A DNA stretch of 64,000 nucleotides from Pseudomonas sp. MPC6 (lineage in GTDB: Bacteria > Pseudomonadota > Gammaproteobacteria > Pseudomonadales > Pseudomonadaceae), in contig NZ_CP034782.1 of the NCBI RefSeq assembly GCF_006094435.1, positions 124,001 through 188,000 of the forward strand. Direction: 5' to 3'. Of this stretch, positions 1 to 64,000 are shown one piece after another (positions within the stretch are counted from its first letter, which is position 1; every line of letters starts with the position of its first letter). The position numbers were made by a program, and so were the translations under genes. The notes under the pieces were generated by a model, which made no database searches, had not been told where the DNA came from, and was given only the letters and a program-made list of their open reading frames with translations.

Positions 1-390
1 ATAAGCACGCTCGCAATAAATGTTCTGGGGCATATTGTTCCAGTCTTTTTGGTGGTTGCCTAGCACCCCAAATGGCGATGATTTTTTGGCGCGAACAGTC
101 ATTGCTTTACTTTTAGGCTGCTTAGCAAACCATGTTGCCATTTCATGCTCTGCCAGTTTCATAACTTCTTCGCGCGGTATCACACCGGGCAAGTTGGTGG
201 GATAGGAGTCCTCAATGGTTGCATTGGGTGAGTATTTCAGCGCTGTTGGGGTCATGATGCTACCCCCGGCAGCGGCTGCCACTCTGGCTGGAACCGTGGC
301 CGCTATGGCGCCAATACTGGCTATTCCCGTCATATTTATGAACGACAGGGCGCCGGTTATTTTTATGAAATCTCGCCGATTTGTAGCCAT
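1..390 (-). CDS. Tat-exported protein, N-terminal part only
   Basis: The gene runs off the left edge; 130 codons are visible and open throughout. The start ATG lies 8 bases after a clear AGGAG. The N-terminus has a twin-arginine motif (NRRDFIK) followed by a hydrophobic, alanine-rich stretch to about residue 40, which is a typical Tat signal peptide. The mature part therefore probably folds in the cytoplasm, often around a cofactor, before export to the periplasm. I do not recognise the family from the visible part. It is transcribed on the same strand as the amidase upstream of it, about 190 bases apart. Confidence 0.7.
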   Translation of the reverse strand, partial: MATNRRDFIKITGALSFINMTGIASIGAIAATVPARVAAAAGGSIMTPTALKYSPNATIEDSYPTNLPGVIPREEVMKLAEHEMATWFAKQPKSKAMTVRAKKSSPFGVLGNHQKDWNNMPQNIYCERAY

Positions 391-581
391 ATGTGAACTC
401 CTAGAATTCCTACATGCAGGTTGTCGGTAGTAGGCTTGGTGTTATGTTGGCCCGATAGATGTTGAGTCGGCCAATGCGGGCAGTTGGGAGCGCAAACTTC
501 TTTGTTACCAACGTAAAAATAAGCATCAATAAGGGAGCGAACCTTACGGCTCGCCCAATGGCCGATGACTTTCTTCAGAAA

Positions 582-2081
582 TTACTTGACCACGTTCAGC
601 GGTGGACGCTGGTCAAACCACTCAGGCCGAGCCCGTTCGATTTGGCCGGCTAGTTGGAAAATTCGGTCTTCTCTGCACCAGGGAGCGTTGAGCAGCACCC
701 CAATGGGCAAGCCGTTGGGGGCTAATCCTGTGGGTATGCTCATGGACGGGATGCCGGTTTCGTTGCCTGGGATAAGGTAGCGCGAGTCCCTGATCATCCC
801 CCGCATCCATTTCATCGCGGCTTCGGGAGTATCGCAGAGGTCAAAAGGGGAGAAACCGGAGCCTGCACCGGCTTTGGCGGTCAGTCCTGTATCTACCGGG
901 GTCAGCAGCAGGTCATATCGATCGAAAAGACGGCCGAAACCGCGGGTGAAACCGCCGTTATTGGCGAAGTGCGCCAGGGTGTCTTCGGCGCTAAACTCGC
1001 TTCTGGCAGCCTTTACCAGCTGTCGGAAAACCGGCTCCAGGCTGTCGTCCGTCAATCGTTTGCCGAACTGTTCGGCGAATGCTGCCCAGTAACGGGCGCT
1101 CCCGATCCAGGTGCTTTCGACACCTTTCCACATTGCCTTCCAGTCGCAGATGTCATCACCGTTGACCTCCTCTACCTCATGGCCAAGCCCGATCAATAGC
1201 TCGGCTATTTTGCGGGTATTGGCGATGATTGTGGGGGCGAGATCTTCCTCCTGACCCCATCGGCCAGTGCTGAACGCGATGCGAAGTTTGCGAGGCTCCT
1301 GATTCACGTCCAACAGATAGCTGTGGCCCGGGTCTGGGATCGGCATAAAGCTGTCGCCGGGCCGATGCCGGCACAAGTAGTCGTAGACACCTGCCTGATC
1401 GCGCAGGGTGCGGGTGATCACTCCTTCGTAGACGAAATGTGTGCTGAGTTCATTACCGCATGAAGGCGGAAAGGGCAGTCGACCGCGGGTTGGTTTGAGT
1501 CCGATCAGGCCGCAAATCATCGCAGGGCTGCGGGTAGAGCCTCCGCCGTCGCTGGCCGAAGCAATGGGCACTATGCCAGCGGCTACTGCCGCCGAGGATC
1601 CCCCCGAGGAGCCTCCAGAGGTATAGTCCAGGTTCCAGGGGTTGAGGGTGATGCCATTGATCAGCGATTCAGTGGTAGCAGCGTAACCCAGTGGGGGCAC
1701 CGCGGTGCGTCCCAGCAGGTTGAAGCCGGCATTACGGAGGTTGAGGGTCAGAGGGTCATCGGTGTTGCGACGTATGCCCTGCATAAAGAGCGCGCCACAC
1801 TCCTGCAGACGGCCTTTCATACCCGAGCCGAGGTCCTTCATTAGGCTGGGGACCCCGTAGAATTGTCCCTCTGGATTGATACCGTCTCGGTGAGGAGCTT
1901 CAACTACATCTTCGAATACCTCGAGTACGGCGTTAATCTGGGGGTTAACCCGCTCGACTGCGCCGGCGCACTGCTTTGCCAGTTCTTCGGCAGTTACTTC
2001 ACGTTTGCGAACCAGTTCCGCCATGCCGGTGGCGTCGAGGCGGTCCCATTCGGACCAGTTTAAGGTCGGAGTGAAGGTCAT
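582..2081 (-). CDS. amidase-signature family hydrolase (NylA-like)
   Basis: This is an amidase-signature enzyme that hydrolyses a C-N amide bond with a Ser-cisSer-Lys triad. Numbering from the chosen start, the Lys is in the MKDLG motif (about residue 82), the cis-Ser in GGSSGGSS (about 159) and the nucleophilic Ser in DGGGSTR (about 182). The length, about 499 residues, is normal. The start at 2081 is preferred over the ATG 36 bases upstream because AAGGATAAG lies just before it. There is no signal peptide, so it is probably cytoplasmic. The stretch around HRPGDSF recalls 6-aminohexanoate cyclic-dimer hydrolase, but substrates cannot be read from this family. Two NylB-like hydrolases also lie in the window. 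Confidence 0.9.
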
Positions 2082-2463
2082 GTTCTTATCCTTATTGGTA
2101 TTGGTCACTGTTTTCAAACTTAGACCCGCAGTGGCGGGGCTGGTGATTGGCGACCTAACGACCCCGTGGCTACGCGCTACAGAGACGTATCAATGCTTAG
2201 ATCCTATGGTGCGGTGTCCATCAGTGCCAAACCGACCGGAAATGGTGCTCGCAGCTGAAGTGTGTGACTGTTTGCTCGGTGATGAGAGCCTTTCTGATAG
2301 GGGGGGGGGCAAGTCTGTGCAGTCTGTGTTCAGCATGACGGAGTGGTCATCGTTCTGAGGTATAGGTGCGCCACTGATCATTGATCTGGCCCTTATTGCT
2401 TCGTGTAGTGGAATCAAATGCTTGATCGGCAGATCTTGCTCAGGGAGCTGGAAATAATTTTTA
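2082..2463. other. non-coding spacer with a G10 tract
   Basis: No convincing gene on either strand. It holds the amidase promoter region and a run of ten G at 2300-2309. It ends where the IS1595-like element begins. Confidence 0.5.
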
Positions 2464-3482
2464 AGGCTATGTCTGAGTTAGCTGTTGCATGGGACGGCCC
2501 ACCGCCTCCTGCAGACAAAATTCTGGCTTAATGCGCTTTGTGTACCGCTCAAGCATGCGACGCCAGCCCAGATAGTTAACGAGGTACTTAGTTGCTACGC
2601 CATGAAAGCGCACCATCCAGCCTTTCAGTCGACAGTGATAGGCATTGACGTTCTGGATATGAAAAGCTGCTTCCTGGACGCGTAACCCCGGCCTCGCATA
2701 CGCCACCTTGTGGGTGATCCCGTTGCGGCGTGCAAATGCCGCATAGATTGCGGCGCCATCAGTACAGAGCACCGACGCTTTTCCACCAAAGGCCTTAGCG
2801 CGGCACTTACGTGGGCCGCGTCGAGCTTCTCCAGCTGAAAATCAGCGGTGTGTCCCGCATGGTCGCGAACCACCAAAACAGCTATCTGATTCGGTCCAGT
2901 TCCGCGTGTCTTAACCACGTCCCCGCGTTTACGGAGTGGGCGCGGCATCTCACGCTGGCCTTTGAATGACTCGAGAAAGAACGTTTCATCCGCCTCGACA
3001 ATGCCGCTTTCACGCGCATCTAGATGCACTGCTGCATCATGCAAAAACCGATGTCGCCAGCGAAATTAGGTGCTCTTGCTGACGTTGCAGTGTCTGGCTG
3101 CCGCTCTCACGGTCAATCCAGGAATGAGGGCTTGGGCATAATCCAGCCAGCAATCCTTATGGTGTAAGCGCGCCAAGGGTGTTCCGGTCAATGCGTTGTA
3201 CGTGCGCCGACAGACTCGGCAGCGATAGCGCTGCTGGCCGCCACCGCGGCCCCACGAGGCCAACTGTACGGCGTCAGCGGCACAGTGCGGGCAGGCGATC
3301 CGGAATGACCTCTTCAAGGCCATCTCACCGCACGTTGATCTGGAGAAAACTCTGAACGATAGATTTCTGTTTGATCGTGAGGCGATCAAGCCGAGCTAGC
3401 AGGTGCTGAAAGGATTGGGCATCCATAACGGCACTCCTTGACGCCTCCCGGAGCTCAATATGTAGCTATGCTGGCACATAGG
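2464..3482 (-). mobile_element. IS1595-family-like insertion sequence, decayed
   Basis: The element is about 1.0 kb around a broken ISXO2-like transposase. The left end (GGCTATGTCTGAGTTAGCT on +) and right end (ACCTATGTGCCAGCATAGCT on -) resemble each other imperfectly, as expected for degenerate terminal repeats. The right boundary coincides with the point where an IS66-like reading frame is cut off, so it appears to have inserted into that older element. Exact ends are uncertain. Confidence 0.6.
2467..3426 (-). pseudogene. IS1595-like (ISXO2-type) transposase, frameshifted
   Basis: Reading starts at an ATG at 3426 (MDAQSFQHLL) with AGGAG in front. It then breaks three times. A frameshift lies near 3330, before the zinc-ribbon part (CPHC...CRVC). 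An in-frame TAA lies at 3066-3068, just before the DDE domain. Another frameshift lies near 2772, before the CTDGA motif. The middle fragment carries ESGIVEADETFF with an expected catalytic acid. All parts of the transposase are recognisable, but no intact protein can be made without recoding. Confidence 0.8.
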
Positions 3483-3617
3483 TATCCACTTGTGCAGCGG
3501 GTTGGCGTTGAGAGCGTGATTGAGCCCTACGCAAGCAATCGTGGCGTCGGGTTCGCGGCACTCTTGGATGAACTGGGTCTTGAACGTTTTGAGGTAGAAG
3601 CGGCGTTTTAGCTGCAT
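3483..3617 (-). pseudogene. IS66-type OrfA (TnpA) fragment
   Basis: About 45 residues resemble the helix-turn-helix protein of IS66 elements, ending in the hallmark NANPLHKWI. The frame then runs straight into the end of the IS1595-like element, which explains the truncation. The rest of the IS66 element is not seen on the other side, so a deletion accompanied or followed the insertion. Confidence 0.6.
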
Positions 3618-3629
3618 GAAGGATCCGTC

Positions 3630-3660
3630 ATGGTGTCCACTTAATTTAGGTGGACACCAT
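3630..3660. repeat. near-perfect 31-base palindrome upstream of the IS66-type fragment
   Basis: Eleven-base arms (ATGGTGTCCAC / GTGGACACCAT) flank an AT-rich core of nine bases. It resembles two IS ends placed head to head, or an operator. It lies 13 bases upstream of the first Met of the IS66-type fragment. Confidence 0.5.
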
Positions 3661-3702
3661 CGCCTCAAGCGACGGCATCAGGAAGGTGTGTTGCCCGGAC
3701 GG

Positions 3703-3852
3703 TTACCGATATGCGATGTCTTGAGTGGATGCATTAAGACAGAAATGGTTGGAAAACTGCGCAACGCCTAGTTCGGCGATGCGGGTGAGCTCGAAAGATT
3801 TGACACCTGTGGCTACATTGATGGCGCGCATCATGGTGGGCTGGTTGCGCAT
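3703..3852 (-). pseudogene. ureohydrolase (agmatinase family) gene fragment
   Basis: About 49 residues match the region after the metal-site N-terminus of the intact ureohydrolase at 27028-28023. Both share RNQxTMMRAINVATGVK, then R-I-A-[ED]-L-G and QFSN/RFSN, in the same order. Only this internal piece remains, with no metal-binding motifs, so it is a dead relic. It is divergent enough from the intact gene to be an old duplicate or a remnant of another allele, not a recent copy. Confidence 0.7.
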
Positions 3853-4122
3853 GCAAAACGTAATTAGGACATAGCGCTTGATAAGCGCCCGCAGCGTACC
3901 CCGCAGCCCTTGCGACAGGGTGCATCTGCAGGTCCCGTAGGCTGCTGCGCTATGGCCGGCTGGAAAGGCTCGGTAAGCGGAGTGTCCAGTCCTTAAATGC
4001 TGTGCCCCCCCCCCTGTCAGGAAGGTTCTGGATTTTACGGGCAAGTCGTAAGGTCGATACAGATTCAAATGCCTTTATCGATCGACCGTCGATACCAAAC
4101 AAAAAGAAACGAGGCCTATCTA

Positions 4123-5679
4123 ATGCGAATGCATCTTCCCTTTAAGGGGTTGCCCCTGGCGGGAGCGATTTTATCGGGCACTATTGGTTTGGCGTCGAGC
4201 GGACTGGCAGGCGCTTTCGAGCTGAACTTCAGCGAAGGCTCTGAGCTGAGCGGCAGCACGGACTTCACCTTGTCTTACGCCACCTCGGTGCGTGCTACAG
4301 ATGCCGACCGCGGTAGCTGGGCCACGGCGCCCAACTTCCTGTCCGATGCACGGGTGCCAGACTCCGGTGATCTCATTTCCAGTGTTTACAAGGTTGGCGC
4401 CGAGTTGGGGCTGGCTTGGCGTAACTACGGGTTTGTCGGCAACTATGTCTATCAGTATGACACCGAGATCATGGATGACGACGCCATCGATTTTCTCGGC
4501 AATAAGACCCACTGGACTAACGCAGCGGAGGACTATGCCGGTAATGCCTTCGATGTGTTGGATACCTATGTATACGGCTCCTTCGAAGTAGGTGAGAACC
4601 CTCTGGAGGTGCGAGTCGGCAAACAGGTGATTAACTGGGGTGAGGGCTTGTACTTCATCGATGGTGTATCTACCCAGGTTCCGCTGAACTTCAACAAGTT
4701 AGTAACTCCAGGCGCTGAGCTGAAAGAGGCTTACATCGGTGTGGAGTCGATCTACGCTCAGCAGGCGGTCGGTGATAGTTCTTCTGTCTCGGCATACGTG
4801 CAGACCAAATGGCGTCGTACCGAATTCGCCCCCCGTGGCACTTTCTACGGCGATGATGCCTTCTTCCGCGGTGGTACCGAGGTGGATCCAGTGTTCGGCG
4901 TGCCGATGCGGGGCTCCGATCAGGAGGCGAGTGACAGCGGCCAGTGGGGCATCTCCGGGCGGACCACCATTGGCGATGCAGAGTTCGGCCTCTATTACAG
5001 CCGCTATCACGAGACGCTTCCCTTCGTGACCGCGAATACACCGGGGCTGTCGTTGACTGGACTGGCACAGTACTGGCCTGAAGATCTGGATATGTACGGC
5101 ATGAGCCTCTCGACCACCGTGGGGGAATGGTCTGTCAGTGGCGAAGTGGCTTACCGACCGGATCGACCGCTGTTTATGAGTCTTGCCTCGCCCAACGCTT
5201 TTACCGATGCGGACCTCACAAACGCCGAAAAGCACGACACGGTTAGCGCCTCGGTAAACGGCATTTGGCTAGGAGGAGCGCTGCCTCTGGGCATTGACTC
5301 TCAGGTGGTGTTAGCGCAGTTCGGCGCTGATTACATCGCCGGTGACCTGAGTGACCTGCAGGCCAATGCCAATATCACCAAGGAAACGCTGACGCCTGAC
5401 AGTTTGGCCTACGGTGCGGCGGTGGAATGGATCGGCACCTGGCAGGGCGCTTATCCGGGTACCGACATCTCGCTGGGTCTGTTCCTGCAGAAAGACATCA
5501 AGGGCAACTCCCATTTCTGGGGCAACTTTGCCGAAGACCGCCTACTGGGCTCGTTGAGCCTGACCGCCAATATTGGCAATGAGTGGGAAGCCAGTGCCGT
5601 TTACTCCTGGATAAACATGGATAACTCCCACTACGACACTCAGGATGTTTACAACCTGTCTGTTAACTACAAGTTCTGA
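4123..5679 (+). CDS. DUF1302 outer-membrane protein
   Basis: The protein has about 518 residues. It has a signal peptide (to about residue 33, ending near GLAGAFE) and a body of alternating hydrophobic beta-strands ending in an aromatic residue (NLSVNYKF), as in outer-membrane barrels. The content fits the DUF1302 family. The ATG at 4123 is chosen because AACGAGG lies in front and the signal peptide begins there; the longer upstream frame has no such features. Families with this domain sit beside DUF1329, YCF48 and MMPL genes, as here, and are thought to move lipid-like or hydrophobic substrates. The substrate is not shown by the sequence. Confidence 0.85.
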   Translation: MRMHLPFKGLPLAGAILSGTIGLASSGLAGAFELNFSEGSELSGSTDFTLSYATSVRATDADRGSWATAPNFLSDARVPDSGDLISSVYKVGAELGLAWRNYGFVGNYVYQYDTEIMDDDAIDFLGNKTHWTNAAEDYAGNAFDVLDTYVYGSFEVGENPLEVRVGKQVINWGEGLYFIDGVSTQVPLNFNKLVTPGAELKEAYIGVESIYAQQAVGDSSSVSAYVQTKWRRTEFAPRGTFYGDDAFFRGGTEVDPVFGVPMRGSDQEASDSGQWGISGRTTIGDAEFGLYYSRYHETLPFVTANTPGLSLTGLAQYWPEDLDMYGMSLSTTVGEWSVSGEVAYRPDRPLFMSLASPNAFTDADLTNAEKHDTVSASVNGIWLGGALPLGIDSQVVLAQFGADYIAGDLSDLQANANITKETLTPDSLAYGAAVEWIGTWQGAYPGTDISLGLFLQKDIKGNSHFWGNFAEDRLLGSLSLTANIGNEWEASAVYSWINMDNSHYDTQDVYNLSVNYKF

Positions 5680-5689
5680 GTCGAGGAAC

Positions 5690-7054
5690 ATGACCATGAT
5701 TAAGCGAACTCTTCTGTGCGCGGCCGTGACCCTGATCTCCATGGGTAGCGTTTCGGCGTTGGCCGCGATCTCCGCCTCCGAGGCCGCGCGTCTCGGTGCC
5801 GAGCTGACCCCGGTAGGCGCCGAAAAGGCCGGCAACGTCGACGGCTCCATTCCCGAGTGGACCGGTGGGTTGACCGAGGCTCCGGCCGGCTGGTCGCGCG
5901 GCCAGGATCGCCCCGATTTCTTCGCTGGGGAAAAGCCGCTGTTGGTGATTACTGCAGCCAATATGGCCGAACATGCCGATAAGCTGACCGAAGGCATGCG
6001 TGCGCTACTCAAGCAGTACCCCGAATTCAAGATGCCGGTCTACCCAAGTCACCGCACCGCGGCCTGGCCCCAGCATGTCTACGACAACATCAAACAATAT
6101 GCCGCCAGCGCCCAATTGATCGAAGGTGGCAACGGTATCAGCGGTGTCTGGGGCGCGATTCCCTTCCCGATTCCGAAGAACGGAAACGAGGTGATCTGGA
6201 ACCACAATACGCGTTTTCTCGGAACATTTAGGGACATACCCCGTGCCATCGAGAACACTATCTATAACGACGGTCAGCGGCTGGAGTGGGTCTTCGACAG
6301 TAAGGTGTATTTCTCCTACTACGACCCGAATGTCTCCGCGGAGGACAAACAGGGTGGGGTGATATTCAAGTACGCCTCCACCACGCTCTCCCCTTCCAGG
6401 GATGCGGGTGAGGGCGTTCTGGCGCTGGAGAATATCGATGCCAAGAACATTCCCCGCAAGGCCTGGACCTACGACCCTGGCGAGCGCCGCGTGCGCCGTG
6501 CGCCCAACTTGGCCTTCGACACCCCGGACCGGCCAGTCAACGTCATTGACGACTACGACATGTTCGCCGGCTCCCCCGAGCGTTACGACCTGAAGCTGGT
6601 GGGCAAGCGAGAAATGTATGTGCCCTATAACAACAACGAACTCAACAAGACCACTCACTCAGTCAAGGACGTATATGGACATCCGGTGATCAACGCCGAG
6701 CTGACCCGCTACGAACTGCACCGCGTCTGGGTGGTGGAAGCGACAGTCAAGCCCGAAGCTCGCCATGTCTACGCCAAGCGGGTCTTCTACGTGGATGAGG
6801 ATAGCTGGACCATCCTGACCACCGACAAGTACGACGCCAACGGCAGCCTCTGGCGGGTGGGCGTCAATTATCCGGTGACCGCTCCCGAGGTGCCAGTGAC
6901 CGCCGGTGGCTTCTATGTCCACTACGACCTCAAAGTGGGGGCCTACTACACCGTCTTCGGCGTCCAGGGGCAGCAGGTGGCTCAGACTTTTGACGGCGAA
7001 CCGCCTAAGGCCTCGTTTTACACGCCGGCGGCGGTCCTGCGGCGGGGCAAGTAA
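5690..7054 (+). CDS. DUF1329 periplasmic protein
   Basis: The protein has about 454 residues with a signal peptide (MTMIKRT, then a hydrophobic stretch, cleavage near ALAAIS). After it comes the DUF1329 start (ASEAARLGAELTPVGAEKAG and the IPEWTGG motif). The family has a LolB-like lipoprotein-sorting fold and is probably a periplasmic carrier of a hydrophobic molecule. The start at 5690 lies behind GAGGAA, only 10 bases after the DUF1302 stop, so the two genes are co-transcribed. It ends 150 bases before the YCF48 gene. Confidence 0.88.
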   Translation: MTMIKRTLLCAAVTLISMGSVSALAAISASEAARLGAELTPVGAEKAGNVDGSIPEWTGGLTEAPAGWSRGQDRPDFFAGEKPLLVITAANMAEHADKLTEGMRALLKQYPEFKMPVYPSHRTAAWPQHVYDNIKQYAASAQLIEGGNGISGVWGAIPFPIPKNGNEVIWNHNTRFLGTFRDIPRAIENTIYNDGQRLEWVFDSKVYFSYYDPNVSAEDKQGGVIFKYASTTLSPSRDAGEGVLALENIDAKNIPRKAWTYDPGERRVRRAPNLAFDTPDRPVNVIDDYDMFAGSPERYDLKLVGKREMYVPYNNNELNKTTHSVKDVYGHPVINAELTRYELHRVWVVEATVKPEARHVYAKRVFYVDEDSWTILTTDKYDANGSLWRVGVNYPVTAPEVPVTAGGFYVHYDLKVGAYYTVFGVQGQQVAQTFDGEPPKASFYTPAAVLRRGK

Positions 7055-7078
7055 GGCCTCTACGTCTGAAGTTTGACC

Positions 7079-7110
7079 GAGGATCTCCGATCTCCTCATC
7101 GGGGATCCTC
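7079..7110 (+). terminator. hairpin between DUF1329 and YCF48 genes
   Basis: Arms GAGGATCTCCGAT and ATCGGGGATCCTC can pair around a six-base loop with one T-G contact. No T-tract follows, so this may be an mRNA processing or stability element inside the operon and not a full terminator. Confidence 0.4.
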
Positions 7111-7207
7111 ATCAATGAACCACACCGATTTCAGTTTTCCTTGAGTTGCCTTTGATCGCCCTGAAGCAGAGGCAGGAGCTCGGAGTAGTAGTGTCCTGGA
7201 GTGCGTT

Positions 7208-8200
7208 ATGAGTAGATTGAAATTGATTCAAGCGCTGGTGGCGATGGCGCTGACCGCTGGTGCGAGCGCCTCCCTGCAGGCGGAGTATCGCGACGCAATC
7301 GACCTGCCATCGTTGAGGATGGAGTCGGTACGCTATTCGCTGCTACTCGATATCGCCGATACCGGCGAGCAGCTGGTAGCCATCGGTGAACGCGGCCATG
7401 TCCTGCTCTCCCAGGATGACGGTCGTAACTGGACCCAGTCCCAAGTGCCCACCCGACTGCAACTCAACGCGGTGAGTTTCGTTGACAAAAATACTGGCTG
7501 GGTGGTGGGTGAGGACGAGCTGATCCTAAAAACCACCGATGGCGGCAACACCTGGCAACAACAGCATGAGGGGCGTAACGCCGAGCGGAAAGGCCCACTG
7601 CTGGACATCTTCTTCAAGAATGCAAAGGAAGGTTTTGCCATCGGCGTCTTCAACAAGATGTTCCACACAGCAGACGGCGGCGCTACTTGGGACAGCTGGC
7701 AGGCGCACATCGAGAACCCCGATGAGTGGCACCTGATTGCCATGGCGAGTACCGGTGCAAACAGCGAAACCCTCTATATAACTTCCGAGATGGGGCTGCT
7801 GTTTCGCTCCACCGATGGCGGCGAGAGCTTCGAGCCCCTGCAGACCGATCACGACGGCTCTTTCCACGGCATCATCGCCCGTCGCGGCAGCAATGGCCTC
7901 GATCAGCTGGTGCTGGTGGGCGTTGGCGGCATTCTCTATACCACCCTTGATGGTGGTGACACCTGGAACTCAATCGAAACCCACACCGAGGCGGGCCTGG
8001 CCTCGGCAACTTGGCTCAGCGATGGCGGAGTCCTAGTGGTAGGGGCCGACGGTGTAGTGATCCAACTCGATGCCAACCTGCAAAAAGCCAAGACGCTGCA
8101 TACCGATAGCGGTCTGGCGCTGAGCAGCGTGGTCCAGCTAGATCGTCATGAAGCGCTGATGGTGGGGTTCGGTGGTGTGCATCGCCTCGAGCTCGATTAA
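7208..8200 (+). CDS. YCF48 / BNR-repeat periplasmic protein
   Basis: The protein has 330 residues with a signal peptide (to about ASASLQA). It has repeated BNR-like blades with the pattern S/T-x-D-G-G-x-T-W or close variants (KTTDGGNTW, HTADGGATW, RSTDGGESF, TTLDGGDTW). This predicts a beta-propeller like the photosystem II assembly factor YCF48. In non-photosynthetic bacteria these proteins commonly precede an MMPL/RND gene and are probably accessory to it. It lies 36 bases ahead of the MMPL gene. Its molecular role is not established. Confidence 0.88.
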   Translation: MSRLKLIQALVAMALTAGASASLQAEYRDAIDLPSLRMESVRYSLLLDIADTGEQLVAIGERGHVLLSQDDGRNWTQSQVPTRLQLNAVSFVDKNTGWVVGEDELILKTTDGGNTWQQQHEGRNAERKGPLLDIFFKNAKEGFAIGVFNKMFHTADGGATWDSWQAHIENPDEWHLIAMASTGANSETLYITSEMGLLFRSTDGGESFEPLQTDHDGSFHGIIARRGSNGLDQLVLVGVGGILYTTLDGGDTWNSIETHTEAGLASATWLSDGGVLVVGADGVVIQLDANLQKAKTLHTDSGLALSSVVQLDRHEALMVGFGGVHRLELD

Positions 8201-8236
8201 GCCAACCGACGCCCTCCGATTGATAGGTGTGAAACC

Positions 8237-10618
8237 ATGACTATGATAGAAAAACAACAATTGCGGTTTTCGGCGTTGGAGAATTGGATATTCCGGCTAC
8301 GCGTTCCGATTTTGGCTCTCAGCCTGCTGGCCACGCTGTTTCTGGCCTACCGGGCCACCTTCGTGACCCCGGATACCCGTCTGGAGCGGCTGATACCCGG
8401 CAGTCACGAGTTTGTAGTTAGCGCCAGGGAAGTACTGGGTGATGTGAGTGCCGGGGGCAGCAGCACCCTGCGGGTCGCCGTCGCCCGAAAAGCTGGCAGC
8501 ATCTTTGATCACCAATACCTGCTGCGGTTACAGAAGATCAGCGATGAGCTCTCGCTGCTTGAGGGGGTGGATACCGGCAGCCTGAACTCGCTTTGGGCCC
8601 CGGGGATGCTCTGGTATGCAATCACCCCCGAGGGGTTTGACAGTGGTCCGGTGATCCGTAACGACCAATTTGCCGACACTCCCGAATCGATGGAAATCAT
8701 CCGTACCAATGTGCTGCGTGCCGGCTTGGTCGGCAGCTATGTTGCTAACGATTTCCTGGCCTCGATGATCGACTTCCAAGTTCTACCGACTAACGCCGCC
8801 ACCGGTGAAGCCACCGACGTCAATGCACTGTCCGATAAGATCGAAGCGATTCGCGCCAAGTACCAAGATGACGATATTTCGATCCATGTGATCGGTGATA
8901 TCAAGAAGGTCGCAGACTTGGTGGATGGGTTTGCTCAGATCGCGGTGTTTTTCGCCATCGCGTTCTTGATTACCGCGGTGCTGCTGTTCAATTATTCCCG
9001 TTGTCTGCGGGCTACCTTTGTGCCTCTATGTTGTTCGCTGGTGGCGGTGATTTGGCAGCTAGGGGTTCTCAGTCTGCTGGGGTTCGACCTGGGTGTTTTC
9101 TCGGTGCTGGTGCCCTTTCTGGTGTTCGCCATCGCGGTCAGCCATGGCGTGCAGATGATCAACTCCATCGCCCACGAAACCGCCAAGGGCGAGAGCCGCT
9201 TGGATGCGGCCCGGATCACCTTTCACCATCTGTATAAACCGGGTCTGCTGGCGCTGCTCAGTGACGGTATTGGTTTTGCCATGTTGTTCGTGATCGATAT
9301 CGGCGGTATTCAAGACTTGGCCATGGTGGCCAGTATTGGCGTGGCGCTGGTGATCTTCACCAACTTGGTGCTGCTGCCGATCCTGATGTCTTATGCAGGC
9401 GTTAGTCAGCGCTGCATCGACCATGCTCAGTCCAAGATGAATGCCAAGAGCCCACTGTGGGAAACCCTTGCCAACTTTTCCGAGCCCAGGTTGGCCCGAG
9501 TGACAGTGGCAGTGGCATTGGTGTTGGCGGTCGGGGGCCTCTATTACGGCATTGACATGAAGATCGGTGACCTGGATAAGGGCGCTCCGGAGTTGCGCGC
9601 GGACTCCCGCTACAACCTCGACAATAACTACATCACGGAAAACTTCAGCACCAGCACCGACCTGATGACGGTATTCGTGAGCGTGCCCGTCGGCCAATGC
9701 GGTAGCTATAAGACCATCGATATGGTCGACCGCCTGGGATGGTTGTTGACCAACACCCCAGGAGTTAAATCGGTCGACTCCGCGGCTCAGGCTGCCAAGC
9801 TCAATCGCTACCTGGGCAACGAGGGCAACCTGCGGCTGTACTCCATTCCCCGGGATGAGCGGGTACTGATGCGCGGCATCGAGCGGGTCGGTGGCTTCGG
9901 TACCTCCAATTTCGTCGCCGAGACTTGTACCCATCAGGATGTCCAGTTGGAGCTGGACGATCACCGCCAGGAGACCCTGCAGCGTGTGGTGCAGGTGGTG
10001 CGCACTTTTGCTGCCGAGCATGACGATACCGAGTTGAACTTCCGTTTGGGAACCGGAAACGCTGCCTTCGAGGCGGCCACCAATGAGGTGATCGACAGCG
10101 GTCAGTACCAGATTCTCGGCTATATCTATGGGGTGGTGGCGCTGATGTGCCTGTTGATGTTCCGTTCCTGGCGGGCCGTGCTCTGCATCCTGGTGCCCTT
10201 GGCGCTGACCTCTATGCTCTGCCAGGCACTAATGACCTTCCTGGGAATTGGCGTCAAGGTGGCCACCCTGCCAGTCATCGCCCTGGGGGTGGGGATCGGC
10301 GTGGACTACGGCATTTATATCTTTGACCGACTGCGTTCGTACCTGGCCTTAGGCCATCCCTTGCGAGCGGCTTACCTGGAGACTCTGAAAACCACCGGCA
10401 AGGCGGTCTCCTTTACCGGTGTCACCCTGGCGGTTGGTGTTGCCACCTGGATCTTCTCGCCAATCAAGTTCCAGGCAGATATGGGGGTGCTGCTCACCTT
10501 TATGTTCCTGTGGAACATGATCGGCGCATTAACCCTGCTGCCGGCACTTGCGCACTTTTTGCTCCGGCCAAGTAAGTGGGATGCGCTGGAGTCGAGGAGT
10601 TCATATGAACCGACCTGA
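8237..10618 (+). CDS. MMPL/RND-family transporter
   Basis: The protein has 793 residues with the duplicated RND layout. One N-terminal membrane helix precedes a periplasmic loop, then a block of five or six helices (from about residue 230), a second periplasmic loop, and a second helix block (from about 630). The segment ALGVGIGVDYGIY carries the charged residue expected in the proton path. It would drive export or envelope transfer of a lipid-like molecule using the proton gradient. It is the last member of the DUF1302-DUF1329-YCF48-MMPL set. AGGTG precedes the start. Confidence 0.9.
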   Translation: MTMIEKQQLRFSALENWIFRLRVPILALSLLATLFLAYRATFVTPDTRLERLIPGSHEFVVSAREVLGDVSAGGSSTLRVAVARKAGSIFDHQYLLRLQKISDELSLLEGVDTGSLNSLWAPGMLWYAITPEGFDSGPVIRNDQFADTPESMEIIRTNVLRAGLVGSYVANDFLASMIDFQVLPTNAATGEATDVNALSDKIEAIRAKYQDDDISIHVIGDIKKVADLVDGFAQIAVFFAIAFLITAVLLFNYSRCLRATFVPLCCSLVAVIWQLGVLSLLGFDLGVFSVLVPFLVFAIAVSHGVQMINSIAHETAKGESRLDAARITFHHLYKPGLLALLSDGIGFAMLFVIDIGGIQDLAMVASIGVALVIFTNLVLLPILMSYAGVSQRCIDHAQSKMNAKSPLWETLANFSEPRLARVTVAVALVLAVGGLYYGIDMKIGDLDKGAPELRADSRYNLDNNYITENFSTSTDLMTVFVSVPVGQCGSYKTIDMVDRLGWLLTNTPGVKSVDSAAQAAKLNRYLGNEGNLRLYSIPRDERVLMRGIERVGGFGTSNFVAETCTHQDVQLELDDHRQETLQRVVQVVRTFAAEHDDTELNFRLGTGNAAFEAATNEVIDSGQYQILGYIYGVVALMCLLMFRSWRAVLCILVPLALTSMLCQALMTFLGIGVKVATLPVIALGVGIGVDYGIYIFDRLRSYLALGHPLRAAYLETLKTTGKAVSFTGVTLAVGVATWIFSPIKFQADMGVLLTFMFLWNMIGALTLLPALAHFLLRPSKWDALESRSSYEPT

Positions 10619-10682
10619 TTGGCGCCTCGATCCGTACCCGTCCCGACGATTTCCAACTAACCGTCTATGGAGAGCAAGTAAA

Positions 10683-11867
10683 ATGAGTGGCGCGGCGGAA
10701 GTAGCATTGGGGCACATAGATGCCGGGGATAACCCCACGGAACACTTCGGGCCCAGGGCAGTATGGTCCGCGATCATACTGGCCACCTTCGTATTAATGG
10801 TATTTTTGATTCAGCCACTTCTGATTGGAGGGCTGGCTGAGTTGGGTTTCACTGAGACGCAGCAGGGTCTGCTGGCTGCCGCAGATCTTCTGGGGATGGC
10901 GATCGCTAGTATTGCCGGAGTTTTTTGGGTAAGGCGATTTCCTTGGCGACCGACGATGTTTGCCGGGGTGGTGGTGGTTATCTGCAGCAACCTGATCTGC
11001 ATTGGTCTTAGTGACTTTGCGAGCTTGATCGGGTTGCGCCTGCTTTCGGGACTGGGGGCAGGTAGTGTGGTCGTATTGACCATGTCGATTATCTCCCGTA
11101 CCTCGCGCCCGGACCGTAATATCTCGTTTTTTATTGCGTTTCAGATTTGCTGTCAGGCAATCGGCTTTCTCCTGATGGCTAGTGTGGTTGCATCCCATGG
11201 GGTTAGAAGCCTCTACTACCTGTTTGCCGCTCTGGCAGCCTTGGGGTCGGTGCTGATTGGTTTTATTCCCCATGGTGCGGCCAGTGAAGCGCAAGATGGA
11301 CTCGAATCGCCTGTGGTCCAGCCTGTTGGTCGCATTGTATTGCTGCTGATTTTGGCTGCGATAGCAGTCTTTTTTCTGGCGCAAAGCGCACTCTGGGCTT
11401 TTGCTGAGCGGATTGGCTCTGCAGCAGGCCATAGTGTCGAAGATGTAGGGGCGGTACTCGCGTTGTCCTCAGCATTTGCCTTCGCCGGTGCGCTCATCCC
11501 AGGTTGGCTGGATCTGCGTTTCGGCCGGGCATGGCCAATTCTTATCGCCGGTTCCGCGCAGATCGTGTTGCTGACTCTATTCCAAGGTGAGATGTCGCTG
11601 ACCTATTACGCTATCGTTTTTGGCCTGTTTGGTTTGTTCTGGAATATAGGAATTCCTTATCAGGTTGGAGTGCTGGTCAGCCGCGATAGAGATATGCGTT
11701 TTGTGGCCTTGATTCCGGCCTTTCAGGGGACCGGACTGGCGCTAGGGCCGGCACTGGCCGGTGCCTTTATCGGTATCGGCAGTTATATCGCAGTTAATAT
11801 CATCGCAGGAATCGCCCTGCTGTTGTATATGGGTGTGATTCTTCCTTTTGCTCGTGTTAAAAGTTAA
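10683..11867 (+). CDS. MFS transporter
   Basis: The protein has about 395 residues with roughly twelve hydrophobic segments typical of the major facilitator superfamily. The ATG at 10683 is chosen because GGAGA lies ahead and the earlier frame overlaps the MMPL gene. It is clearly paralogous to the MFS protein at 32002-33177. Shared features are an acid-rich N-terminal tail, RPDR after helix 4, an ALWAF/AIWAY...ERI segment, and a matching C-terminus (LIPAFQGxGLALGPALAGAFI). The substrate is unknown; context suggests an intermediate of the pathway encoded here. Confidence 0.88.
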   Translation: MSGAAEVALGHIDAGDNPTEHFGPRAVWSAIILATFVLMVFLIQPLLIGGLAELGFTETQQGLLAAADLLGMAIASIAGVFWVRRFPWRPTMFAGVVVVICSNLICIGLSDFASLIGLRLLSGLGAGSVVVLTMSIISRTSRPDRNISFFIAFQICCQAIGFLLMASVVASHGVRSLYYLFAALAALGSVLIGFIPHGAASEAQDGLESPVVQPVGRIVLLLILAAIAVFFLAQSALWAFAERIGSAAGHSVEDVGAVLALSSAFAFAGALIPGWLDLRFGRAWPILIAGSAQIVLLTLFQGEMSLTYYAIVFGLFGLFWNIGIPYQVGVLVSRDRDMRFVALIPAFQGTGLALGPALAGAFIGIGSYIAVNIIAGIALLLYMGVILPFARVKS

Positions 11868-12102
11868 AGGCACTAGGTCGAGTTAGAATGGTTTGTTAAA
11901 CAGGTATGTTAAAAAGGTCAGGGGGCTCTGAGTTGCGGTTGGCTTATTGCTCAATAATTTTTCAGTAGTGATTATCAGCGTAAATGAAAAATCAGCCATA
12001 GATCAGATATCTCTTGGTCGATGGTCCTGTACTTGTTAAATGCACTGTTTTGACGTTCGTGAAATCTTTCAAAGTATTCTGCTTTGTCCTGGAGAGTGAA
12101 AA

Positions 12103-13302
12103 ATGTCTGAAGAAAAAGTTCTGTCTGTTATTGAAGATGCGCCACATATCGAATTAAATCAGGATGGTTCAACAATCAATCTCTGTAATTGGGGCGAGCC
12201 GGCTAACCGCAATTGGAGTTACCGTCATACAGTGGATGTCCTGCCGTATACTCAAGAAATTTCCCGTGGCGAAGGTGAGATTCGTGAACTGGGTGAAAAG
12301 CCGGTCGACCTGTCTGCGGTGACGGTTCACTACCGCAACCGCGATATGTTGTTGGAGGAGTACCTGAAGGAGAGCCATTGCGATGGTTTTTTGGTGCTCA
12401 AGGACAAGGATATCGTTTATCAGAATTACCGGCGCATGGCTGCGGATGAACGCCATCTTTGCCAGTCAGTCAGTAAAACCACCGTCTGTGCCGTGATTGG
12501 CGAGTTGATTGTCAGTGGCGTGATTGATCCGTCGAAATCTGTGGATCACTACATCCCAGGTGTCGCCAGCGGCTATGCCGGGGTGACCGTTCAGAACCTG
12601 TTAGATATGAACGTGGCGTTAAAATTCAGTGAGGACTTCACGGATCCAGGCGCTGACATTTTCGAGTACGAAATGATCAGCGGCTGGCGTCCGGATAGCG
12701 GTGGTCAGGCGGAAGGCATACTGCCCTATCTCAGGCGCCTCGAACAGGATCCTGATTTTCAGCTGGACGGCGGGACCCATTACCTTTGTCCCAACACTGA
12801 TATGCTGGGATGCATTATCGAACAAGTGACCGGCAAACGTTTCACTGAACTATTTCAGGAGAAAGTCTACCGGCATCTGGGCGCCGAGGCCGATGCCTGC
12901 TTCACCACCGATGCTACAGGCATGGCTGTAAGCAGTGGCGGGTTGATTATTCGTCTGAAGGATCTGGCCCGCTATGGCCAGCTTTATGCCAACCGGGGTG
13001 TTGCCAGCAATGGCGTTCGGGTGTTGCCCGAAGGCTGGATCAATGACTGTCTGAATATAGGCAAGGGCACTCGCTACTATCTAGGTAAGGGTTATCAATA
13101 CCACAATCAAATAACCTCCAACGGAATAGCTTTGTGTCATCTTGGGGTGGGAGGACAGATGCTGTACGCGAATACGGAAACCAAGGTTGTGGTAGTGCAG
13201 TTTTCGACTACCAGTATACCGTCCAATGGCGATTTGGATGTGGGGAATGCGCTCTACAATATCGCCGATACGATCAGCGAATATTTGAGTCAGTCACGTT
13301 AA
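12103..13302 (+). CDS. NylB-like serine hydrolase (beta-lactamase fold)
   Basis: This 399-residue serine hydrolase has the class C/family VIII fold. The catalytic SxxK is S122-V-S-K125 and the second motif is Y227-L-C-P-N231. It resembles 6-aminohexanoate-dimer hydrolase (NylB) in length, in the NTDMLG motif and in the GG segment after the cofactor-free active site. It resembles the second copy at 29416-30636 in the same way. No signal peptide is visible, so it is likely cytoplasmic. It could be an esterase or amidase. GGAGAG precedes the start, and a stand-alone promoter region of about 235 bases lies upstream. Confidence 0.85.
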   Translation: MSEEKVLSVIEDAPHIELNQDGSTINLCNWGEPANRNWSYRHTVDVLPYTQEISRGEGEIRELGEKPVDLSAVTVHYRNRDMLLEEYLKESHCDGFLVLKDKDIVYQNYRRMAADERHLCQSVSKTTVCAVIGELIVSGVIDPSKSVDHYIPGVASGYAGVTVQNLLDMNVALKFSEDFTDPGADIFEYEMISGWRPDSGGQAEGILPYLRRLEQDPDFQLDGGTHYLCPNTDMLGCIIEQVTGKRFTELFQEKVYRHLGAEADACFTTDATGMAVSSGGLIIRLKDLARYGQLYANRGVASNGVRVLPEGWINDCLNIGKGTRYYLGKGYQYHNQITSNGIALCHLGVGGQMLYANTETKVVVVQFSTTSIPSNGDLDVGNALYNIADTISEYLSQSR

Positions 13303-14190
13303 TTAGTGAGGCTCCGGACTTCACTCAATGCCGATTGTAATGACATAACCGAATCCGAACGGAATCCTTCATGGGTGTTCTTCGCCACGTTAACGCATTG
13401 TCCCGAGAGGGAGCATGGCAGCGTGGAGAGCGCAGATTGTGATTCCATTCGGAAATGTCTCGCTGGTTTCAGGTGCGGCCGAGGCGATCGGTGATTCCGA
13501 GTTGCTGTTTAAGGGTGCAGGCAATATTTTCTGGGTCTCAGTGCATTGTTGTGTTAAAGGTGGCCTGAAGTAGCCCGCTATTTTCAGGCCACCTTGCCAT
13601 CAGCGATGGCGGCCGATTAAACAACGATCATTTCAGCCGCTTATATCATCCGTTCTGGCCGCCGCGAGGTGTCTACTCCTGCAATCGCCTAGAAATGAGC
13701 GAGTCATCTGATCGATTTTTATTGATTTGCCGCTTTCAAAATCGGCGAGGAATGAAGTCAGCCAGAAATGCATGTCCACCTATTGAACTCCGGGAGGCGT
13801 CCATATAGACCATCCCTAGGCTATGCTCCATCATAGACGGATACTACTGCATTGATCCGAACTAATTAGAATTTGAACGTATCACCGGTAAGCTGAGCGC
13901 TATATTGCATGTCTATGTATGATAATAGCTCGCTGAGCTGCCATTACCGGAGGTTGAGGCTTTGGCAGTGCAATTAAGATGTTATTTTTCTAAAGGTTGG
14001 GTAGCCATTTTGCCTCACGTTAGCTATCGGCGTTCTAACTACGATGAGCGCTATAGCATGCTCTATACCGCGCCCCCCTTGCTTCATGACACGGACTAGG
14101 AGAGACGGGTGCGGGCTGGTTTTTTGCAAAAAAGTTCTGTATGTGTTAACTGATATAAAATGTAAAGGGCGCCATGAGCATAACAATAAA
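13303..14190. other. long non-coding stretch with a hairpin and an IS-end relic
   Basis: I see no credible gene in about 890 bases. It contains a strong hairpin at 13557-13595. A segment near 13755-13803 shares CTCCGGGAGGCGTC and flanking bases with the right end of the IS1595-like element at 3440-3475. The LuxR promoter must lie in the last part, which is AT-rich. Confidence 0.5.
13557..13595 (+). terminator. hairpin after the serine hydrolase gene
   Basis: Perfect 13-base arms (AAGGTGGCCTGAA / TTCAGGCCACCTT) flank a 13-base loop. It lies 255 bases after the hydrolase stop. There is no T-run, so it may act in either direction or only weakly. Confidence 0.5.
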
Positions 14191-16962
14191 ATGATAAAGA
14201 CGGATGCACAAAATATAGAGGGGAGCCTGGGCGCTTGGAATCTACCGCTGATTACCACCAAGTTGGGCCCGTTTCGCTTGGGCGTACGCCTGGTTGAGCG
14301 GCCGTTACTGCTGAAAAGGTTATCCTTGGAAGGAAAGGTAGTGCTGACCTTGATCGAAGCATCGGCCGGGTTTGGTAAAACCACCTTGCTGGCTCAGTGG
14401 CGCAAGGCGTTGCTGAGCGAGGGGCGGGCCGTTGCTTGGCTTAGCCTCGACAGCGAGGACAATTCCCCGCACGGCTTTATGACCTATCTGGTGTCTTCGT
14501 TGGGGGCCGCCATGCCCGGTGTTGGTGAGGGGGCCCGTGCCCTGCTGCAATCAGGTCCGCTGGTGCCTCCTAAGGTGGTGGCGTCAATTCTGATCAATGA
14601 GCTTGCCGCCCTCGACCGTCAGGTCTATTTGATATTGGATGATTTCCATGTCATCACCGATCCAGTGATCAAGCAGGTAATGGATTACTTCCTCAGCCAT
14701 ACCCCAGAAAATTTTCACCTGATACTCGCCGGTCGATCGGAGCCGGGTCTGGCTGTCGCCGGCTTACGAGCCGCGGGTCAGCTGTTCGAACTGAGCGACC
14801 GCGATCTTCGTTTTGGGATTGAGGAGTGTCGCCAGTTTTTCGACAAAACATCGTCAGACAAACTCTCCAGTTCCGATATTCAGCGGTTGCATGATGCGAC
14901 TGAGGGGTGGGTAGCCGGCTTGCAGATCGCGGCCATCTCGCCCGGTATCAAGCAGCAGAGTGCGGGATTCAAGGAGGCGATCTCCGGTGGCATGACGGCG
15001 ATCAGTGCTTATATGGGGGATGTGGTGCTGGCATCGCTCTCCGATGAAGTACTACGCTTTTTGTTGCGTACGTCGCTGGTTGAGCGTTTTAATGCGTCAC
15101 TCTGTGAGGCAGTATCCACCATCGAAAACTGCCAGGAAATTATCGATTTCCTTATTACCCATAAACTCTTCATTCAGCCCCTTGACGAGGCGGGACAGTG
15201 GTTCCGCTTTCATCATTTGTTTGCCGATTATCTCAAGCATCGCCTGCTGCAGGAGCACGCTGAAGAGGTAGCTGAACTACACCGTCGGGCCTATCGCTGG
15301 TTTGCGAAGCAGGAGTTGTGGGCTGAGGCGGTTCGACATGCCCTGGCTGCCGGTGATAGTGAGAAGGCAGTGGCCTGGGTGGAGCATTGCGCCATGTCGA
15401 TGGTGGAGTCCAGCAATATGGCACAGCTGATGGAATGGGTTGGCCGTCTGCCAGAGAAACCCATTACGCGGCGACTGCCATTGCTGGTGGCGCAAGCTTG
15501 GTCGATGGCACTGTTATTCAAGTTCGATGACGCCGAGTGCATCCTTCAACAGATTGAGGCAGATATAGAACAGGCGCCAGAACGGGAGCGGTTGAGTATC
15601 AACTTTTCGGTGCAGGTGATAAGGGCGCTGATATTTGGCTTGTCGGACGACACTCTCGCGGCCCGTGAACTGGGGGCGGAGCTGTTGGGGCGGTGGCCGA
15701 GAGGCGTCGATCTTCCGTTCGCCATCGGGGTGCTGTGTAATGTACTGACCTTTGCTCACTTGCATGCTGGTGAATATGAAAAAGCCAAAGATGTTCAGCT
15801 GCGTGCACTGGACGATGACAGTGGCCATACAAATCTGTTTGTCACCGTGTATCGTAAGGATCTGCTCGGCCTGATTGCCCTGAAACAAGGCAGGCTCGAT
15901 GAGGCGCTACGGTGGTTCCAAGACGCCCTTCAATTAGCAGAGTCCAAGGAGGGGCGCCGTTCCGTAGCGGCCACCCTGAGTGCCTGTTTCCTGACCACTG
16001 TCTGTTATGAGCAAAATCGTCTCCTAGAAGCTGACCTCTTGCTGGCCGATCGCTGGGATATCGTTGATGAGGGCTGTTTTGTCGATGCAGCCATGCGTGC
16101 CTATCTCATCGCTTCGCGGATAAAGGAGCGGCAGGGCGATCTGGGGCGGGCTAAGGCGCTGCTACAAAAGGCCGAGCGGCTGGCAACCCGGCGTGGCTGG
16201 CAGCGGATGCTCGCGGCCAGTAGTGCCGAACGAATACGCTTGCTGTTGAAAGAGGGGGATATTCGGGCTGCAGAAGAGCAATTGGAACGCCTGCAAAACC
16301 TAGTCCCTGAGGAACGCTTAACGATGACCTCGGCCCGTTCGAGTATTGCCAGCTTTGCTGTAATTGCGCAGGCTCGAATTGCCATTTGGCGTGCCAGAAT
16401 GGGGGACCTCCACAGTGCTAAGGAGACTGTCAGCCTGCTGAAGTCACTGGTTGCGGAGCTGTCTGAGTTGGGTAGCCGTTACGCTTGTAACGAGGTGCGT
16501 ATCTTGTGCTGTACCGCGCTCGACAGTATCGGTGAGCGCCAGCAGGCTTATGACTGCCTGTCCGAGTGTTTGAAGCATGGAGCGGTAATAGGTTTTCGGC
16601 GAAGTTTTCTTGATGAAGGTGAGGCAATGGCGCTATTGCTGCTCGACTATCGTGACAGCGGGATCGCCAATGACTACCTGGATGAGTTGATTAGCGCCTT
16701 TACTGTGGAACTTGAGATGCCAACAGGCGTCGCGACGGAGGTGAGCTGCGCCGATGGGGAGAGCGCCGGTATCAGTCAGCGGGAGCTGGAGATTCTGACC
16801 CTCATCGAAAAGGGGCTGTCCAATAAGGAGATCTCCCGTGTCGCGGGTATCTCGTTGGGAACCGTCAAGTGGCATATCAAGAATATTTACCGCAAGCTCG
16901 AAGTCTCCAGTCGCACCCAGGCAGTGAGTGAAGCTAAGACGCAGGGGCTGATGAAATCCTGA
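14191..16962 (+). CDS. LAL-type LuxR family regulator (MalT-like)
   Basis: This is a large ATP-dependent transcription activator of about 923 residues. A Walker A motif (ASAGFGKTT) lies near residue 70 and a Walker B-like LILDDFH further on. A long helical TPR-like sensor region fills the middle. The C-terminal LuxR helix-turn-helix begins at ISQRELEILTLIEKG and contains LSNKEISRVAGIS and VKWHIKNIYRKL. The likely start is ATG 14191 (MIKTDAQ), because the frame before it looks non-coding. LAL regulators often control DUF1302/DUF1329/MMPL and acyl-CoA degradation genes, and here such genes lie on both sides. The ligand is unknown. Confidence 0.9.
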   Translation: MIKTDAQNIEGSLGAWNLPLITTKLGPFRLGVRLVERPLLLKRLSLEGKVVLTLIEASAGFGKTTLLAQWRKALLSEGRAVAWLSLDSEDNSPHGFMTYLVSSLGAAMPGVGEGARALLQSGPLVPPKVVASILINELAALDRQVYLILDDFHVITDPVIKQVMDYFLSHTPENFHLILAGRSEPGLAVAGLRAAGQLFELSDRDLRFGIEECRQFFDKTSSDKLSSSDIQRLHDATEGWVAGLQIAAISPGIKQQSAGFKEAISGGMTAISAYMGDVVLASLSDEVLRFLLRTSLVERFNASLCEAVSTIENCQEIIDFLITHKLFIQPLDEAGQWFRFHHLFADYLKHRLLQEHAEEVAELHRRAYRWFAKQELWAEAVRHALAAGDSEKAVAWVEHCAMSMVESSNMAQLMEWVGRLPEKPITRRLPLLVAQAWSMALLFKFDDAECILQQIEADIEQAPERERLSINFSVQVIRALIFGLSDDTLAARELGAELLGRWPRGVDLPFAIGVLCNVLTFAHLHAGEYEKAKDVQLRALDDDSGHTNLFVTVYRKDLLGLIALKQGRLDEALRWFQDALQLAESKEGRRSVAATLSACFLTTVCYEQNRLLEADLLLADRWDIVDEGCFVDAAMRAYLIASRIKERQGDLGRAKALLQKAERLATRRGWQRMLAASSAERIRLLLKEGDIRAAEEQLERLQNLVPEERLTMTSARSSIASFAVIAQARIAIWRARMGDLHSAKETVSLLKSLVAELSELGSRYACNEVRILCCTALDSIGERQQAYDCLSECLKHGAVIGFRRSFLDEGEAMALLLLDYRDSGIANDYLDELISAFTVELEMPTGVATEVSCADGESAGISQRELEILTLIEKGLSNKEISRVAGISLGTVKWHIKNIYRKLEVSSRTQAVSEAKTQGLMKS

Positions 16963-16982
16963 CGTTCGCTTTGAATTTCCCA

Positions 16983-17149
16983 CTAGGAGGCTGTCCGAGA
17001 ATAGCGATCGTAGCGAGGGAAGGCCGGTTTGAGGCAGTTTTTGCGCTCTTTTGAGGCGAATAGTCGCTCTATTTAACGATAAAGAGCGCGAAAAATGACC
17101 AATCCGGATTTTCCGCAGTAGGTCAGTCTGTTCTCGGACAGCCTCCTAG
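16983..17149. mobile_element. MITE with perfect 19-base inverted repeats
   Basis: The element is 167 bases, bounded by CTAGGAGGCTGTCCGAGAA and its exact reverse complement. CTAG is itself a palindrome and could be the target duplication, which would leave 15-base repeats. It has no coding capacity. The ends resemble IS1182-type elements, so a full-length relative elsewhere could mobilise it. It sits 20 bases after the LuxR stop. Confidence 0.8.
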
Positions 17150-17254
17150 CAGCCTGTCGAACTTGAGCTCATGAACAGGGCAGTAATGACCAAAGTAGGC
17201 GATTTGCGTGCTATTTGCCGCTTATTGCTCTGCTTTTCCTGAAGTCGAGCAGAT

Positions 17255-17482
17255 TTATCCCATTTTTAGCTGCAATTGAACGGATTTGTGGCGCAACACG
17301 GCCATGCGCTTCAAATCCAACGCCAAGCACACCAGGCGCCATTCTCCGCTCACTTTAGCCTTGCCGCGCAGCAGGAACTGGCGAAACCCATCACTGACTT
17401 GATGATGCCGAACACCGGTCCCACGGCCTGTTTGCGCAGGGCATAGAGCGTGCGCCCCGGTTGGCTCTTGAGCTTGTGGTGC
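17255..17482 (-). pseudogene. IS1182-type transposase C-terminal relic
   Basis: Read on the minus strand, the pieces GRTLYALRKQ, VGPVFGIIKS and GFRQFLLRGKAKVSGEW belong to the C-terminus of IS1182-like transposases. They are joined by a frameshift near 17390. The N-terminal two thirds are gone. CAGCCTGTCGAACTTGAG near 17151 may be the element's outer end. Confidence 0.65.
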
Positions 17483-17549
17483 GGATTCCACGCCATTCGG
17501 ACACTCAGTCCACGTTGATCCGGACACCCGTTCCACGGTCATTCGGACA
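17483..17549 (-). repeat. IS21-family end: three direct repeats
   Basis: On the minus strand three units of about 22 bases begin with TGTCCG[AG]AT and contain CGTGGA. They start near 17549, 17526 and 17503. Multiple terminal repeats of this form are typical transposase-binding sites of IS21 elements. No istA or istB remains, so it is a solitary end abutting the IS1182-type relic. Confidence 0.55.
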
Positions 17550-17666
17550 GGCCGGTTTGCGAGCTGGGGGGCTCTAGAAACATCCCCCCCTCTCTTTATC
17601 TAGGTTCTGCCGGACCTATTCCAATCTTTATGATGGCATATCTAAAGCTCCAATAAGGCGCTGTAT

Positions 17667-17957
17667 ATGTCACGTCATGATCAGGGCCTTGAAAGCCCTA
17701 ACGCAGCATCTGCTGGCCAACTTGAGCTCAATGTTTGCGAGCTCAAAACGCGAATACAGCAGTGCCTCAGCGAGTTGCTGCCGCCCTTTGTCGAGGTGGA
17801 TATTGATCTGGCACTGAATGAACAGGACAGCGTCAAGCTGAAAATAAGTAACAGTCGTTTTGTCAATAAAGCGCTGGTGGAGCAACAAGTCAGAGCGGCT
17901 TTCGCGACTACTGAGATTCGATACGACCTGATCTGGAGTGAATGGCAAGGGCTCTGA
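17667..17957 (+). CDS. small hypothetical protein
   Basis: The protein has 96 residues. An AAGG lies 8 bases before the ATG, and the sequence looks like a folded mixed alpha/beta domain (residues 20-96) with no membrane segment. I do not recognise it. Long frames also exist on the opposite strand here, so coding is not certain. The + reading is preferred for its ribosome site and composition. It precedes the acyl-CoA dehydrogenase operon by about 150 bases. Confidence 0.45.
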   Translation: MSRHDQGLESPNAASAGQLELNVCELKTRIQQCLSELLPPFVEVDIDLALNEQDSVKLKISNSRFVNKALVEQQVRAAFATTEIRYDLIWSEWQGL

Positions 17958-18108
17958 GGCGACAACTAGCCTGACACCGGGGAGGAGGTTAGGCGGCAGT
18001 TTCTGGCAACCCCTCCCTTTAGAAAGGTACTAACGCCTCCGGAGACGCCGTAGCTTAGAGCTGTAAACGGCTTATATAAGTTAACCGCCCAGTATCAGGG
18101 GAACGATA

Positions 18109-19359
18109 ATGTCTAAATATAAGAATAAATCACCTAAGGTCATTTTGCCGCCCACGGGAGGTGAAATCGGTCTAACCGAAATAGAACAGGCTATTCAGGA
18201 CAACGTGCGCCGCTTCGCCATTGAGGTGATGCGCCCAACCGGTATCAAGCTGGATGAGCTGTCGCCTGATGAGGCGATTGCCGCTGACTCACCGTACTGG
18301 TTGATGCTGGGGCAGTTCGCCGAGCTGGGGCTGACCCCCAGTGTCTTAGCGGAGATGCCCCGGGAAGAGCAGGGGCGTCTAATACCAATTATTTACGAAG
18401 AGCTAGGCTACGGAGACTCTGGTCTGGCGGTCTCCCTGGCGGCTGGTTCTCTGGTTTCTTTGATGGCCCATCACTATCAGAACCAGGCGATGATTGAATT
18501 AAGCGAAGGTAAGCTGGGTTGCTGGGCGATTACTGAGCCGGATCACGGCTCCGACACCCTCGATTACAACCGTCAGAACGTCTACCCCGGCAGCGATTAT
18601 GACCGCCCTAACTGTACCGTGACTATCGATGGCGATGAACTGGTAATTAATGGCCAGAAATCTGCTTGGGTGTCCAATGGGGTGATCGCCCAAGTGGCGG
18701 TGCTGTTTGCTGCTTGCGATTCGGGAAGCGGTGTCGATGCCCGCAATGGTGCCATTGTGGTAGTGCCCTTGGATGAGCCGGGTGTTAGTCGAGGTAAGTC
18801 GCTGGATAAGGTAGGGCAACGAGCACTGAACCAAGGCGAAGTCTACTTCGAGAACGTGCGTCTCTCGAAAACACACCTGCTGGTTGGGCCGGAAGGTTAT
18901 GAGGCAGGTACCTATGCGATTCTGGCCGATGCCAACATGGTGATGGGCGCCATCTTTACTGGTCAGGCCCGTGCCGCTTATGAATTGGCGGTGCAGTACA
19001 CCAACGAACGTAAGGTTGGCGGCACTCTGTTGAAGAATCACCAGTATACCAAGCTCCGTATTTTCGAGATGTTCCGCAAGGTAGAGGCGTCCCGCGCGCT
19101 CAACCGCCGTGCATTCCACTACAACTTCAATGCGCCTGTGCCAGCGATCCAGATCTCCATCGCCTCTAAGGTAACCGCGACTCAGGCCGCACTGGACGTA
19201 TGTAGTGAGGCGCTTCAGGTCTTCGGTGGCAACGGTCTGACCAAGGAGTACCCACTGGAGAAAATGTGGCGCGATGCCCGGGCCTCCCTGATAGAGGATG
19301 GCTGCAATGAAACCCTGGGCATGAAAGCCGGCGGCTATCTGACTGAAATAGAGGGATAA
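18109..19359 (+). CDS. acyl-CoA dehydrogenase family protein
   Basis: This FAD flavoenzyme of 416 residues is predicted to make an alpha,beta-unsaturated acyl-CoA. Family landmarks are the FAD-binding WAITEPDHGSD (about residues 139-149), YTNERKVGG in the helical C-terminal domain, and ALQVFGGNGLTKEYPLEKMWRDA near the end. AGGGGAAC precedes the ATG. The stop lies two bases before the thiolase ATG, so the two are translated together. With the thiolase and CoA ligase it supplies a beta-oxidation-like route. The side-chain specificity is not evident. Confidence 0.9.
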   Translation: MSKYKNKSPKVILPPTGGEIGLTEIEQAIQDNVRRFAIEVMRPTGIKLDELSPDEAIAADSPYWLMLGQFAELGLTPSVLAEMPREEQGRLIPIIYEELGYGDSGLAVSLAAGSLVSLMAHHYQNQAMIELSEGKLGCWAITEPDHGSDTLDYNRQNVYPGSDYDRPNCTVTIDGDELVINGQKSAWVSNGVIAQVAVLFAACDSGSGVDARNGAIVVVPLDEPGVSRGKSLDKVGQRALNQGEVYFENVRLSKTHLLVGPEGYEAGTYAILADANMVMGAIFTGQARAAYELAVQYTNERKVGGTLLKNHQYTKLRIFEMFRKVEASRALNRRAFHYNFNAPVPAIQISIASKVTATQAALDVCSEALQVFGGNGLTKEYPLEKMWRDARASLIEDGCNETLGMKAGGYLTEIEG

Positions 19360-19361
19360 GT

Positions 19362-20594
19362 ATGAAGCAGAATGCCTATATCGCCGGAATCGGGATGACT
19401 CGGTTTGGCAAGCATCTGGACCGCGGCCTAAAGAGCTTGGCAGGGGAGGCGATTTGCGCGGCTCTGAATGATGCCGGGATAGATAAATCCAAGCTCGATG
19501 CAGCCTATGTTGGAAACGCCGCCGCCGGCATTATTACTGGCCAGGTATGCATACCTGGCCAGTCGGTGTTGCGTGAGCTGGGTATAGGCAAGATCCCGGT
19601 GGTAAATATGGAGAACGCCTGTGCGTCCTCCTCCTCAGCCTTCGTGCAAGCCTGCTCCATGATCACTGCTGGCTTGCACGATGTGGTGTTAGTGGTGGGA
19701 ATGGAGAAGCTCTATCACTGCGATAAGGAGCGGATTTTTTCCGTTTTCGGCGGCTGTATAGATAAAGAGGATGAAGCGGGCGTGCTTGCCCAGTTAGCGG
19801 AGAACGCGAAGCGCAATGGCGCCAAGGTGAACCTGGGCGAGGCCGGTAGCAGCCGTTCCGTTTTCATGGATATTTACGCCACCATGGCGCGGGATTATAT
19901 GGCTCGCAGCGGAGCCACTCCCGAGCACTTTGCCAGGGTGTCGGTAAAGAACTCCAAACACGGCAGCCTCAACCCTAATGCTCAATTCCGCAAGGTGTTA
20001 ACGGTCGAGGAGGTGCTCAATGCTCCTCTGATCGCTGACCCGCTAACCCTGCTGATGTGCTCGCCGATCTGCGATGGTGCAGCAGCCATTGTGCTGGTCA
20101 GCCAGAAGAAAGCCATGGAACTGGGGCTTGGCCAGATGGTGAGGGTCGAGTCGGCGCTGATCTGCAGTGGCTGGGACTATCAACCCGGTGATGAGTCGGT
20201 CGCTACATACGCTGCGCAGAAAGCCTATAACGCGGCCGGTATCGGCCCTCAGGACTTGAGCTGTATCGAACTGCACGATGCCGCGGTTCCGGCGGAACTG
20301 ATGTACTACGAGTACTTGGGCTTATGCGGCCAGGGAGAAGGCGTGGTCTTGCTGGAATCTGGTGCAACCGCGCTGGGCGGACGCATTCCTGTCAACACCT
20401 CCGGCGGTCTGGTGCGCAAAGGTCACCCGATTGGTGCCACTGGTGTTGCCCAGATCGTCGAGCTAACCGAGCAGCTCCGAGGGAGCGCTGGTGCCCGGCA
20501 GGTTGACGATGCTCGTATAGGCCTAGCTGAAAATGGTGGAGGCTACATCGGTACCGATGCCGCGGCCATGACCATGACTATTCTCTCGATATAA
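19362..20594 (+). CDS. thiolase family protein (SCP-x / lipid-transfer type)
   Basis: This 410-residue thiolase-fold enzyme is predicted to split or form a beta-ketoacyl-CoA. The nucleophilic Cys is C87 in ENACASSSSAF. Later motifs are CIELHDAAVPAELMYYE and TSGGLVRKGHPIGATG with the catalytic His. The HDA form of the middle motif fits the SCP-x/lipid-transfer subgroup, often used on bulky or branched acyl chains, more than acetyl-CoA acetyltransferases. GAGGGA precedes the start. A 28-base perfect palindrome lies inside the gene at 19536-19563. Confidence 0.9.
   Translation: MKQNAYIAGIGMTRFGKHLDRGLKSLAGEAICAALNDAGIDKSKLDAAYVGNAAAGIITGQVCIPGQSVLRELGIGKIPVVNMENACASSSSAFVQACSMITAGLHDVVLVVGMEKLYHCDKERIFSVFGGCIDKEDEAGVLAQLAENAKRNGAKVNLGEAGSSRSVFMDIYATMARDYMARSGATPEHFARVSVKNSKHGSLNPNAQFRKVLTVEEVLNAPLIADPLTLLMCSPICDGAAAIVLVSQKKAMELGLGQMVRVESALICSGWDYQPGDESVATYAAQKAYNAAGIGPQDLSCIELHDAAVPAELMYYEYLGLCGQGEGVVLLESGATALGGRIPVNTSGGLVRKGHPIGATGVAQIVELTEQLRGSAGARQVDDARIGLAENGGGYIGTDAAAMTMTILSI
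19536..19563. repeat. 28-base perfect palindrome inside the thiolase gene
   Basis: The 14-base half ACTGGCCAGGTATG is followed directly by its exact reverse complement. It lies in frame about 175 bases after the thiolase start. It could be a protein-binding site or chance; protein coding constrains it. Confidence 0.85.
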
Positions 20595-20605
20595 GGTGAA
20601 CAGCA

Positions 20606-22222
20606 ATGGCTGAAAAAGACTTGTTGATTCTTGCCGACATTATTCTCGACAAGGTCGAACATTCGCCTGACTTGGATGTGCTTACTTTCGTCAATGTCGA
20701 ACAGAACGGTGACCTGACTGAAGAGATCCGCACCTATCGGCAATTGTGGCAAAACGGTTGTCGTGTCGCTGCTGGCTTGGCCGAAGAGGGGATGAAAAAC
20801 GGTGACACCTTTGGCCTCTTGATGCAGAACCACCCGGAGTTTGTGGACGCTATGGTGGGTTCCTCTATCGAGGGCACAGTTTTCGTGCCTATCGACCCCC
20901 GTACCCGGGGTGACAAGCTGGTTTATATGCTTAGCTTTGCCGAGTGTCGCGGGGTGGTGGTGGCCGATTACGCCTTACCTCAGTTGGCTGAGGTGATGTG
21001 CCAACTGCCGTTGCTGGAGTGGATCTGGGTGGTCGATAGCGGTAGTTGCCATGAGCGGCCGCGCAATCATCGACGGGTCCGTGAAATGGTCGAGATACTG
21101 AGGGTGCCCTTTGTCGGGAGGGCGGTCTGCGTGACCGACGCTAACGCGCCAATGCAGTACCTGTATACCTCGGGGACCACCGGCGACCCCAAGGCGATTC
21201 TTGGTTCGTACGCCCGTTTTGGCACTATCGCCGCCTTAGGGCCTGTGGTGGGCCTGGAGCCCGAGGATCGTCCCTACACCGGCCTGTCATTGACTCATGC
21301 CAACGCCCAACTGATTACGCTTGGCAATATCTTGGCCCAGGGCCTACGGGGGGTGATCAGTCGTAAGTTCACCAAGTCTCGACTCTGGGATATCACCCGT
21401 AAATATGGCTGCACCACGTTCAACCTGCTGGGTGGCATGACTACCGCGATTTTTGCCGATCCGGTCCGACCGAGCGATGCCGACAATCCAGTGCGCTACG
21501 TTTTCAGCGCCGGCATGCCTGAGGCTATCTGGGAGGACTTTTCCAAGCGTTTCAATGTTGATATCTACGAGTTCTATGGTGCTGCCGAAGGTGGGCTGAC
21601 TCTGAATCCGCCGGGCAGAGGCCCGGTCGGTAGTATCGGAAAGGCGCCGTCCAGCATGACCTGCACTATCCGCGACGAAGAGGACAAAGAGTGCCCGCGC
21701 GGGCAGACTGGTGAAATTTGTTTCAGAAACTCCGATGGTTCTGTCCCCCTGGTTAACTACCACAAAAATCCCGAGGCCTCTGCGAAGAAAACCAGGGGTG
21801 GCTGGTTACGAATGGGAGACGTTGGGCGTATGGACGAGGAGGGCTTCGTCTACTTCCACTACCGCGAGGGCGGAGGTATCCGCCGCAACGGTGACTTCGT
21901 CAACCCCGCCTTTGTGGAGAAGGCAATCGCCGAGAATGACAGCGTTCTCGATGTGTTCGTTTACGGTGCCCCGATGAAGAATGGTGCACCCGGCGAGAAG
22001 GAAGTGGTTGCAGCGGTTGTTCCAGTAGACGTCTCTAGCTTCGACCCGGCGGCCATCTTCGTTGATTGTCGTGGCAAGCTGGAATCCAACTTTGTGCCCG
22101 GCTTTGTGCAGGTAGTCGATGAGATACCCAAAACTTCATCGGAAAAACCCCAAGAGCGTTTTTTGCTAGAGGGATTTGACCCTGAGGCTGCCAATATTTA
22201 TGCAGAAGCAAACTTTCGCTAG
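20606..22222 (+). CDS. AMP-dependent acyl-CoA ligase
   Basis: This 538-residue ANL-superfamily enzyme activates a carboxylic acid to its acyl-AMP and then acyl-CoA. The P-loop YLYTSGTTGDPKAI lies near residue 188. The core motif EFYGAAEGG is further on, and the hinge/lid MGDVGRMDEEGF near residue 408. The C-terminus retains the catalytic-Lys context SSEKPQERF. AAGGTGAAC precedes the start, which is 11 bases after the thiolase stop. It would feed the substrate into the acyl-CoA dehydrogenase/thiolase steps. Confidence 0.92.
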   Translation: MAEKDLLILADIILDKVEHSPDLDVLTFVNVEQNGDLTEEIRTYRQLWQNGCRVAAGLAEEGMKNGDTFGLLMQNHPEFVDAMVGSSIEGTVFVPIDPRTRGDKLVYMLSFAECRGVVVADYALPQLAEVMCQLPLLEWIWVVDSGSCHERPRNHRRVREMVEILRVPFVGRAVCVTDANAPMQYLYTSGTTGDPKAILGSYARFGTIAALGPVVGLEPEDRPYTGLSLTHANAQLITLGNILAQGLRGVISRKFTKSRLWDITRKYGCTTFNLLGGMTTAIFADPVRPSDADNPVRYVFSAGMPEAIWEDFSKRFNVDIYEFYGAAEGGLTLNPPGRGPVGSIGKAPSSMTCTIRDEEDKECPRGQTGEICFRNSDGSVPLVNYHKNPEASAKKTRGGWLRMGDVGRMDEEGFVYFHYREGGGIRRNGDFVNPAFVEKAIAENDSVLDVFVYGAPMKNGAPGEKEVVAAVVPVDVSSFDPAAIFVDCRGKLESNFVPGFVQVVDEIPKTSSEKPQERFLLEGFDPEAANIYAEANFR

Positions 22223-22252
22223 TCACAATTTATAATAAAAGGAGCAAAGGTT

Positions 22253-23359
22253 ATGAGTAAACCACAAGTAGTTGTCTACGGAGCAAGCGGTTACACCGGC
22301 AAGCTCATCGCCGAATACCTTGCCAAGCGTGGCATCAGCTTTATTGCGGCGGGTCGTAGCGAGTCACGCTTGAAGGCGGAGCTCGGTAAGGTGCCTTTCG
22401 TTGATCGGGTCGAGGTTCAATATGCGGCGCTCGAGCACACCGTCGAAGCCCTCACCGAACTGTTCCTGGGTGTCAAGGTGGTGATCAATGTCGTCGGCCC
22501 CTTCGCTCAACTGGGGCGCGAAGTGGTGCAAGCCTGTCTGAGCGCCGGCGCCCATTACCTAGATACGACGGGCGAGCAGGATTGGGTCATTGACTGTAAA
22601 GCAGAGTACGGTCAAACCTTTGCTGACAAAAAGCTGGTGTTGGCGCCAGCGACCTCTTGGATGTGGAATGCGGGCCTGCTGGCCGCTGAAGTAGCGTTGG
22701 AGACGTCCGGAATTGATTCGCTGGATATTGTGTATGCACCGAACGGTAACCCGTCGCCGGCTTCCACCAAGTCGTTCTTGCGGATGTGCTGCCAGCCGCA
22801 GCTAAAGCTGGAACTCAACAAATTTCAACCCTGGCCTCAGGCCACCGCTTACGAGGCCACGGTGCCTGGTTTCCACCAGCACCTGTTAGCGTTGCCCTGG
22901 AGCGGTGGCTGCGAACCGGTATGGTATGCCGACGATGAGCGGGTACAAAATTGCTCCGTGCTGACGGCCTTTACTAATCGGCCAATGATGGAACTAGTGG
23001 TCGCTAAGATGAAAGAGTTTGCCGACTTGGCGCCGACCCTAAGTGCCAAAGAGCAGGAGGAGCTGACAAACGCTTGGGGCGAATCGATCTGCAGTACCGA
23101 GCCCCCCCGGGAAATTGAGGAAATCAATCGGGTGGTCATCAGTTGTTGGGCTCGCGGGAATACCACAGTGAAGCACGTTGTCTTTTTCAACACCTGCGGT
23201 TACCTCCAGACCGGCGTGATGGCGGCGGAGCTAGCTGACCGCCTGCTGCGAAACCAGCACAAGCGAGTCGGTTTCACCTCTGCAGTTCACGCTGTCGGCC
23301 ATCGTGAGCTGATTGCAGCCTGTGCCGAAGAGGGTATGCACTGCTGGGAGCCTGCCTGA
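22253..23359 (+). CDS. saccharopine dehydrogenase-like NAD(P)-binding protein
   Basis: The protein has 368 residues and starts with a Rossmann motif (VVVYGASGYTGKLIAEYL, residues 6-23). It fits the saccharopine-dehydrogenase-like/trans-acting enoyl-reductase family. Such proteins in lipid pathways reduce a C=C or C=O bond of a CoA or carrier-bound substrate. AAAAGGAGC precedes the start, 30 bases after the CoA ligase, so it is the last gene of the operon. The exact reaction is not clear. Confidence 0.8.
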   Translation: MSKPQVVVYGASGYTGKLIAEYLAKRGISFIAAGRSESRLKAELGKVPFVDRVEVQYAALEHTVEALTELFLGVKVVINVVGPFAQLGREVVQACLSAGAHYLDTTGEQDWVIDCKAEYGQTFADKKLVLAPATSWMWNAGLLAAEVALETSGIDSLDIVYAPNGNPSPASTKSFLRMCCQPQLKLELNKFQPWPQATAYEATVPGFHQHLLALPWSGGCEPVWYADDERVQNCSVLTAFTNRPMMELVVAKMKEFADLAPTLSAKEQEELTNAWGESICSTEPPREIEEINRVVISCWARGNTTVKHVVFFNTCGYLQTGVMAAELADRLLRNQHKRVGFTSAVHAVGHRELIAACAEEGMHCWEPA

Positions 23360-23755
23360 AGCGATTTAGTACAGGACTGTGCCGATGAAGGGTAGAGTCC
23401 TGTGTTGGGTTAGATTCATAGTGAAAGATTTTGCCGTTAGTCTTCCGTAGAAGCTTCCAGCCACGTTTTAAATTAACTGCTAAGTCGAGTGGCGTATTCC
23501 TCGACTGTAAACGAAACCCCGTTCACACAAAACCCCGCACACTCTCAACTGTAGCGGGTAGCCAAGAGGCGCTGGAAGCTTGTCGGGCGATGACCAGTCA
23601 GACCCATTGTCTCGAAGATGTTGATGTCGACACTCCGGGTTTGAGGGCAGTCCACGTCGTTGGTACGCGACAAATTGGGCGTTAAGCTTCATCCGCGACC
23701 AGCGCGTCAGCAAGGTCTCTTTTTAAAGAGGACCTTGCAGCTGGCTTTCTGCAAC
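23360..23755. other. convergent spacer with a hairpin
   Basis: The two flanking genes face each other and no gene is seen between them. At 23711-23737, CAAGGTC and GACCTTG plus CTTT/AAAG pair into a hairpin with a small bulge. This could stop transcription in both directions. Confidence 0.5.
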
Positions 23756-25342
23756 TTACCCCTCTTTCTTACCCATGATAATCGCGATCATATCGTCGAA
23801 AACCTCAAGGAATCGGTTCAATTCCTCCTGGGTATGCTGCGGGCAGATCAGGAACATATTGAAGAAGGGCATGATCAGCAGCCCGTGGTGCCAAAGATAA
23901 GCGTGGGCGAACTCGAACAGTCCGCCGAAGCCAATCTGGGTGATGCCAGTGAGCGGATCGTGACACTTATCGCTGATGAAGTGGAAACAGAGACGATTGC
24001 CCATCATCTCGGCCCTGAAAGGCGCACTGTATTTTACAAATACCGCTTCCATCCCATCACGCACGAATGCAGCCTTGGCCAGCAGCGGATCGAACACCTC
24101 TGGGGTCATCACCTCCTGCATGGTGACCCTTAGGGCGGTAGTGGACATGGTGTTGCCGGTCAGCGCATTGCCCAGAAAACCCAGGCCTGCGCCGGCGAAA
24201 AAGCCGGCCTGAAGCTGCCACTTCTCCACATAGTCGGCCACTTCGCGGTTCATGCCGAACACTGCTCCTGGGATGCCCGAGGAGATCGCCTTTCCGCAGG
24301 CCCACATATCAAATCCTGTGATGCCTTGTGCACCCACCGAACCGTTCCAGGCATGGCCCAAGGTGTGGGTCTCGTCGTAGCAGAGTAGGGTGCCGTATTT
24401 TCGTGTCAGCTCGCGCACCCCTTGGTGCCAGCCCTCTTTGGGCCAGGCCCAGCCGAAGTTGCTCATCACCGGCTCCATCATCACCACAGCGACGCTTTTA
24501 TCCTTGAGGCACTCCTCTAGGGACTCTAGATCGTTCCAGGTGAAGATCTTGGTCCCCTGGTCTACTTCACCGTAGTATTGGGGCATCTCGTGGTAGCGGG
24601 AAATAACTCCGGGCTCGGGCATCATCTTCTGGGTTTCGTCGATGGTGCCGTGGTAGGTGAAGTTAGGGATGGCGATATTCGGTCGGCCGGTCACGCAGCG
24701 GGCTATGGAGAGCAGATAGCGGTTGGCGTCGGTGGCCGTCAGGGCGTGCATCCATACCGGCAACTGGAAGTGTTTCTCCAGTTCCTTAGCGGTAACGGCC
24801 TGCTCCTCGGTACCCATCATCGGGTCGATACCGACGTTCATCAGCGACTCTGCGGCAGCTCTTACTGCAGGGTTTTCTGGTCCGTGGCCAAACATGGAGG
24901 GAGTATCGCCAAACTGAAGGTCGATATACTCGTTGCCGTCTACATCCCAAAGCTTGCCGCCCAGGCAGTTCTTGGCAAAGGGCAGGATCGGTGTTTCCCA
25001 GTCTTTCTGGTAGGATCCGAAGACACCGAAGAGCATATTCTTTCTGCCAGCATCCTGCAGTTTCTTCGAAGTGGGCATCTTGGCCTGCCACAGCTCCATG
25101 TATTTTGCTGACAATTCCAGCAGCTGCGCTTGAGGGATGACGCCCTGTTTTTCGCCCTCTGACGGGTAGAAGCTGGCGAGGTCATTGAAGTCGGCATTGG
25201 GGGCCCACTTGCGCGCGCTGGAATAGTCGAAGGGTTTGCTTGGAACCATCGTCGAGTGCTTTCGGAACACGCGGTTGCCACGTGTATGACCTGCTTCGGT
25301 TTGCTGGGAGGGGGTCTCGAAAATACGGTCGAAATCTGTCAT
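23756..25342 (-). CDS. class III aminotransferase (PLP enzyme)
   Basis: The protein has 528 residues, longer than usual because of an N-terminal extension of about 80. The PLP fold is recognised by VDGNEYIDLQFGD near residue 125, YDETHTLGHAW, and MWACGKAISSGIPGAVFG carrying the Schiff-base Lys. The normal SGTEAN motif reads TATDAN here, which departs from standard omega-transaminases. It may be closer to glutamate-1-semialdehyde aminomutase-type or beta-amino-acid enzymes. GAGG lies nine bases before the ATG. The AraC gene just upstream on the same strand probably regulates it. Confidence 0.88.
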   Translation of the reverse strand: MTDFDRIFETPSQQTEAGHTRGNRVFRKHSTMVPSKPFDYSSARKWAPNADFNDLASFYPSEGEKQGVIPQAQLLELSAKYMELWQAKMPTSKKLQDAGRKNMLFGVFGSYQKDWETPILPFAKNCLGGKLWDVDGNEYIDLQFGDTPSMFGHGPENPAVRAAAESLMNVGIDPMMGTEEQAVTAKELEKHFQLPVWMHALTATDANRYLLSIARCVTGRPNIAIPNFTYHGTIDETQKMMPEPGVISRYHEMPQYYGEVDQGTKIFTWNDLESLEECLKDKSVAVVMMEPVMSNFGWAWPKEGWHQGVRELTRKYGTLLCYDETHTLGHAWNGSVGAQGITGFDMWACGKAISSGIPGAVFGMNREVADYVEKWQLQAGFFAGAGLGFLGNALTGNTMSTTALRVTMQEVMTPEVFDPLLAKAAFVRDGMEAVFVKYSAPFRAEMMGNRLCFHFISDKCHDPLTGITQIGFGGLFEFAHAYLWHHGLLIMPFFNMFLICPQHTQEELNRFLEVFDDMIAIIMGKKEG

Positions 25343-25476
25343 GGGTCGGAACCTCGTGGTTTTCTGGTGGCACGAAACCCGCTTATGTCATGGGTTTCCA
25401 TGCTTACAAACTACGAGGACGTCGTCGCCTCAGAAAGGTTATGTACGGACGAGGGCCGAGTGAAATGCGGACAAAG

Positions 25477-26502
25477 TCAGTTGCGGTAGTGGCTGGGTGG
25501 GTGGCCGGTCCAGTGTTTGAAGGCTTTGCGAAAGTTGCTGTATTCGGAGAAACCGACCCGTTCAGCGACCTCATCCAGGCTAATGTTGGAGTTGCTCAGG
25601 TAGTCGATCGCCAGGTGGGCACGCACGTCGTCCGCAAGGTTCTGGAAGCTAGTGTTGTGCTCGGTGAGATAACGCCGGAGGGAGCGGGTGCTCATCTTCA
25701 GCTCCTCGGCTACCAAGTCCATGCTGGGAAAGCGGCCAGGGGTACGACCTAGGATTCGACGGATGCTGTAGCACAGGTCGGTGACTTGCCCCTGGCGCTG
25801 CAACGATTCCACGCAGAGGGTGCGGCTCAGTTGTGCGCTGATGGAGTCGGCGGTAACCAGGGGGCAGTCCAGATATTGTGCATCGAAGATCATGCGGTTG
25901 CTGGGACTGTTGAAGTGGATCGGGCAGCGGAATAGCCGATCGTATTGCAGGCTATAGGCCGGCTTGTCGAAGGCAACCTCAATCTTCCGGGCCTTGAATG
26001 GTTTGCCGATCAGTACCGGGAAGACCGCATAAACACAGGCAAACAGCTCTTCGATCACGGTTGGCAGCAATGAACCAATGGGGTGCGGGGTATAAGCCTG
26101 CATCACGCAGTGGTCGGGGGTGAAATGGAACTCCATATCGTAGAGTGCGGGGCCCGACTGGTAGTAGTCGTGAGTGACCTCCAGCGCGCTCTTGAGGGTG
26201 GCCGAACTCATGATGGCAAACCCCAACAAGCCCCAAGTGCTAACCTTCTCCCGCTGGCCTACTACCAGGCCGAGTCCCGGCTCCGGGTAAAGTGCGAGCG
26301 CATTCTCGACAATGCGTAGCACCTGATCGTAGCGAATAAAGGTGTTCTGTTGGCGCAGATCCTGAGGCAAAAGCCCCGTACCAGCCAGCACTTCTAGGTC
26401 AGTAAAGCCCTTCTCCTTGATCACGTCGGCAAAAATCGCGACCACCTGGGTGGGCAGAACCACTTCATTGACGCTGGTGCGTGGATCGCTGATCGGGCTC
26501 AT
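25477..26502 (-). CDS. AraC family transcriptional regulator
   Basis: The protein has about 342 residues with the N-terminal ligand domain seen in OruR/ArgR-like Pseudomonas regulators and a C-terminal AraC DNA-binding domain. The last 90 residues include MDLVAEELKMSTRSLRRYL and SLDEVAERVGFSEYSNFRKAFKHWTG. The ATG at 26502 is used; a GTG at 26580 in the same frame is an alternative, and neither has a good ribosome site. It lies 134 bases upstream of the aminotransferase on the same strand. Amine or amino-acid-responsive control is an inference from context. Confidence 0.88.
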   Translation of the reverse strand: MSPISDPRTSVNEVVLPTQVVAIFADVIKEKGFTDLEVLAGTGLLPQDLRQQNTFIRYDQVLRIVENALALYPEPGLGLVVGQREKVSTWGLLGFAIMSSATLKSALEVTHDYYQSGPALYDMEFHFTPDHCVMQAYTPHPIGSLLPTVIEELFACVYAVFPVLIGKPFKARKIEVAFDKPAYSLQYDRLFRCPIHFNSPSNRMIFDAQYLDCPLVTADSISAQLSRTLCVESLQRQGQVTDLCYSIRRILGRTPGRFPSMDLVAEELKMSTRSLRRYLTEHNTSFQNLADDVRAHLAIDYLSNSNISLDEVAERVGFSEYSNFRKAFKHWTGHPPSHYRN

Positions 26503-27027
26503 TTGATTCGATGTGTAATTATGTATGTCCAATTGTGAGTGTGCGGGGAGCAGCTGCCAAGCATATTTGAGAATTGTCACGAAAGGTCGGGGGGATTACC
26601 GGTGGATCGCAGTGCCCATCACTTCCTAGGTGGTGTGGCTTAATGATTCTGGACACCCCGATAGGGGGTTAAGCTTCGCCGATCAAAGCGGTGTTCAGGA
26701 CCAGAGGATCATTTACTACAGATTTAAACTCGAAGCAGATGGCCTAGTTCTAGACCAGGGCTATTCAATATCTGAGGCCTGTAGGTTTATGGGCACAGGC
26801 CTAACGGTCGGTGTTGCGCTTATGGGTTGAGCAACTGCGTGACGAGCGCAGCGGCACAACACCACAGAAAAGTCTCCTGTTAAACAAGATCCGCCCTTTT
26901 TGGTCGATTCGCGGGAGTAGCCTCTATCCGACGAAATGGTTCGGCTAGGAGGAAGTAGCGACACAGCAACTTTTAGCTAGCCTCGCCGTGATGCTCAACT
27001 TGATAGCCTCGGTATTTGTGCTCAGTG
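26503..27027. other. spacer without recognised content
   Basis: No gene, relic or strong hairpin was recognised here between the ureohydrolase stop and the AraC start. It must contain the AraC promoter. Confidence 0.4.
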
Positions 27028-28023
27028 CTACTGTCGTGAGCCAACTTGTTCAGCCAGTAGACAGAGCATCTCAAACAGCAGTGTGGCACCATTTAGTGCG
27101 GTCAGGCCGCTCGGATCCAGGGGCGGAGAGACCTCCACCAGATCGGCTCCGATAAAGTTGAGTCCGCGCAGTTCCCGCAACAACCGCTGGGCTTCCCGCA
27201 TGCTGATACCGCCGGCTTCAGGGGTGCCGGTTCCGGGGGCGAACACCGGATCCAACCCGTCAATATCGAAGGTCAGGTAGACCGGGCTGTCGCCGACGAT
27301 GCGTCGGGCTTCGCTAGCCACTGCTTTCCAGCCCAGATCATCGAACTCCTCGATAGTGATCACCCTCATTTCTTTGTTGCGGGAGTAATCGAGGCCATCG
27401 GAAAAATTCTGCCCGCCGCGTATACCAATCTGAACCGTTTTGAGCGGATCGATCAGCCCTTCGTCGACAGCCAAACGAAATGGTGCGCCATGGTGAAACT
27501 TAGATCCCTGATATTCGCCCCAAGTATCAGTATGGGCGTCGATATGAATTATGGCGATCGGCTGATCATGGACTTTCGCCAGAGCCTTGAGAATGGGGTA
27601 GGTGACCGAGTGATCGCCGCCAATGCCGATGGGTATCACGCCACTTTTAGCGATGGCATCATAGTATTTTTCGATATCCTGGATGGCCGCATCAAGGCTG
27701 AATAGATTGGAAAAACGCACATCACCCAGGTCAGCGATGCGCGCAATATTGAAGGGCTTGACCCCGGTTGCCACGTTGATGGCGCGCATCATGGTGGATT
27801 GGTTGCGCACCTCACGGGGGCCCATACGAGCGCCGGTTCTACAGGTGAGACCGCCGTCAAAGGGGATGCCGATGAGGCCGATATCGACTTGGCTAAGCTC
27901 TCTGACTTGGGGCGCGCGCATAAAGGTGGCGACTTCGCTGTAACGCTGACACTGGATCGGGGTGTAAGTCTCGCCGAGAATATCTTGAGTCTGATAAAAG
28001 CGGTCTATCATTTCGCGGTTCAT
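27028..28023 (-). CDS. ureohydrolase (agmatinase/guanidinobutyrase family)
   Basis: This 331-residue binuclear manganese enzyme releases urea from a guanidino compound. Metal ligands are seen in GIGGDHSVTYP, IHIDAHTDTW and TFDIDGLDPVFAPGTGTPE. The family includes agmatinase, guanidinobutyrase, guanidinopropionase and guanidine hydrolase, and these cannot be separated safely by eye. It is divergent from a LysR gene. Its leader contains two consecutive hairpins, each followed by a T-run. A relic of a related gene lies at 3703-3852. Confidence 0.92.
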   Translation of the reverse strand: MNREMIDRFYQTQDILGETYTPIQCQRYSEVATFMRAPQVRELSQVDIGLIGIPFDGGLTCRTGARMGPREVRNQSTMMRAINVATGVKPFNIARIADLGDVRFSNLFSLDAAIQDIEKYYDAIAKSGVIPIGIGGDHSVTYPILKALAKVHDQPIAIIHIDAHTDTWGEYQGSKFHHGAPFRLAVDEGLIDPLKTVQIGIRGGQNFSDGLDYSRNKEMRVITIEEFDDLGWKAVASEARRIVGDSPVYLTFDIDGLDPVFAPGTGTPEAGGISMREAQRLLRELRGLNFIGADLVEVSPPLDPSGLTALNGATLLFEMLCLLAEQVGSRQ

Positions 28024-28059
28024 AATGGCAGTTTCCCGAGTCGCTGATTGTTGTTATTG

Positions 28060-28120
28060 AAAAAAGGCAGCTGCCTCAGGGCAGCCGCCAAAAAAAGCGG
28101 TCACGTCGGGAACCGCTTTT
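28060..28120 (-). promoter_or_regulatory. two tandem hairpin/T-tract modules in the ureohydrolase leader
   Basis: Read in the gene's direction, the first module has AAAAGCGGT pairing with ACCGCTTTT across a ten-base loop, then seven T. The second has GGCGGCTGCC pairing with GGCAGCTGCC (one G-U pair) across a CTGA loop, then six T, ending 36 bases before the start codon. Both look like intrinsic terminators. No minus-strand gene lies upstream for them to end, so transcription attenuation of the ureohydrolase is likely. I could not match an established riboswitch. Confidence 0.65.
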
Positions 28121-28292
28121 GGAGCTCAGTTAAAGCACGGTTTGGAGTCTCCCAGAGCTTCTGCGGCCGAAGAATATTGAATGCGGTAAGCTGGCTTATA
28201 AGTAATTGGAAGTGCGAGCCCACGTGAAGGGTTGTCGCGCAAACAATCTGCTAGATTCAGCGATCGAGTGCAGAAAAAGGTGGAAAGGAACG

Positions 28293-29213
28293 ATGAAGCC
28301 TAAAGGGCAGCTGAGTGATATGGATCTTAAGTTGCTTCGGGTTTATGTTGCTGTAGTGAAGGCAGGCGGCCTGTCCGCCGCCGAGATCAGCCTGAACATG
28401 AGCGTCTCCAATATCAGCGCCCGGTTATCCGATCTGGAGCAGCGCCTCGGGATGCGTCTGTGCGAGCGAGGGCGCCACGGCTTCTCGCTGACCGAGCAGG
28501 GGCAGCAGGTCTATGGGGCCACGCAGGAGTTGATCCAGTCCATCGAACACTTTACCGGCCAGGTGCAGGCGACCCAGGGGCATATCACCGGAGAGCTGCG
28601 TCTGATTCTCACGGATAACACGCTGTCCGATCCCAACTTCTTGATAGTGCCGATTATCCAGCGTTTCCAGTCTCAAGCGTCTCAGGTTCATATTCGATTG
28701 GATGTGGGCTCGCGTTCCGAGGTTGAACGGGCCGTCGTTAATGGCGAAGTACAACTAGGTATCACCTCCCTGACCCAGCCATTGGAAAATCTGGTGTGCC
28801 ACTACCTGTATCCTGAAGAGTATTTTCTTTACTGCGGTCGCTCCCACCCCCTATTCGATCAGGGTGTCGAGACGGTGACGCAAGCGGATATCGACAATTG
28901 CTGTTTTATCGATCATGCACCGGGAAGCCATGGCTCGGATCCGATCACCGGCGCCAAACAGACTGCCACCGCTGCTGCGCTGGAGGCCCGAGCGACTCTG
29001 ATCTTGGCGGGCAACCATGTCGGTTTTCTGCCCAGCCACTATTCACAACGCTGGACCCGAGCAGGACAGATGCGGGCATTGCTTCCAGAGGCAATGTGCT
29101 ACAAGAAAGACATGTATGCCTTGACCAAGAAGGGGCGTGCTTCGAATGCCGCGTTGAATCTGTTTATTGAGACTTTATTGCAGGCTTATTCGCCAGCGGT
29201 GGGGGAGGGCTGA
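28293..29213 (+). CDS. LysR family transcriptional regulator
   Basis: The protein has about 306 residues with an N-terminal winged helix (LKLLRVYVAVVKAGGLSAAE, then SARLSDLEQRLG) and a substrate-binding domain to the end. The ATG at 28293 follows AAAGGAACG and matches the usual LysR length; the frame extends upstream without support. It is divergent from the ureohydrolase, the classic arrangement for a LysR protein and its target. The inducer is unknown. Confidence 0.9.
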   Translation: MKPKGQLSDMDLKLLRVYVAVVKAGGLSAAEISLNMSVSNISARLSDLEQRLGMRLCERGRHGFSLTEQGQQVYGATQELIQSIEHFTGQVQATQGHITGELRLILTDNTLSDPNFLIVPIIQRFQSQASQVHIRLDVGSRSEVERAVVNGEVQLGITSLTQPLENLVCHYLYPEEYFLYCGRSHPLFDQGVETVTQADIDNCCFIDHAPGSHGSDPITGAKQTATAAALEARATLILAGNHVGFLPSHYSQRWTRAGQMRALLPEAMCYKKDMYALTKKGRASNAALNLFIETLLQAYSPAVGEG

Positions 29214-29223
29214 GGCATCTGTT

Positions 29224-29258
29224 TTGACCGGATCGTTCGGAAGGCTCGATCCGGTCAA
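29224..29258 (+). terminator. hairpin after the LysR gene
   Basis: Perfect 12-base arms TTGACCGGATCG / CGATCCGGTCAA flank an 11-base loop, starting 10 bases after the LysR stop. The T-run is missing. It also lies downstream of the convergent hydrolase gene. Confidence 0.55.
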
Positions 29259-29415
29259 GGACCAAGTGGATCAAGGTCGACATGCCCGTACCCGGATATC
29301 CATGAGTGCTGTTAGGGAAGCCAGAGTGCAATCTACGCGGAATACCGAAGTGTCGGCCCGAACGTGCGCGATGAGTTTGTTAGTTCGCGAGGTCAAGGGT
29401 GCGTGAGTATTCTGG

Positions 29416-30636
29416 TTATTGCTCGTTGCCAGCCTCCAGTGCTGCGGCAATCGTTTCGAAGGCGCGCGCCATATTCTGATAAAGCTCGCCGTCCACTTCC
29501 TCAGGATGGGAGGAGAACTTCACCCCCACCAGCTGAGCTACCGGATCGATATAGACAATTTGTCCGAATACTCCCGCGGCCATCATCGCCTGGAGGGCAT
29601 TGCCGGGCAGCCACCACTGGCTTCGATAGCCGCCTTCGGGAAACAGTGCAGCATAGTACCCTTTGGCCCAAGCGGCCGAATCGCTATTGAAGCGGATATC
29701 ATCGATCCAGGCCCGCGGCAGAATCTGCTGGTCGTTGAAGGTTCCGCCCTGGAGGATCATCTGGCCAAAGCGCCCCATGTCGCGAAGAGTCGCACAGAGG
29801 CCGCCATCCAGAATGGCGCTACCCGAGGGATCAACCCCGATGTAGGCGTCCCGTTCGGCGCCGAGCTTTGACCAGAGCTCACGACTCAGCAACTCCGGCA
29901 GGGCTATGCCGGTTACCCGTTCCATGATCCATCCCAGCATGTCGGTGTTGATGGAGTCATAGCTGAACCGTTGCCCATGGTCGCCGTCGCCTTTCTTCAG
30001 CAGCTGGGCAAGGTCGTACATGCTCTTGGGTCGGCCGGGGCCGCTTTCCGGGCTCCAGCCCGTCACCTGATCCAGATCCCGCAGGGAGTAACCTCCAGGC
30101 GCTTCTGGGTACTCGTCATAGTTGCTGGCGATCTGCATATCCAGCACCTGGCGAACCGTCGCATCGCCATAGGCGCTGTCCTTTAGTTCGGGAATATAGC
30201 TGGGCAGTGGGGCATCGAGATCGATCAGTCCCTGGGATACCAGAATGCCCATCAGGGTCGAGCCCACGGACTTGGTCACCGACATCAGCAGATGCTGGGC
30301 AGACGGCGCCATGCCGTTGAAATACTGTTCGGTGACGATCTTACCGCGATGGATCACCAGAAACGCGTCGGTGCTGGTTTCACACAGCAACTGCTGCAGG
30401 GGAACCACTTGGCCATCCATCTTGGTTACAGGCACATCATCCAGATAGCGGGGGGCCTGTTCAAAGACTGAGGGCGGGTGGTTGCCACGACTAACTTCCG
30501 CGGTGGGCACCAGCCTGCGCACATTCTGGAAAGCCCAGCGGCTATAGGGCGCCCGTTGCCAGTTTGCCAGGGTTACCTGTTGCTCGGGGGGAGGGGGAAA
30601 TCCTTGCATCAATGGGTCAGTCAGATGTGAACGCAT
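29416..30636 (-). CDS. NylB-like serine hydrolase (6-aminohexanoate-dimer hydrolase family)
   Basis: This 406-residue beta-lactamase-fold hydrolase is closer to NylB than the copy at 12103. The active-site SxxK is S119-V-T-K122 in LLMSVTKS and the second motif is Y226-D-S-I-N230. Other NylB-like blocks are RWAFQN, VLDMQI and SQWWLPGN. NylB enzymes cleave short amides and many relatives are esterases, so the natural substrate is open. It has no signal peptide. It is the last gene of the six-gene minus-strand run that starts at 36952. Confidence 0.87.
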   Translation of the reverse strand: MRSHLTDPLMQGFPPPPEQQVTLANWQRAPYSRWAFQNVRRLVPTAEVSRGNHPPSVFEQAPRYLDDVPVTKMDGQVVPLQQLLCETSTDAFLVIHRGKIVTEQYFNGMAPSAQHLLMSVTKSVGSTLMGILVSQGLIDLDAPLPSYIPELKDSAYGDATVRQVLDMQIASNYDEYPEAPGGYSLRDLDQVTGWSPESGPGRPKSMYDLAQLLKKGDGDHGQRFSYDSINTDMLGWIMERVTGIALPELLSRELWSKLGAERDAYIGVDPSGSAILDGGLCATLRDMGRFGQMILQGGTFNDQQILPRAWIDDIRFNSDSAAWAKGYYAALFPEGGYRSQWWLPGNALQAMMAAGVFGQIVYIDPVAQLVGVKFSSHPEEVDGELYQNMARAFETIAAALEAGNEQ

Positions 30637-30713
30637 GATTTGCTCTCTTGTTTTCTATGTTCAGTCAGTTGAGCGGATGTTGATTGCCGAGCCGGTCATA
30701 GCAGATGGCAGGC

Positions 30714-31946
30714 TTAGTTTTCTGAAGGTGGGGATTTCATCAAGCCAGAGCCAACGGGGGAAGGAGCCTGCATCTGGAAGCTGGACGGTTCACCAGCGGC
30801 CGGAAGCGGATCAATCAACCGCCTATAGAACGCGTGTCCGGCCATCAGTGCCGACATGGCCGCCAGGCACCAGAAAAACCCCGGGGCGCCCCAGCGCTCC
30901 ATCGTCAGCGAGATCATAAAGGGACCCAGGGTGGCGCCGATGCCACCCACCAGCAACAGGGTGCTGCTGGCGCCGACCGCCTGATCCGACGTCAGTTCGT
31001 CGTTGGTAAGCGCCAGGTAAAGTGCCAGCAGTGGGAAACAGCAGCCGCCGAACAGTAACGCCAGCAGCAGGTGACGATTGTCGGCGGCGAATCCGGTTTG
31101 CCCGCTGACGAGGGCAAACAACAGTGCGGCAAAGGCCGCAGCGCAGATCACTGAGCGCCGGTCCATGCGATCGGAGAGCTTGCCCAGGGGCCATTGCAGC
31201 AGCATGCCGCCAACCACCAACACCGCCATAAACAGCGAAATCTCATCCACCTGCATCCCCAGTTTACTGGCATAGACTGCGCCCATACCAAGCACCATGG
31301 CGTAACATGTATTGATCAGGAAGGAGCCGATCAGCCCTGTGGGGGCGAGGTGATAGAGAGCTTTGATGCTCACCGGTCGGGCGGCTTCGAAGGATGGCAT
31401 TGGGGTGGCGGTGATCAGAATCGGTATGGCGGCCAGGCTGATTAGTACCGAAATCAGGGTAAATAACTCGAAACTGGCGGGATCCGCCAATTTGAGCAGG
31501 AACTGGCCGCTGGAAAGACCGGCCAACATGGTGACCATGTAGATCGACAACAACTGGCCACGGCTGCGGTTGTTGGCTGCCTGGTTCAACCAGCTTTCGG
31601 CGACCACATAGATCGCCGAAACGGCAAAGCCGGTGAGCAGGCGCATCAGTCCCCAGGTCCAGGGATCAATGATCAGGGAGTGAACCAAAATGGTGATGGA
31701 TGCCAGTGCAGTCAGTGCTGCGAAAGCGCGAATGTGCCCTACTCGCTGGAGAATCTTCGGCGCGCGCAGTGAACCGAGCAGAAAGCCAACGTAGTAGGCC
31801 GACATCAGTAGCCCAGTTACCCGGATATCGAAGCCTTCCAGTTCAGCACGGATTCCCAGCAGTGAGCCCTGAGCGCCGATACAGACGCCGATAATGCCGA
31901 GGCCGAAGAACAACGGCCAGACGCTGGTAAGGGTTTTACGCATCAT
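30714..31946 (-). CDS. MFS transporter (YcaD-like)
   Basis: The protein has 410 residues and about twelve membrane helices. RVGHIRAF after helix 2 and VAESWLN near helix 4 are typical of YcaD-like MFS proteins. The MFS protein at 57365-58666 shares these blocks. It starts at one of two adjacent ATG codons (31946 or 31943) with a weak ribosome site. It lies between another MFS gene and the NylB-like gene in the same run. The cargo is unknown. Confidence 0.85.
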   Translation of the reverse strand: MMRKTLTSVWPLFFGLGIIGVCIGAQGSLLGIRAELEGFDIRVTGLLMSAYYVGFLLGSLRAPKILQRVGHIRAFAALTALASITILVHSLIIDPWTWGLMRLLTGFAVSAIYVVAESWLNQAANNRSRGQLLSIYMVTMLAGLSSGQFLLKLADPASFELFTLISVLISLAAIPILITATPMPSFEAARPVSIKALYHLAPTGLIGSFLINTCYAMVLGMGAVYASKLGMQVDEISLFMAVLVVGGMLLQWPLGKLSDRMDRRSVICAAAFAALLFALVSGQTGFAADNRHLLLALLFGGCCFPLLALYLALTNDELTSDQAVGASSTLLLVGGIGATLGPFMISLTMERWGAPGFFWCLAAMSALMAGHAFYRRLIDPLPAAGEPSSFQMQAPSPVGSGLMKSPPSEN

Positions 31947-32001
31947 GTCAGGGGATCCGTCGTTGGAGCCAAGAGGCTAGAGTAGAGCCTGCCATCACGC
32001 C

Positions 32002-33177
32002 TTAGCGGCGCGAGAACGGCAGGATAAAGAGCAGATAGCCGCCCAGTGCAGCAGCGCTGATCAGGTTCACCGAGAAGTAGCTGCCACCAGTTATAAAAGC
32101 CCCGGCCAGGGCAGGTCCAAGGGCCAGTCCGGCGCCTTGAAATGCGGGAATCAGCGCCGTGTATCGGCCCTCGGTATCGCAACTGATCAGCGCGCCAACC
32201 TGATAAGCGATGCCGAAGTTCCAGCTGAAGGCAAAGATCGAAAAGATAACGGCGAAGACGATTGCACTCATCTCACCATGGAACAGGCCGAGCGCTACCA
32301 ACTGCACCGCAATGGCGATGAGGATTGGCCAAAAACGACCAAAGCGGACATCCATCCAGACCGAAAGTACGGCCCCTAGCAGGGAGGCGAGGGAGGTTAA
32401 CGCGAGTAAATTACCGATGGTCTGAGCATCGAGCCCGCCCGTTGCGGCGATGCGCTCACCATAGGCCCAGATTGCCCCCTGGCCGATAAAGAACAGAGCC
32501 ATGGCTATCAGTATCGAGAAAACGGCGAGTTTTGCCGAGACCGGCAGGCCTGCGGCTTCACCTCGATGCAAATCTTCGGCATGGCCAGTACTGGGAAACC
32601 ATTTCACCAATCCCATTGCCAGCAGTGCCAGTGAGCTGAACAGGTAGTAGAAACTGTTCACTCCCCAGTGCGCCTGCATCGATGGTGCGGCGAAAAAAGC
32701 GATAGCTTGTGCCAACACCTGAATGGCAACGAACAATCCCATATAGCGATCCGGGCGGGTGGTGTTGGCGATCACGCTATAGGTCAGCACGGCTGCACAA
32801 CCGCCCCCCAGGCCGGTAACGAAGCGCAGCAGCATCAGTGAGCCGTAATCGGTGACGTTGAGGCAGAGCAGGTTGCCGATGATCAGTGCCGCCATGGACA
32901 TCAGCCCCGCGAGGCGCCAGTTGAGCCGCTTGATCCAGAACAGGGCTGCAACGCTGGCTACGGCCATTCCGGCCAGATCCATCGACGCCAGATTGCCCAG
33001 TTGACCGTCATCGAAGCCGTTGGACGCCAGTGCACCTACGAACATTGGCATCATGAGGAATACGAAGAGGCCGATGGTGCCGAACAAGATGGCAGCCCAC
33101 ACCCCGCCCCCGGACACCTGACTGCTTTCCACGGCGGGGAGCTGTGCCACAGCTATTGCTCCGATGGAGTTACTCAT
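32002..33177 (-). CDS. MFS transporter
   Basis: The protein has 391 residues and twelve predicted helices. It is a clear paralogue of the protein at 10683-11867, with shared motifs such as LLRFVTGLGGG, RPDR and AFQGAGLALGPALAGAFI. AAAGG lies upstream of the ATG. It sits between two other MFS genes, so the run has three transporters for what may be one pathway. Confidence 0.87.
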   Translation of the reverse strand: MSNSIGAIAVAQLPAVESSQVSGGGVWAAILFGTIGLFVFLMMPMFVGALASNGFDDGQLGNLASMDLAGMAVASVAALFWIKRLNWRLAGLMSMAALIIGNLLCLNVTDYGSLMLLRFVTGLGGGCAAVLTYSVIANTTRPDRYMGLFVAIQVLAQAIAFFAAPSMQAHWGVNSFYYLFSSLALLAMGLVKWFPSTGHAEDLHRGEAAGLPVSAKLAVFSILIAMALFFIGQGAIWAYGERIAATGGLDAQTIGNLLALTSLASLLGAVLSVWMDVRFGRFWPILIAIAVQLVALGLFHGEMSAIVFAVIFSIFAFSWNFGIAYQVGALISCDTEGRYTALIPAFQGAGLALGPALAGAFITGGSYFSVNLISAAALGGYLLFILPFSRR

Positions 33178-33298
33178 AACAACAAACCTTTATTATTTTA
33201 GCTTTTATTTGCCTGGCTTCAGCTTGGTGCCGACTGTTGTTGGCGAGTAGGCTCGATTCGGTCAGCCATCGGGTGACATTCGGCCAAGGCGTAGCCAG

Positions 33299-34486
33299 TC
33301 ATCCGTTGTTGCAGGCTAGCGCCACTTGGGTATCGCCATCAGCTGTCCGCGCTAATTGGGTTGCCAGCATGGTCAGTGCCATGGCAGCAAGCGTGAAGAA
33401 CACCGCCCACAGGTAGCCGAACCCGAAGCCGACCTGCGCCAAAATTGCGCCCAGCACCCCAGGTCCGATGGCACCGCCAGCGGCGAGGATAAAGGCGATC
33501 ATCACCGTATAGCGGCCATTGCGATCGGTTTCGGTGATCAGTGCCATCTGTGTGGCCGAGACGAACTGCAGCAAGGCGTTGAGGGCGCAGGCGGCAACGG
33601 CAAAAACCACTACACCGTTGGCAAAATGCAGCAAGGCCACGCAGGCAAGGGTCAGCCCCATGCCGCCGAGGATAGGTTTGCGATGACCGAAGCGCTGGCC
33701 CATCAAGGCGCAGAGCATGGCGCCCAATAAGCCCGTTACCAGGGACAGGGTCAGCAGGGTGCCGAGGGTGTCTGGGGTCACGCCGTTTATTTCACCGATC
33801 CGCTCCATAAAGCCCCAGAGGCCACTGAAGGTCCCGAACTGGAAGAACAGTGCTAGGGCGGCCATGGCTGCCGGCCTGTTCAGGCCGTTTCCTGCAGTCT
33901 TGCTGGTTGAATGTTGCTCGACGGCCTTGAGGAAGTTCTTTGGCAGTCCAAGCAGCGACAGTGCCGACAAACTGTACAGGGCGACGATGCCGCCGATAAA
34001 ACCGTCGTAACCAAAAGCTTCGATCACCAGAGTGGTCATCGCCAGCATTAATACTCCCGCTACCAGCATCTCAGTCATTATTTTCCAGCCATAGGCACGA
34101 TCTGGATTTCTGGCCGCCGACACTACCCCGAGCGAGAGGGTGAAAATGACTCCAGAGCCCAGCCCTAGCAGCCCCATGACGTAGTGGATCTGCTCGGTGG
34201 GTGCCGTTTTTAGCAGGAAGGACGCGATGACGATGAGCAGATAGCCGAACACACCGCAGGTTTTCCAGGGCAGGCGAGGCATCCACAACGGGGCGAGCAG
34301 GGCAATTAGGGCGAAGCCTGTCAGGTAGGCGGTGCCTAACAGCCCCAGTTGTTCGTCATTGAAGCCGAAAGCTCCGGCGATATTTCCGAGAAACAGCGGG
34401 AAGGCGTTGAACACTAGGGCGCCGGCTGCCGAAAGCACACAGGCGGCAGTTAGGGCGCGAGTACTGATCTGATGGTGAATTCTCAT
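33299..34486 (-). CDS. MFS transporter
   Basis: The protein has about 395 residues with twelve predicted helices. It is more distantly related to the other two MFS proteins of this run. The ATG at 34486 (MRIHHQ) is preferred over a TTG at 34540, because AGAGAAA lies in front and the hydrophobic first helix follows directly. It begins 81 bases after the kinase gene ends. The cargo is unknown. Confidence 0.85.
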   Translation of the reverse strand: MRIHHQISTRALTAACVLSAAGALVFNAFPLFLGNIAGAFGFNDEQLGLLGTAYLTGFALIALLAPLWMPRLPWKTCGVFGYLLIVIASFLLKTAPTEQIHYVMGLLGLGSGVIFTLSLGVVSAARNPDRAYGWKIMTEMLVAGVLMLAMTTLVIEAFGYDGFIGGIVALYSLSALSLLGLPKNFLKAVEQHSTSKTAGNGLNRPAAMAALALFFQFGTFSGLWGFMERIGEINGVTPDTLGTLLTLSLVTGLLGAMLCALMGQRFGHRKPILGGMGLTLACVALLHFANGVVVFAVAACALNALLQFVSATQMALITETDRNGRYTVMIAFILAAGGAIGPGVLGAILAQVGFGFGYLWAVFFTLAAMALTMLATQLARTADGDTQVALACNNG

Positions 34487-34567
34487 GGCAATTTCTCTTT
34501 TTTGTTGTTGCTGTAGGCGGAGACATTTCCGGAGGATCAAGCCGCCCTCAGGAGGCGGCCTAGCCTG

Positions 34568-35596
34568 CTAAGGACGACCCGCAAGATAGGCATCGGCCAG
34601 CGCCACGACCCTGTCGATCAGATCTGCGGTGAGTGCCTTGGCGGTTTCGGTATCCTTGCGGGTATGAACCCAGCCCAAATACACCAGTCCCCGCACCAGG
34701 AAGAAGGTGGGTAGCATCGCCAAATGGGCTTGTGGGAGTTCGCGCACGTAGCGGTAGCACTCGATCATCGAGGCCAGGATGTCGTCGAAATTGTCCTCGC
34801 CGATATGGAAGAACAGCGAGGTGGCAAACTCGAACAGGTGCCAGCCGAAGCCAGCGTCATCGAAGTCGATAATGCGAATGCCATCGGCCGTCATCAGCAG
34901 ATTTTCGGGTAGAAAATCGTTGTGGATCAGGCCGTAGCGATCCGGGCTTTGACCGAACGCCTTTAACTTTTGCTTGGCTATATCCCGGGCGAGGCAGAGC
35001 AGTACCCGCTGCGCGTCGAACAGAGGCTCCAGCTCGCAGAACCGGCCCCAGATCGGATTATCGCCGACCAAACCATCGGCATCCCAGGCGTCGCGGATGA
35101 AGGAGGGAGGGCGTTGCCAGTCTTCGCTCTGGTTATGCAGGCGGCCGGCCAACTCTCCCACCACTCGGTAGCTCTCCACCTGCTGGGCCGGATCGAAGTC
35201 GTGGTCATTGTCAATCGAACCCAGGGGGGCTCCCTCGACCCAGCCCAGCAGGTCGCATTGGTGAGGCCGGGGGATGGTGTCGATGGCAACGTTCTTGAAC
35301 AGTTCGCCATCGATGGTCGGGATGATAGGTGGCGTGCAGACGCCGGCCTGGTTCAGTGCCCGCATCCACAGCAGCTCGGAATGCAACGCGGCATCTGAGT
35401 GGTAGCCGAAACGGTGCACCCGAAGTGCATAGCGGCGCTGGGAGGAGGCGTCGATCACGCTGAAGACGGCATTTTCCCGGTGTTTGGTCAGGGAAATGGC
35501 GGCGTCATCGATGCCCCAATACTTGAGCGCCTCCCGGGCCAGTTCTTGAAAATGGCGCGCCTGTTGAGGTGAGGCAAGTGTAAGGACTTTATCCAT
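34568..35596 (-). CDS. APH-fold kinase (homoserine kinase II / hydroxylysine kinase-like)
   Basis: This 342-residue protein-kinase-like small-molecule kinase has the catalytic loop GLIHNDFLPENLL (HxDxxxxN) and metal-binding IIDFDDAGFG. These are the marks of the aminoglycoside phosphotransferase superfamily. It is not likely to confer resistance, as it sits in a catabolic run directly after a class III aminotransferase-like gene. Kinase plus PLP phospho-lyase pairs of this kind are known for hydroxylysine and phosphoethanolamine. GAGG precedes the ATG. Confidence 0.85.
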   Translation of the reverse strand: MDKVLTLASPQQARHFQELAREALKYWGIDDAAISLTKHRENAVFSVIDASSQRRYALRVHRFGYHSDAALHSELLWMRALNQAGVCTPPIIPTIDGELFKNVAIDTIPRPHQCDLLGWVEGAPLGSIDNDHDFDPAQQVESYRVVGELAGRLHNQSEDWQRPPSFIRDAWDADGLVGDNPIWGRFCELEPLFDAQRVLLCLARDIAKQKLKAFGQSPDRYGLIHNDFLPENLLMTADGIRIIDFDDAGFGWHLFEFATSLFFHIGEDNFDDILASMIECYRYVRELPQAHLAMLPTFFLVRGLVYLGWVHTRKDTETAKALTADLIDRVVALADAYLAGRP

Positions 35597-35647
35597 GGCT
35601 ACCTCGTGGGTCGTTGTTATCGTCTTGGTGGAGACTGCCGCCCCGGG

Positions 35648-36952
35648 TTATTTGGATGGATTAATGCTCATCGGGATGCCCTTGTCCTCGACCCGCTCGG
35701 CCACACGGATGGCGGCTTCGAATTTATCCAGTGCTTCGTCGCAGAAGGCCCGGTCGATCAAGAGGCCTGCTTTGAACTGCAGCACTGAGGGGTCGAACCC
35801 GGCGAAGATCGCCCACAGTCCCTGGTCGAACAGGGCTTTCATCATGTGAATGCCGCCGTTAGGGCTGTCGAACTTGAGGCCCATTACCACTCCCTGACTG
35901 CGAATTTCCTTGAGGTAGGGGTGGCGTTGCTGGATATCCGCAAGGCCGGTTCGGAGATAGTCGGCGGTGCTGCGGGTCTGTACGAGGGTGGCGAAATCGC
36001 TGCAGATCGCCAATACCTTGCTGGCAACCGCGCAACCGATCTCGCTACCGCCGAAGGTGGAGACGTGCCCCCAGCCGTTGTCGATCAGCCAGGACCCGAC
36101 CCGCTCACTCATCACCGCGGCGGCGATCGGGTATAGCCCAGCGGACAGCCCCTTGCCGGTGACCAAGATATCCGGCTCAACCCCCCAGCACTGGACGGCC
36201 CAGAGCTCGCCGCAGCGTCCCAGGCCAACTTGTACCTCGTCGGCGATAAACAGGCTGCCGTAGCGCTCGCACAGAGCCTTGACTCCGGGCAGGTAATCAT
36301 TGGTTGGCATCGTGAAGCCAGCCGTAGCCGGGATCACTTCCATCAGTACGGCGGCCACATCCTCGCTGGCCAGCGCCGCGTCCATCGCTGCCAGGTCGTT
36401 GAAAGGCACGGTGTGGAAATCGTCGGCGCAGTCGGAGTGGAAATAGCGGGAGTTGGATGGATCGCCGGCGGCGCCGGATAGGCCGGTGCGACCATGGAAG
36501 GCTGTGTCCAGTGCCACGATCTTGCGTCGTCCGGTGGCGTAACGAGCGGATTTGATTGCCACATCGTTGGCTTCGCTGCCGCTGCTGGTAAGCACGCTGT
36601 AGTGGAGTGAGCCACCAGGCGACAGGTGCGACAGCTGTTCGGCCAATTTGGTCCGGTAGGGGGACGCGAAGTGGTGGTTGCCTATATCCAAGGTTGTCAG
36701 TGCCTGGTTTAACACCTCCAGCACTTCGGGGTTGCGGTGTCCGACATTGTAGGTGCCGCCATTTAGGTGGAAGTCCATGAACTCCTTACCGTCGATATCC
36801 CAGAACCGATAACCCTCTCGGCGACCGATCACCAGATCGATGCCCATCTGACTGAAGGTATTGATGCGCCCTGGGATCAGGTGATCGTGGGCCTTGCGCA
36901 GGGCCTGTTGTTTCAACATCGAGGTACTGACTGGAGTCTGCAGAATGTTCAT
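35648..36952 (-). CDS. class III aminotransferase-family PLP enzyme
   Basis: The protein has 434 residues with landmarks WDIDGKEFMDFH, SSGSEANDVAIKSARYATG, FIADEVQVGLGR and ILVTGKGLSAGLYPI, which carries the PLP Lys. It is the first gene of a minus-strand run, with an APH-fold kinase 51 bases downstream. It could be a transaminase for an amine or amino acid. Alternatively it could be a phospho-lyase that removes phosphate and ammonia from the kinase product. Sequence alone does not settle this. An intact IS630 element lies 270 bases upstream. Confidence 0.9.
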   Translation of the reverse strand: MNILQTPVSTSMLKQQALRKAHDHLIPGRINTFSQMGIDLVIGRREGYRFWDIDGKEFMDFHLNGGTYNVGHRNPEVLEVLNQALTTLDIGNHHFASPYRTKLAEQLSHLSPGGSLHYSVLTSSGSEANDVAIKSARYATGRRKIVALDTAFHGRTGLSGAAGDPSNSRYFHSDCADDFHTVPFNDLAAMDAALASEDVAAVLMEVIPATAGFTMPTNDYLPGVKALCERYGSLFIADEVQVGLGRCGELWAVQCWGVEPDILVTGKGLSAGLYPIAAAVMSERVGSWLIDNGWGHVSTFGGSEIGCAVASKVLAICSDFATLVQTRSTADYLRTGLADIQQRHPYLKEIRSQGVVMGLKFDSPNGGIHMMKALFDQGLWAIFAGFDPSVLQFKAGLLIDRAFCDEALDKFEAAIRVAERVEDKGIPMSINPSK

Positions 36953-37220
36953 GGCTTCATCTCGGGAGCTTTTAGATGAGCACCAGCCATCGGCTGACCC
37001 TGCGGGGCCAAGGTCGATTTCCTGAATACTCTTTTTTATTTAATCGCGGCGGGGGAGTGTTGGTTAGGTTGTAGGTGGCCAAGTTGTGGGTGAATAGCGG
37101 TCAGGGCCGGTAGTTCTTTAGGGGGGGCGAAGATGACCATTTTTTCAAATCGCGGCTTTATAGGTCGCTGGGGTACTGGCTTGCATTTTTCGAGTGGCCA
37201 TACATTTCCATTGCTTCCTA

Positions 37221-38406
37221 GTGTCCTGAGCGGTTAGTTCGATTATCGAAAAATATGTCGATATACTGACCAGACTTCGACCTCACTGAGCAGTAGTGCG
37301 CATGGCCAAACCCGCCGCCCCATTCGTTTTAACGCCATCTGACCAAGCCACACTACAAGGCTGGTCGCGGATGGGCTCGCTGGCACAACGTCTCGGGCTG
37401 CGGGCCAGAATTCTGCTGTTATTGGCGGATGGATTAACGCCCAAAGACGTCAGCCATCAGCTCCAGGTCTCAGCGCCGGTGGTGTTCAAATGGCGAAAGC
37501 GCTATCTGGAGGCGGGTCTTGAGGGCTTGAACGACCTGCCTCGAAGTGGCCAGCCTCGCAAGCTCAGCACTCAAAAAATGAAGGAGATTCTTACCCTGAC
37601 CACCCAGCGCGTGCCTCGTGAGGCGACGCATTGGAGTGTGCGCTTGATGGCCAAATATGCCGCCGTTACGGCTTGGCAAGTGCGACAAGTCTGGGCCGCT
37701 TCCGACCTTAAACCCCATCGTTTGAAAACGTTCAAGATCAGCAACGATCCGCATTTTGCCGATAAGGTCGTCGATGTCGTCGGGCTTTATCTGAACCCGC
37801 CGGATAACGCCATCGTGCTGTCGGTTGATGAGAAAACCCAGATCCAGGCACTGGATCGCACACAACCGATGTTGCCGCTACGCCCTGGCCAGATCGAGCG
37901 ACGCACGCATGATTACAAACGCCATGGCACCGCCAGTCTGTATGCCGCTTTTGACATCCTGACCGGCCAGGTTATCGGGCGGATAACCCAACGCCATCGG
38001 GCCAAAGAGTTTCTGGCCTTCCTGCGACAGATCGACCGCGCGACGCCCGCAGAGCTTGACCTGCATGTGATTCTGGACAACAGCTCGACGCACAAAACAC
38101 CGGCCATCAAACAATGGCTGGAGAAGCACCCGCGTTTCAAACTGCACTTCACGCCGACCAGTGCTTCGTGGCTGAACGCCGTGGAAGGCTGGTTCGCGCA
38201 GCTGGAAAGGCGAGCACTGTATCGGGGTGTTTTCACCAGCGTGGCCGAACTGAAAGCGGCTATTCGTCAATTTATCGAGGCCCACAATGACCTTTCGGCG
38301 AAGCCCTTCAAGTGGAACAAGACGGCTGAATCCATCATTAGCTCTGTGAACAAAGCAAAGCTGGGAGCGATAAAAAATAAGTTATTGAATTAACCGCTCA
38401 AGACAC
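37221..38406 (+). mobile_element. intact IS630-family insertion sequence
   Basis: The 20-base ends GTGTCCTGAGCGGTTAGTTC (left) and, inverted, GTGTCTTGAGCGGTTAATTC (right) differ at two places. A TA dinucleotide flanks each side (37219-37220 and 38407-38408), as expected for IS630/Tc1-type insertion. The transposase is complete, so the element looks potentially active. Confidence 0.9.
37302..38393 (+). CDS. IS630 family transposase
   Basis: The DDE transposase has about 363 residues. A helix-turn-helix N-terminal part (LAQRLGLRARILLLLADG) comes first. Catalytic acids follow in VLSVDEKTQIQALDR, HVILDNSSTHK and the C-terminal WLNAVEGWFAQLERR. The ATG at 37302 is taken; GTG at 37296 is an alternative. 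The gene fills the element from end to end. Confidence 0.93.
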   Translation: MAKPAAPFVLTPSDQATLQGWSRMGSLAQRLGLRARILLLLADGLTPKDVSHQLQVSAPVVFKWRKRYLEAGLEGLNDLPRSGQPRKLSTQKMKEILTLTTQRVPREATHWSVRLMAKYAAVTAWQVRQVWAASDLKPHRLKTFKISNDPHFADKVVDVVGLYLNPPDNAIVLSVDEKTQIQALDRTQPMLPLRPGQIERRTHDYKRHGTASLYAAFDILTGQVIGRITQRHRAKEFLAFLRQIDRATPAELDLHVILDNSSTHKTPAIKQWLEKHPRFKLHFTPTSASWLNAVEGWFAQLERRALYRGVFTSVAELKAAIRQFIEAHNDLSAKPFKWNKTAESIISSVNKAKLGAIKNKLLN

Positions 38407-38692
38407 TAGGCGCTGAAGAGCGAGGCAGCACTTGAAATGCGCTGCACCTAATATGTCCGAATTTCACCCCTCAGTTGGCCGAAAGCACGCTACAGACCCT
38501 TGAGTAGCCGCGATATATTCAGCTCCAGCCAATTAATAATGTCGACTCAATAAGCATGGCTGAGCAGGAGCAACCGTAACTAGTTATCCCGGGGGCATGG
38601 GCTGCAACAACATGATTGGCCAAGTTGAAATGCAGTTCTCCCCAGTTAATAGCTCCATTGCCAACAATAATAATGAGGGGCGGTTGCAGGAG

Positions 38693-39776
38693 CTGAGTGC
38701 AACACGGTTATTGAATCGAAGTGGGAGTATCGTGCCGCATCGCATTGGCCTTTTGCATCACCTCACTCATCACTTCGATCGGACATTTGAAATCGAAGCG
38801 TTTACGTGGGCGCATATTCAGTTGCAAGGCAATGGCATCCAGCTGTTCTTGGCTGTGTCCCGACAAGTCCATCCCTTTGGGCAGGTACTGGCGGATCAGC
38901 CCGTTGATATTTTCATTACTGCCACGCTGCCAAGGGCTGTGCGGGTCGCAGAAGTAAATCGCCACCCCGGTGTTCTGGGTGATCTCGGCATGTCGCGCCA
39001 TCTCTCGGCCCTGGTCGTAAGTCATGCTCCTGCGCATCGCCAGCGGCATGCTATTGAGCGCGGCGCTGAAGCCCTCCATCGCCGAGGTTGCCGTCGCGTC
39101 ATTCATCTTCACCAGCATCAGATAGCCACTGGTGCGTTCCACCAACGTGCCTACGGACGAGGCGTTGGCCTTGCCTTTGATCAGATCACCTTCCCAATGC
39201 CCCGGCATCAGCCGGTCTTCAATCTCCGGCGGGCGCACGTGAATGCTGACCATCTCGGGAATCTGGCCGCGTCGATCCACGCCGCCCGAGCGTGGTCGGC
39301 GGGCCGTTTTGCCTTGGCGCAGACAGATGATCAGTTCCTTGCGCAGTTCGCCGACCGGCAGGGCATAGATCGCGTTATAGATCGTCTCGCGGCAGACGTA
39401 GGCATCTCTAAGGTTGGGAATATTCATGCTGCGTAGCTTGCCGGCAATCTGCTCGGGAGACAAACGCTCGCGCAGCATATGGGCCACCAACTCGAAGCGT
39501 TCACTACCCGGCAACAGCTTTCGCATGGGTCGACAGGTTTGACGGCGGGCATGCATCTGTTGCTGGGCCGCACGGGCTGAGTAACTCCCACAGACCTCTC
39601 GATTGCGGCGCAACTCCCGACTGATGGTCGAGGGAGATCGTTCGATCAGCCGAGCAATCCGACGCTGGCTGAGGCCCTGGACATGACCGATTTGAATGGC
39701 GGCGCGTTCTTCGACGCTGAGTTCGTGATAGGACATGGGGCAGCACCGTACCGGAAAGGTCAGGTGTTGCACTCAG
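38693..39776 (-). mobile_element. IS30-family insertion sequence
   Basis: The element is 1,084 bases with ends sharing CTGAGTGCAACAC inverted at both edges. Beyond that the ends are only partly similar. It carries a complete transposase. It cuts off the 5' part of the DUF2254 gene that resumes at its right edge. Confidence 0.8.
38708..39736 (-). CDS. IS30 family transposase
   Basis: The protein has about 342 residues. The N-terminal HTH reads ELSVEERAAIQIGHVQG and SPSTISRELRRN, and the integrase core includes PGHWEGDLIKG, SMTYDQGREM and SPWQRGSNENINGLIRQYLP. The ATG at 39736 is preferred to an upstream codon in the terminal repeat region. It looks intact. Confidence 0.92.
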   Translation of the reverse strand: MSYHELSVEERAAIQIGHVQGLSQRRIARLIERSPSTISRELRRNREVCGSYSARAAQQQMHARRQTCRPMRKLLPGSERFELVAHMLRERLSPEQIAGKLRSMNIPNLRDAYVCRETIYNAIYALPVGELRKELIICLRQGKTARRPRSGGVDRRGQIPEMVSIHVRPPEIEDRLMPGHWEGDLIKGKANASSVGTLVERTSGYLMLVKMNDATATSAMEGFSAALNSMPLAMRRSMTYDQGREMARHAEITQNTGVAIYFCDPHSPWQRGSNENINGLIRQYLPKGMDLSGHSQEQLDAIALQLNMRPRKRFDFKCPIEVMSEVMQKANAMRHDTPTSIQ

Positions 39777-39795
39777 TTTTTGCCGCCGCCCACTT

Positions 39796-40623
39796 TTGCG
39801 CTGGATCGATCACCTATCCAAACTCGGCCGGGTGGGAGAAACCATCGATCGTGTCGAACAGGCGACCATCGATGCTATAAACAATAGGCTCCAATGGCCT
39901 CATTTGGGCGGTGTTGCTTACCCTTCCGAGTGGATGATTCCACCCTCTGCTCAAATAGTGACAAGCAAACAAACCGGGTATGTCCAACATATTGATGTAC
40001 AGGCATTAGGTGCCATTGCCACCGCGTGCGAGATTCAGATCTTTCTGGAGATCCTTCCCGGAAGCTTTGTGCATTTGGGCATGCCGCTTGCCCGAACGGT
40101 GAGTTTGAACAAGGAGCGCGTAGATGAGTTGCACTCCAGCAGCGAAAAAATACTGGCATGTCTGACCGTAGGCGTACGCCGAACATTTGAACACGATCCC
40201 AGGTTTGGGCTGTCAGTGTTGTCGGAGATCGCCTCCCGAGCTTTATCGCCAGCAGTCAATGATCCCGGGACTGCAATTGACGTGATTGGCCGTGGGGTCA
40301 GAAGCCTCACCGACTGGGGTAGGCCCCCAGACTCTACAGCGATGATCGATACAGATTGCGAGCAGGTTTATCTTCGCGGGCTGGTAGTAGACGACTTATT
40401 CGATGACTTTTTCGCACCGATTGCCAGAGACGGCGCGAGCCTGCTTGAGGTTGACCTGCGCATGATGAAGGCCCTGGCCAGTCTTGCGCAGATAAATCCG
40501 GATGTGTTCAGCAGTGCATGTATCCGGCATGCGAACCTTCTACTCAAGCACGCAGCCACTGCACTGACGTTGGAGGAAGATAGAAAGAAGCTCCACGAAA
40601 TGGCTCAACAGCTGGTGTGCTAG
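39796..40623 (+). pseudogene. DUF2254 membrane protein, 3' fragment
   Basis: About 275 residues match the soluble C-terminal part of DUF2254 proteins (LGRVGETIDRVEQAT, RTFEHDPRFGLSVLSEIASRAL, SPAVNDPGTAIDVI). The N-terminal membrane helices, about 150 residues, are missing because the IS30 element ends exactly where homology begins. The missing part is not found beyond the element. A TTG could start translation but a functional product is unlikely. Confidence 0.7.
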
Positions 40624-40695
40624 TACGACTTATTGAGTGGCTTTTCGCGCAGTAGCATCACCATCCGAAGATTGCAAAAAACCGCGAGCCAACTG

Positions 40696-40839
40696 TTAAT
40701 GCAACTCGGGCCCCATCCTTGCACTGACTGCTTTGGCAATCAGCGCGACGGCCATAAGGCTGATCACCATGCCATGGCTATCGATCATCTCCATGACGAT
40801 GACCGCGGAGGTGATGGGCGATTGCGTTACGGCCGCTAC
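40696..40839 (-). pseudogene. ClC chloride-channel C-terminal fragment
   Basis: About 47 residues (VAAVTQSPITSAVIVMEM, then DSHGMV and LMAVALIA) match the last membrane helices of ClC channels or antiporters. Nothing else of the gene remains. The upstream side joins a fragment of another gene on the opposite strand near 40835. Confidence 0.6.
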
Positions 40840-40977
40840 CCGATGGGTGGAACTATCGATGGGCAGTACGGCGACCACATCCTGCTGGCACCGCCGTTCA
40901 TTCTTGAGGACCATCATCTGGATGAGATCGCCGATAAACTCCTGAGCGCCGTGAATATCACGCTCAAAGGTCTGTGA
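40828..40977 (+). pseudogene. class III aminotransferase C-terminal fragment
   Basis: The last 49 residues of an aminotransferase-like protein (GDHILLAPPFILEDHHLDEI) end at a natural stop. The fragment does not resemble the tails of the two intact aminotransferases in the window, so it comes from a third gene. It is followed after 12 bases by a CMD-family gene. Confidence 0.6.
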
Positions 40978-40989
40978 GGGAGTAACGGC

Positions 40990-41556
40990 ATGGCTATTCA
41001 ATCACGACTGACTTCGCTGACCGAAACGCAAATGGATGATGCTCAACGCGCCGTTCTCAGGGAAATTCTCAGCGGCCCGCGAGGCTATCTGGACGGGCCG
41101 TCCTGGCCTGGATTCACAGTCCTTAGCTGGCCAGCCATGCGCAGCGATTGGGTGCGTTCTGTCGCTATAACACTCGGCTGGAATTGCGTTTGACCGAACT
41201 GGCAATCCTGTTCACCGCGTCATGGTGGCAGTCCCAGGCCGAGTGGCAAATTCATAAACCGATCGCGCGCTCGACGGGTTTGTCTGAACCGATAATCGAG
41301 GCGCTGCGTCAGCAGACACTCCCGCAATTCACCAATGAAGATGAACTTCTGGTTTATCGACTGGGCAAGACTCTGGACGAGACTCGTCGTATCGACGACG
41401 CTCTTTATGCACACGCTATTCAATCGTTTGGAGACCCCGCTGTCGTCGAGCTGATAGGTGTCTTCGGATATTACGCATTTGTCGCGATGACGCTAAACGT
41501 CTTCTCTGTTCGCCGTGATTCTGATACACCGTTGCCGTTCGTAGAGCCGCCGGTAT
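40990..41556 (+). pseudogene. carboxymuconolactone-decarboxylase-family gene, frameshifted
   Basis: The first frame (from 40990) gives about 50 N-terminal residues of a CMD/AhpD-type protein. Homology then jumps to another frame near 41148 (GAFCRYNTRLELRLTELAIL) and continues with EWQIHKPIA and YHHA-like helical parts to FVEPP. The frameshift breaks the protein in the middle. After 41556 the frame continues into unrelated sequence. Confidence 0.65.
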
Positions 41557-41588
41557 TAAATGTGCCCCGCAAGCTTACGGGACACATT

Positions 41589-41702
41589 TCATGCGTTGGG
41601 TCGTCGAGCTTCGTCGGTCAACCATTCGATGTATCGGCGTGCCGTATTGCTGAGCACTATCTGGCGCAGCGTCAGCAGGTAATAGACTTGCTCATGACGC
41701 AT
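41589..41702 (-). pseudogene. possible LysR-type regulator tail
   Basis: A 37-residue peptide ending in SNTARRYIEWLTDEARRPNA resembles the last residues of LysR-type regulators. It has no upstream continuation. The match is short and uncertain. Confidence 0.3.
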
Positions 41703-41779
41703 CGTCAACGCTGGGCAGAATGACCATTCAGCCACTGCGCAAGGGCCTCTCGGTGAGCTTCAGGGCGCACAGCGCTTCA

Positions 41780-42724
41780 TCAAAGTCCGAAGTACTGATG
41801 CGCGGCAGCTTTGGCATCCTTGCCGTCAAAGGTGGTCAGTCCATCCAGCCACGGGTCGAGCCACTGCGGATTGCGAGTGATCCAGGCCTTGGCCATTTGA
41901 AGCGGATCTTTCTTATCGAGAATGCCCACCATCAGTTCACTTTCCATCTGAACGTCAAACTTCATGTTGCTGATCAGCTTCGCGGTGTTCGGGCAGCGCT
42001 GGGCATAGTCCGGTGTAGTCACGGTATAGACCGTCGCGGCGCCATAATTGGGGCCGAACACCTGATCCCCTCCGGAAAGGTACGTCATCTTGAATTCCAG
42101 GTTCATCGGGTGCGGAGCCCAGCCCAGGAACAGGATCGCTTTCTCGCGCCTGATCGCCCGCGAAACCTGCATGCGCATCGCCGTCTCACTGGACTCAACT
42201 AACTGGAAGTCACCCAGGCCGTAGAGGTTTTCCTTGATCATTTTTCTCAGCGAGGAGTTGCCACCGCTGCCCGGCTCGATACCATAGATTTTGCCGTCCA
42301 GTTCGTCCTTGAACTTGGCGATATCGGCAAAAGTGCGCAGGCCTTTCTCGGCCAAGAAATCAGGCACGGCCAGGGTGTACTTGGCGCCTGTCAGGTTTGC
42401 CGGTTGCAGCTTGATGATCTTTCCTTCCTTGATCAGTGGCTCCACGGTCGGATCAAGGGCGGGTGACCAGTAATCAAGAAACGCATCCAACTGGCCATTG
42501 TGTATCGAGGCCAGCGCGATCGGCACTGCAACCAGGATTTTGGACGGCTTGTAGCCGATAGCTTCGGCCACGGCCATGGTCAGACCATTGTTCGCCGAGT
42601 TATCGGCCCAGCCAAGATCAGCCAGCCGTACCGCCTGACATTGTGCAGGCTCCGAAGCTGCGAAAATATTATGGGCGAACAGGGCGAGAGCTGCAGCGGT
42701 GAGGCGCAGGGCGGGCTTGTTCAT
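41780..42724 (-). CDS. quaternary-amine ABC transporter substrate-binding protein (CaiX/CbcX-like)
   Basis: This 314-residue periplasmic binding protein has a signal peptide (ending near IFAASEPAQC) and the glycine betaine/choline/carnitine-binding fold. Pocket-type aromatic motifs include LDYWSPALD and LGWAPHPMN. CaiX, CbcX and BetX of Pseudomonas are such orphan proteins, sharing one core ABC permease encoded elsewhere; no permease or ATPase is present here. The truncated CdhR-like regulator just upstream favours carnitine (CaiX), but the ligand is unproven. Confidence 0.85.
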   Translation of the reverse strand: MNKPALRLTAAALALFAHNIFAASEPAQCQAVRLADLGWADNSANNGLTMAVAEAIGYKPSKILVAVPIALASIHNGQLDAFLDYWSPALDPTVEPLIKEGKIIKLQPANLTGAKYTLAVPDFLAEKGLRTFADIAKFKDELDGKIYGIEPGSGGNSSLRKMIKENLYGLGDFQLVESSETAMRMQVSRAIRREKAILFLGWAPHPMNLEFKMTYLSGGDQVFGPNYGAATVYTVTTPDYAQRCPNTAKLISNMKFDVQMESELMVGILDKKDPLQMAKAWITRNPQWLDPWLDGLTTFDGKDAKAAAHQYFGL

Positions 42725-42744
42725 TAATGGACTCCGAGGGTGTC

Positions 42745-43244
42745 TTAAAGGCGAAAGGTGGCGAATGTAGGTTCGTCCTGAGCAAGGATCAACGCGACCA
42801 ACGAACTGCTCAGTTTTGGCGCTTGCCGGTCATATGGATGCCGATTTTCCAAGTGAGCGCGAGTGAGGGGATCGTCTGGCAGGATGTTGCCGAAATGCTT
42901 GCGGTAGGGCTGGAAAACTGAGCACTGGACCCAACGCCGCGCGCCGTGGCGACGCGCTGGATCGACGGAGGTCTTGCCCGCAAGAGTCGATGTGCGTGAC
43001 TCAGGCGTAATTGCCGGCAATAGTGAGAAGGGGAGCAATCAATGTGTGTTTTGAACAAGCGTTCAAGGTGGCGTCGAGACAGGTTCATGGAAGCGGCAAG
43101 TTTGTCAAAATCAATCATCACCGGCAGTTCCTGTTCAAGGCTGGCCAATGCCTGACGCACCTTTAACGGCTGGCGATGGCGCAGTTGTGCAGGCGCGCTG
43201 AAGTCAATCAAGGGGAGGGTGATTCGATTATCTTGAAAGTGCAT
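42745..43244 (-). pseudogene. CdhR/GbdR-type AraC regulator, truncated and frameshifted
   Basis: The frame from 43244 holds the AraC DNA-binding part (FDKLAASMNLSRRHLERLFK). Near 42950 the homology shifts frame and resumes as PYRKHFGNILPDDPLTRAHLENRHPYDRQ. The N-terminal GATase-like ligand domain, about 200 residues, is missing altogether. In Pseudomonas, cdhR lies next to caiX, which this arrangement echoes. The locus has lost this regulator. Confidence 0.75.
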
Positions 43245-43322
43245 GTCTTAATCCTTTATTGTATTTATTGGATTGAACACTTGCAATCGGGATCGAGCGT
43301 TTTGGTTCCTCCTGGAATGAGA

Positions 43323-43350
43323 AGAGGACGGAACATCGGTTCCATCCTCT
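43323..43350 (-). terminator. hairpin after dddD
   Basis: AGAGGA-x-GGAAC pairs with GTTCC-x-TCCTCT around a four-base loop, about 10 bases after the dddD stop. A single mismatched pair interrupts the stem. The following bases are T-rich but not a pure T-run. Confidence 0.5.
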
Positions 43351-43358
43351 GGCAGTGC

Positions 43359-45875
43359 TTAGCTAGGAAGGAACTCTTTGGCCCAGCCCAGGCTGGCGAT
43401 GTTGCGTTCGATCATCGAATTAACCTCGGCCTCGCTGTAACCCATTTCGGCCAATACTTCGCGGGTGGAATGGCCCCAGCGCTCTGGCAGAGTGACTGCC
43501 TTGATGCTGGCCTCACTCGGCCGGATCGCCAGGTGGTCGATCTGGGTCAGGCAATGGCCGCTGGGGTGCTCTGGGTGAACCGAGAAAGCAACGCTGCCAA
43601 GGTCGATACCGACGGTGCCGTCGCCATCTCGGCTGTAAAGCTCGCGCAAGGTTTCAATCGATAGTGGTTCCGCCGCGGCGATATTGGCTGCCTGCAGTTG
43701 TTCAGCCCAGTAAGCCGCTGGAGCGGATTGAAGGGCGGTTTTGAGGAACACGCCAACATCCGCCGCCGAGCGGATACCGGCTAGGCCCTCGATGCGTTCA
43801 AGCTGCGGTAGCTCGGCAGCGTTGGAGTCAAGGTAGAGCCAGCCCTCGGCGGTTTTGTAGAAATGCGACAGGGCATTGTGGCCCAGCACTTCGCGGCCTG
43901 AAGGTTCATTGAACGGCGCACGCCCAGCATAATCGAAGGCGAAAGACAGCTGCGCCAGGTTCGTGATGGCCGACAGCGAAGTACGCGATCGTGTCGCCTG
44001 ACCAGTCTTCATCTTGTGGTAGATCGATACCGCCATGCCCAGGCCGGCAGCGAAACCGCAGTTGACGTCCAAGGTGCCGAGGTGAGCGTGCTCCTCCGGG
44101 GTCTGTGGGCCCCCAAAACGGCTCATGATGCCGCTGTGCGCCTGGATGATGTCGTCATAGCCGATGTAGTTGCTTTTTGGTCCGGGCAGTGGGCCGCCGA
44201 GACAGTCCAGGCGGCAGAACAGCACGCCCGGATTGACCGCCTGCAGGCTGTCGTTGTCCAGCCCCAGGGCTTTGAGCTGGCGATCAGCGGCGTTGATCAC
44301 CACCATGTCCACCGAGCGCACCAGGCGGTTGAACACCTCGCGGCCTTCGGCGCTCATAATGTCGACCAGCGCACTGCGCTTGCCCATGCCGGTCTGGAAG
44401 GTGAATAGGGTGCCAATCAGCGGGTCGTACATGGGTTTGACGGTGTCGAGCTTGATCACCTCGGCACCGAAACGGGCAAGGAACGCAGTCGAATGGGGGC
44501 CGGCGATCACGTTGGTGAGGTCAAGGATGCGCAGCCCGTCGAGCCAACCGGTATCGCTTGCCGCCTGCACAGCATCACCAACCGGGAAGCTGGTCGGATG
44601 AGCGGCAGCGACCTCACGCAGTTCGGCCAGCGCTTCGGCGAAGCTGACGGTCTTGCGTGGACGTGGCGTGACCATCTGCTCGGCGCATTCTTCCAGCCAG
44701 GCGAAGGGTCCAGGCTGCTTCATCAGGCCGTATTCAGGGTCGTTGACCTCTACAATCAGGCCCGCTGTGTTGGTGTGCTCGTGATTGACCCACTCTTGGG
44801 TGGTGCGGTGTGGCGCGCCGGGAATCTGGCCTTCGCCGAAGATCGTGCCCCACTCCTCGGACGTCTTGGTCAGGAAGGCCTGCTTCATCTTCGCCGAGAT
44901 ATGGTCGGCCCACTTTTTCGGTAGCGGGTAGACACCGATGGAGGTCTCACCGTCCCACTCGCTGATCGGAGCGTGTAGATCGTTGACTTCCGGTAGGCCA
45001 TCGGCGACCAGCTCGTCGTAGATCCCCAGTACCTGCAGGGCGCGTTTGGCGTGATTCCGGTGGGACGGGCAAACGCAATAGAACATGCGGTCGTCGGAGC
45101 ACTTATAGGTGCGGTAGAAGGGATCGAGGTATTCCTGCAGGTCCTCGTAGCTGAGATCCATCGCAATGTTATTGGCCTTGCGGTGCTCGATTTCCAGCTC
45201 GCGCATGGTCTTGTACCGTTCGGGCAGGCCTTCAATAACATAGGAGTTATACGACAAGCCTTCCATAAGTGCAGAAATCACCGGCACTTCAATAGCATCA
45301 CCGCGACCAGTGCGCTCGCGGGCCTGCAGGGCGAGGGCGACGGAGGCAGCAGCCAGAGTGGTGGCGTAGGCCGAGCCTAATGGCAGTGGTGAGAAGCTTG
45401 GATTTAGGCCCAGCAACACGCGGTTGAATCCCATGTCAGTGAAGGCCCCAGCTGTTGCGGCTACCACGGCTTCGGTTGCTTTCCAGTCTCGGCGCAGTTC
45501 GTCGTTGCTGGCAAAACCCGGCACCGATAGGGTGATCAGTTCAGGGCGGGCTTCACGCAGTTCGGTGAAGTCAATGCCCAGTTTCTGCATGACGCCGGGG
45601 CGGAAACTTTCAATGACGATGTCCGCCTGTTCGATCAGCGCTAGGGCCTGAGCCAAGCCCTCCGCGGACTTGAGGTCCAAGCGCAGGCAGCTTTTATTGC
45701 GGTTGAGCACAGCATTAGCCGGGTGATCCCACTGTGGGCCTTGCGGAGGGTCGATATGTACCACGCTGGCACCCAGGTCAGCGAGGGTCATGGCCACGGC
45801 CGGGGCGGCGATCTGCTGGCCGAAGTCGACAACGCGAACACCGGTCAAAGGCAATTGATTGTTGTTGTTGTTCAT
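43359..45875 (-). CDS. dddD: DMSP CoA-transferase/lyase DddD
   Basis: The protein has 838 residues and consists of two class III (CaiB/BaiF) CoA-transferase domains in tandem, about 8-400 and 445-800. This rare layout and size are those of DddD, which attaches CoA to dimethylsulfoniopropionate and releases dimethyl sulfide, leaving a 3-hydroxypropionyl product. An Asp at residue 603 (HLGTLDVNCGFAAG) is where the second domain's catalytic Asp is expected. The gene faces away from a BCCT transporter, an iron alcohol dehydrogenase, a semialdehyde dehydrogenase and a LysR gene, the classical dddTBCR order. That context makes a carnitine CoA-transferase role much less likely. Confidence 0.9.
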   Translation of the reverse strand: MNNNNNQLPLTGVRVVDFGQQIAAPAVAMTLADLGASVVHIDPPQGPQWDHPANAVLNRNKSCLRLDLKSAEGLAQALALIEQADIVIESFRPGVMQKLGIDFTELREARPELITLSVPGFASNDELRRDWKATEAVVAATAGAFTDMGFNRVLLGLNPSFSPLPLGSAYATTLAAASVALALQARERTGRGDAIEVPVISALMEGLSYNSYVIEGLPERYKTMRELEIEHRKANNIAMDLSYEDLQEYLDPFYRTYKCSDDRMFYCVCPSHRNHAKRALQVLGIYDELVADGLPEVNDLHAPISEWDGETSIGVYPLPKKWADHISAKMKQAFLTKTSEEWGTIFGEGQIPGAPHRTTQEWVNHEHTNTAGLIVEVNDPEYGLMKQPGPFAWLEECAEQMVTPRPRKTVSFAEALAELREVAAAHPTSFPVGDAVQAASDTGWLDGLRILDLTNVIAGPHSTAFLARFGAEVIKLDTVKPMYDPLIGTLFTFQTGMGKRSALVDIMSAEGREVFNRLVRSVDMVVINAADRQLKALGLDNDSLQAVNPGVLFCRLDCLGGPLPGPKSNYIGYDDIIQAHSGIMSRFGGPQTPEEHAHLGTLDVNCGFAAGLGMAVSIYHKMKTGQATRSRTSLSAITNLAQLSFAFDYAGRAPFNEPSGREVLGHNALSHFYKTAEGWLYLDSNAAELPQLERIEGLAGIRSAADVGVFLKTALQSAPAAYWAEQLQAANIAAAEPLSIETLRELYSRDGDGTVGIDLGSVAFSVHPEHPSGHCLTQIDHLAIRPSEASIKAVTLPERWGHSTREVLAEMGYSEAEVNSMIERNIASLGWAKEFLPS

Positions 45876-46578
45876 TTCACTGATCCCTCTAAGAGCGCTT
45901 CAGTCCGTGGCCAAAACAGCCAGGGTGGACATGGTGTTGAGTGTTCAGCGGGCCGTTATCACGGTGCCGAGTAATAATCGCCGAAAATAAAAATTAACTT
46001 ACAGGCACTAAATGATGGGGCTTCTAAAATTGCGGCCAAGCCAGATTCTGGGTCGCTCTCTGTTCATCGTGGCGCTTGTTAGTAATGACCTTTATTTCGG
46101 TACTGCCGATACTAAGAATTAATATGTTCATGGACCAGCAAAAAAAAATTGGCCTTAGACAGGGTTTTGCTTATGGCTGAAACGGGGCGTGTAATTACGC
46201 CGATGTTCTACTGCTCGGAAAGAAGCCTGCTAGCGCCGGATAGCATGGCGTGACGCTCAGAGAAACCCGCGAGCCATAAAAAATAATGGGTCAAAGGTCA
46301 CTATTTTATTGCTTCTCAAGGTCTTTTATCTTCATAACAATAGGTTTCGTATCGATTTAAGGCCTTTAACGAGTCAAACGATTCGAGAAGCATGTCTCGA
46401 CCGGGCTGCGCACATGACCTGGCTAGTAATGCAGGGGTACGCAGTGGCATAGCCGGCTGGAGCTTGCAGGTTCTCACATGGTTCGCGTGATCGACGCGGA
46501 TGCGAGAGTTAACCAACAGCTATAGAGGTGTACGATGAAAATAAATATAAGAAACTCGCACATGCAGAGGGGCGGGCA
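45876..46578. other. divergent dddD/dddT control region
   Basis: About 700 bases without a credible gene separate two divergent catabolic genes, so both promoters and the regulator sites must be here. A partial dyad (TTTAAGGCCTTTAA) lies near 46355-46370. I could not fix a LysR box or promoter boxes with confidence. Confidence 0.5.
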
Positions 46579-48207
46579 ATGACTGATCAAGTAAACAAAC
46601 TGCCTTCGTCCGGGCCATTTGTAGACGCTAGCCCCGTGATGTCTATTGGTGCGGCGCTATTGGTTGTTGCTTTTGTCTTATTTACCGTGCTGCAACCAGA
46701 ATATGCTGGACATCTATATGGTGCGGCCAAGGATTTTATTTCAACTAAGTTGGGCTGGTATTACATCGGGCTGATGAGTTTCTTTCTGTTCGTTGCTGTC
46801 TGGCTGATTTTCAGTCGGTATGGAAATATTCGTCTGGGTCAGGACAGCGATCGGCCAGAATTTAGTAACTTCTCCTGGTTCGCCATGTTGTTCGGTGCCG
46901 GTATCGGCATCGGTATTCTGTTCTGGAGCATCGCGGAGCCTATCAATCACTATCAGGGCAACCCGCTGATTGGCGATGCACAGAAAATGACCGCAGCAGC
47001 CGCGCAGGTGGCGATGCGCATCTCAATCTTCCATTGGGGGCTGCATGGCTGGGGCCTGTTTGCGATGTTCGGCCTGATGCTGTGCTACTTCACATATCGC
47101 AAAGGCCTGCCGCTGTCGATTCGTTCCACTCTCTATCCGTTACTGGGCGAGCGTATCTACGGCCCACTGGGCCATGCCGCCGATCTACTGGCAGTATTCG
47201 GTACGGTGTTTGGTATCGCCACATCGCTAGGTCTAGGCGCACAGCAGATGAACGCTGGGCTGAACTACCTACTGGGCTTCGAGATTTCGGTCAGCAACCA
47301 AATCCTGCTGATCGCGGTAATCTCGGTGATCGCTACGGCGTCGGTGCTCAGCGGCGTGAACAAGGGTATTCGCATGCTCAGCGAGCTGAATATGCATCTC
47401 ACCATCCTGATTCTGGCGCTGTTTGTAATCTTCGGTCCGACAGCCTACCTGCTCGGCGCCTTCGTCACCAACATCGGTGATTACTTGGTTCATGCGGTTG
47501 AGTTGGGGATGTGGGTCGATCCTGATCCTAAGGGTCAATGGCAGGGGTGGTGGACCATTTTCTACTGGGGGTGGTGGATTGCTTGGGCGCCCTTTGTCGG
47601 CATGTTCATCGCGCGTATTTCTAAAGGTCGGACCTTGCGTGAGTTTGTCCTTGGTGTGCTGATCGCGCCGACTGTACTGGCGGCCTTCTGGATCACCATG
47701 TTCGGTAATAGTGCGATCTACATCGAGTTGTTCGGCGGTGGAGGAGTGACTGCAGCAGTCAACGAAGACATCACTATGGCGCTGTTCAAGACCATTGAGC
47801 TGATGAGCCTTGGTCAGTGGTTGAGCCTTCTGATGTCAGCAATCTGCACCCTGATGCTGGTGACCTACTTCGTCACCTCGGCAGACTCGGCAACGTTGGT
47901 AATCTGCACCCTGATCTGTATGGGCAACCAACACCCGCCTGCGCGCTACCGGATCTTCTGGGGCCTAGCGATTGGTGCCGTGGCGGCGGTGTTACTGCTC
48001 GCCGGGGGGCTAAAAGCCTTGCAGACGGCCTCGATCGTGGCGGCTCTGCCAATCTCATTCGTCGCCCTATTAGCCTTATATGGCTTCTTCAAGGCGCTTC
48101 GCCATGAGGTTGTGCGAACCGATTTGGCAGCCAGCTACGAGAATGCCGAAACCCAACAGGTGTCAGCACACCTAAAACCAGCGGTCGCCACCTCCGTCAC
48201 GACCTGA
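46579..48207 (+). CDS. dddT: BCCT-family osmolyte transporter DddT
   Basis: The protein has about 542 residues and twelve membrane helices. The BCCT family signature FYWGWWIAWAPFVGMF is followed by ARISKGRTLREF. It would bring DMSP (or betaine) into the cell by ion symport. The ATG at 46579 is chosen because GAGGGGCGG lies just before it; the upstream frame is not helical. It is the first gene of the plus-strand ddd operon and is divergent from dddD. Betaine or choline uptake is an alternative. Confidence 0.88.
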   Translation: MTDQVNKLPSSGPFVDASPVMSIGAALLVVAFVLFTVLQPEYAGHLYGAAKDFISTKLGWYYIGLMSFFLFVAVWLIFSRYGNIRLGQDSDRPEFSNFSWFAMLFGAGIGIGILFWSIAEPINHYQGNPLIGDAQKMTAAAAQVAMRISIFHWGLHGWGLFAMFGLMLCYFTYRKGLPLSIRSTLYPLLGERIYGPLGHAADLLAVFGTVFGIATSLGLGAQQMNAGLNYLLGFEISVSNQILLIAVISVIATASVLSGVNKGIRMLSELNMHLTILILALFVIFGPTAYLLGAFVTNIGDYLVHAVELGMWVDPDPKGQWQGWWTIFYWGWWIAWAPFVGMFIARISKGRTLREFVLGVLIAPTVLAAFWITMFGNSAIYIELFGGGGVTAAVNEDITMALFKTIELMSLGQWLSLLMSAICTLMLVTYFVTSADSATLVICTLICMGNQHPPARYRIFWGLAIGAVAAVLLLAGGLKALQTASIVAALPISFVALLALYGFFKALRHEVVRTDLAASYENAETQQVSAHLKPAVATSVTT

Positions 48208-48327
48208 GTGGCAGCAGCACCCTGCGCGCCAGGGACCGCAGTTTACTTTATCAAACGATCACCACGGCAAGGGGCGCGCACTGATTACGCTCCCCACTGC
48301 CTGTCCCCCGGAATTAGCGGAGTTGCC

Positions 48328-49485
48328 ATGTCTACTCAAGTAATCCTTCCTCGCATCATGCAAATCGGCGAGGACGCCAGCCAGGACATTCACATCGTGA
48401 TGGCTAACCTGGGCTGCAGCCGACCATTGATCATCACGGATCAGATGATGGTCAAACTCGGTTATGCCGGACGCATCCAGCAGCGCCTGGCGCGCGAAGG
48501 CATAAGCGCCGAAGTGTTCGACGAGACGGTGCCAGAGCCAACGGTCGCCTCGATCCAGGCCGGCGTGGCCAAGGCACGCGAGGGCGATTACGACTGCATC
48601 ATCGCCCTCGGTGGCGGCAGCCCAATCGACAGCGCCAAGGCCATCGCCATCCTCGCCAAGCACGGTGGCGAAATGCGCGACTATAAGTTTCCGCGAATCG
48701 TCGTCGAATCGGGTCTACCAATCATCGCAGTGCCAACCACCGCTGGCACCGGCTCTGAAGTCACCCGGGTGACCATCATCGCCGACGAGAAAACCGATGA
48801 GAAAATGCTCTGTGTCGGCATCGGTTTTATGCCGGTGGCAGCGCTTATCGACTTCAGCCTGACCCTCAGCCTGCCGCCGCGCATTACCGCTGACACTGGT
48901 ATCGACGCGCTTACCCACGCCATGGAAGCCTACGTCAGCAAGAAGGCCAGCTTGTATAGCGACAGCCAGGCCCTGCAAGCCATGCGCTTGATCGGCCCGA
49001 ACCTGCGCCGTGCCTATCACGATGGCGCGGACAAGGCGGCGCGTGAAGCCATGATGCTGGGCTCGACCTTGGCCGGGGTGGCCTTTTCCAACGCTTCAGT
49101 GGCATTGGTACACGGCATGAGCCGGCCAATTGGCGCTCATTTCCATGTACCTCACGGCTTGTCCAACGCCATGTTGCTGCCCAGCGTCACGGCGTTCTCC
49201 ATCCCTGCGGCAGCCGAGCGGTACGCCGATTGCGCTCGCGTCATGGGGGTGGCCGCTGCTACCGACAGCATAGAGGTGGCCAACGCCAAGCTGCTCTACG
49301 AACTGCGCGCGCTTAACGATGAGTTGCAGGTGCCCAGTCCCGCGCAGTTCGGGATAGATCGCGAGCAGTTCTTCGCCAAACTGCCGGTCATGGCCGAGCA
49401 GGCGCTTGCTTCTGGATCGCCGAACAACAACCCACGGGTCCCAAGCGCGGAAGAGATCATCGAGATCTACAAGCAGCTCTGGTAA
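48328..49485 (+). CDS. dddB: iron-containing alcohol dehydrogenase DddB
   Basis: The protein has about 385 residues. The NAD-binding GGGSPIDSAKAIAILA and TTAGTGSEVT motifs, and the metal-site HGMSRPIGAHFHVPHG, mark group III alcohol dehydrogenases. In DMSP pathways DddB oxidises 3-hydroxypropionate to malonate semialdehyde. The ATG at 48328 is preferred, with GGAG upstream and the usual N-terminus. It begins 120 bases after dddT and 61 bases before dddC. Confidence 0.88.
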   Translation: MSTQVILPRIMQIGEDASQDIHIVMANLGCSRPLIITDQMMVKLGYAGRIQQRLAREGISAEVFDETVPEPTVASIQAGVAKAREGDYDCIIALGGGSPIDSAKAIAILAKHGGEMRDYKFPRIVVESGLPIIAVPTTAGTGSEVTRVTIIADEKTDEKMLCVGIGFMPVAALIDFSLTLSLPPRITADTGIDALTHAMEAYVSKKASLYSDSQALQAMRLIGPNLRRAYHDGADKAAREAMMLGSTLAGVAFSNASVALVHGMSRPIGAHFHVPHGLSNAMLLPSVTAFSIPAAAERYADCARVMGVAAATDSIEVANAKLLYELRALNDELQVPSPAQFGIDREQFFAKLPVMAEQALASGSPNNNPRVPSAEEIIEIYKQLW

Positions 49486-49546
49486 CCATTTTCTTAGCCA
49501 TGCCCGGCGGCAAACCGCCAGCCCCCTTTAATGAGGCACACCCGTT

Positions 49547-51043
49547 ATGAACACAGTAGGACATCTGATCAATGGCCGTATCGTCAACGACGCAGCCCGC
49601 CTGCAGGACGTGTACAACCCCTCCACTGGCGAGGTCAGCAAGCAGGTGGCGCTGGCTTCAAAGGCCACCGTCGAGCAGGCCATCAGTGCGGCCGAGGCCG
49701 CTTTCCCCGAGTGGCGCAACACCCCGCCAATGAAGCGCGCACGGGTGATGTTCCGCTTCAAGGAGTTGCTTGAGCAGAATGCTGAGCGTATCGCCCAGAT
49801 GATCGGCGAAGAACACGGAAAGATAGCCCATGACGCCCTCGGCGAGCTGCAGCGCGGTATTGAAAACGTGGAATATGCGTGCGGCGCTCCCGAGCTGTTG
49901 AAGGGCGAGCACAGCAAGAACGTCGGTCCGAACATCGACTCTTGGAGCGAGTTCCAGCCGCTGGGGGTGGTCGCCGGTATCACACCGTTCAACTTCCCGG
50001 CGATGGTGCCGCTTTGGATGTTCCCCATGGCCATCGTCTGCGGTAACTGCTTCATCCTCAAGCCATCCGAGCGCGACCCTAGCTCCACCCTGTTTATTGC
50101 TCAGTTGCTGCAGGAAGCCGGGCTGCCGGACGGCGTAATGAACGTAATTAACGGTGACAAGGAAGCGGTCGATACGCTGCTCGGCGATGAGCGCATCCAG
50201 GCTATCAGTTTTGTAGGGTCAACACCGATTGCCGAGTACATCTACAAGACCGCTACCGCCAACGGCAAGCGCTGCCAGGCTTTGGGCGGAGCGAAGAACC
50301 ACGCCATCGTGATGCCCGATGCCGACATGGACAACGCGGTAAACCAGCTCCTCGGCGCCGCGTTCGGCTCCTCCGGCGAGCGTTGCATGGCGTTGTCGGT
50401 GGCCGTTGCGGTGGGCGATGCTGCAGCCGATGCACTGGTCGAGAAGATGCGAGCCGCCATGCAGTCACTGAAGGTCGGAGCCTATTCAGAAAAGAGCAAC
50501 GACTTCGGTCCCGTGATCACCAAAGCGCATCAAAAGAAGGTGGTGGGCTACATCAATAGCGCCGAAGAGCAGGGCGCCAAGGTGGTCGTTGATGGCCGCA
50601 ATCCGCAGGTGGCCGGGCATGAGAATGGCTTTTTCGTTGGCGGCACGCTGATCGACAATGTGCAGTCAGAGATGCTCAGCTACAAGGAAGAAATCTTCGG
50701 TCCAGTGCTGCAGGTAGTACGCGTGAGGAGCATGCAAGAGGCTATGGACCTGATCGATGCCCATGAGTATGGTAACGGCACTTGTATCTTCACCCGCGAC
50801 GGCGAGGCGGCACGCTACTTCTCCGACAACATCAAAGTCGGTATGGTTGGGATCAACGTGCCGCTGCCCGTGCCAGTGGCGTACCACAGCTTCGGCGGTT
50901 GGAAGCGTTCGCTTTTCGGCGACTTGCACGCCTATGGCCCTGATGCCGTGCGCTTCTACACCAAGCGCAAGACTATCACTCAGCGCTGGCCGTCCGCCGG
51001 AGTGCGCGAAGGTGTCTCCTTTTCTATGCCGACCATGAAGTAA
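49547..51043 (+). CDS. dddC: CoA-acylating methylmalonate-semialdehyde dehydrogenase type DddC
   Basis: The 498-residue aldehyde dehydrogenase resembles MmsA. The catalytic Cys is in SSGERCMALS, and the CoA-type landmarks TPFNFPAMVPLWMFPMA and FGGWKRSLFGD are present. It converts malonate semialdehyde to acetyl-CoA and CO2, completing conversion of the C3 part of DMSP to central metabolism. A strong terminator follows at 51085, so dddTBC forms one unit. Confidence 0.9.
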   Translation: MNTVGHLINGRIVNDAARLQDVYNPSTGEVSKQVALASKATVEQAISAAEAAFPEWRNTPPMKRARVMFRFKELLEQNAERIAQMIGEEHGKIAHDALGELQRGIENVEYACGAPELLKGEHSKNVGPNIDSWSEFQPLGVVAGITPFNFPAMVPLWMFPMAIVCGNCFILKPSERDPSSTLFIAQLLQEAGLPDGVMNVINGDKEAVDTLLGDERIQAISFVGSTPIAEYIYKTATANGKRCQALGGAKNHAIVMPDADMDNAVNQLLGAAFGSSGERCMALSVAVAVGDAAADALVEKMRAAMQSLKVGAYSEKSNDFGPVITKAHQKKVVGYINSAEEQGAKVVVDGRNPQVAGHENGFFVGGTLIDNVQSEMLSYKEEIFGPVLQVVRVRSMQEAMDLIDAHEYGNGTCIFTRDGEAARYFSDNIKVGMVGINVPLPVPVAYHSFGGWKRSLFGDLHAYGPDAVRFYTKRKTITQRWPSAGVREGVSFSMPTMK

Positions 51044-51084
51044 CTGGCCATACCATGCCGACGGAAAAACCGCTGGCAATCGCA

Positions 51085-51116
51085 GGCCACGTCCCGTGTC
51101 GGGACGTGGCCTTTTT
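51085..51116 (+). terminator. intrinsic terminator after dddC
   Basis: A perfect 12-base stem GGCCACGTCCCG / CGGGACGTGGCC with a three-base loop is followed by TTTTT. This is the best terminator in the window and ends the dddTBC transcript. Confidence 0.92.
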
Positions 51117-51170
51117 GCGTTTCAGTCCGGTCTAAAGGTCAGGCATGGCACGCTAAGTGGGAGAAGTACG

Positions 51171-51947
51171 ATGACCGAAAAAGGATCCTCAATCACCCGG
51201 GTAATGGAGATCATCGAAGCGGTGGCGCGGGCGCAGCGGCCGATGTCACCGGCCGACCTGGCTGACCAGCTGAGCATTCCAAAACCAAGCATCCATCGCC
51301 TGCTGGCCCAACTCGAAGGTGAGGGTTACCTGCAAAGTAATATGCGCGGGCTGCTGGAGCCCGGTGACCGCCTTCACGAGGTAGCTCTGGGCGTTCTTTA
51401 CAGTGGACGTTTTAAGGCCCCGCGCCAGGCAATTCTGAAACGCCTGACAGCGATCATCGGCGAAACCTGCGGGATCGCCATTCCAAATGGCACCGAGATG
51501 ATCTACTACGACCGCGTGCAGACCGAATGGCCGCTGCAAGTCTACCTGCCGGTGGGTAGCCACACACCAACCTGGTGCACCTCCAGCGGCAAGCTCTACC
51601 TCAGCTCGCTGCCGCGTGAACGGCGCTTGCGCATCCTCAACAACCTGCCGCTACGTCAGTACGCGCGTAACACCCTGACCGATGCCGCTGCGCTAGAAAC
51701 CGCGTTGTTGAAAATCAGAGTGGATGATCTGGGTACCGATAATGAAGAATTTGTCGATGGTCTGGTAGCCTGTGCAGTACCCGTCAAAGATCGGCATGGC
51801 AGGCTCTTCGCGTGCCTGTTCACTCATGCACCACTGCTGCGCAAGAGCCTGGACGAGTTGCTGAGCTATGTCCCGCTATTACGCGAGGCGGCCACTGAGC
51901 TGGGCCAACTGATCGATCATGCGGACGATGAAACAATCAAGGTGTAG
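51171..51947 (+). CDS. IclR family transcriptional regulator
   Basis: The protein has about 258 residues. The N-terminal winged helix (MSPADLADQLSIPKPSIHRLL) is followed by the IclR effector domain (RVQTEWPLQVYLPVGSHTPTWCTSSGKLYLS). The ATG at 51171 has GGGAGAA in front. It lies after the dddC terminator and 8 bases before the LysR gene, so the two regulators are probably co-transcribed. An IclR gene in this place is not part of the usual dddTBCR order. It could sense 3-hydroxypropionate, acrylate or a related acid. Confidence 0.9.
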   Translation: MTEKGSSITRVMEIIEAVARAQRPMSPADLADQLSIPKPSIHRLLAQLEGEGYLQSNMRGLLEPGDRLHEVALGVLYSGRFKAPRQAILKRLTAIIGETCGIAIPNGTEMIYYDRVQTEWPLQVYLPVGSHTPTWCTSSGKLYLSSLPRERRLRILNNLPLRQYARNTLTDAAALETALLKIRVDDLGTDNEEFVDGLVACAVPVKDRHGRLFACLFTHAPLLRKSLDELLSYVPLLREAATELGQLIDHADDETIKV

Positions 51948-51955
51948 CCACTGCC

Positions 51956-52882
51956 ATGAAAAAAAGACTCCCGCCGTTGAATTGGCTGCGCGCGTTCGAG
52001 GCGTCGGCCCGACACCTGAACTTTACCCAGGCAGCCGCCGAACTGAGTCTGACCCAGGCGGCTATCAGTCAGCAGGTCAAGGGACTGGAATCTCAGCTCG
52101 GGACCAACCTGTTCAAACGCCTGCCCCGAGGACTGGAGTTAACCGAGGCCGGCCAAGCCTACATGCCAGTCATCCATGATTCGATCGAACGCTTGGCCGC
52201 CGCCACCGACGAGCTGTTCGGCCAGGGGCGTAAGCGGCCGATCACCGTGCGCGCCAACCTGGTGTTCTTTACCACTTGGTTGGCTCCCCGACTTGGGCGC
52301 TTTCGCGCCGCGCACCCGGATGTCGGTCTGCATTTCACCAGCAATATATGGCTGGATGAGCGCGGCAAGGAAGTCGATATGGAGATACGCTACGGCAAGG
52401 GTAACTGGGCCGGTTTGCGGTCGGTACAACTCACCCACGATGAACTGTTTCCGGTGTGCAGTCCGCAGCTGTTGAGCGGTGATCCGACGCCCGTCAGTCC
52501 AGGCGTACTGAATGCGGACAGCATGCTGCATGTGATCGGCTACGAAGAAGGCTGGGGCTACTGGCTGAACAAGACAGGCTTCCAGTACGTCGATGCTTCG
52601 CAAGGCATGCAGTTCGACACACTGATCACTGCGTTGGAGATGGCGGTGCGGGGCCATGGCCTAGCCTTGGGGCGCACCTCGCTTGTCGCGGAAATGCTGG
52701 CAGATGGACGTCTGATCGCACCTTTTGAACAGCGTATACCCGCATCAGAAGCTTTCCACTTGAGTCGCCCAAGCCATATACACTTGTCGGCTCAAGGCGA
52801 GAAATTTTGGGGTTGGTTAGTAAAAGAGTCGACACAATCAACTGACAGCGATTATGCATTGGCGGGTCAACGCCCACATTGA
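51956..52882 (+). CDS. dddR: LysR family regulator in the dddR position
   Basis: The protein has 308 residues with a GcvA-like N-terminus (LNWLRAFEASARHLNFTQAAAELSLTQAAISQQVKGLE cut short here) and a standard effector domain. It sits where DddR lies in dddTBCR clusters, so it probably activates dddD and dddT in response to a DMSP breakdown product. Eight bases separate it from the IclR stop. The last 30 residues run up to an IS3 relic that begins seven bases after the stop. They look somewhat unusual, so the extreme C-terminus may have been altered. Confidence 0.8.
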   Translation: MKKRLPPLNWLRAFEASARHLNFTQAAAELSLTQAAISQQVKGLESQLGTNLFKRLPRGLELTEAGQAYMPVIHDSIERLAAATDELFGQGRKRPITVRANLVFFTTWLAPRLGRFRAAHPDVGLHFTSNIWLDERGKEVDMEIRYGKGNWAGLRSVQLTHDELFPVCSPQLLSGDPTPVSPGVLNADSMLHVIGYEEGWGYWLNKTGFQYVDASQGMQFDTLITALEMAVRGHGLALGRTSLVAEMLADGRLIAPFEQRIPASEAFHLSRPSHIHLSAQGEKFWGWLVKESTQSTDSDYALAGQRPH

Positions 52883-52888
52883 ATTCAG

Positions 52889-53556
52889 GTTCGGCGGTGT
52901 ACGCCGAGCCGTTATCGCTTAGCCATTTCACAGGCGTTGTCGGCAGTTGATCACTAAAGCGCTTCTCCACGCTTTCCAGCATCAAGTCGGGGATATCATC
53001 ACCGCTGTATCCGGTAGAGCTGGCGACCCAGCCGATGGCTTCGCGATCACAGCAGTCCAGAGCGAAGGTCACGCTCAGTTTTGCGGCTCCTCGCAGCGGA
53101 ACTCAACGCCATCTGAGCACCAACGTGTATTGCTGGTTTTCACCGCAATACGGCCTTCGTGCCGACGCGGCACGCCGGGCTGTTTGATTCGGCGCTCAAG
53201 CAGCAAGTTGTGATCACGCATCACCCGGTAGACCCGCTTCACATTGATCGCGGGGAGCAACTGGGTTTCATGGGCGTGACGCAGCAACCCCAACCCCAAC
53301 CCCAACCCCAGACACGACGGTAGCCATAGCTGGGCAGTTCGCTGACTTGTTGCTGTATTTCGACCACCAACTCAGTGTCATTCACCAGCCTGCTTCGCCG
53401 TTTGGCGATGCCGATTGCTTGATTCGAACCGTTAAGTGCGAGCGCGCCACACCGAGACATTCGCTGACCAGCTTCAATGGTCGTCCCCCGGCAACAATTG
53501 ATCAGGGGTTGGTGGGTACGGTTGATCGGGAAATGGCCCTCCAGGAAAGCTAACAC
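52889..53556 (-). pseudogene. IS3-family (IS2-type) OrfB transposase, decayed
   Basis: Parts of an IS3 integrase appear in separate frames. The N-terminal helical domain (RSRLVNDTELVVEIQQQVSE, near 53360) is followed by VKRVYRVMRDHNLLLERRIK and NTRWCSDG. The DDE core has TFALDCCDREAIGWVAS and WLSDNGSAYTAE. The gene stops before the third catalytic acid. A block of AACCCC repeats at 53286 lies at the first break. Confidence 0.8.
53286..53309. repeat. (AACCCC)4 hexanucleotide repeat in the IS3 relic
   Basis: Four perfect AACCCC units lie inside the decayed transposase, at the junction of two fragments (reading VWGWGWGWG on the minus strand). This looks like slippage expansion. Confidence 0.85.
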
Positions 53557-53613
53557 TGCCTGACCATCAGCGAAGAGAACGATCTGGAGCAGGACGCTCG
53601 AGACAAAACTGCA

Positions 53614-54177
53614 TCAACGCGGGGCTATTTTGAACGGTCGCTCAAGATTGTTTTCCGGATCAAACTGGCGCCGTCCGGTGTGATTCAGATGCCGGCCATA
53701 CACATGAAACGAAAGGCTGGTGTGCTCGGTTTCATTGATCACACTGTGAATACTCCCGGTTGGCAAAAGTAGCGCCTCTCCAACTGTGATGCATTGCTCA
53801 CCCATTAGCTGCAGCTCGGCGTATCCAGGACGTTGCGCATCGTCCAAGCGCTGCCAAAACAGGTTGCGTTCCGTGCCATCGACACCCACCACCACCGCCC
53901 ATGTATCGTGGTCATGGGGCGGCACACCACGCCCGGGTAGCCAGCTATCGACCACCACGAATAATGACTGGTCGGGCTCGACGTGTAACTGCGTCGTGCC
54001 ATAGCCCAGTTCTGAGTCGGCCTCATACATATCGGCACTTAGCCAACTACGCTTTTGCACCATTCGCTGGACTATAGGTCCGACTTGCGCAAGCAGTTCG
54101 GCCTCATCCGCCACCTCATGCACAACTTTCCGTAGTTCCACGACAAAACTCTGTATATCGTCCTGTTGCGGTCCCAT
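53614..54177 (-). CDS. cysteine-dioxygenase-like cupin (thiol dioxygenase)
   Basis: The protein has about 187 residues of the type I cysteine dioxygenase family. The motif PPHDHDTWAVVVGVDGTERN provides two iron-binding His. Downstream are YAELQLMGEQ and a third His in TGSIHSVINETE. The bacterial subgroup includes 3-mercaptopropionate dioxygenases as well as cysteine dioxygenases. The ATG at 54177 with GGGGAAG is preferred over the TTG at 54183. In a DMSP locus a mercaptopropionate substrate is attractive, since it arises by full demethylation of DMSP, but the specificity is inferred. Confidence 0.72.
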   Translation of the reverse strand: MGPQQDDIQSFVVELRKVVHEVADEAELLAQVGPIVQRMVQKRSWLSADMYEADSELGYGTTQLHVEPDQSLFVVVDSWLPGRGVPPHDHDTWAVVVGVDGTERNLFWQRLDDAQRPGYAELQLMGEQCITVGEALLLPTGSIHSVINETEHTSLSFHVYGRHLNHTGRRQFDPENNLERPFKIAPR

Positions 54178-54235
54178 CTTCAACTTCCCCTTTTGGTCGA
54201 TCTAGGCAAAGCGATTCGCCTGCCACACTGGCCAA

Positions 54236-54261
54236 CGGCCTGCCTCCGAAGAGGTAGGCCG
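54236..54261 (-). terminator. hairpin after the second BCCT gene
   Basis: CGGCCT-A-CCTC pairs with GAGG-C-AGGCCG around TTCG, about 17 bases after the stop codon. A single mismatch interrupts the stem and no T-run follows. The gene downstream on the same strand may still be read through. Confidence 0.45.
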
Positions 54262-54278
54262 GCTTGCCCGAAGCAATC

Positions 54279-55835
54279 TTAGTCGCGAGGCTCCTTGGCC
54301 AGCGCTTTAACGAAACCGATCATCAGCAACAGCATGAGCACCATAAACGGTAACCCCATGGCCACTGCACCGGCCTGAATGCCTTTGAGCGCGGTATCGC
54401 CACCGATTACGAACAGCGTGATGGTGACTAAGGCAATCATCACTAACCAAAGCACACGCTGTACTGGCGAAGTTTCCGGGTTACCGCCAGCGGCCAGGTT
54501 GTCGACCACTAAAGCGCCCGAGTCCATAGAGGTCACCATAAAGATGACCAGCAGGATGACCACCAGCCCCGAACTGATGAGCGGCATCGGTAGCATCTGG
54601 AGGAACTGGAAGATCGCCATATTGACGTCCGTCAGACCGGCCGCCAGGGCTCCACTACCGGAGATGACTTGATCGATGGCGCCTACTCCGAACGCGGTGA
54701 ACCAGGCGATAGCGACCAGGGTTGGCACCAGCATCACCACGCCGACCATCTGCCGGAGCGTACGGCCGCGGGAAACCCGCGCAACGAATACGCCGACCAA
54801 TGGCCCCCACGTGCACCACCACGCCCAGTAGAACACCGTCCAGCCGTGGAACCAGTCCTGGTCTGGACGATTGACCCAGTTACTCAGTGGCAGGAAGAAC
54901 TCGACATAATCGACGGTTGTGCTCAGCACACCGGAAAAAAAGGTCGACATCCCAATACCGATCACGACCAGTATGAATAAGCCCAGCGCCAGCAACATAT
55001 TGATATTGCTTAGCAACTTGACTCCAGCATCCATACCGCGCCAGAGAGAAAACCCGGCCAGGCCAGTCACGACCAGGATGAACAGCAACTGCAAACCGAA
55101 AGAGTTGGGAATGCCCAGTACTTGGGAGATGCCGGCAGTCGACTGCATTGCGCCAAGGCCTAGAGAAGTGGCCAGGCCGAACACCGTAAGCACCACGGTA
55201 AAAACGTCTACCAACTGCCCTGGCAGCCCTTTGTGTGCTTTACCAATCAATGGCTGCAGCCCCGAACTGAGGGCAAATGGCAGGCCTTTGTTAAAGGCAA
55301 AAAAGCCAACCACCAACGCACTGGTCAGGTAGATTGCCCAAGGATGAAAACCCCAGTGAAAGATCGTCGCACCCATTGCCGCATGCTCGGCCTGTGGAGT
55401 GTTCGCCAGCACGTTGAGTGGCGTTTTCCACCAGGCGGTATATTGTGCTACCGGCTCAGCCACGCCCCAATACAGCAGGCCGACACCCATCCCGGCTGCA
55501 AACAGCATGGAAAACCAGGACAGCGTGCTGAACTCCGGCGTCGCCTCCTTGCCACCCAAGCGAATTTTACCAAAGGGCGAAATGGCGACTCCGGCGCAAA
55601 ACAGCACGGCCAGATTGCCCATAATCATGATGAACCAGTCGCAGTTCTTGAGAATCCAGCCTTTGGCCCCCTCCAGGGACTGGCTGAAGGTTACCGGGTC
55701 ATGCAATGCAACTAAAACTAGCGCCAAGACAATCAAGAATGAAACAGGAAAAATAACCCGGTGAATATTCAATCCTAATATTCGGACATTAAACGCTCGA
55801 GAATAGGATCCTTCATCGACAACTAACTCTTTCAT
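54279..55835 (-). CDS. BCCT-family osmolyte transporter, second copy
   Basis: The protein has about 518 residues and twelve membrane helices. The BCCT signature VFYWAWWCTWGPLVGVFVARV is split here as FYWAWWCTWGPLVGVF and ARVSRGRTLRQM. It differs clearly from DddT. The ATG at 55835 (MKELVVD) lies behind AGAGG, giving the usual length. The gene is collinear with the DddP-like gene upstream and the thiol-dioxygenase gene downstream. The likely cargo is DMSP, betaine or another methylated onium compound. Confidence 0.88.
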   Translation of the reverse strand: MKELVVDEGSYSRAFNVRILGLNIHRVIFPVSFLIVLALVLVALHDPVTFSQSLEGAKGWILKNCDWFIMIMGNLAVLFCAGVAISPFGKIRLGGKEATPEFSTLSWFSMLFAAGMGVGLLYWGVAEPVAQYTAWWKTPLNVLANTPQAEHAAMGATIFHWGFHPWAIYLTSALVVGFFAFNKGLPFALSSGLQPLIGKAHKGLPGQLVDVFTVVLTVFGLATSLGLGAMQSTAGISQVLGIPNSFGLQLLFILVVTGLAGFSLWRGMDAGVKLLSNINMLLALGLFILVVIGIGMSTFFSGVLSTTVDYVEFFLPLSNWVNRPDQDWFHGWTVFYWAWWCTWGPLVGVFVARVSRGRTLRQMVGVVMLVPTLVAIAWFTAFGVGAIDQVISGSGALAAGLTDVNMAIFQFLQMLPMPLISSGLVVILLVIFMVTSMDSGALVVDNLAAGGNPETSPVQRVLWLVMIALVTITLFVIGGDTALKGIQAGAVAMGLPFMVLMLLLMIGFVKALAKEPRD

Positions 55836-56064
55836 GCTAAGGGCCTCTCTATTATTTTTGTATTTACAGCCAACATCGAATAACCGCCAATTAGGCGTAA
55901 CGTTATCCAGACCAGTACGCACGGCAACGCATTGGGATTGATGTTCAAACAGGAAGCGGTGCACGACAAATCATTTTATCTGCGCCACTAATGACTATTT
56001 CTCATGAGTACTCGTGTTCCAGATTGGGCTGTGCGCATTACTGCAACCACCCGCAATGAACGAC

Positions 56065-57312
56065 TTACAACCAGTCCTCCTGCCATGGATAATTTGAAAG
56101 CACTTCGCAACCGTGGTGGGTGATTAAAACTTGCTGTTCAAGCTTGATACCTTCCTTCCCTCCTCGTTCGCCCATATAACTTTCCACGCAAATCACCATA
56201 TTCTCTTCGAAAACACCGTCATAACCACTGCTGTCCCAATCAGCGCCTTTATGCGCCAGTGCCGGGTATTCGTCGGCCAGACCAACACCATGCACCACAC
56301 AGCAGTAACGATTGTGCTGATAGGGCTGTGGAATATCCCAGGAACGCTGAACGAACTCGTGATGGCTCAGGCCAGGGCGCAAGAGCGCCATGTTGTGCTG
56401 AATCTGCTCATGGGCCAGCGCATATAGTTTGCGCTGCTCGGCCGTGGGGGCAACGTGACCGACGGTCCAGGCGCGCGAGATATCCGCGCAATAGCCATAG
56501 GGGCCGATCAGATCAGTGTCGAAGGAAATGATTTCACCTTCCTGCATCACCCGATCGCTGGACTCCTGCATCCACGGGTTGGTTCTAGGCCCCGAGGCCA
56601 GCAGGCGGGTTTCGATCCACTCTCCACCGTGGCGGATATTCTCGTAGTGCAGCCAAGCCCACAGTTGGTTCTCGGTCATGCCCGGACGCTGCTCATCATG
56701 CATGCGTTGAATGCCTTTCTCGCACACCTCGATGGTCCAGCGCATCAGTTCCAGTTCAGCGGCTGATTTAATCTTGCGCGCCTCCTCCATCAGACTGTGC
56801 CCCTCGACCAGGGTCAACCCCTGAGCCTGAAGTAACTCAAGCCCTTCGAAGTCCGCCTTGTCCACGGCAAGGCGCGCGTTGGCACCAGCATACTCGCGCA
56901 TCACTTCGACAATTTCACGGGCCCAAATGGCAGCCTTCTCGGTTATGCGCGAACCGGCGCCGAAATAACTCCAACTGACCGCTTCGCGCACTTCATCGAT
57001 CAGGCTGATGCCTTCGTGCAGGTGTTCGCAATTGTGGAACTCCCACAAGATCACTGGCCCATTGGCGAACACCAGGGCGTAACGAGCGAAGTTGTGCAAG
57101 GTCCACACCTGCATGTTCGAGGTATCAGTGGCGTAGCGGATATTGACCGGATCATAGAGCAGGATGGCGGCATAATCGCGCGCCAGTAACTGATCGCGCA
57201 CCCGCTGCAAGCGATAGGCACGCGCCGCCTGCAGTGTTTCCAGAGTGACGGGGTTGTGCAAGGGTTGCGTGGAGTAATCGCCAGTACGGTATTTATTCTT
57301 ATTTTCGAACAT
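56065..57312 (-). CDS. dddP: DddP-like M24-family DMSP lyase
   Basis: The protein has about 415 residues with the M24 (pita-bread) fold. Numbered from ATG 57312, Asp265, Asp267 and Asp277 are in FDTDLIGPYGYCAD. His341 and Asp347 are in VVHGVGLADEYP, Glu377 in CVESY and Glu392 in IKLEQ. The DxD pair with the third Asp twelve residues on, plus an Asp six residues after the His, are the metal and catalytic positions I know for DddP. Ordinary M24 peptidases have a single Asp and an Asp eleven residues on, and a His-x-x-x-His form. DddP cleaves DMSP to acrylate and DMS. A peptidase-like relative with another substrate is possible. Confidence 0.78.
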   Translation of the reverse strand: MFENKNKYRTGDYSTQPLHNPVTLETLQAARAYRLQRVRDQLLARDYAAILLYDPVNIRYATDTSNMQVWTLHNFARYALVFANGPVILWEFHNCEHLHEGISLIDEVREAVSWSYFGAGSRITEKAAIWAREIVEVMREYAGANARLAVDKADFEGLELLQAQGLTLVEGHSLMEEARKIKSAAELELMRWTIEVCEKGIQRMHDEQRPGMTENQLWAWLHYENIRHGGEWIETRLLASGPRTNPWMQESSDRVMQEGEIISFDTDLIGPYGYCADISRAWTVGHVAPTAEQRKLYALAHEQIQHNMALLRPGLSHHEFVQRSWDIPQPYQHNRYCCVVHGVGLADEYPALAHKGADWDSSGYDGVFEENMVICVESYMGERGGKEGIKLEQQVLITHHGCEVLSNYPWQEDWL

Positions 57313-57364
57313 GCTTTCAGTTCCGTTAATCGCAATAGGAGAAAGGAAGGTCAACCATTTAGTT

Positions 57365-58666
57365 TCACGACCGATTCAGCTCCGTGGCTATTTCAGTCTT
57401 GTTGATCGCCGTACCGCACTGCGTGCGCTCGGAGTTTGCAACGACCGACTCGACGACTGCCACCAGACTGGAACTGGCAAGACCATTGGGCGTTGACGGG
57501 TGATGAAGGGGGGCATCGTCTTGCAAATGCTCACCGGTGACCTTGCCTTGGCCCACGAACACGACCAGCAGCGCAGCGCAGGCAGCGAAGAAGAAATAAA
57601 GACTCGATGCGCCGAAGTGCTCCATCAGAGAACCGGCCAGCAGCGGACCGATCCCGGCCCCCACACCAAACGCCACCAACAACACGCTGGCCAATGACAC
57701 ACGCAATTGCGGCTCAATATTGTCGTTGGCTAATGCCACACCGAGCGGATACAGGCAAAACTGCAAAAAGCCTATCCCCGCACCGAACAACATCAGGGTG
57801 TTGAACGAAGGGCTTTGAGAAAAACCCAGCGGCAGCGTGACGCACATCAGCAGCGCTGCGACAGCGCGAATCAAACTGGCACGTGGCAGTCGATCCGAAA
57901 GCCAGCCTAAGGGTAGCTGGGCCAGCAATCCGGCCCCAATCACCAAGGCCATGAACTGACCGATTTCAACCGTATCGAGTCCCTGCTGACTGGCATAGAT
58001 CGAGGCCAGACCGTAAAAACCACCCGTCATCATGCCCGACACCACCAGGGTCACTAACGACTGCGGTATTCGACGCAGGAACAATTTAACGTCGACAGGC
58101 GCCGCAAGGATGGGCGTCGGATGCGGGCAGCGGGTCAACGCCACCGGCACCAGGCTCAACGCAAAAGCGATGGCCACGCCAAGCAACGCATGGATCCCCA
58201 AGTCGCCATTGAGACTCAGTGCCAGCTGACCAAGCATCATGCCAACGTAGCTGGCAACCATATAGAGGGCCAGCACGCTGCCGCGCTGTTCAGTCCGAGC
58301 CTGATCGTTGAGCCAACTTTCCAACACCATGAACTGACACATCATGGCCACCCCCACCAGCGCTCGCAGCAGCAGCCAAAATGGCAAGGCACTACTGAAT
58401 TCATGAGCCAGCACTGCCGCGGCAATCCCGCCAGCGCAGGTGACGTAACTGCGGATGTGTCCGACCCGCTCAATCAGGTAGTGCCCGACTTTGCCTCCCA
58501 ACACCATGCCCAAGGCGTTGGCGGCCATCAATGCACCGCTCCACGTCTCGGCCCCACCCCCTGCGTTCAGGCGTAGCGCCAGGTAGGTCATCAACAGGGT
58601 TGAACCCAACTGCATCAGCAAGCTGCTCAGATACAGGGCGCCAAACGTCTTCGTCAGTCCAATCAC
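57365..58666 (-). CDS. MFS transporter (YcaD-like)
   Basis: The protein has 433 residues with twelve predicted membrane helices. HLIERVGHIRSY-like and MVLESWLN blocks resemble the MFS protein at 30714-31946. A GTG start with GAGG seven bases upstream is used. It lies between the EutQ-like cupin gene and dddP, 52 bases from dddP, in the same direction. It may import or export a substrate or product of this operon. Confidence 0.85.
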   Translation of the reverse strand: MIGLTKTFGALYLSSLLMQLGSTLLMTYLALRLNAGGGAETWSGALMAANALGMVLGGKVGHYLIERVGHIRSYVTCAGGIAAAVLAHEFSSALPFWLLLRALVGVAMMCQFMVLESWLNDQARTEQRGSVLALYMVASYVGMMLGQLALSLNGDLGIHALLGVAIAFALSLVPVALTRCPHPTPILAAPVDVKLFLRRIPQSLVTLVVSGMMTGGFYGLASIYASQQGLDTVEIGQFMALVIGAGLLAQLPLGWLSDRLPRASLIRAVAALLMCVTLPLGFSQSPSFNTLMLFGAGIGFLQFCLYPLGVALANDNIEPQLRVSLASVLLVAFGVGAGIGPLLAGSLMEHFGASSLYFFFAACAALLVVFVGQGKVTGEHLQDDAPLHHPSTPNGLASSSLVAVVESVVANSERTQCGTAINKTEIATELNRS

Positions 58667-58766
58667 TGCGCAGCCTCGTCAATGATGTGTGCGTTAGATT
58701 GCAAGCTGCAACGTTGCCGCCCCATGACATCGCTCTGTACATTTTGCATTGCACTGCGCTCCCGAC

Positions 58767-59138
58767 TCAGGCTAAACCGTGCCGCTGCTTCCAGTCGCCT
58801 GGCTGAACCACATACCCGAACAACGCATGGCCCCCATAGACCAGTTCGGTGCCTTCGGGAATCCATAACAACTGTCCCGGCTCAACCCGGTACAGCTCAC
58901 CGTTGGCCTGCAATTCGAAGCAGCCTTCGATGACGAAGATCACCTCGTCATACAGCAGGGTCCACGCGACTTGCGCGCCCTCCCAGCGAGCAAAGCCGAT
59001 ACCGATATTCGGCGATACTTCATTGCTGATCGCACGAGCGACATAAGCCGCACCTGGAGGGCCACCACGCAGCGCGAAATCCAAATCATGATGATCGACC
59101 CGCAGCACTGGGCCTTTTCCAGTGACGACCCGGCTCAT
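58767..59138 (-). CDS. EutQ-like small cupin
   Basis: This 123-residue single cupin domain has YDEVIFVIEGCFELQ and VEPGQLLWIPEGTEL as in EutQ-like proteins. The His residues that form the metal site in DMSP-lyase cupins (HxH) are not seen here, so I do not call it DddQ/L/W. Its ATG overlaps the stop of the FAD oxidoreductase gene by four bases (ATGA), so translation is coupled. A ligand-binding or non-metal catalytic role is possible. Confidence 0.78.
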   Translation of the reverse strand: MSRVVTGKGPVLRVDHHDLDFALRGGPPGAAYVARAISNEVSPNIGIGFARWEGAQVAWTLLYDEVIFVIEGCFELQANGELYRVEPGQLLWIPEGTELVYGGHALFGYVVQPGDWKQRHGLA

Positions 59139-60463
59139 AGCTCACTCCGACTGTTCCAGGCCGCCAAGCGGATACGAGAACGCACACCGAGGCCGAGGAA
59201 GGGTTCCGGTGGGTTGAGAGAAGGCATGCCCGTCACGGCCTGAATGTCGCGCAGTTGCGCAGAATCTGCACCCACGGCAAGGTCCGCGAGCAAGGTGCCT
59301 GAGATGGTGCCCCAGGCCGCACCGACGCCGTTGTCGCACGCCGAGGCATAGATGCCCTTTTCCAGCTCGCCAAAGAAGTTGGTGAAGTTGCGCGAGATGG
59401 CGTAGACGCCGCCCCAGGTATGGCTGAAAGGCACTTCGGCGAGCTGCGGAAACCGCGTCAGGAAGGCTTTCCGGTGATCCTTGCGCACACTCTCACGCAT
59501 GGCATCGTTGGTACTTTGGCCGTACTTGGGGACATGCTTGTAGGTATTACGGATGATCAAGCGGCGATCCTGAGTCATGCGCACCGTGGTACCGGCGTGG
59601 TCTGCCGGGGTCAGCCCCCAATCGAGTTGACCGCCATAGGCGGCCAACTCGGCATCGGTCAGAGGGCGAGTCCAACTGGCGAAGGTCATCACCGGCAACA
59701 GACGATTGCGCAGAAAACCGAACTCTTGAGTGAAGATGCTGGTGCCAAGCAACAGCTGCGCAGTGCTAATCCGCCCCTGATTGCCATGCAGAATCCAGCC
59801 GCCCTGGCCGTCGCGCTCCAGGCGCTGGATCGGTGACTCCTCAAGCAGCTCGACATTACTTGGCAGTGAGCGGCCCAGGCCATTGACCAACGCGGCCGGC
59901 TGCATCAAGTAGCAACCCGGGGTGTAGATCGCGCCGCTGTAATGGCTGGTGCCCACCACCTGAGCCAACTCGGCACGCTCGACCCGACGGAACGGCTCAC
60001 CGAGATCGCTCATCAAGTGTTCGAAATGATCCAGATAAGCCAAGCCGCGAGGACCTACCGCGCCTTGATACTTGCCGGCATGGGACCATTGACAATCGAT
60101 TCCATGGGTTTGAATCAATCCCTGCAACTGGGCGATGGCTGCGCGATTGAGGCCGAGTAAACGCTGTTTGTGCGCGGGGTCCGGATGTTCCAGGGCAAAT
60201 TTGTGGGGCAGGTCGATGACAAAACCCGAGTTGCGCCCAGAGGCACCATAAGCGACGCGCTGGGCATCGACCAGCAGGATTCGAGCCTCAGGATAGTGTT
60301 CGGCCAACCGGCGGGCCGCGGCCAGGCCAGCGAAGCCGGCGCCGATCACGGTGTAGTCGGCGCGCTGTTCACCCTGCAAGCGTTTGCAGGGCGGCTGCTC
60401 GGGCAAGGCCGCATACCAGCCACAGCTGGCATCGTCATGGGGAAGGTTGATGGTGTTTTTCAT
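59135..60463 (-). CDS. FAD-dependent oxidoreductase (DadA/PuuB-like)
   Basis: The protein has about 442 residues with the Rossmann motif VIGAGFAGLAAARRLAE about 37 residues in and a DAO-type fold (YGASGRNSGFV). Relatives oxidise amines and amino acids, for example gamma-glutamylputrescine or D-amino acids, and some demethylate N-methyl amino acids. The ATG at 60463 is used, with GAGGGC in front. It starts 10 bases after the rubredoxin-reductase stop and overlaps the cupin gene at its end. It would oxidise a product of the Rieske oxygenase. Confidence 0.87.
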   Translation of the reverse strand: MKNTINLPHDDASCGWYAALPEQPPCKRLQGEQRADYTVIGAGFAGLAAARRLAEHYPEARILLVDAQRVAYGASGRNSGFVIDLPHKFALEHPDPAHKQRLLGLNRAAIAQLQGLIQTHGIDCQWSHAGKYQGAVGPRGLAYLDHFEHLMSDLGEPFRRVERAELAQVVGTSHYSGAIYTPGCYLMQPAALVNGLGRSLPSNVELLEESPIQRLERDGQGGWILHGNQGRISTAQLLLGTSIFTQEFGFLRNRLLPVMTFASWTRPLTDAELAAYGGQLDWGLTPADHAGTTVRMTQDRRLIIRNTYKHVPKYGQSTNDAMRESVRKDHRKAFLTRFPQLAEVPFSHTWGGVYAISRNFTNFFGELEKGIYASACDNGVGAAWGTISGTLLADLAVGADSAQLRDIQAVTGMPSLNPPEPFLGLGVRSRIRLAAWNSRSEL

Positions 60464-60473
60464 GGTACTGCCC

Positions 60474-61880
60474 TCAGGCGACGGCCCGTTGAGCGTTCTG
60501 ACAGGACTGCAGCAATGTATTGCGCTGCAATTGTGCTTGGCGACCGAGCAGGACAAAGCCGCAGAGTGCCCCCTCGATGTCGTAATAACCGGCACTGAGG
60601 CCATCGGCAGTCGGTGTGCAACGCCACTCCCCGGCGACGCCGACGGTGGGTGGCAGCAGGCACAGTGGTGCCGCCGGGGTCTTCACCGTGACGGGCATCA
60701 ATGGATAGCTGACCTTGGCAGGCTGGCCGAGCAAGGTCTTGCACAGTGCCTGAATACCCTGGTTGATGGGGGCTAGGTACGGGAGCAATTGGCCGTCGAT
60801 CTCGATGCAGTCGCCCAAGGCATAGATCCCCGGTTGCGAAGTCTGCAACTGGGCGTCCACTTGAATGCCGCGACCCACTGCGACCCCGGCGGTCTCGGCC
60901 AGGCTCAGGTTGGGGCGCAGCCCCACGGCGGACAACACCAGGTCGGCTTCCAGGCTTTGGCCATCGGCCAGGCTCAGGCGATAGCCGTCTTCAGCCGGCT
61001 CAATGCGTTGCAGGGTGTTCTCCAGGTGCCAGTTCACCCCCAGTTCGCTCAAGGCGAGTTGCAACTGCCGCCCGGCCTCCTCCGGCAACAGACGCTCCAT
61101 CGGCCAATGGCCGAGGCCGATAACGCTGACGGCAAAGCCACTGCTGGCCAAGTCGTTGGCAAACTCGCAGCCGATCAGGCCGTCACCCAGGATTGCCACT
61201 CGCCGCACGCCCACCAGGCGTTCACGCAAGCGCTGGTAATCGTGCAGGTTGTTGACACTGAGTAATGCCGCAGTCTCACCCTCGATCGGCAGTCGGATGG
61301 GCTGCGCACCACTGGCCAGTACCAACTGGCCATACTCCATTTCACCGAAATTGGTGTGCAGTCGATGCGCCACGCTGTCAATACGCGCCACCGTACAGTG
61401 CGGATAGACGCGGATATTCAAGCGCTTTTCGATCGCCAGCGGCGTTTCGCCGGACAATGCCTCAGCGCTTTTACCCTGTGCCAGGCCAATGGACAGCGCC
61501 GGCTTGGAATACAAGTGGCCAGACTCTTGAGTCAGCACGCGGATCTCGACCTCAGGGTCGGCCTTGCGCAGCGCCTGGGCCAGACCGTATCCGGCATAGC
61601 CACTGCCGATGATGACGATCGGCTGGCGTGGCAGTGTCGCCGCTGGTGGCTTTTGCGCCTGCACTGCCGGTGCAACCGGCGCACTGACTGCGGCGGTCGC
61701 CACCACCGGCTCACTGATATCCAGCATCTCGAAATCGGTCTTGCCGACGCCACATTCGGGGCATTTCCAGTCTTCTGGCACATCCTCCCAACGCGTGCCA
61801 GCGATGATGCCGTCCTGCGGCCAGCCGAGGGCCTCGTCGTAGATCAGCCCACAGACCACACAGAGCCAAGTCTTGAACAT
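60474..61880 (-). CDS. rubredoxin fused to NAD(P)H:rubredoxin reductase
   Basis: The protein has 468 residues. Residues 1-52 form a rubredoxin with two iron-binding pairs (CVVCG and CPECG). An Ala/Pro-rich linker to about 88 leads into a reductase with FAD motif VIIGSGYAGYGLAQAL, NAD motif VAILGDGLIGCEFAND and C-terminal YALGDCIEI. It should transfer electrons from NAD(P)H to iron centres. Here it lies in the same operon as a Rieske oxygenase, so it is the obvious electron source, although ferredoxin-type reductases are more usual. The ALDH gene ends six bases before it. Confidence 0.9.
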   Translation of the reverse strand: MFKTWLCVVCGLIYDEALGWPQDGIIAGTRWEDVPEDWKCPECGVGKTDFEMLDISEPVVATAAVSAPVAPAVQAQKPPAATLPRQPIVIIGSGYAGYGLAQALRKADPEVEIRVLTQESGHLYSKPALSIGLAQGKSAEALSGETPLAIEKRLNIRVYPHCTVARIDSVAHRLHTNFGEMEYGQLVLASGAQPIRLPIEGETAALLSVNNLHDYQRLRERLVGVRRVAILGDGLIGCEFANDLASSGFAVSVIGLGHWPMERLLPEEAGRQLQLALSELGVNWHLENTLQRIEPAEDGYRLSLADGQSLEADLVLSAVGLRPNLSLAETAGVAVGRGIQVDAQLQTSQPGIYALGDCIEIDGQLLPYLAPINQGIQALCKTLLGQPAKVSYPLMPVTVKTPAAPLCLLPPTVGVAGEWRCTPTADGLSAGYYDIEGALCGFVLLGRQAQLQRNTLLQSCQNAQRAVA

Positions 61881-61886
61881 GTTTGC

Positions 61887-63338
61887 TTACTCCCCCGCTA
61901 CGCGGATCGCCACGTTCTTCGTACGCACGTAGCTGTACAAGGCTTCCTGCCCTTTTTCCCGGCCAAAACCGGACAGGCCGACGCCGCCAAACGGGGTTTC
62001 AATGCCACCGGCATACCACTCGTTCACAAACACCTGGCCCGCTTTCAGGCGGCGGGTGCAGCGCATGGCGCGACTGATGTCCTGGGTGAACACACCCGCA
62101 ACCAGGCCAAAAGCGGTGCCATTGGCGATGGCGATCGCCTCTTCTTCGCTGTCAAACGGGATCACCGCCAACACCGGACCGAAGACCTCTTCCTGGGCGA
62201 TGCACATCTCAGGGCTCACATCGCGAAACACGGTCGGACGCATGAAGTGCCCGGTACGGTCACTGAACGCTTCACCACCAGTGGCCGCTACCGCACCCTC
62301 TTCGATGGCGCGCCGACACAAGGCTTCGATGCCTGCCAGTTGCCCGGCACTGACCACTGGCGTGAGGTCTGGGTTGTCGTGGCCGACACCCACGCTGAGC
62401 CCTTCGGCCAAGGCGACGACAGACTCGACGACCTCTTCATAAATCTCACGTTGCACCAGCAGCCGCGACATGGCAGAGCAGACCTGACCGGCATTGAAAA
62501 AAATACCGCCCTTGACGCTGGCGAGCAGTTGCTCGCGATCGGCATCGGCGAAAGCAATCGCTGCCGACTTGCCACCCAACTCCATTACGCTGGGGATGGC
62601 ATGTTCGGCGGCATCGCGCAGTATCGATTGACCGGTCGGCACTGACCCGGTGAAGACAATCTGGTCGACAGCACGATGCCCAACCAGGTGCGCGCCAACC
62701 TCACGGCCACGGCCGCAAATAAGGTTGACCGCGCCCTTGGGTAGCCCTGCTTTGGCCACTGCGCGGATCAGCACGCACATCCCCAAAGGCGACAGCTCGG
62801 GCGATTTGATCACCACCGCATTGCCAGCCGCCAACGCCGGTGCAAGCGAGCGGGCGCAGATCGAAACCGGGAAGTTCCACGGCACAATTTGCGCGGACAC
62901 GCCCATCGGGTCATACAGAGTGAAGTCCATGTAGCCATTGCCTAATGGAATCGAAGTGCCTTCGATCTTGTCAGCCATGCCCGCGTAGTATTCGAAGTAG
63001 CGTGCAGCCTCGACGAACTCATCTTTGGCATCATTGAGGCTCTTGCCGTTTTCCTGGCACAACACCCAGGCGCCCTCTTCGGCCACGGCACGGATCTCTT
63101 CGGCAATGCGCAGCAACCAAGTGACACGCTGCGCCGGACGAACGCGGGTCAACTCACCGCTGTCGGCGCAACGACGAGCTGCGCGTACGGCAAGCTCGGC
63201 GTCGGCGATAGTGGCTTGCGCGATAGTAGCCAGCGGCTCTGCAGTGCCGGGGTTGTTCACCGTCAGCTGCTGCGTGCTATCAAGCCATTCACCATCGATG
63301 TAATTGAGCCAATGGGATGCGATTGGATACATGCTCAT
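61887..63338 (-). CDS. aldehyde dehydrogenase (betaine-aldehyde-dehydrogenase-like)
   Basis: The protein has 483 residues. VMELGGKSAAIAFAD carries the general-base Glu and FFNAGQVCSAMSR the catalytic Cys. QIVPWNFPVSI and the C-terminal YAGGIETPFGGVGLSGFGREKG are typical of the betaine/aminoaldehyde dehydrogenase group. It lies four bases after the Rieske stop and six bases before the rubredoxin-reductase, in one operon. It would oxidise the aldehyde released by N-demethylation or chain cleavage. Confidence 0.92.
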   Translation of the reverse strand: MSMYPIASHWLNYIDGEWLDSTQQLTVNNPGTAEPLATIAQATIADAELAVRAARRCADSGELTRVRPAQRVTWLLRIAEEIRAVAEEGAWVLCQENGKSLNDAKDEFVEAARYFEYYAGMADKIEGTSIPLGNGYMDFTLYDPMGVSAQIVPWNFPVSICARSLAPALAAGNAVVIKSPELSPLGMCVLIRAVAKAGLPKGAVNLICGRGREVGAHLVGHRAVDQIVFTGSVPTGQSILRDAAEHAIPSVMELGGKSAAIAFADADREQLLASVKGGIFFNAGQVCSAMSRLLVQREIYEEVVESVVALAEGLSVGVGHDNPDLTPVVSAGQLAGIEALCRRAIEEGAVAATGGEAFSDRTGHFMRPTVFRDVSPEMCIAQEEVFGPVLAVIPFDSEEEAIAIANGTAFGLVAGVFTQDISRAMRCTRRLKAGQVFVNEWYAGGIETPFGGVGLSGFGREKGQEALYSYVRTKNVAIRVAGE

Positions 63339-63342
63339 CTCC

Positions 63343-64000
63343 TCAGGCGTCCGGTACGGTGGCTAGCAACTGACGCGCAGCCCACTGATGGAAAAAGTGA
63401 GTTGGAACGTCCATCTCCGGCGAGAACGCACCGCCTTTGTAACCAGGGGAGTGACGACCTTTCTGCATGCCTTCGACCGAGCTGATGTCCTCGGCAAATA
63501 CCACTTTCCAGGACTCCAGAATGGCGTTACGGCAGGCGGCGTATTCATCACCCAAGGCCTCGTCCCCCACATAGAACAGGCGCAGGTGTTCAATGGTCCG
63601 ACCTGGTGCAACCGGCTCCAACTGCATGGCGAAGGCATGATCGGCCTGGATGCCAAGCAGTACGTTGGGGAAGAAGGCTACGTATTCAGCGTTGCGCAGG
63701 CGGTCTTGTGGCCAGCTCGGAAACTTCGGCAAGTGCGTACCCGCCACGTCGGACAGGTTGTAGGCATAGCTGCCCTGACCGCCGAAACGCTCGTCAAAGA
63801 GGATGTTGTAGTGATCCTCCAGGCGCGAATAAGAGTTCAGGCTCGGGTGCACCCACGGCAGGTGATAGGCTTCGCAGTAGTTCTCGACTGCCAACTTCCA
63901 GTTGCAGTTGATATCCAATGTGGTGGCGTCATGACCCGGACGGCGGCGCAGCAGGCTCATGCCGTCCTCGCCGAGGAACTGCGTCCAGCGCGCAGTCAAG
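63343..64000 (-). CDS. Rieske non-heme iron oxygenase, C-terminal part
   Basis: The 218 visible residues are the catalytic domain of a ring-hydroxylating/GbcA-like oxygenase; the N-terminal Rieske cluster lies beyond the right edge. Mononuclear iron ligands are in ENYCEAYHLPWVHP (His-x4-His), with an Asp in AEDISSVEG as the likely third ligand. Relatives include glycine betaine, carnitine, choline and stachydrine monooxygenases that remove methyl groups. It heads the tight operon described above. The substrate cannot be told from this part. Confidence 0.88.
   Translation of the reverse strand, partial: LTARWTQFLGEDGMSLLRRRPGHDATTLDINCNWKLAVENYCEAYHLPWVHPSLNSYSRLEDHYNILFDERFGGQGSYAYNLSDVAGTHLPKFPSWPQDRLRNAEYVAFFPNVLLGIQADHAFAMQLEPVAPGRTIEHLRLFYVGDEALGDEYAACRNAILESWKVVFAEDISSVEGMQKGRHSPGYKGGAFSPEMDVPTHFFHQWAARQLLATVPDA

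Follow-up and report, generated by a model that had tools for sequence, protein, structure and literature searches.

A DddD-type DMSP catabolic gene cluster on a large Pseudomonas plasmid and a candidate operator between its divergent operons

Does the gene cluster described here specify a complete route for catabolism of the algal compound DMSP, and, if so, how might it be controlled and how did it come to lie on a plasmid? The cluster occupies positions 43359–52882 of the window, by which we mean the whole stretch of 64,000 nt analysed from Pseudomonas sp. MPC6 (assembly GCF_006094435.1, contig NZ_CP034782.1, positions 124,001–188,000, forward strand), and is carried on a plasmid of 328 kb. 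The dddD gene is divergent from a dddT–dddB–dddC–iclR–lysR series and all six genes are open reading frames:

43359–45875, minus strand: dddD, 838 amino acids, two CoA-transferase III domains, Asp603
46528–48207, plus strand: dddT, BCCT transporter (PF02028, 618.8 bits); likely start ATG 46582
48208–49485, plus strand: dddB, iron-containing alcohol dehydrogenase; likely start ATG 48328
49547–51043, plus strand: dddC, MmsA-type semialdehyde dehydrogenase (TIGR01722, 674.3 bits, cut-off 448.5)
51096–51947, plus strand: IclR-family regulator gene, between the MmsA-type and lysR genes; likely start ATG 51171
51956–52882, plus strand: LysR-family regulator, DddR candidate, with an altered C-terminal tail

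Three of these frames (dddT, dddB and iclR) are probably over-long at their starts, the shorter ATGs being those suggested by relatives. The original prediction placed BCCT, iron-containing alcohol dehydrogenase, MmsA-type dehydrogenase and LysR genes divergent from dddD, which holds, but omitted the IclR gene at 51096–51947. Its view that the order is that of the established DddD pathway agrees with the identical order reported for SAR92 bacteria in the available part of the published account (PMC10746254).

The two-domain CaiB-type architecture proposed for the 838-residue protein was confirmed by a profile search, which found two PF02515 stretches (363.6 bits) fused in one chain, as expected of DddD proteins of ~830–840 amino acids; residue 603 is indeed an Asp, within HAHLGTLDVNCG. 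This residue is present in 19 of 19 aligned proteins and in all 43 DddD-like rows of the tree, and the matching position of the N-terminal domain is a Tyr in a two-sequence MAFFT alignment, again as expected of DddD. The corresponding catalytic aspartate of the C-terminal domain in Marinomonas DddD is Asp602. Phylogenetic analysis (a quick tree, with long branches among the single-domain rows) groups the protein with DddD proteins and separates it, with SH-aLRT support of 100, from 15 single-domain class III CoA-transferases, these being the loci retained by a length filter of 370–480 amino acids from 17 supplied. With its counterparts in P. benzenivorans (P0009) and P. taeanensis (P0012) the protein shares 89% identity. 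Isolates assigned to these two species possess dddD, display DMSP lyase activity and grow on DMSP, and dddD, dddT, dddB and dddC are listed for isolates of P. benzenivorans, P. leptonychotis and P. taeanensis, as far as the accessible portion of the source goes (PMC9327192). The tree, Asp603 and the 89% identity to DddD of species with DMS-releasing isolates thus support the DMSP assignment made originally. DddD paralogues at 47% were also encountered.

The remaining genes suit such a pathway. DddT would bring DMSP into the cell, where DddD would move CoA onto it via Asp603 of the C-terminal domain, freeing the gas dimethyl sulfide, with 3-hydroxypropionate or the CoA ester of that acid as the other product; DddB would then oxidise 3-hydroxypropionate to malonate semialdehyde, from which DddC would form acetyl-CoA and CO2. 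The LysR protein (DddR) would sense DMSP or 3-hydroxypropionate and probably switch both divergent operons via two repeats in the gap between them (boxes A and B, below), with the IclR protein supplying a second control. We put the probability of this reading, a complete DMSP catabolic cluster of DddD type carried by a large Pseudomonas plasmid, with pathway and control as proposed, at roughly 93%. Gene content and order, family placement, Asp603, the plasmid and the repeats are observed, and from these we infer catalysis, transport, the repeat-binding protein and the effector. The genes dddB, dddC and lysR adjoin dddD in most of 80 related loci (retained from 113 candidates), and the LysR protein shares 57–69% identity with its LysR counterparts in Marinomonas ddd clusters. 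The BCCT gene adjoins dddD, the linkage expected of dddT. In sequence, its product scores higher against the solved transporters of trimethylamine (446.8 bits) and of choline (401.6 bits) than against that of DMSP, DddT (265.9 bits), so that specificity for DMSP rests on position in the cluster. BCCT substrates are described as hard to infer from sequence alone, with DddT homologues grouped near either the D2 DddT or BetP, in the part of that study available (PMC13270143).

The cluster itself is ordinary: since SAR92 bacteria show an identical gene order, it is one more example of a published cluster type. SAR92 strains H921 and H231 have a dddD/dddTBC–iclR–lysR cluster with identical genes, the same divergent order and both regulators, and induction by DMSP is reported for SAR92 (PMC10746254); DddD of H921 (locus L054) is 72% identical to that of MPC6. 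Unlike its SAR92 counterparts, the MPC6 cluster is found in Pseudomonas, is plasmid-borne and has IS elements adjoining. The dddD–dddTBCR cluster of Marinomonas sp. MWYL1, the first to be described, shares the divergent dddD/dddTBC arrangement and LysR gene, a likeness drawn from published descriptions; in the other Marinomonas stretches examined no close iclR was found, unlike in MPC6.

The gap between the two operons carries two copies (A and B) of a 42-bp inverted repeat, AGCMATAAAA-N22-TTTTATKGCT, amongst other conserved elements:

45876–46581, no strand: dddD–dddT divergent regulatory region, up to the inferred dddT ATG
46095–46111, plus strand: element TTTCGGTACTGCCGATA, conserved in part of the Pseudomonas dddD clade; possible second regulator site
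46137–46178, no strand: ddd box A, three mismatches to the 42-bp pattern
46272–46313, no strand: ddd box B, no mismatches to the 42-bp pattern
46331–46356, plus strand: conserved island TTCATAACAATAGGTTTCGTATCGAT, conserved in five aligned Pseudomonas gaps

With up to three mismatches allowed, the 42-bp box, which many marine bacteria share, precedes dddD at 56 of the 78 loci, against none in 20 shuffled sets, and it is also found upstream of choX-like genes in three relatives; a further site was seen at G159:C1:1498167. We regard the repeat as a candidate DddR operator. No mapped DddR site was found in the literature searched. The element TTTCGGTACTGCCGATA is exact in 8 of 192 loci, all of the same dddD clade, and absent from four others of that clade (L139–L142). 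No sigma-70-type promoter was found at 45800–46620. Three other proposals were set aside: TTTCGGTANNGCCGATA as an IclR box shared by clusters with iclR (4 of 79 upstream regions have it exactly, each from Pseudomonas), TTATGGCTG alone as the ddd box (in 11 of 78 regions) and the outer-arm pattern as a stand-alone genome-wide test, because terminators match it too. The 79 and 78 regions are those left from the 80 loci after length filters.

It is possible, though we consider it unlikely, that the 42-bp box is not a LysR (DddR) operator and is instead bound by IclR or some other protein, or is structural, for example a bidirectional terminator. The outer arms do resemble terminators, with matches at up to two mismatches in 117 of 382 genomes that have no DddD-like protein; in 83 distinct ddd sites, however, the bases at inner positions 13–21 seldom match as complements (a fraction of 0 to 0.39 per pair), and the box sits between divergent 5′ ends. 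When the 75 forward matches listed were sorted by hairpin, 12 of the 17 from dddD genomes were of the non-hairpin kind as against 3 of the 58 from other genomes, whilst a clade II dddD site and a choX site are among the five of those 17 with an inner stem of at least 6. No obvious 5′ end coincides with one strong site in G159 (L203, G159:C1:4110768; one mismatch). As to the protein, the T-N11-A core looked for in LysR-type operators is not conserved inside the box, column counts giving no T(i)/A(i+12) pair with both at 50% or more. Against binding by IclR, all 16 Marinomonas and all 4 Marinobacter regions have the box (up to three mismatches), and the stretches examined there contained lysR but showed no close iclR. 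The LysR regulator of a dddD cluster in Halomonas sp. D47, AcuZ (formerly DddZ), binds 3-hydroxypropionate; its recognition sequences, AATTGATT and TATA-N8-GATA, differ from the 42-bp box and its footprinting is not decisive, in the sections of the source available (PMC13104084).

How the candidate operator and its genes reached the plasmid is suggested by their distribution. Two other Pseudomonas loci, L021 and L024, match positions 43355–52853 in a single alignment of 83% DNA identity, which makes the cluster more than a chance assembly, and homology to marine Pseudomonas clusters covers dddD to lysR and ends there, at 52853. That such clusters would prove uncommon in Pseudomonas was borne out: in an even draw of 398 genomes of the genus from a larger group, 16 encode a DddD-like protein (E ≤ 1e-150) and eight, Pseudomonas sp. 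MPC6 included, encode DddD of this 88–95% identity clade. Copies of the same clade are chromosomal in two single-contig genomes, G159 and G206, and in L023 (a chromosome record), whereas that of MPC6 is on a plasmid. Horizontal acquisition is likely, given that the nearest gyrB relatives of the host are without this DddD type and that homology ends at dddD and lysR. Vertical inheritance followed by a shift from chromosome to plasmid within the lineage strikes us as improbable. In three of the seven other clade genomes (G081, G281 and G401), dddD DNA identity (81.3–81.7%) is not above that of gyrB (81.9–82.5%), as this history would have it, but the nearest gyrB relatives among the dddD genomes compared (G135, 92.3%; G355, 91.4%; G002, 90.8%) have DddD of another clade (60–61% amino acid identity), and in G130 dddD identity (94.9% amino acid, 86.7% DNA) exceeds that of gyrB (88.8% and 81.8%).

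The flanks of the cluster contain the following:

38678–39791, minus strand: IS30-family element with 28-nt inverted ends
41780–42724, minus strand: choX-type substrate-binding protein gene, downstream of dddD
52854–53593, minus strand: degenerate IS3 remnant abutting lysR, recognised by an rve match, homology limits and the IS3 annotation of its match; limits approximate
53614–54183, minus strand: thiol dioxygenase-like protein, best PDB matches mercaptosuccinate and 3-mercaptopropionate dioxygenases; neighbouring cluster
56065–57354, minus strand: DddP-like M24 protein, neighbouring cluster, 3.2 kb past lysR

A composite transposon formed by two copies of one IS was rejected, the contig holding only a 118-nt match besides the window's own IS30, and a search of 36800–54000 for direct repeats of at least 18 nt found none. 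Bearing on self-transfer of the plasmid, the relaxase family PF07514 has no match in the MPC6 genome, and contig 2 rather than contig 3 encodes the PF10412 coupling protein. The window's choX-type gene has no ddd box upstream (best match eight mismatches). The neighbouring cluster comprises Rieske/DAO/DddP-like genes. Its M24 protein has D279, D281, D291, Y350, H355, D361, E391 and E406 at the positions of the DddP metal ligands and of Tyr366 and Asp377. We call it DddP-like only, as it scores 440.4 bits against the NCBIfam DddP equivalog, below the cut-off of 600. Tyr366, Asp377 and Asp295 are named for DddP in the available part of the literature (PMC4108388).

The last residues of the LysR protein are unlike those of relatives, the reading frame running into the IS3 remnant where homology stops, and one might suppose that IS3 insertion, by altering the gene end, has left a decaying plasmid cluster with abnormal regulation. 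We doubt this strongly: the six genes are open, LysR retains its DNA-binding domain and most of its effector domain, and the C-terminal tail varies among relatives too. A role for the two-domain protein in transferring CoA to a different betaine, such as carnitine, which the cluster would then degrade, is very improbable, for although the fold family includes carnitine CoA-transferases and the BCCT leans towards trimethylamine and choline transporters, the match to the L-carnitine CoA-transferase model PRK03525 (105.8 bits, far under its cut-off of 413) led us to reject that identity, and the close identity to DddD of DMSP-growing species, the tree and the fit of DddB and DddC to 3-hydroxypropionate oxidation speak against it.

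Returning to the DMSP cluster and its candidate operator, on balance we favour a joint reading in which the box would be a DddR operator shared by gamma- and betaproteobacterial dddD loci, its two copies controlling divergent dddD and dddT; the Pseudomonas regulon would also take in choX-like genes and, near a diverged DddD, a second BCCT gene, and the plasmid would be a self-contained, horizontally moving DMSP unit. What MPC6 adds to the published cluster type is plasmid carriage, with differing dddD and gyrB histories, and a conserved, testable candidate operator. The first offers a concrete route for the spread of DMSP catabolism among pseudomonads. The second reduces the question of the DddR site to a simple binding test and gives a lead to further genes for DMSP uptake; if the joint reading is true, unknown DMSP genes could be recognised by the box as their sequence signature.

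Pfam recognises two PF02515 domains in the DddD protein of the window. The protein is 89% identical to those of P. benzenivorans (P0009) and P. taeanensis (P0012), 79% identical to that of Pseudomonas sp. A9 and 73-78% identical to those of Neptunomonas, Marinobacter, Endozoicomonas, Marinomonas MED121 and Pseudovibrio. None of the 35 PDB sequences that it matches carries the name DddD, the best match being a formyl-CoA transferase. Asp603 is invariant in all 19 aligned proteins and present in 43/43 DddD-like rows of the tree set; in the N-terminal half the matching position is not an Asp. The DddD assignment had originally drawn on family knowledge and was borne out by phylogeny: in a quick tree of the C-terminal domain, whose single-domain rows sit on long branches, the DddD rows, the window protein included, separate from 15 single-domain CoA-transferases (SH-aLRT 100). 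Within DddD, the window protein clusters with P. guineae, a Pseudomonas MAG and the compared genome G130 (support 100). DddD clusters are described in isolates assigned to P. benzenivorans, P. leptonychotis and P. taeanensis (PMC9327192), and Endozoicomonas acroporae, whose protein (P0067) is 75% identical to the window DddD, is described as releasing DMS with dddD induced (PMC7174347). Four genomes (G159, G081, G263 and G401; loci L153-L156) encode a second DddD-like protein, 47% identical with the Asp kept, alongside an 88-91% copy; in the tree it groups with a Dinoroseobacter shibae plasmid protein.

The steps of the DMSP pathway encoded by DddD-type clusters are established. The genes of the window cluster are arranged as follows:

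43359-45875, minus strand: dddD, divergent from the BCCT / iron-ADH / MmsA-type dehydrogenase / IclR / LysR operon
51096-51947: IclR gene, within the operon, between the MmsA-type dehydrogenase and LysR genes

The divergent layout of dddD and the BCCT, iron-ADH, MmsA-type and LysR genes stands as originally predicted, but the IclR gene had been left out. A single scan of GTDB genomes gave 113 candidate loci, of which 80 were kept; dddB, dddC and lysR adjoin dddD in most of these. A close iclR homologue is found in 24 of the 79 dddD regions scored, the bearers being three of the four named Pseudomonas loci (in the fourth, L022, the contig stops inside dddC), SAR92/Porticoccaceae and a few others; none was found in the Marinomonas, Marinobacter, Neptunomonas and Endozoicomonas stretches examined. 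The window's gene order is that of the dddTBC-iclR-lysR arrangement already described in SAR92 strains, for which a DMSP response of dddD, dddB and dddC is also described (PMC10746254). In PDB comparisons the BCCT protein matches trimethylamine and choline transporters of known structure better than it matches the DddT structure, so its substrate assignment rests on gene context. Between dddD and choX lies a 144-aa ORF (42810-43244, minus strand) whose match to GbdR-type AraC regulators is limited to their C-terminal portion; it appears to be a fragment. An MFS gene (30714-31946, minus strand), whose product is 76-80% identical to the MFS protein encoded directly 3' of dddD in the four named Pseudomonas loci L021-L024, sits some 11 kb from dddD in the window.

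The block 43355-52853 aligns to L021 and L024 at 83% DNA identity, with homology ending at dddD on one side and near the lysR end on the other. The gyrB gene of the source genome shares 92.3% identity with its G135 counterpart, while the G135 DddD is only 61% identical; it is 81.8% identical to that of G130, while the G130 dddD is 86.7% identical (94.9% at the amino acid level). In G081, G281 and G401, dddD identity is not above gyrB identity. The simplest reading of these comparisons is that the cluster was acquired horizontally from the marine-Pseudomonas lineage. Insertion elements flank it:

38678-39791: IS30, left of the cluster
abutting lysR: IS3 remnant

Directly at the IS30 end, a DUF2254 gene (39796-40623, plus strand) lacks its N-terminal part, covering profile positions 141-367 of 368.

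The source Pseudomonas genome (7.2 Mb, four contigs) carries the window at bases 124001-188000 of contig 3, a plasmid of 328,214 bases. Close to its ends this contig has genes for a Rep3 initiator, Ter protein, KfrA, ParA and ParB, and at 63 kb one for a PF03432 relaxase. Neither the window nor the 15 pieces scanned, which between them span the contig, yielded a tRNA, and its two ends were not found to overlap. For the end piece, 34% of the query aligns at 84.9% identity to a 374-kb P. veronii record. In a scan of the first 120 kb of the contig, group II intron matches lie at ~27 kb (L120) and 97-105 kb (L123-L124). Across 72,556 plasmid records, 41 match dddD at E <= 1e-100, 30 of them from Agrobacterium, Rhizobium, Shinella, Sinorhizobium or Ensifer. 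The sole Pseudomonas record is pF045_1, from a P. aeruginosa cystic fibrosis isolate, with a 79.4% identical dddD (L131, NZ_CP115240.1, 19998-22511); in the 42.5-kb stretch examined, an IS66 element lies between dddD and the Fe-ADH gene and neither dddT nor dddC is annotated.

Beyond lysR, the segment 53594-64000 has a second copy on contig 4, with 93.7% identity, and encodes thiol dioxygenase-like, BCCT, DddP-like M24, MFS, DAO, rubredoxin reductase, ALDH and Rieske proteins; it resembles a betaine-demethylation cluster. Its products include:

53614-54183, minus strand: thiol dioxygenase-like protein without a Pfam or NCBIfam match; its closest PDB entries are mercaptosuccinate and 3-mercaptopropionate dioxygenases
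56065-57354, minus strand: DddP-like M24 protein

The M24 protein is possibly a second DMSP lyase. Its top PDB matches are 4b28 (E 2.5e-104) and 4rzy (E 1.1e-100), and all nine DddP residues checked are kept; its score of 440.4 is below the NCBIfam DddP cut-off of 600. From the entry code, we take 4b28 to be the DddP structure of PMC4108388. Two further copies, 95% and 49% identical, are encoded in the genome (G000:C4:2254536-2255822 and G000:C3:216002-217165).

Alignment of five Pseudomonas dddD-dddT gaps revealed conserved islands. In a k-mer count over 78 dddD-upstream regions, AGCAATAAA occurs in 46 and CATAAAAAA in 40, compared with at most 7 regions for any 9-mer in a shuffled control. 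The two are arms of a single inverted repeat, AGCMATAAAA-N22-TTTTATKGCT, whose spacer is fixed at 22 nt; it is here called the ddd box, and the window has two copies:

46137-46178: ddd box A, 3 mismatches
46272-46313: ddd box B, 0 mismatches

At <=3 mismatches the box is found in 56 of the 78 regions (84 sites), with no site in 20 dinucleotide-shuffled sets or for the reversed pattern; the remaining 1.53 Mb of the same loci hold three sites, two beside lysR. At <=2 mismatches a 22-nt spacer gives 65 sites and any other spacer of 14-30 nt at most 5. Loci outside the set weigh more, the pattern having come from the set itself. Among these, the box (<=3 mismatches) is present in 8/8 dddD loci of the clade II Pseudomonas, whose DddD is 60-62% identical (L002 and L146-L152), in a Paraburkholderia plasmid (0 mismatches) and before the Fe-ADH gene of pF045_1 (1 mismatch); three alphaproteobacterial plasmid loci (L189, L191, L192) have no site at <=4 mismatches among the matches listed. 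Within the set, the box is absent at <=3 mismatches from the Pseudovibrio (0/3), Halomonas, Limimaricola, Larsenimonas, Martinezella, Cohaesibacter and Litorivicinus regions and from 9/17 Porticoccaceae regions. Beyond the window, only two places in the source genome match at this threshold, both on contig 4. No description of the 42-bp repeat was found in the literature searched, which largely excludes subscription journals.

The outer arms of the box also fit bidirectional terminators. At <=2 mismatches it occurs in 133/398 Pseudomonas genomes: all 16 with a DddD-like protein versus 117 of 382 without. Among the 75 matches listed, an inner stem of 6 pairs is absent in 12/17 from dddD genomes versus 3/58 from others; of the five stem-forming matches in dddD genomes, one is a clade II dddD site in G166 and another a choX site in G159. 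Over 83 distinct ddd sites, inner positions 13-21 are seldom complementary (0 to 0.39 per pair), so the sites taken together are not terminators; they also lie between divergent 5' ends.

Further boxes, with 2 to 4 mismatches, precede choX-like and dddT-like BCCT genes in three dddD genomes. In six stretches that are no random sample, having been picked for boxes or paralogues, the box lies 174-176 nt upstream of the ORF start of 5/5 choX-like genes (L204-L206), and in L207 and L208 it precedes a dddT-like BCCT gene located close to the 47% DddD paralogue; no obvious 5' end adjoins the strong site in L203. The window choX has no box upstream. Reported recognition sequences of Halomonas AcuZ, for which footprinting is described as inconclusive, differ from the ddd box (PMC13104084). 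No T-N11-A is conserved inside the box, which counts against a LysR protein as its binder. Boxes are nevertheless present in 16/16 Marinomonas and 4/4 Marinobacter regions, in which lysR was found but a close iclR was not, making LysR/DddR the best candidate to bind the ddd box as its putative operator.
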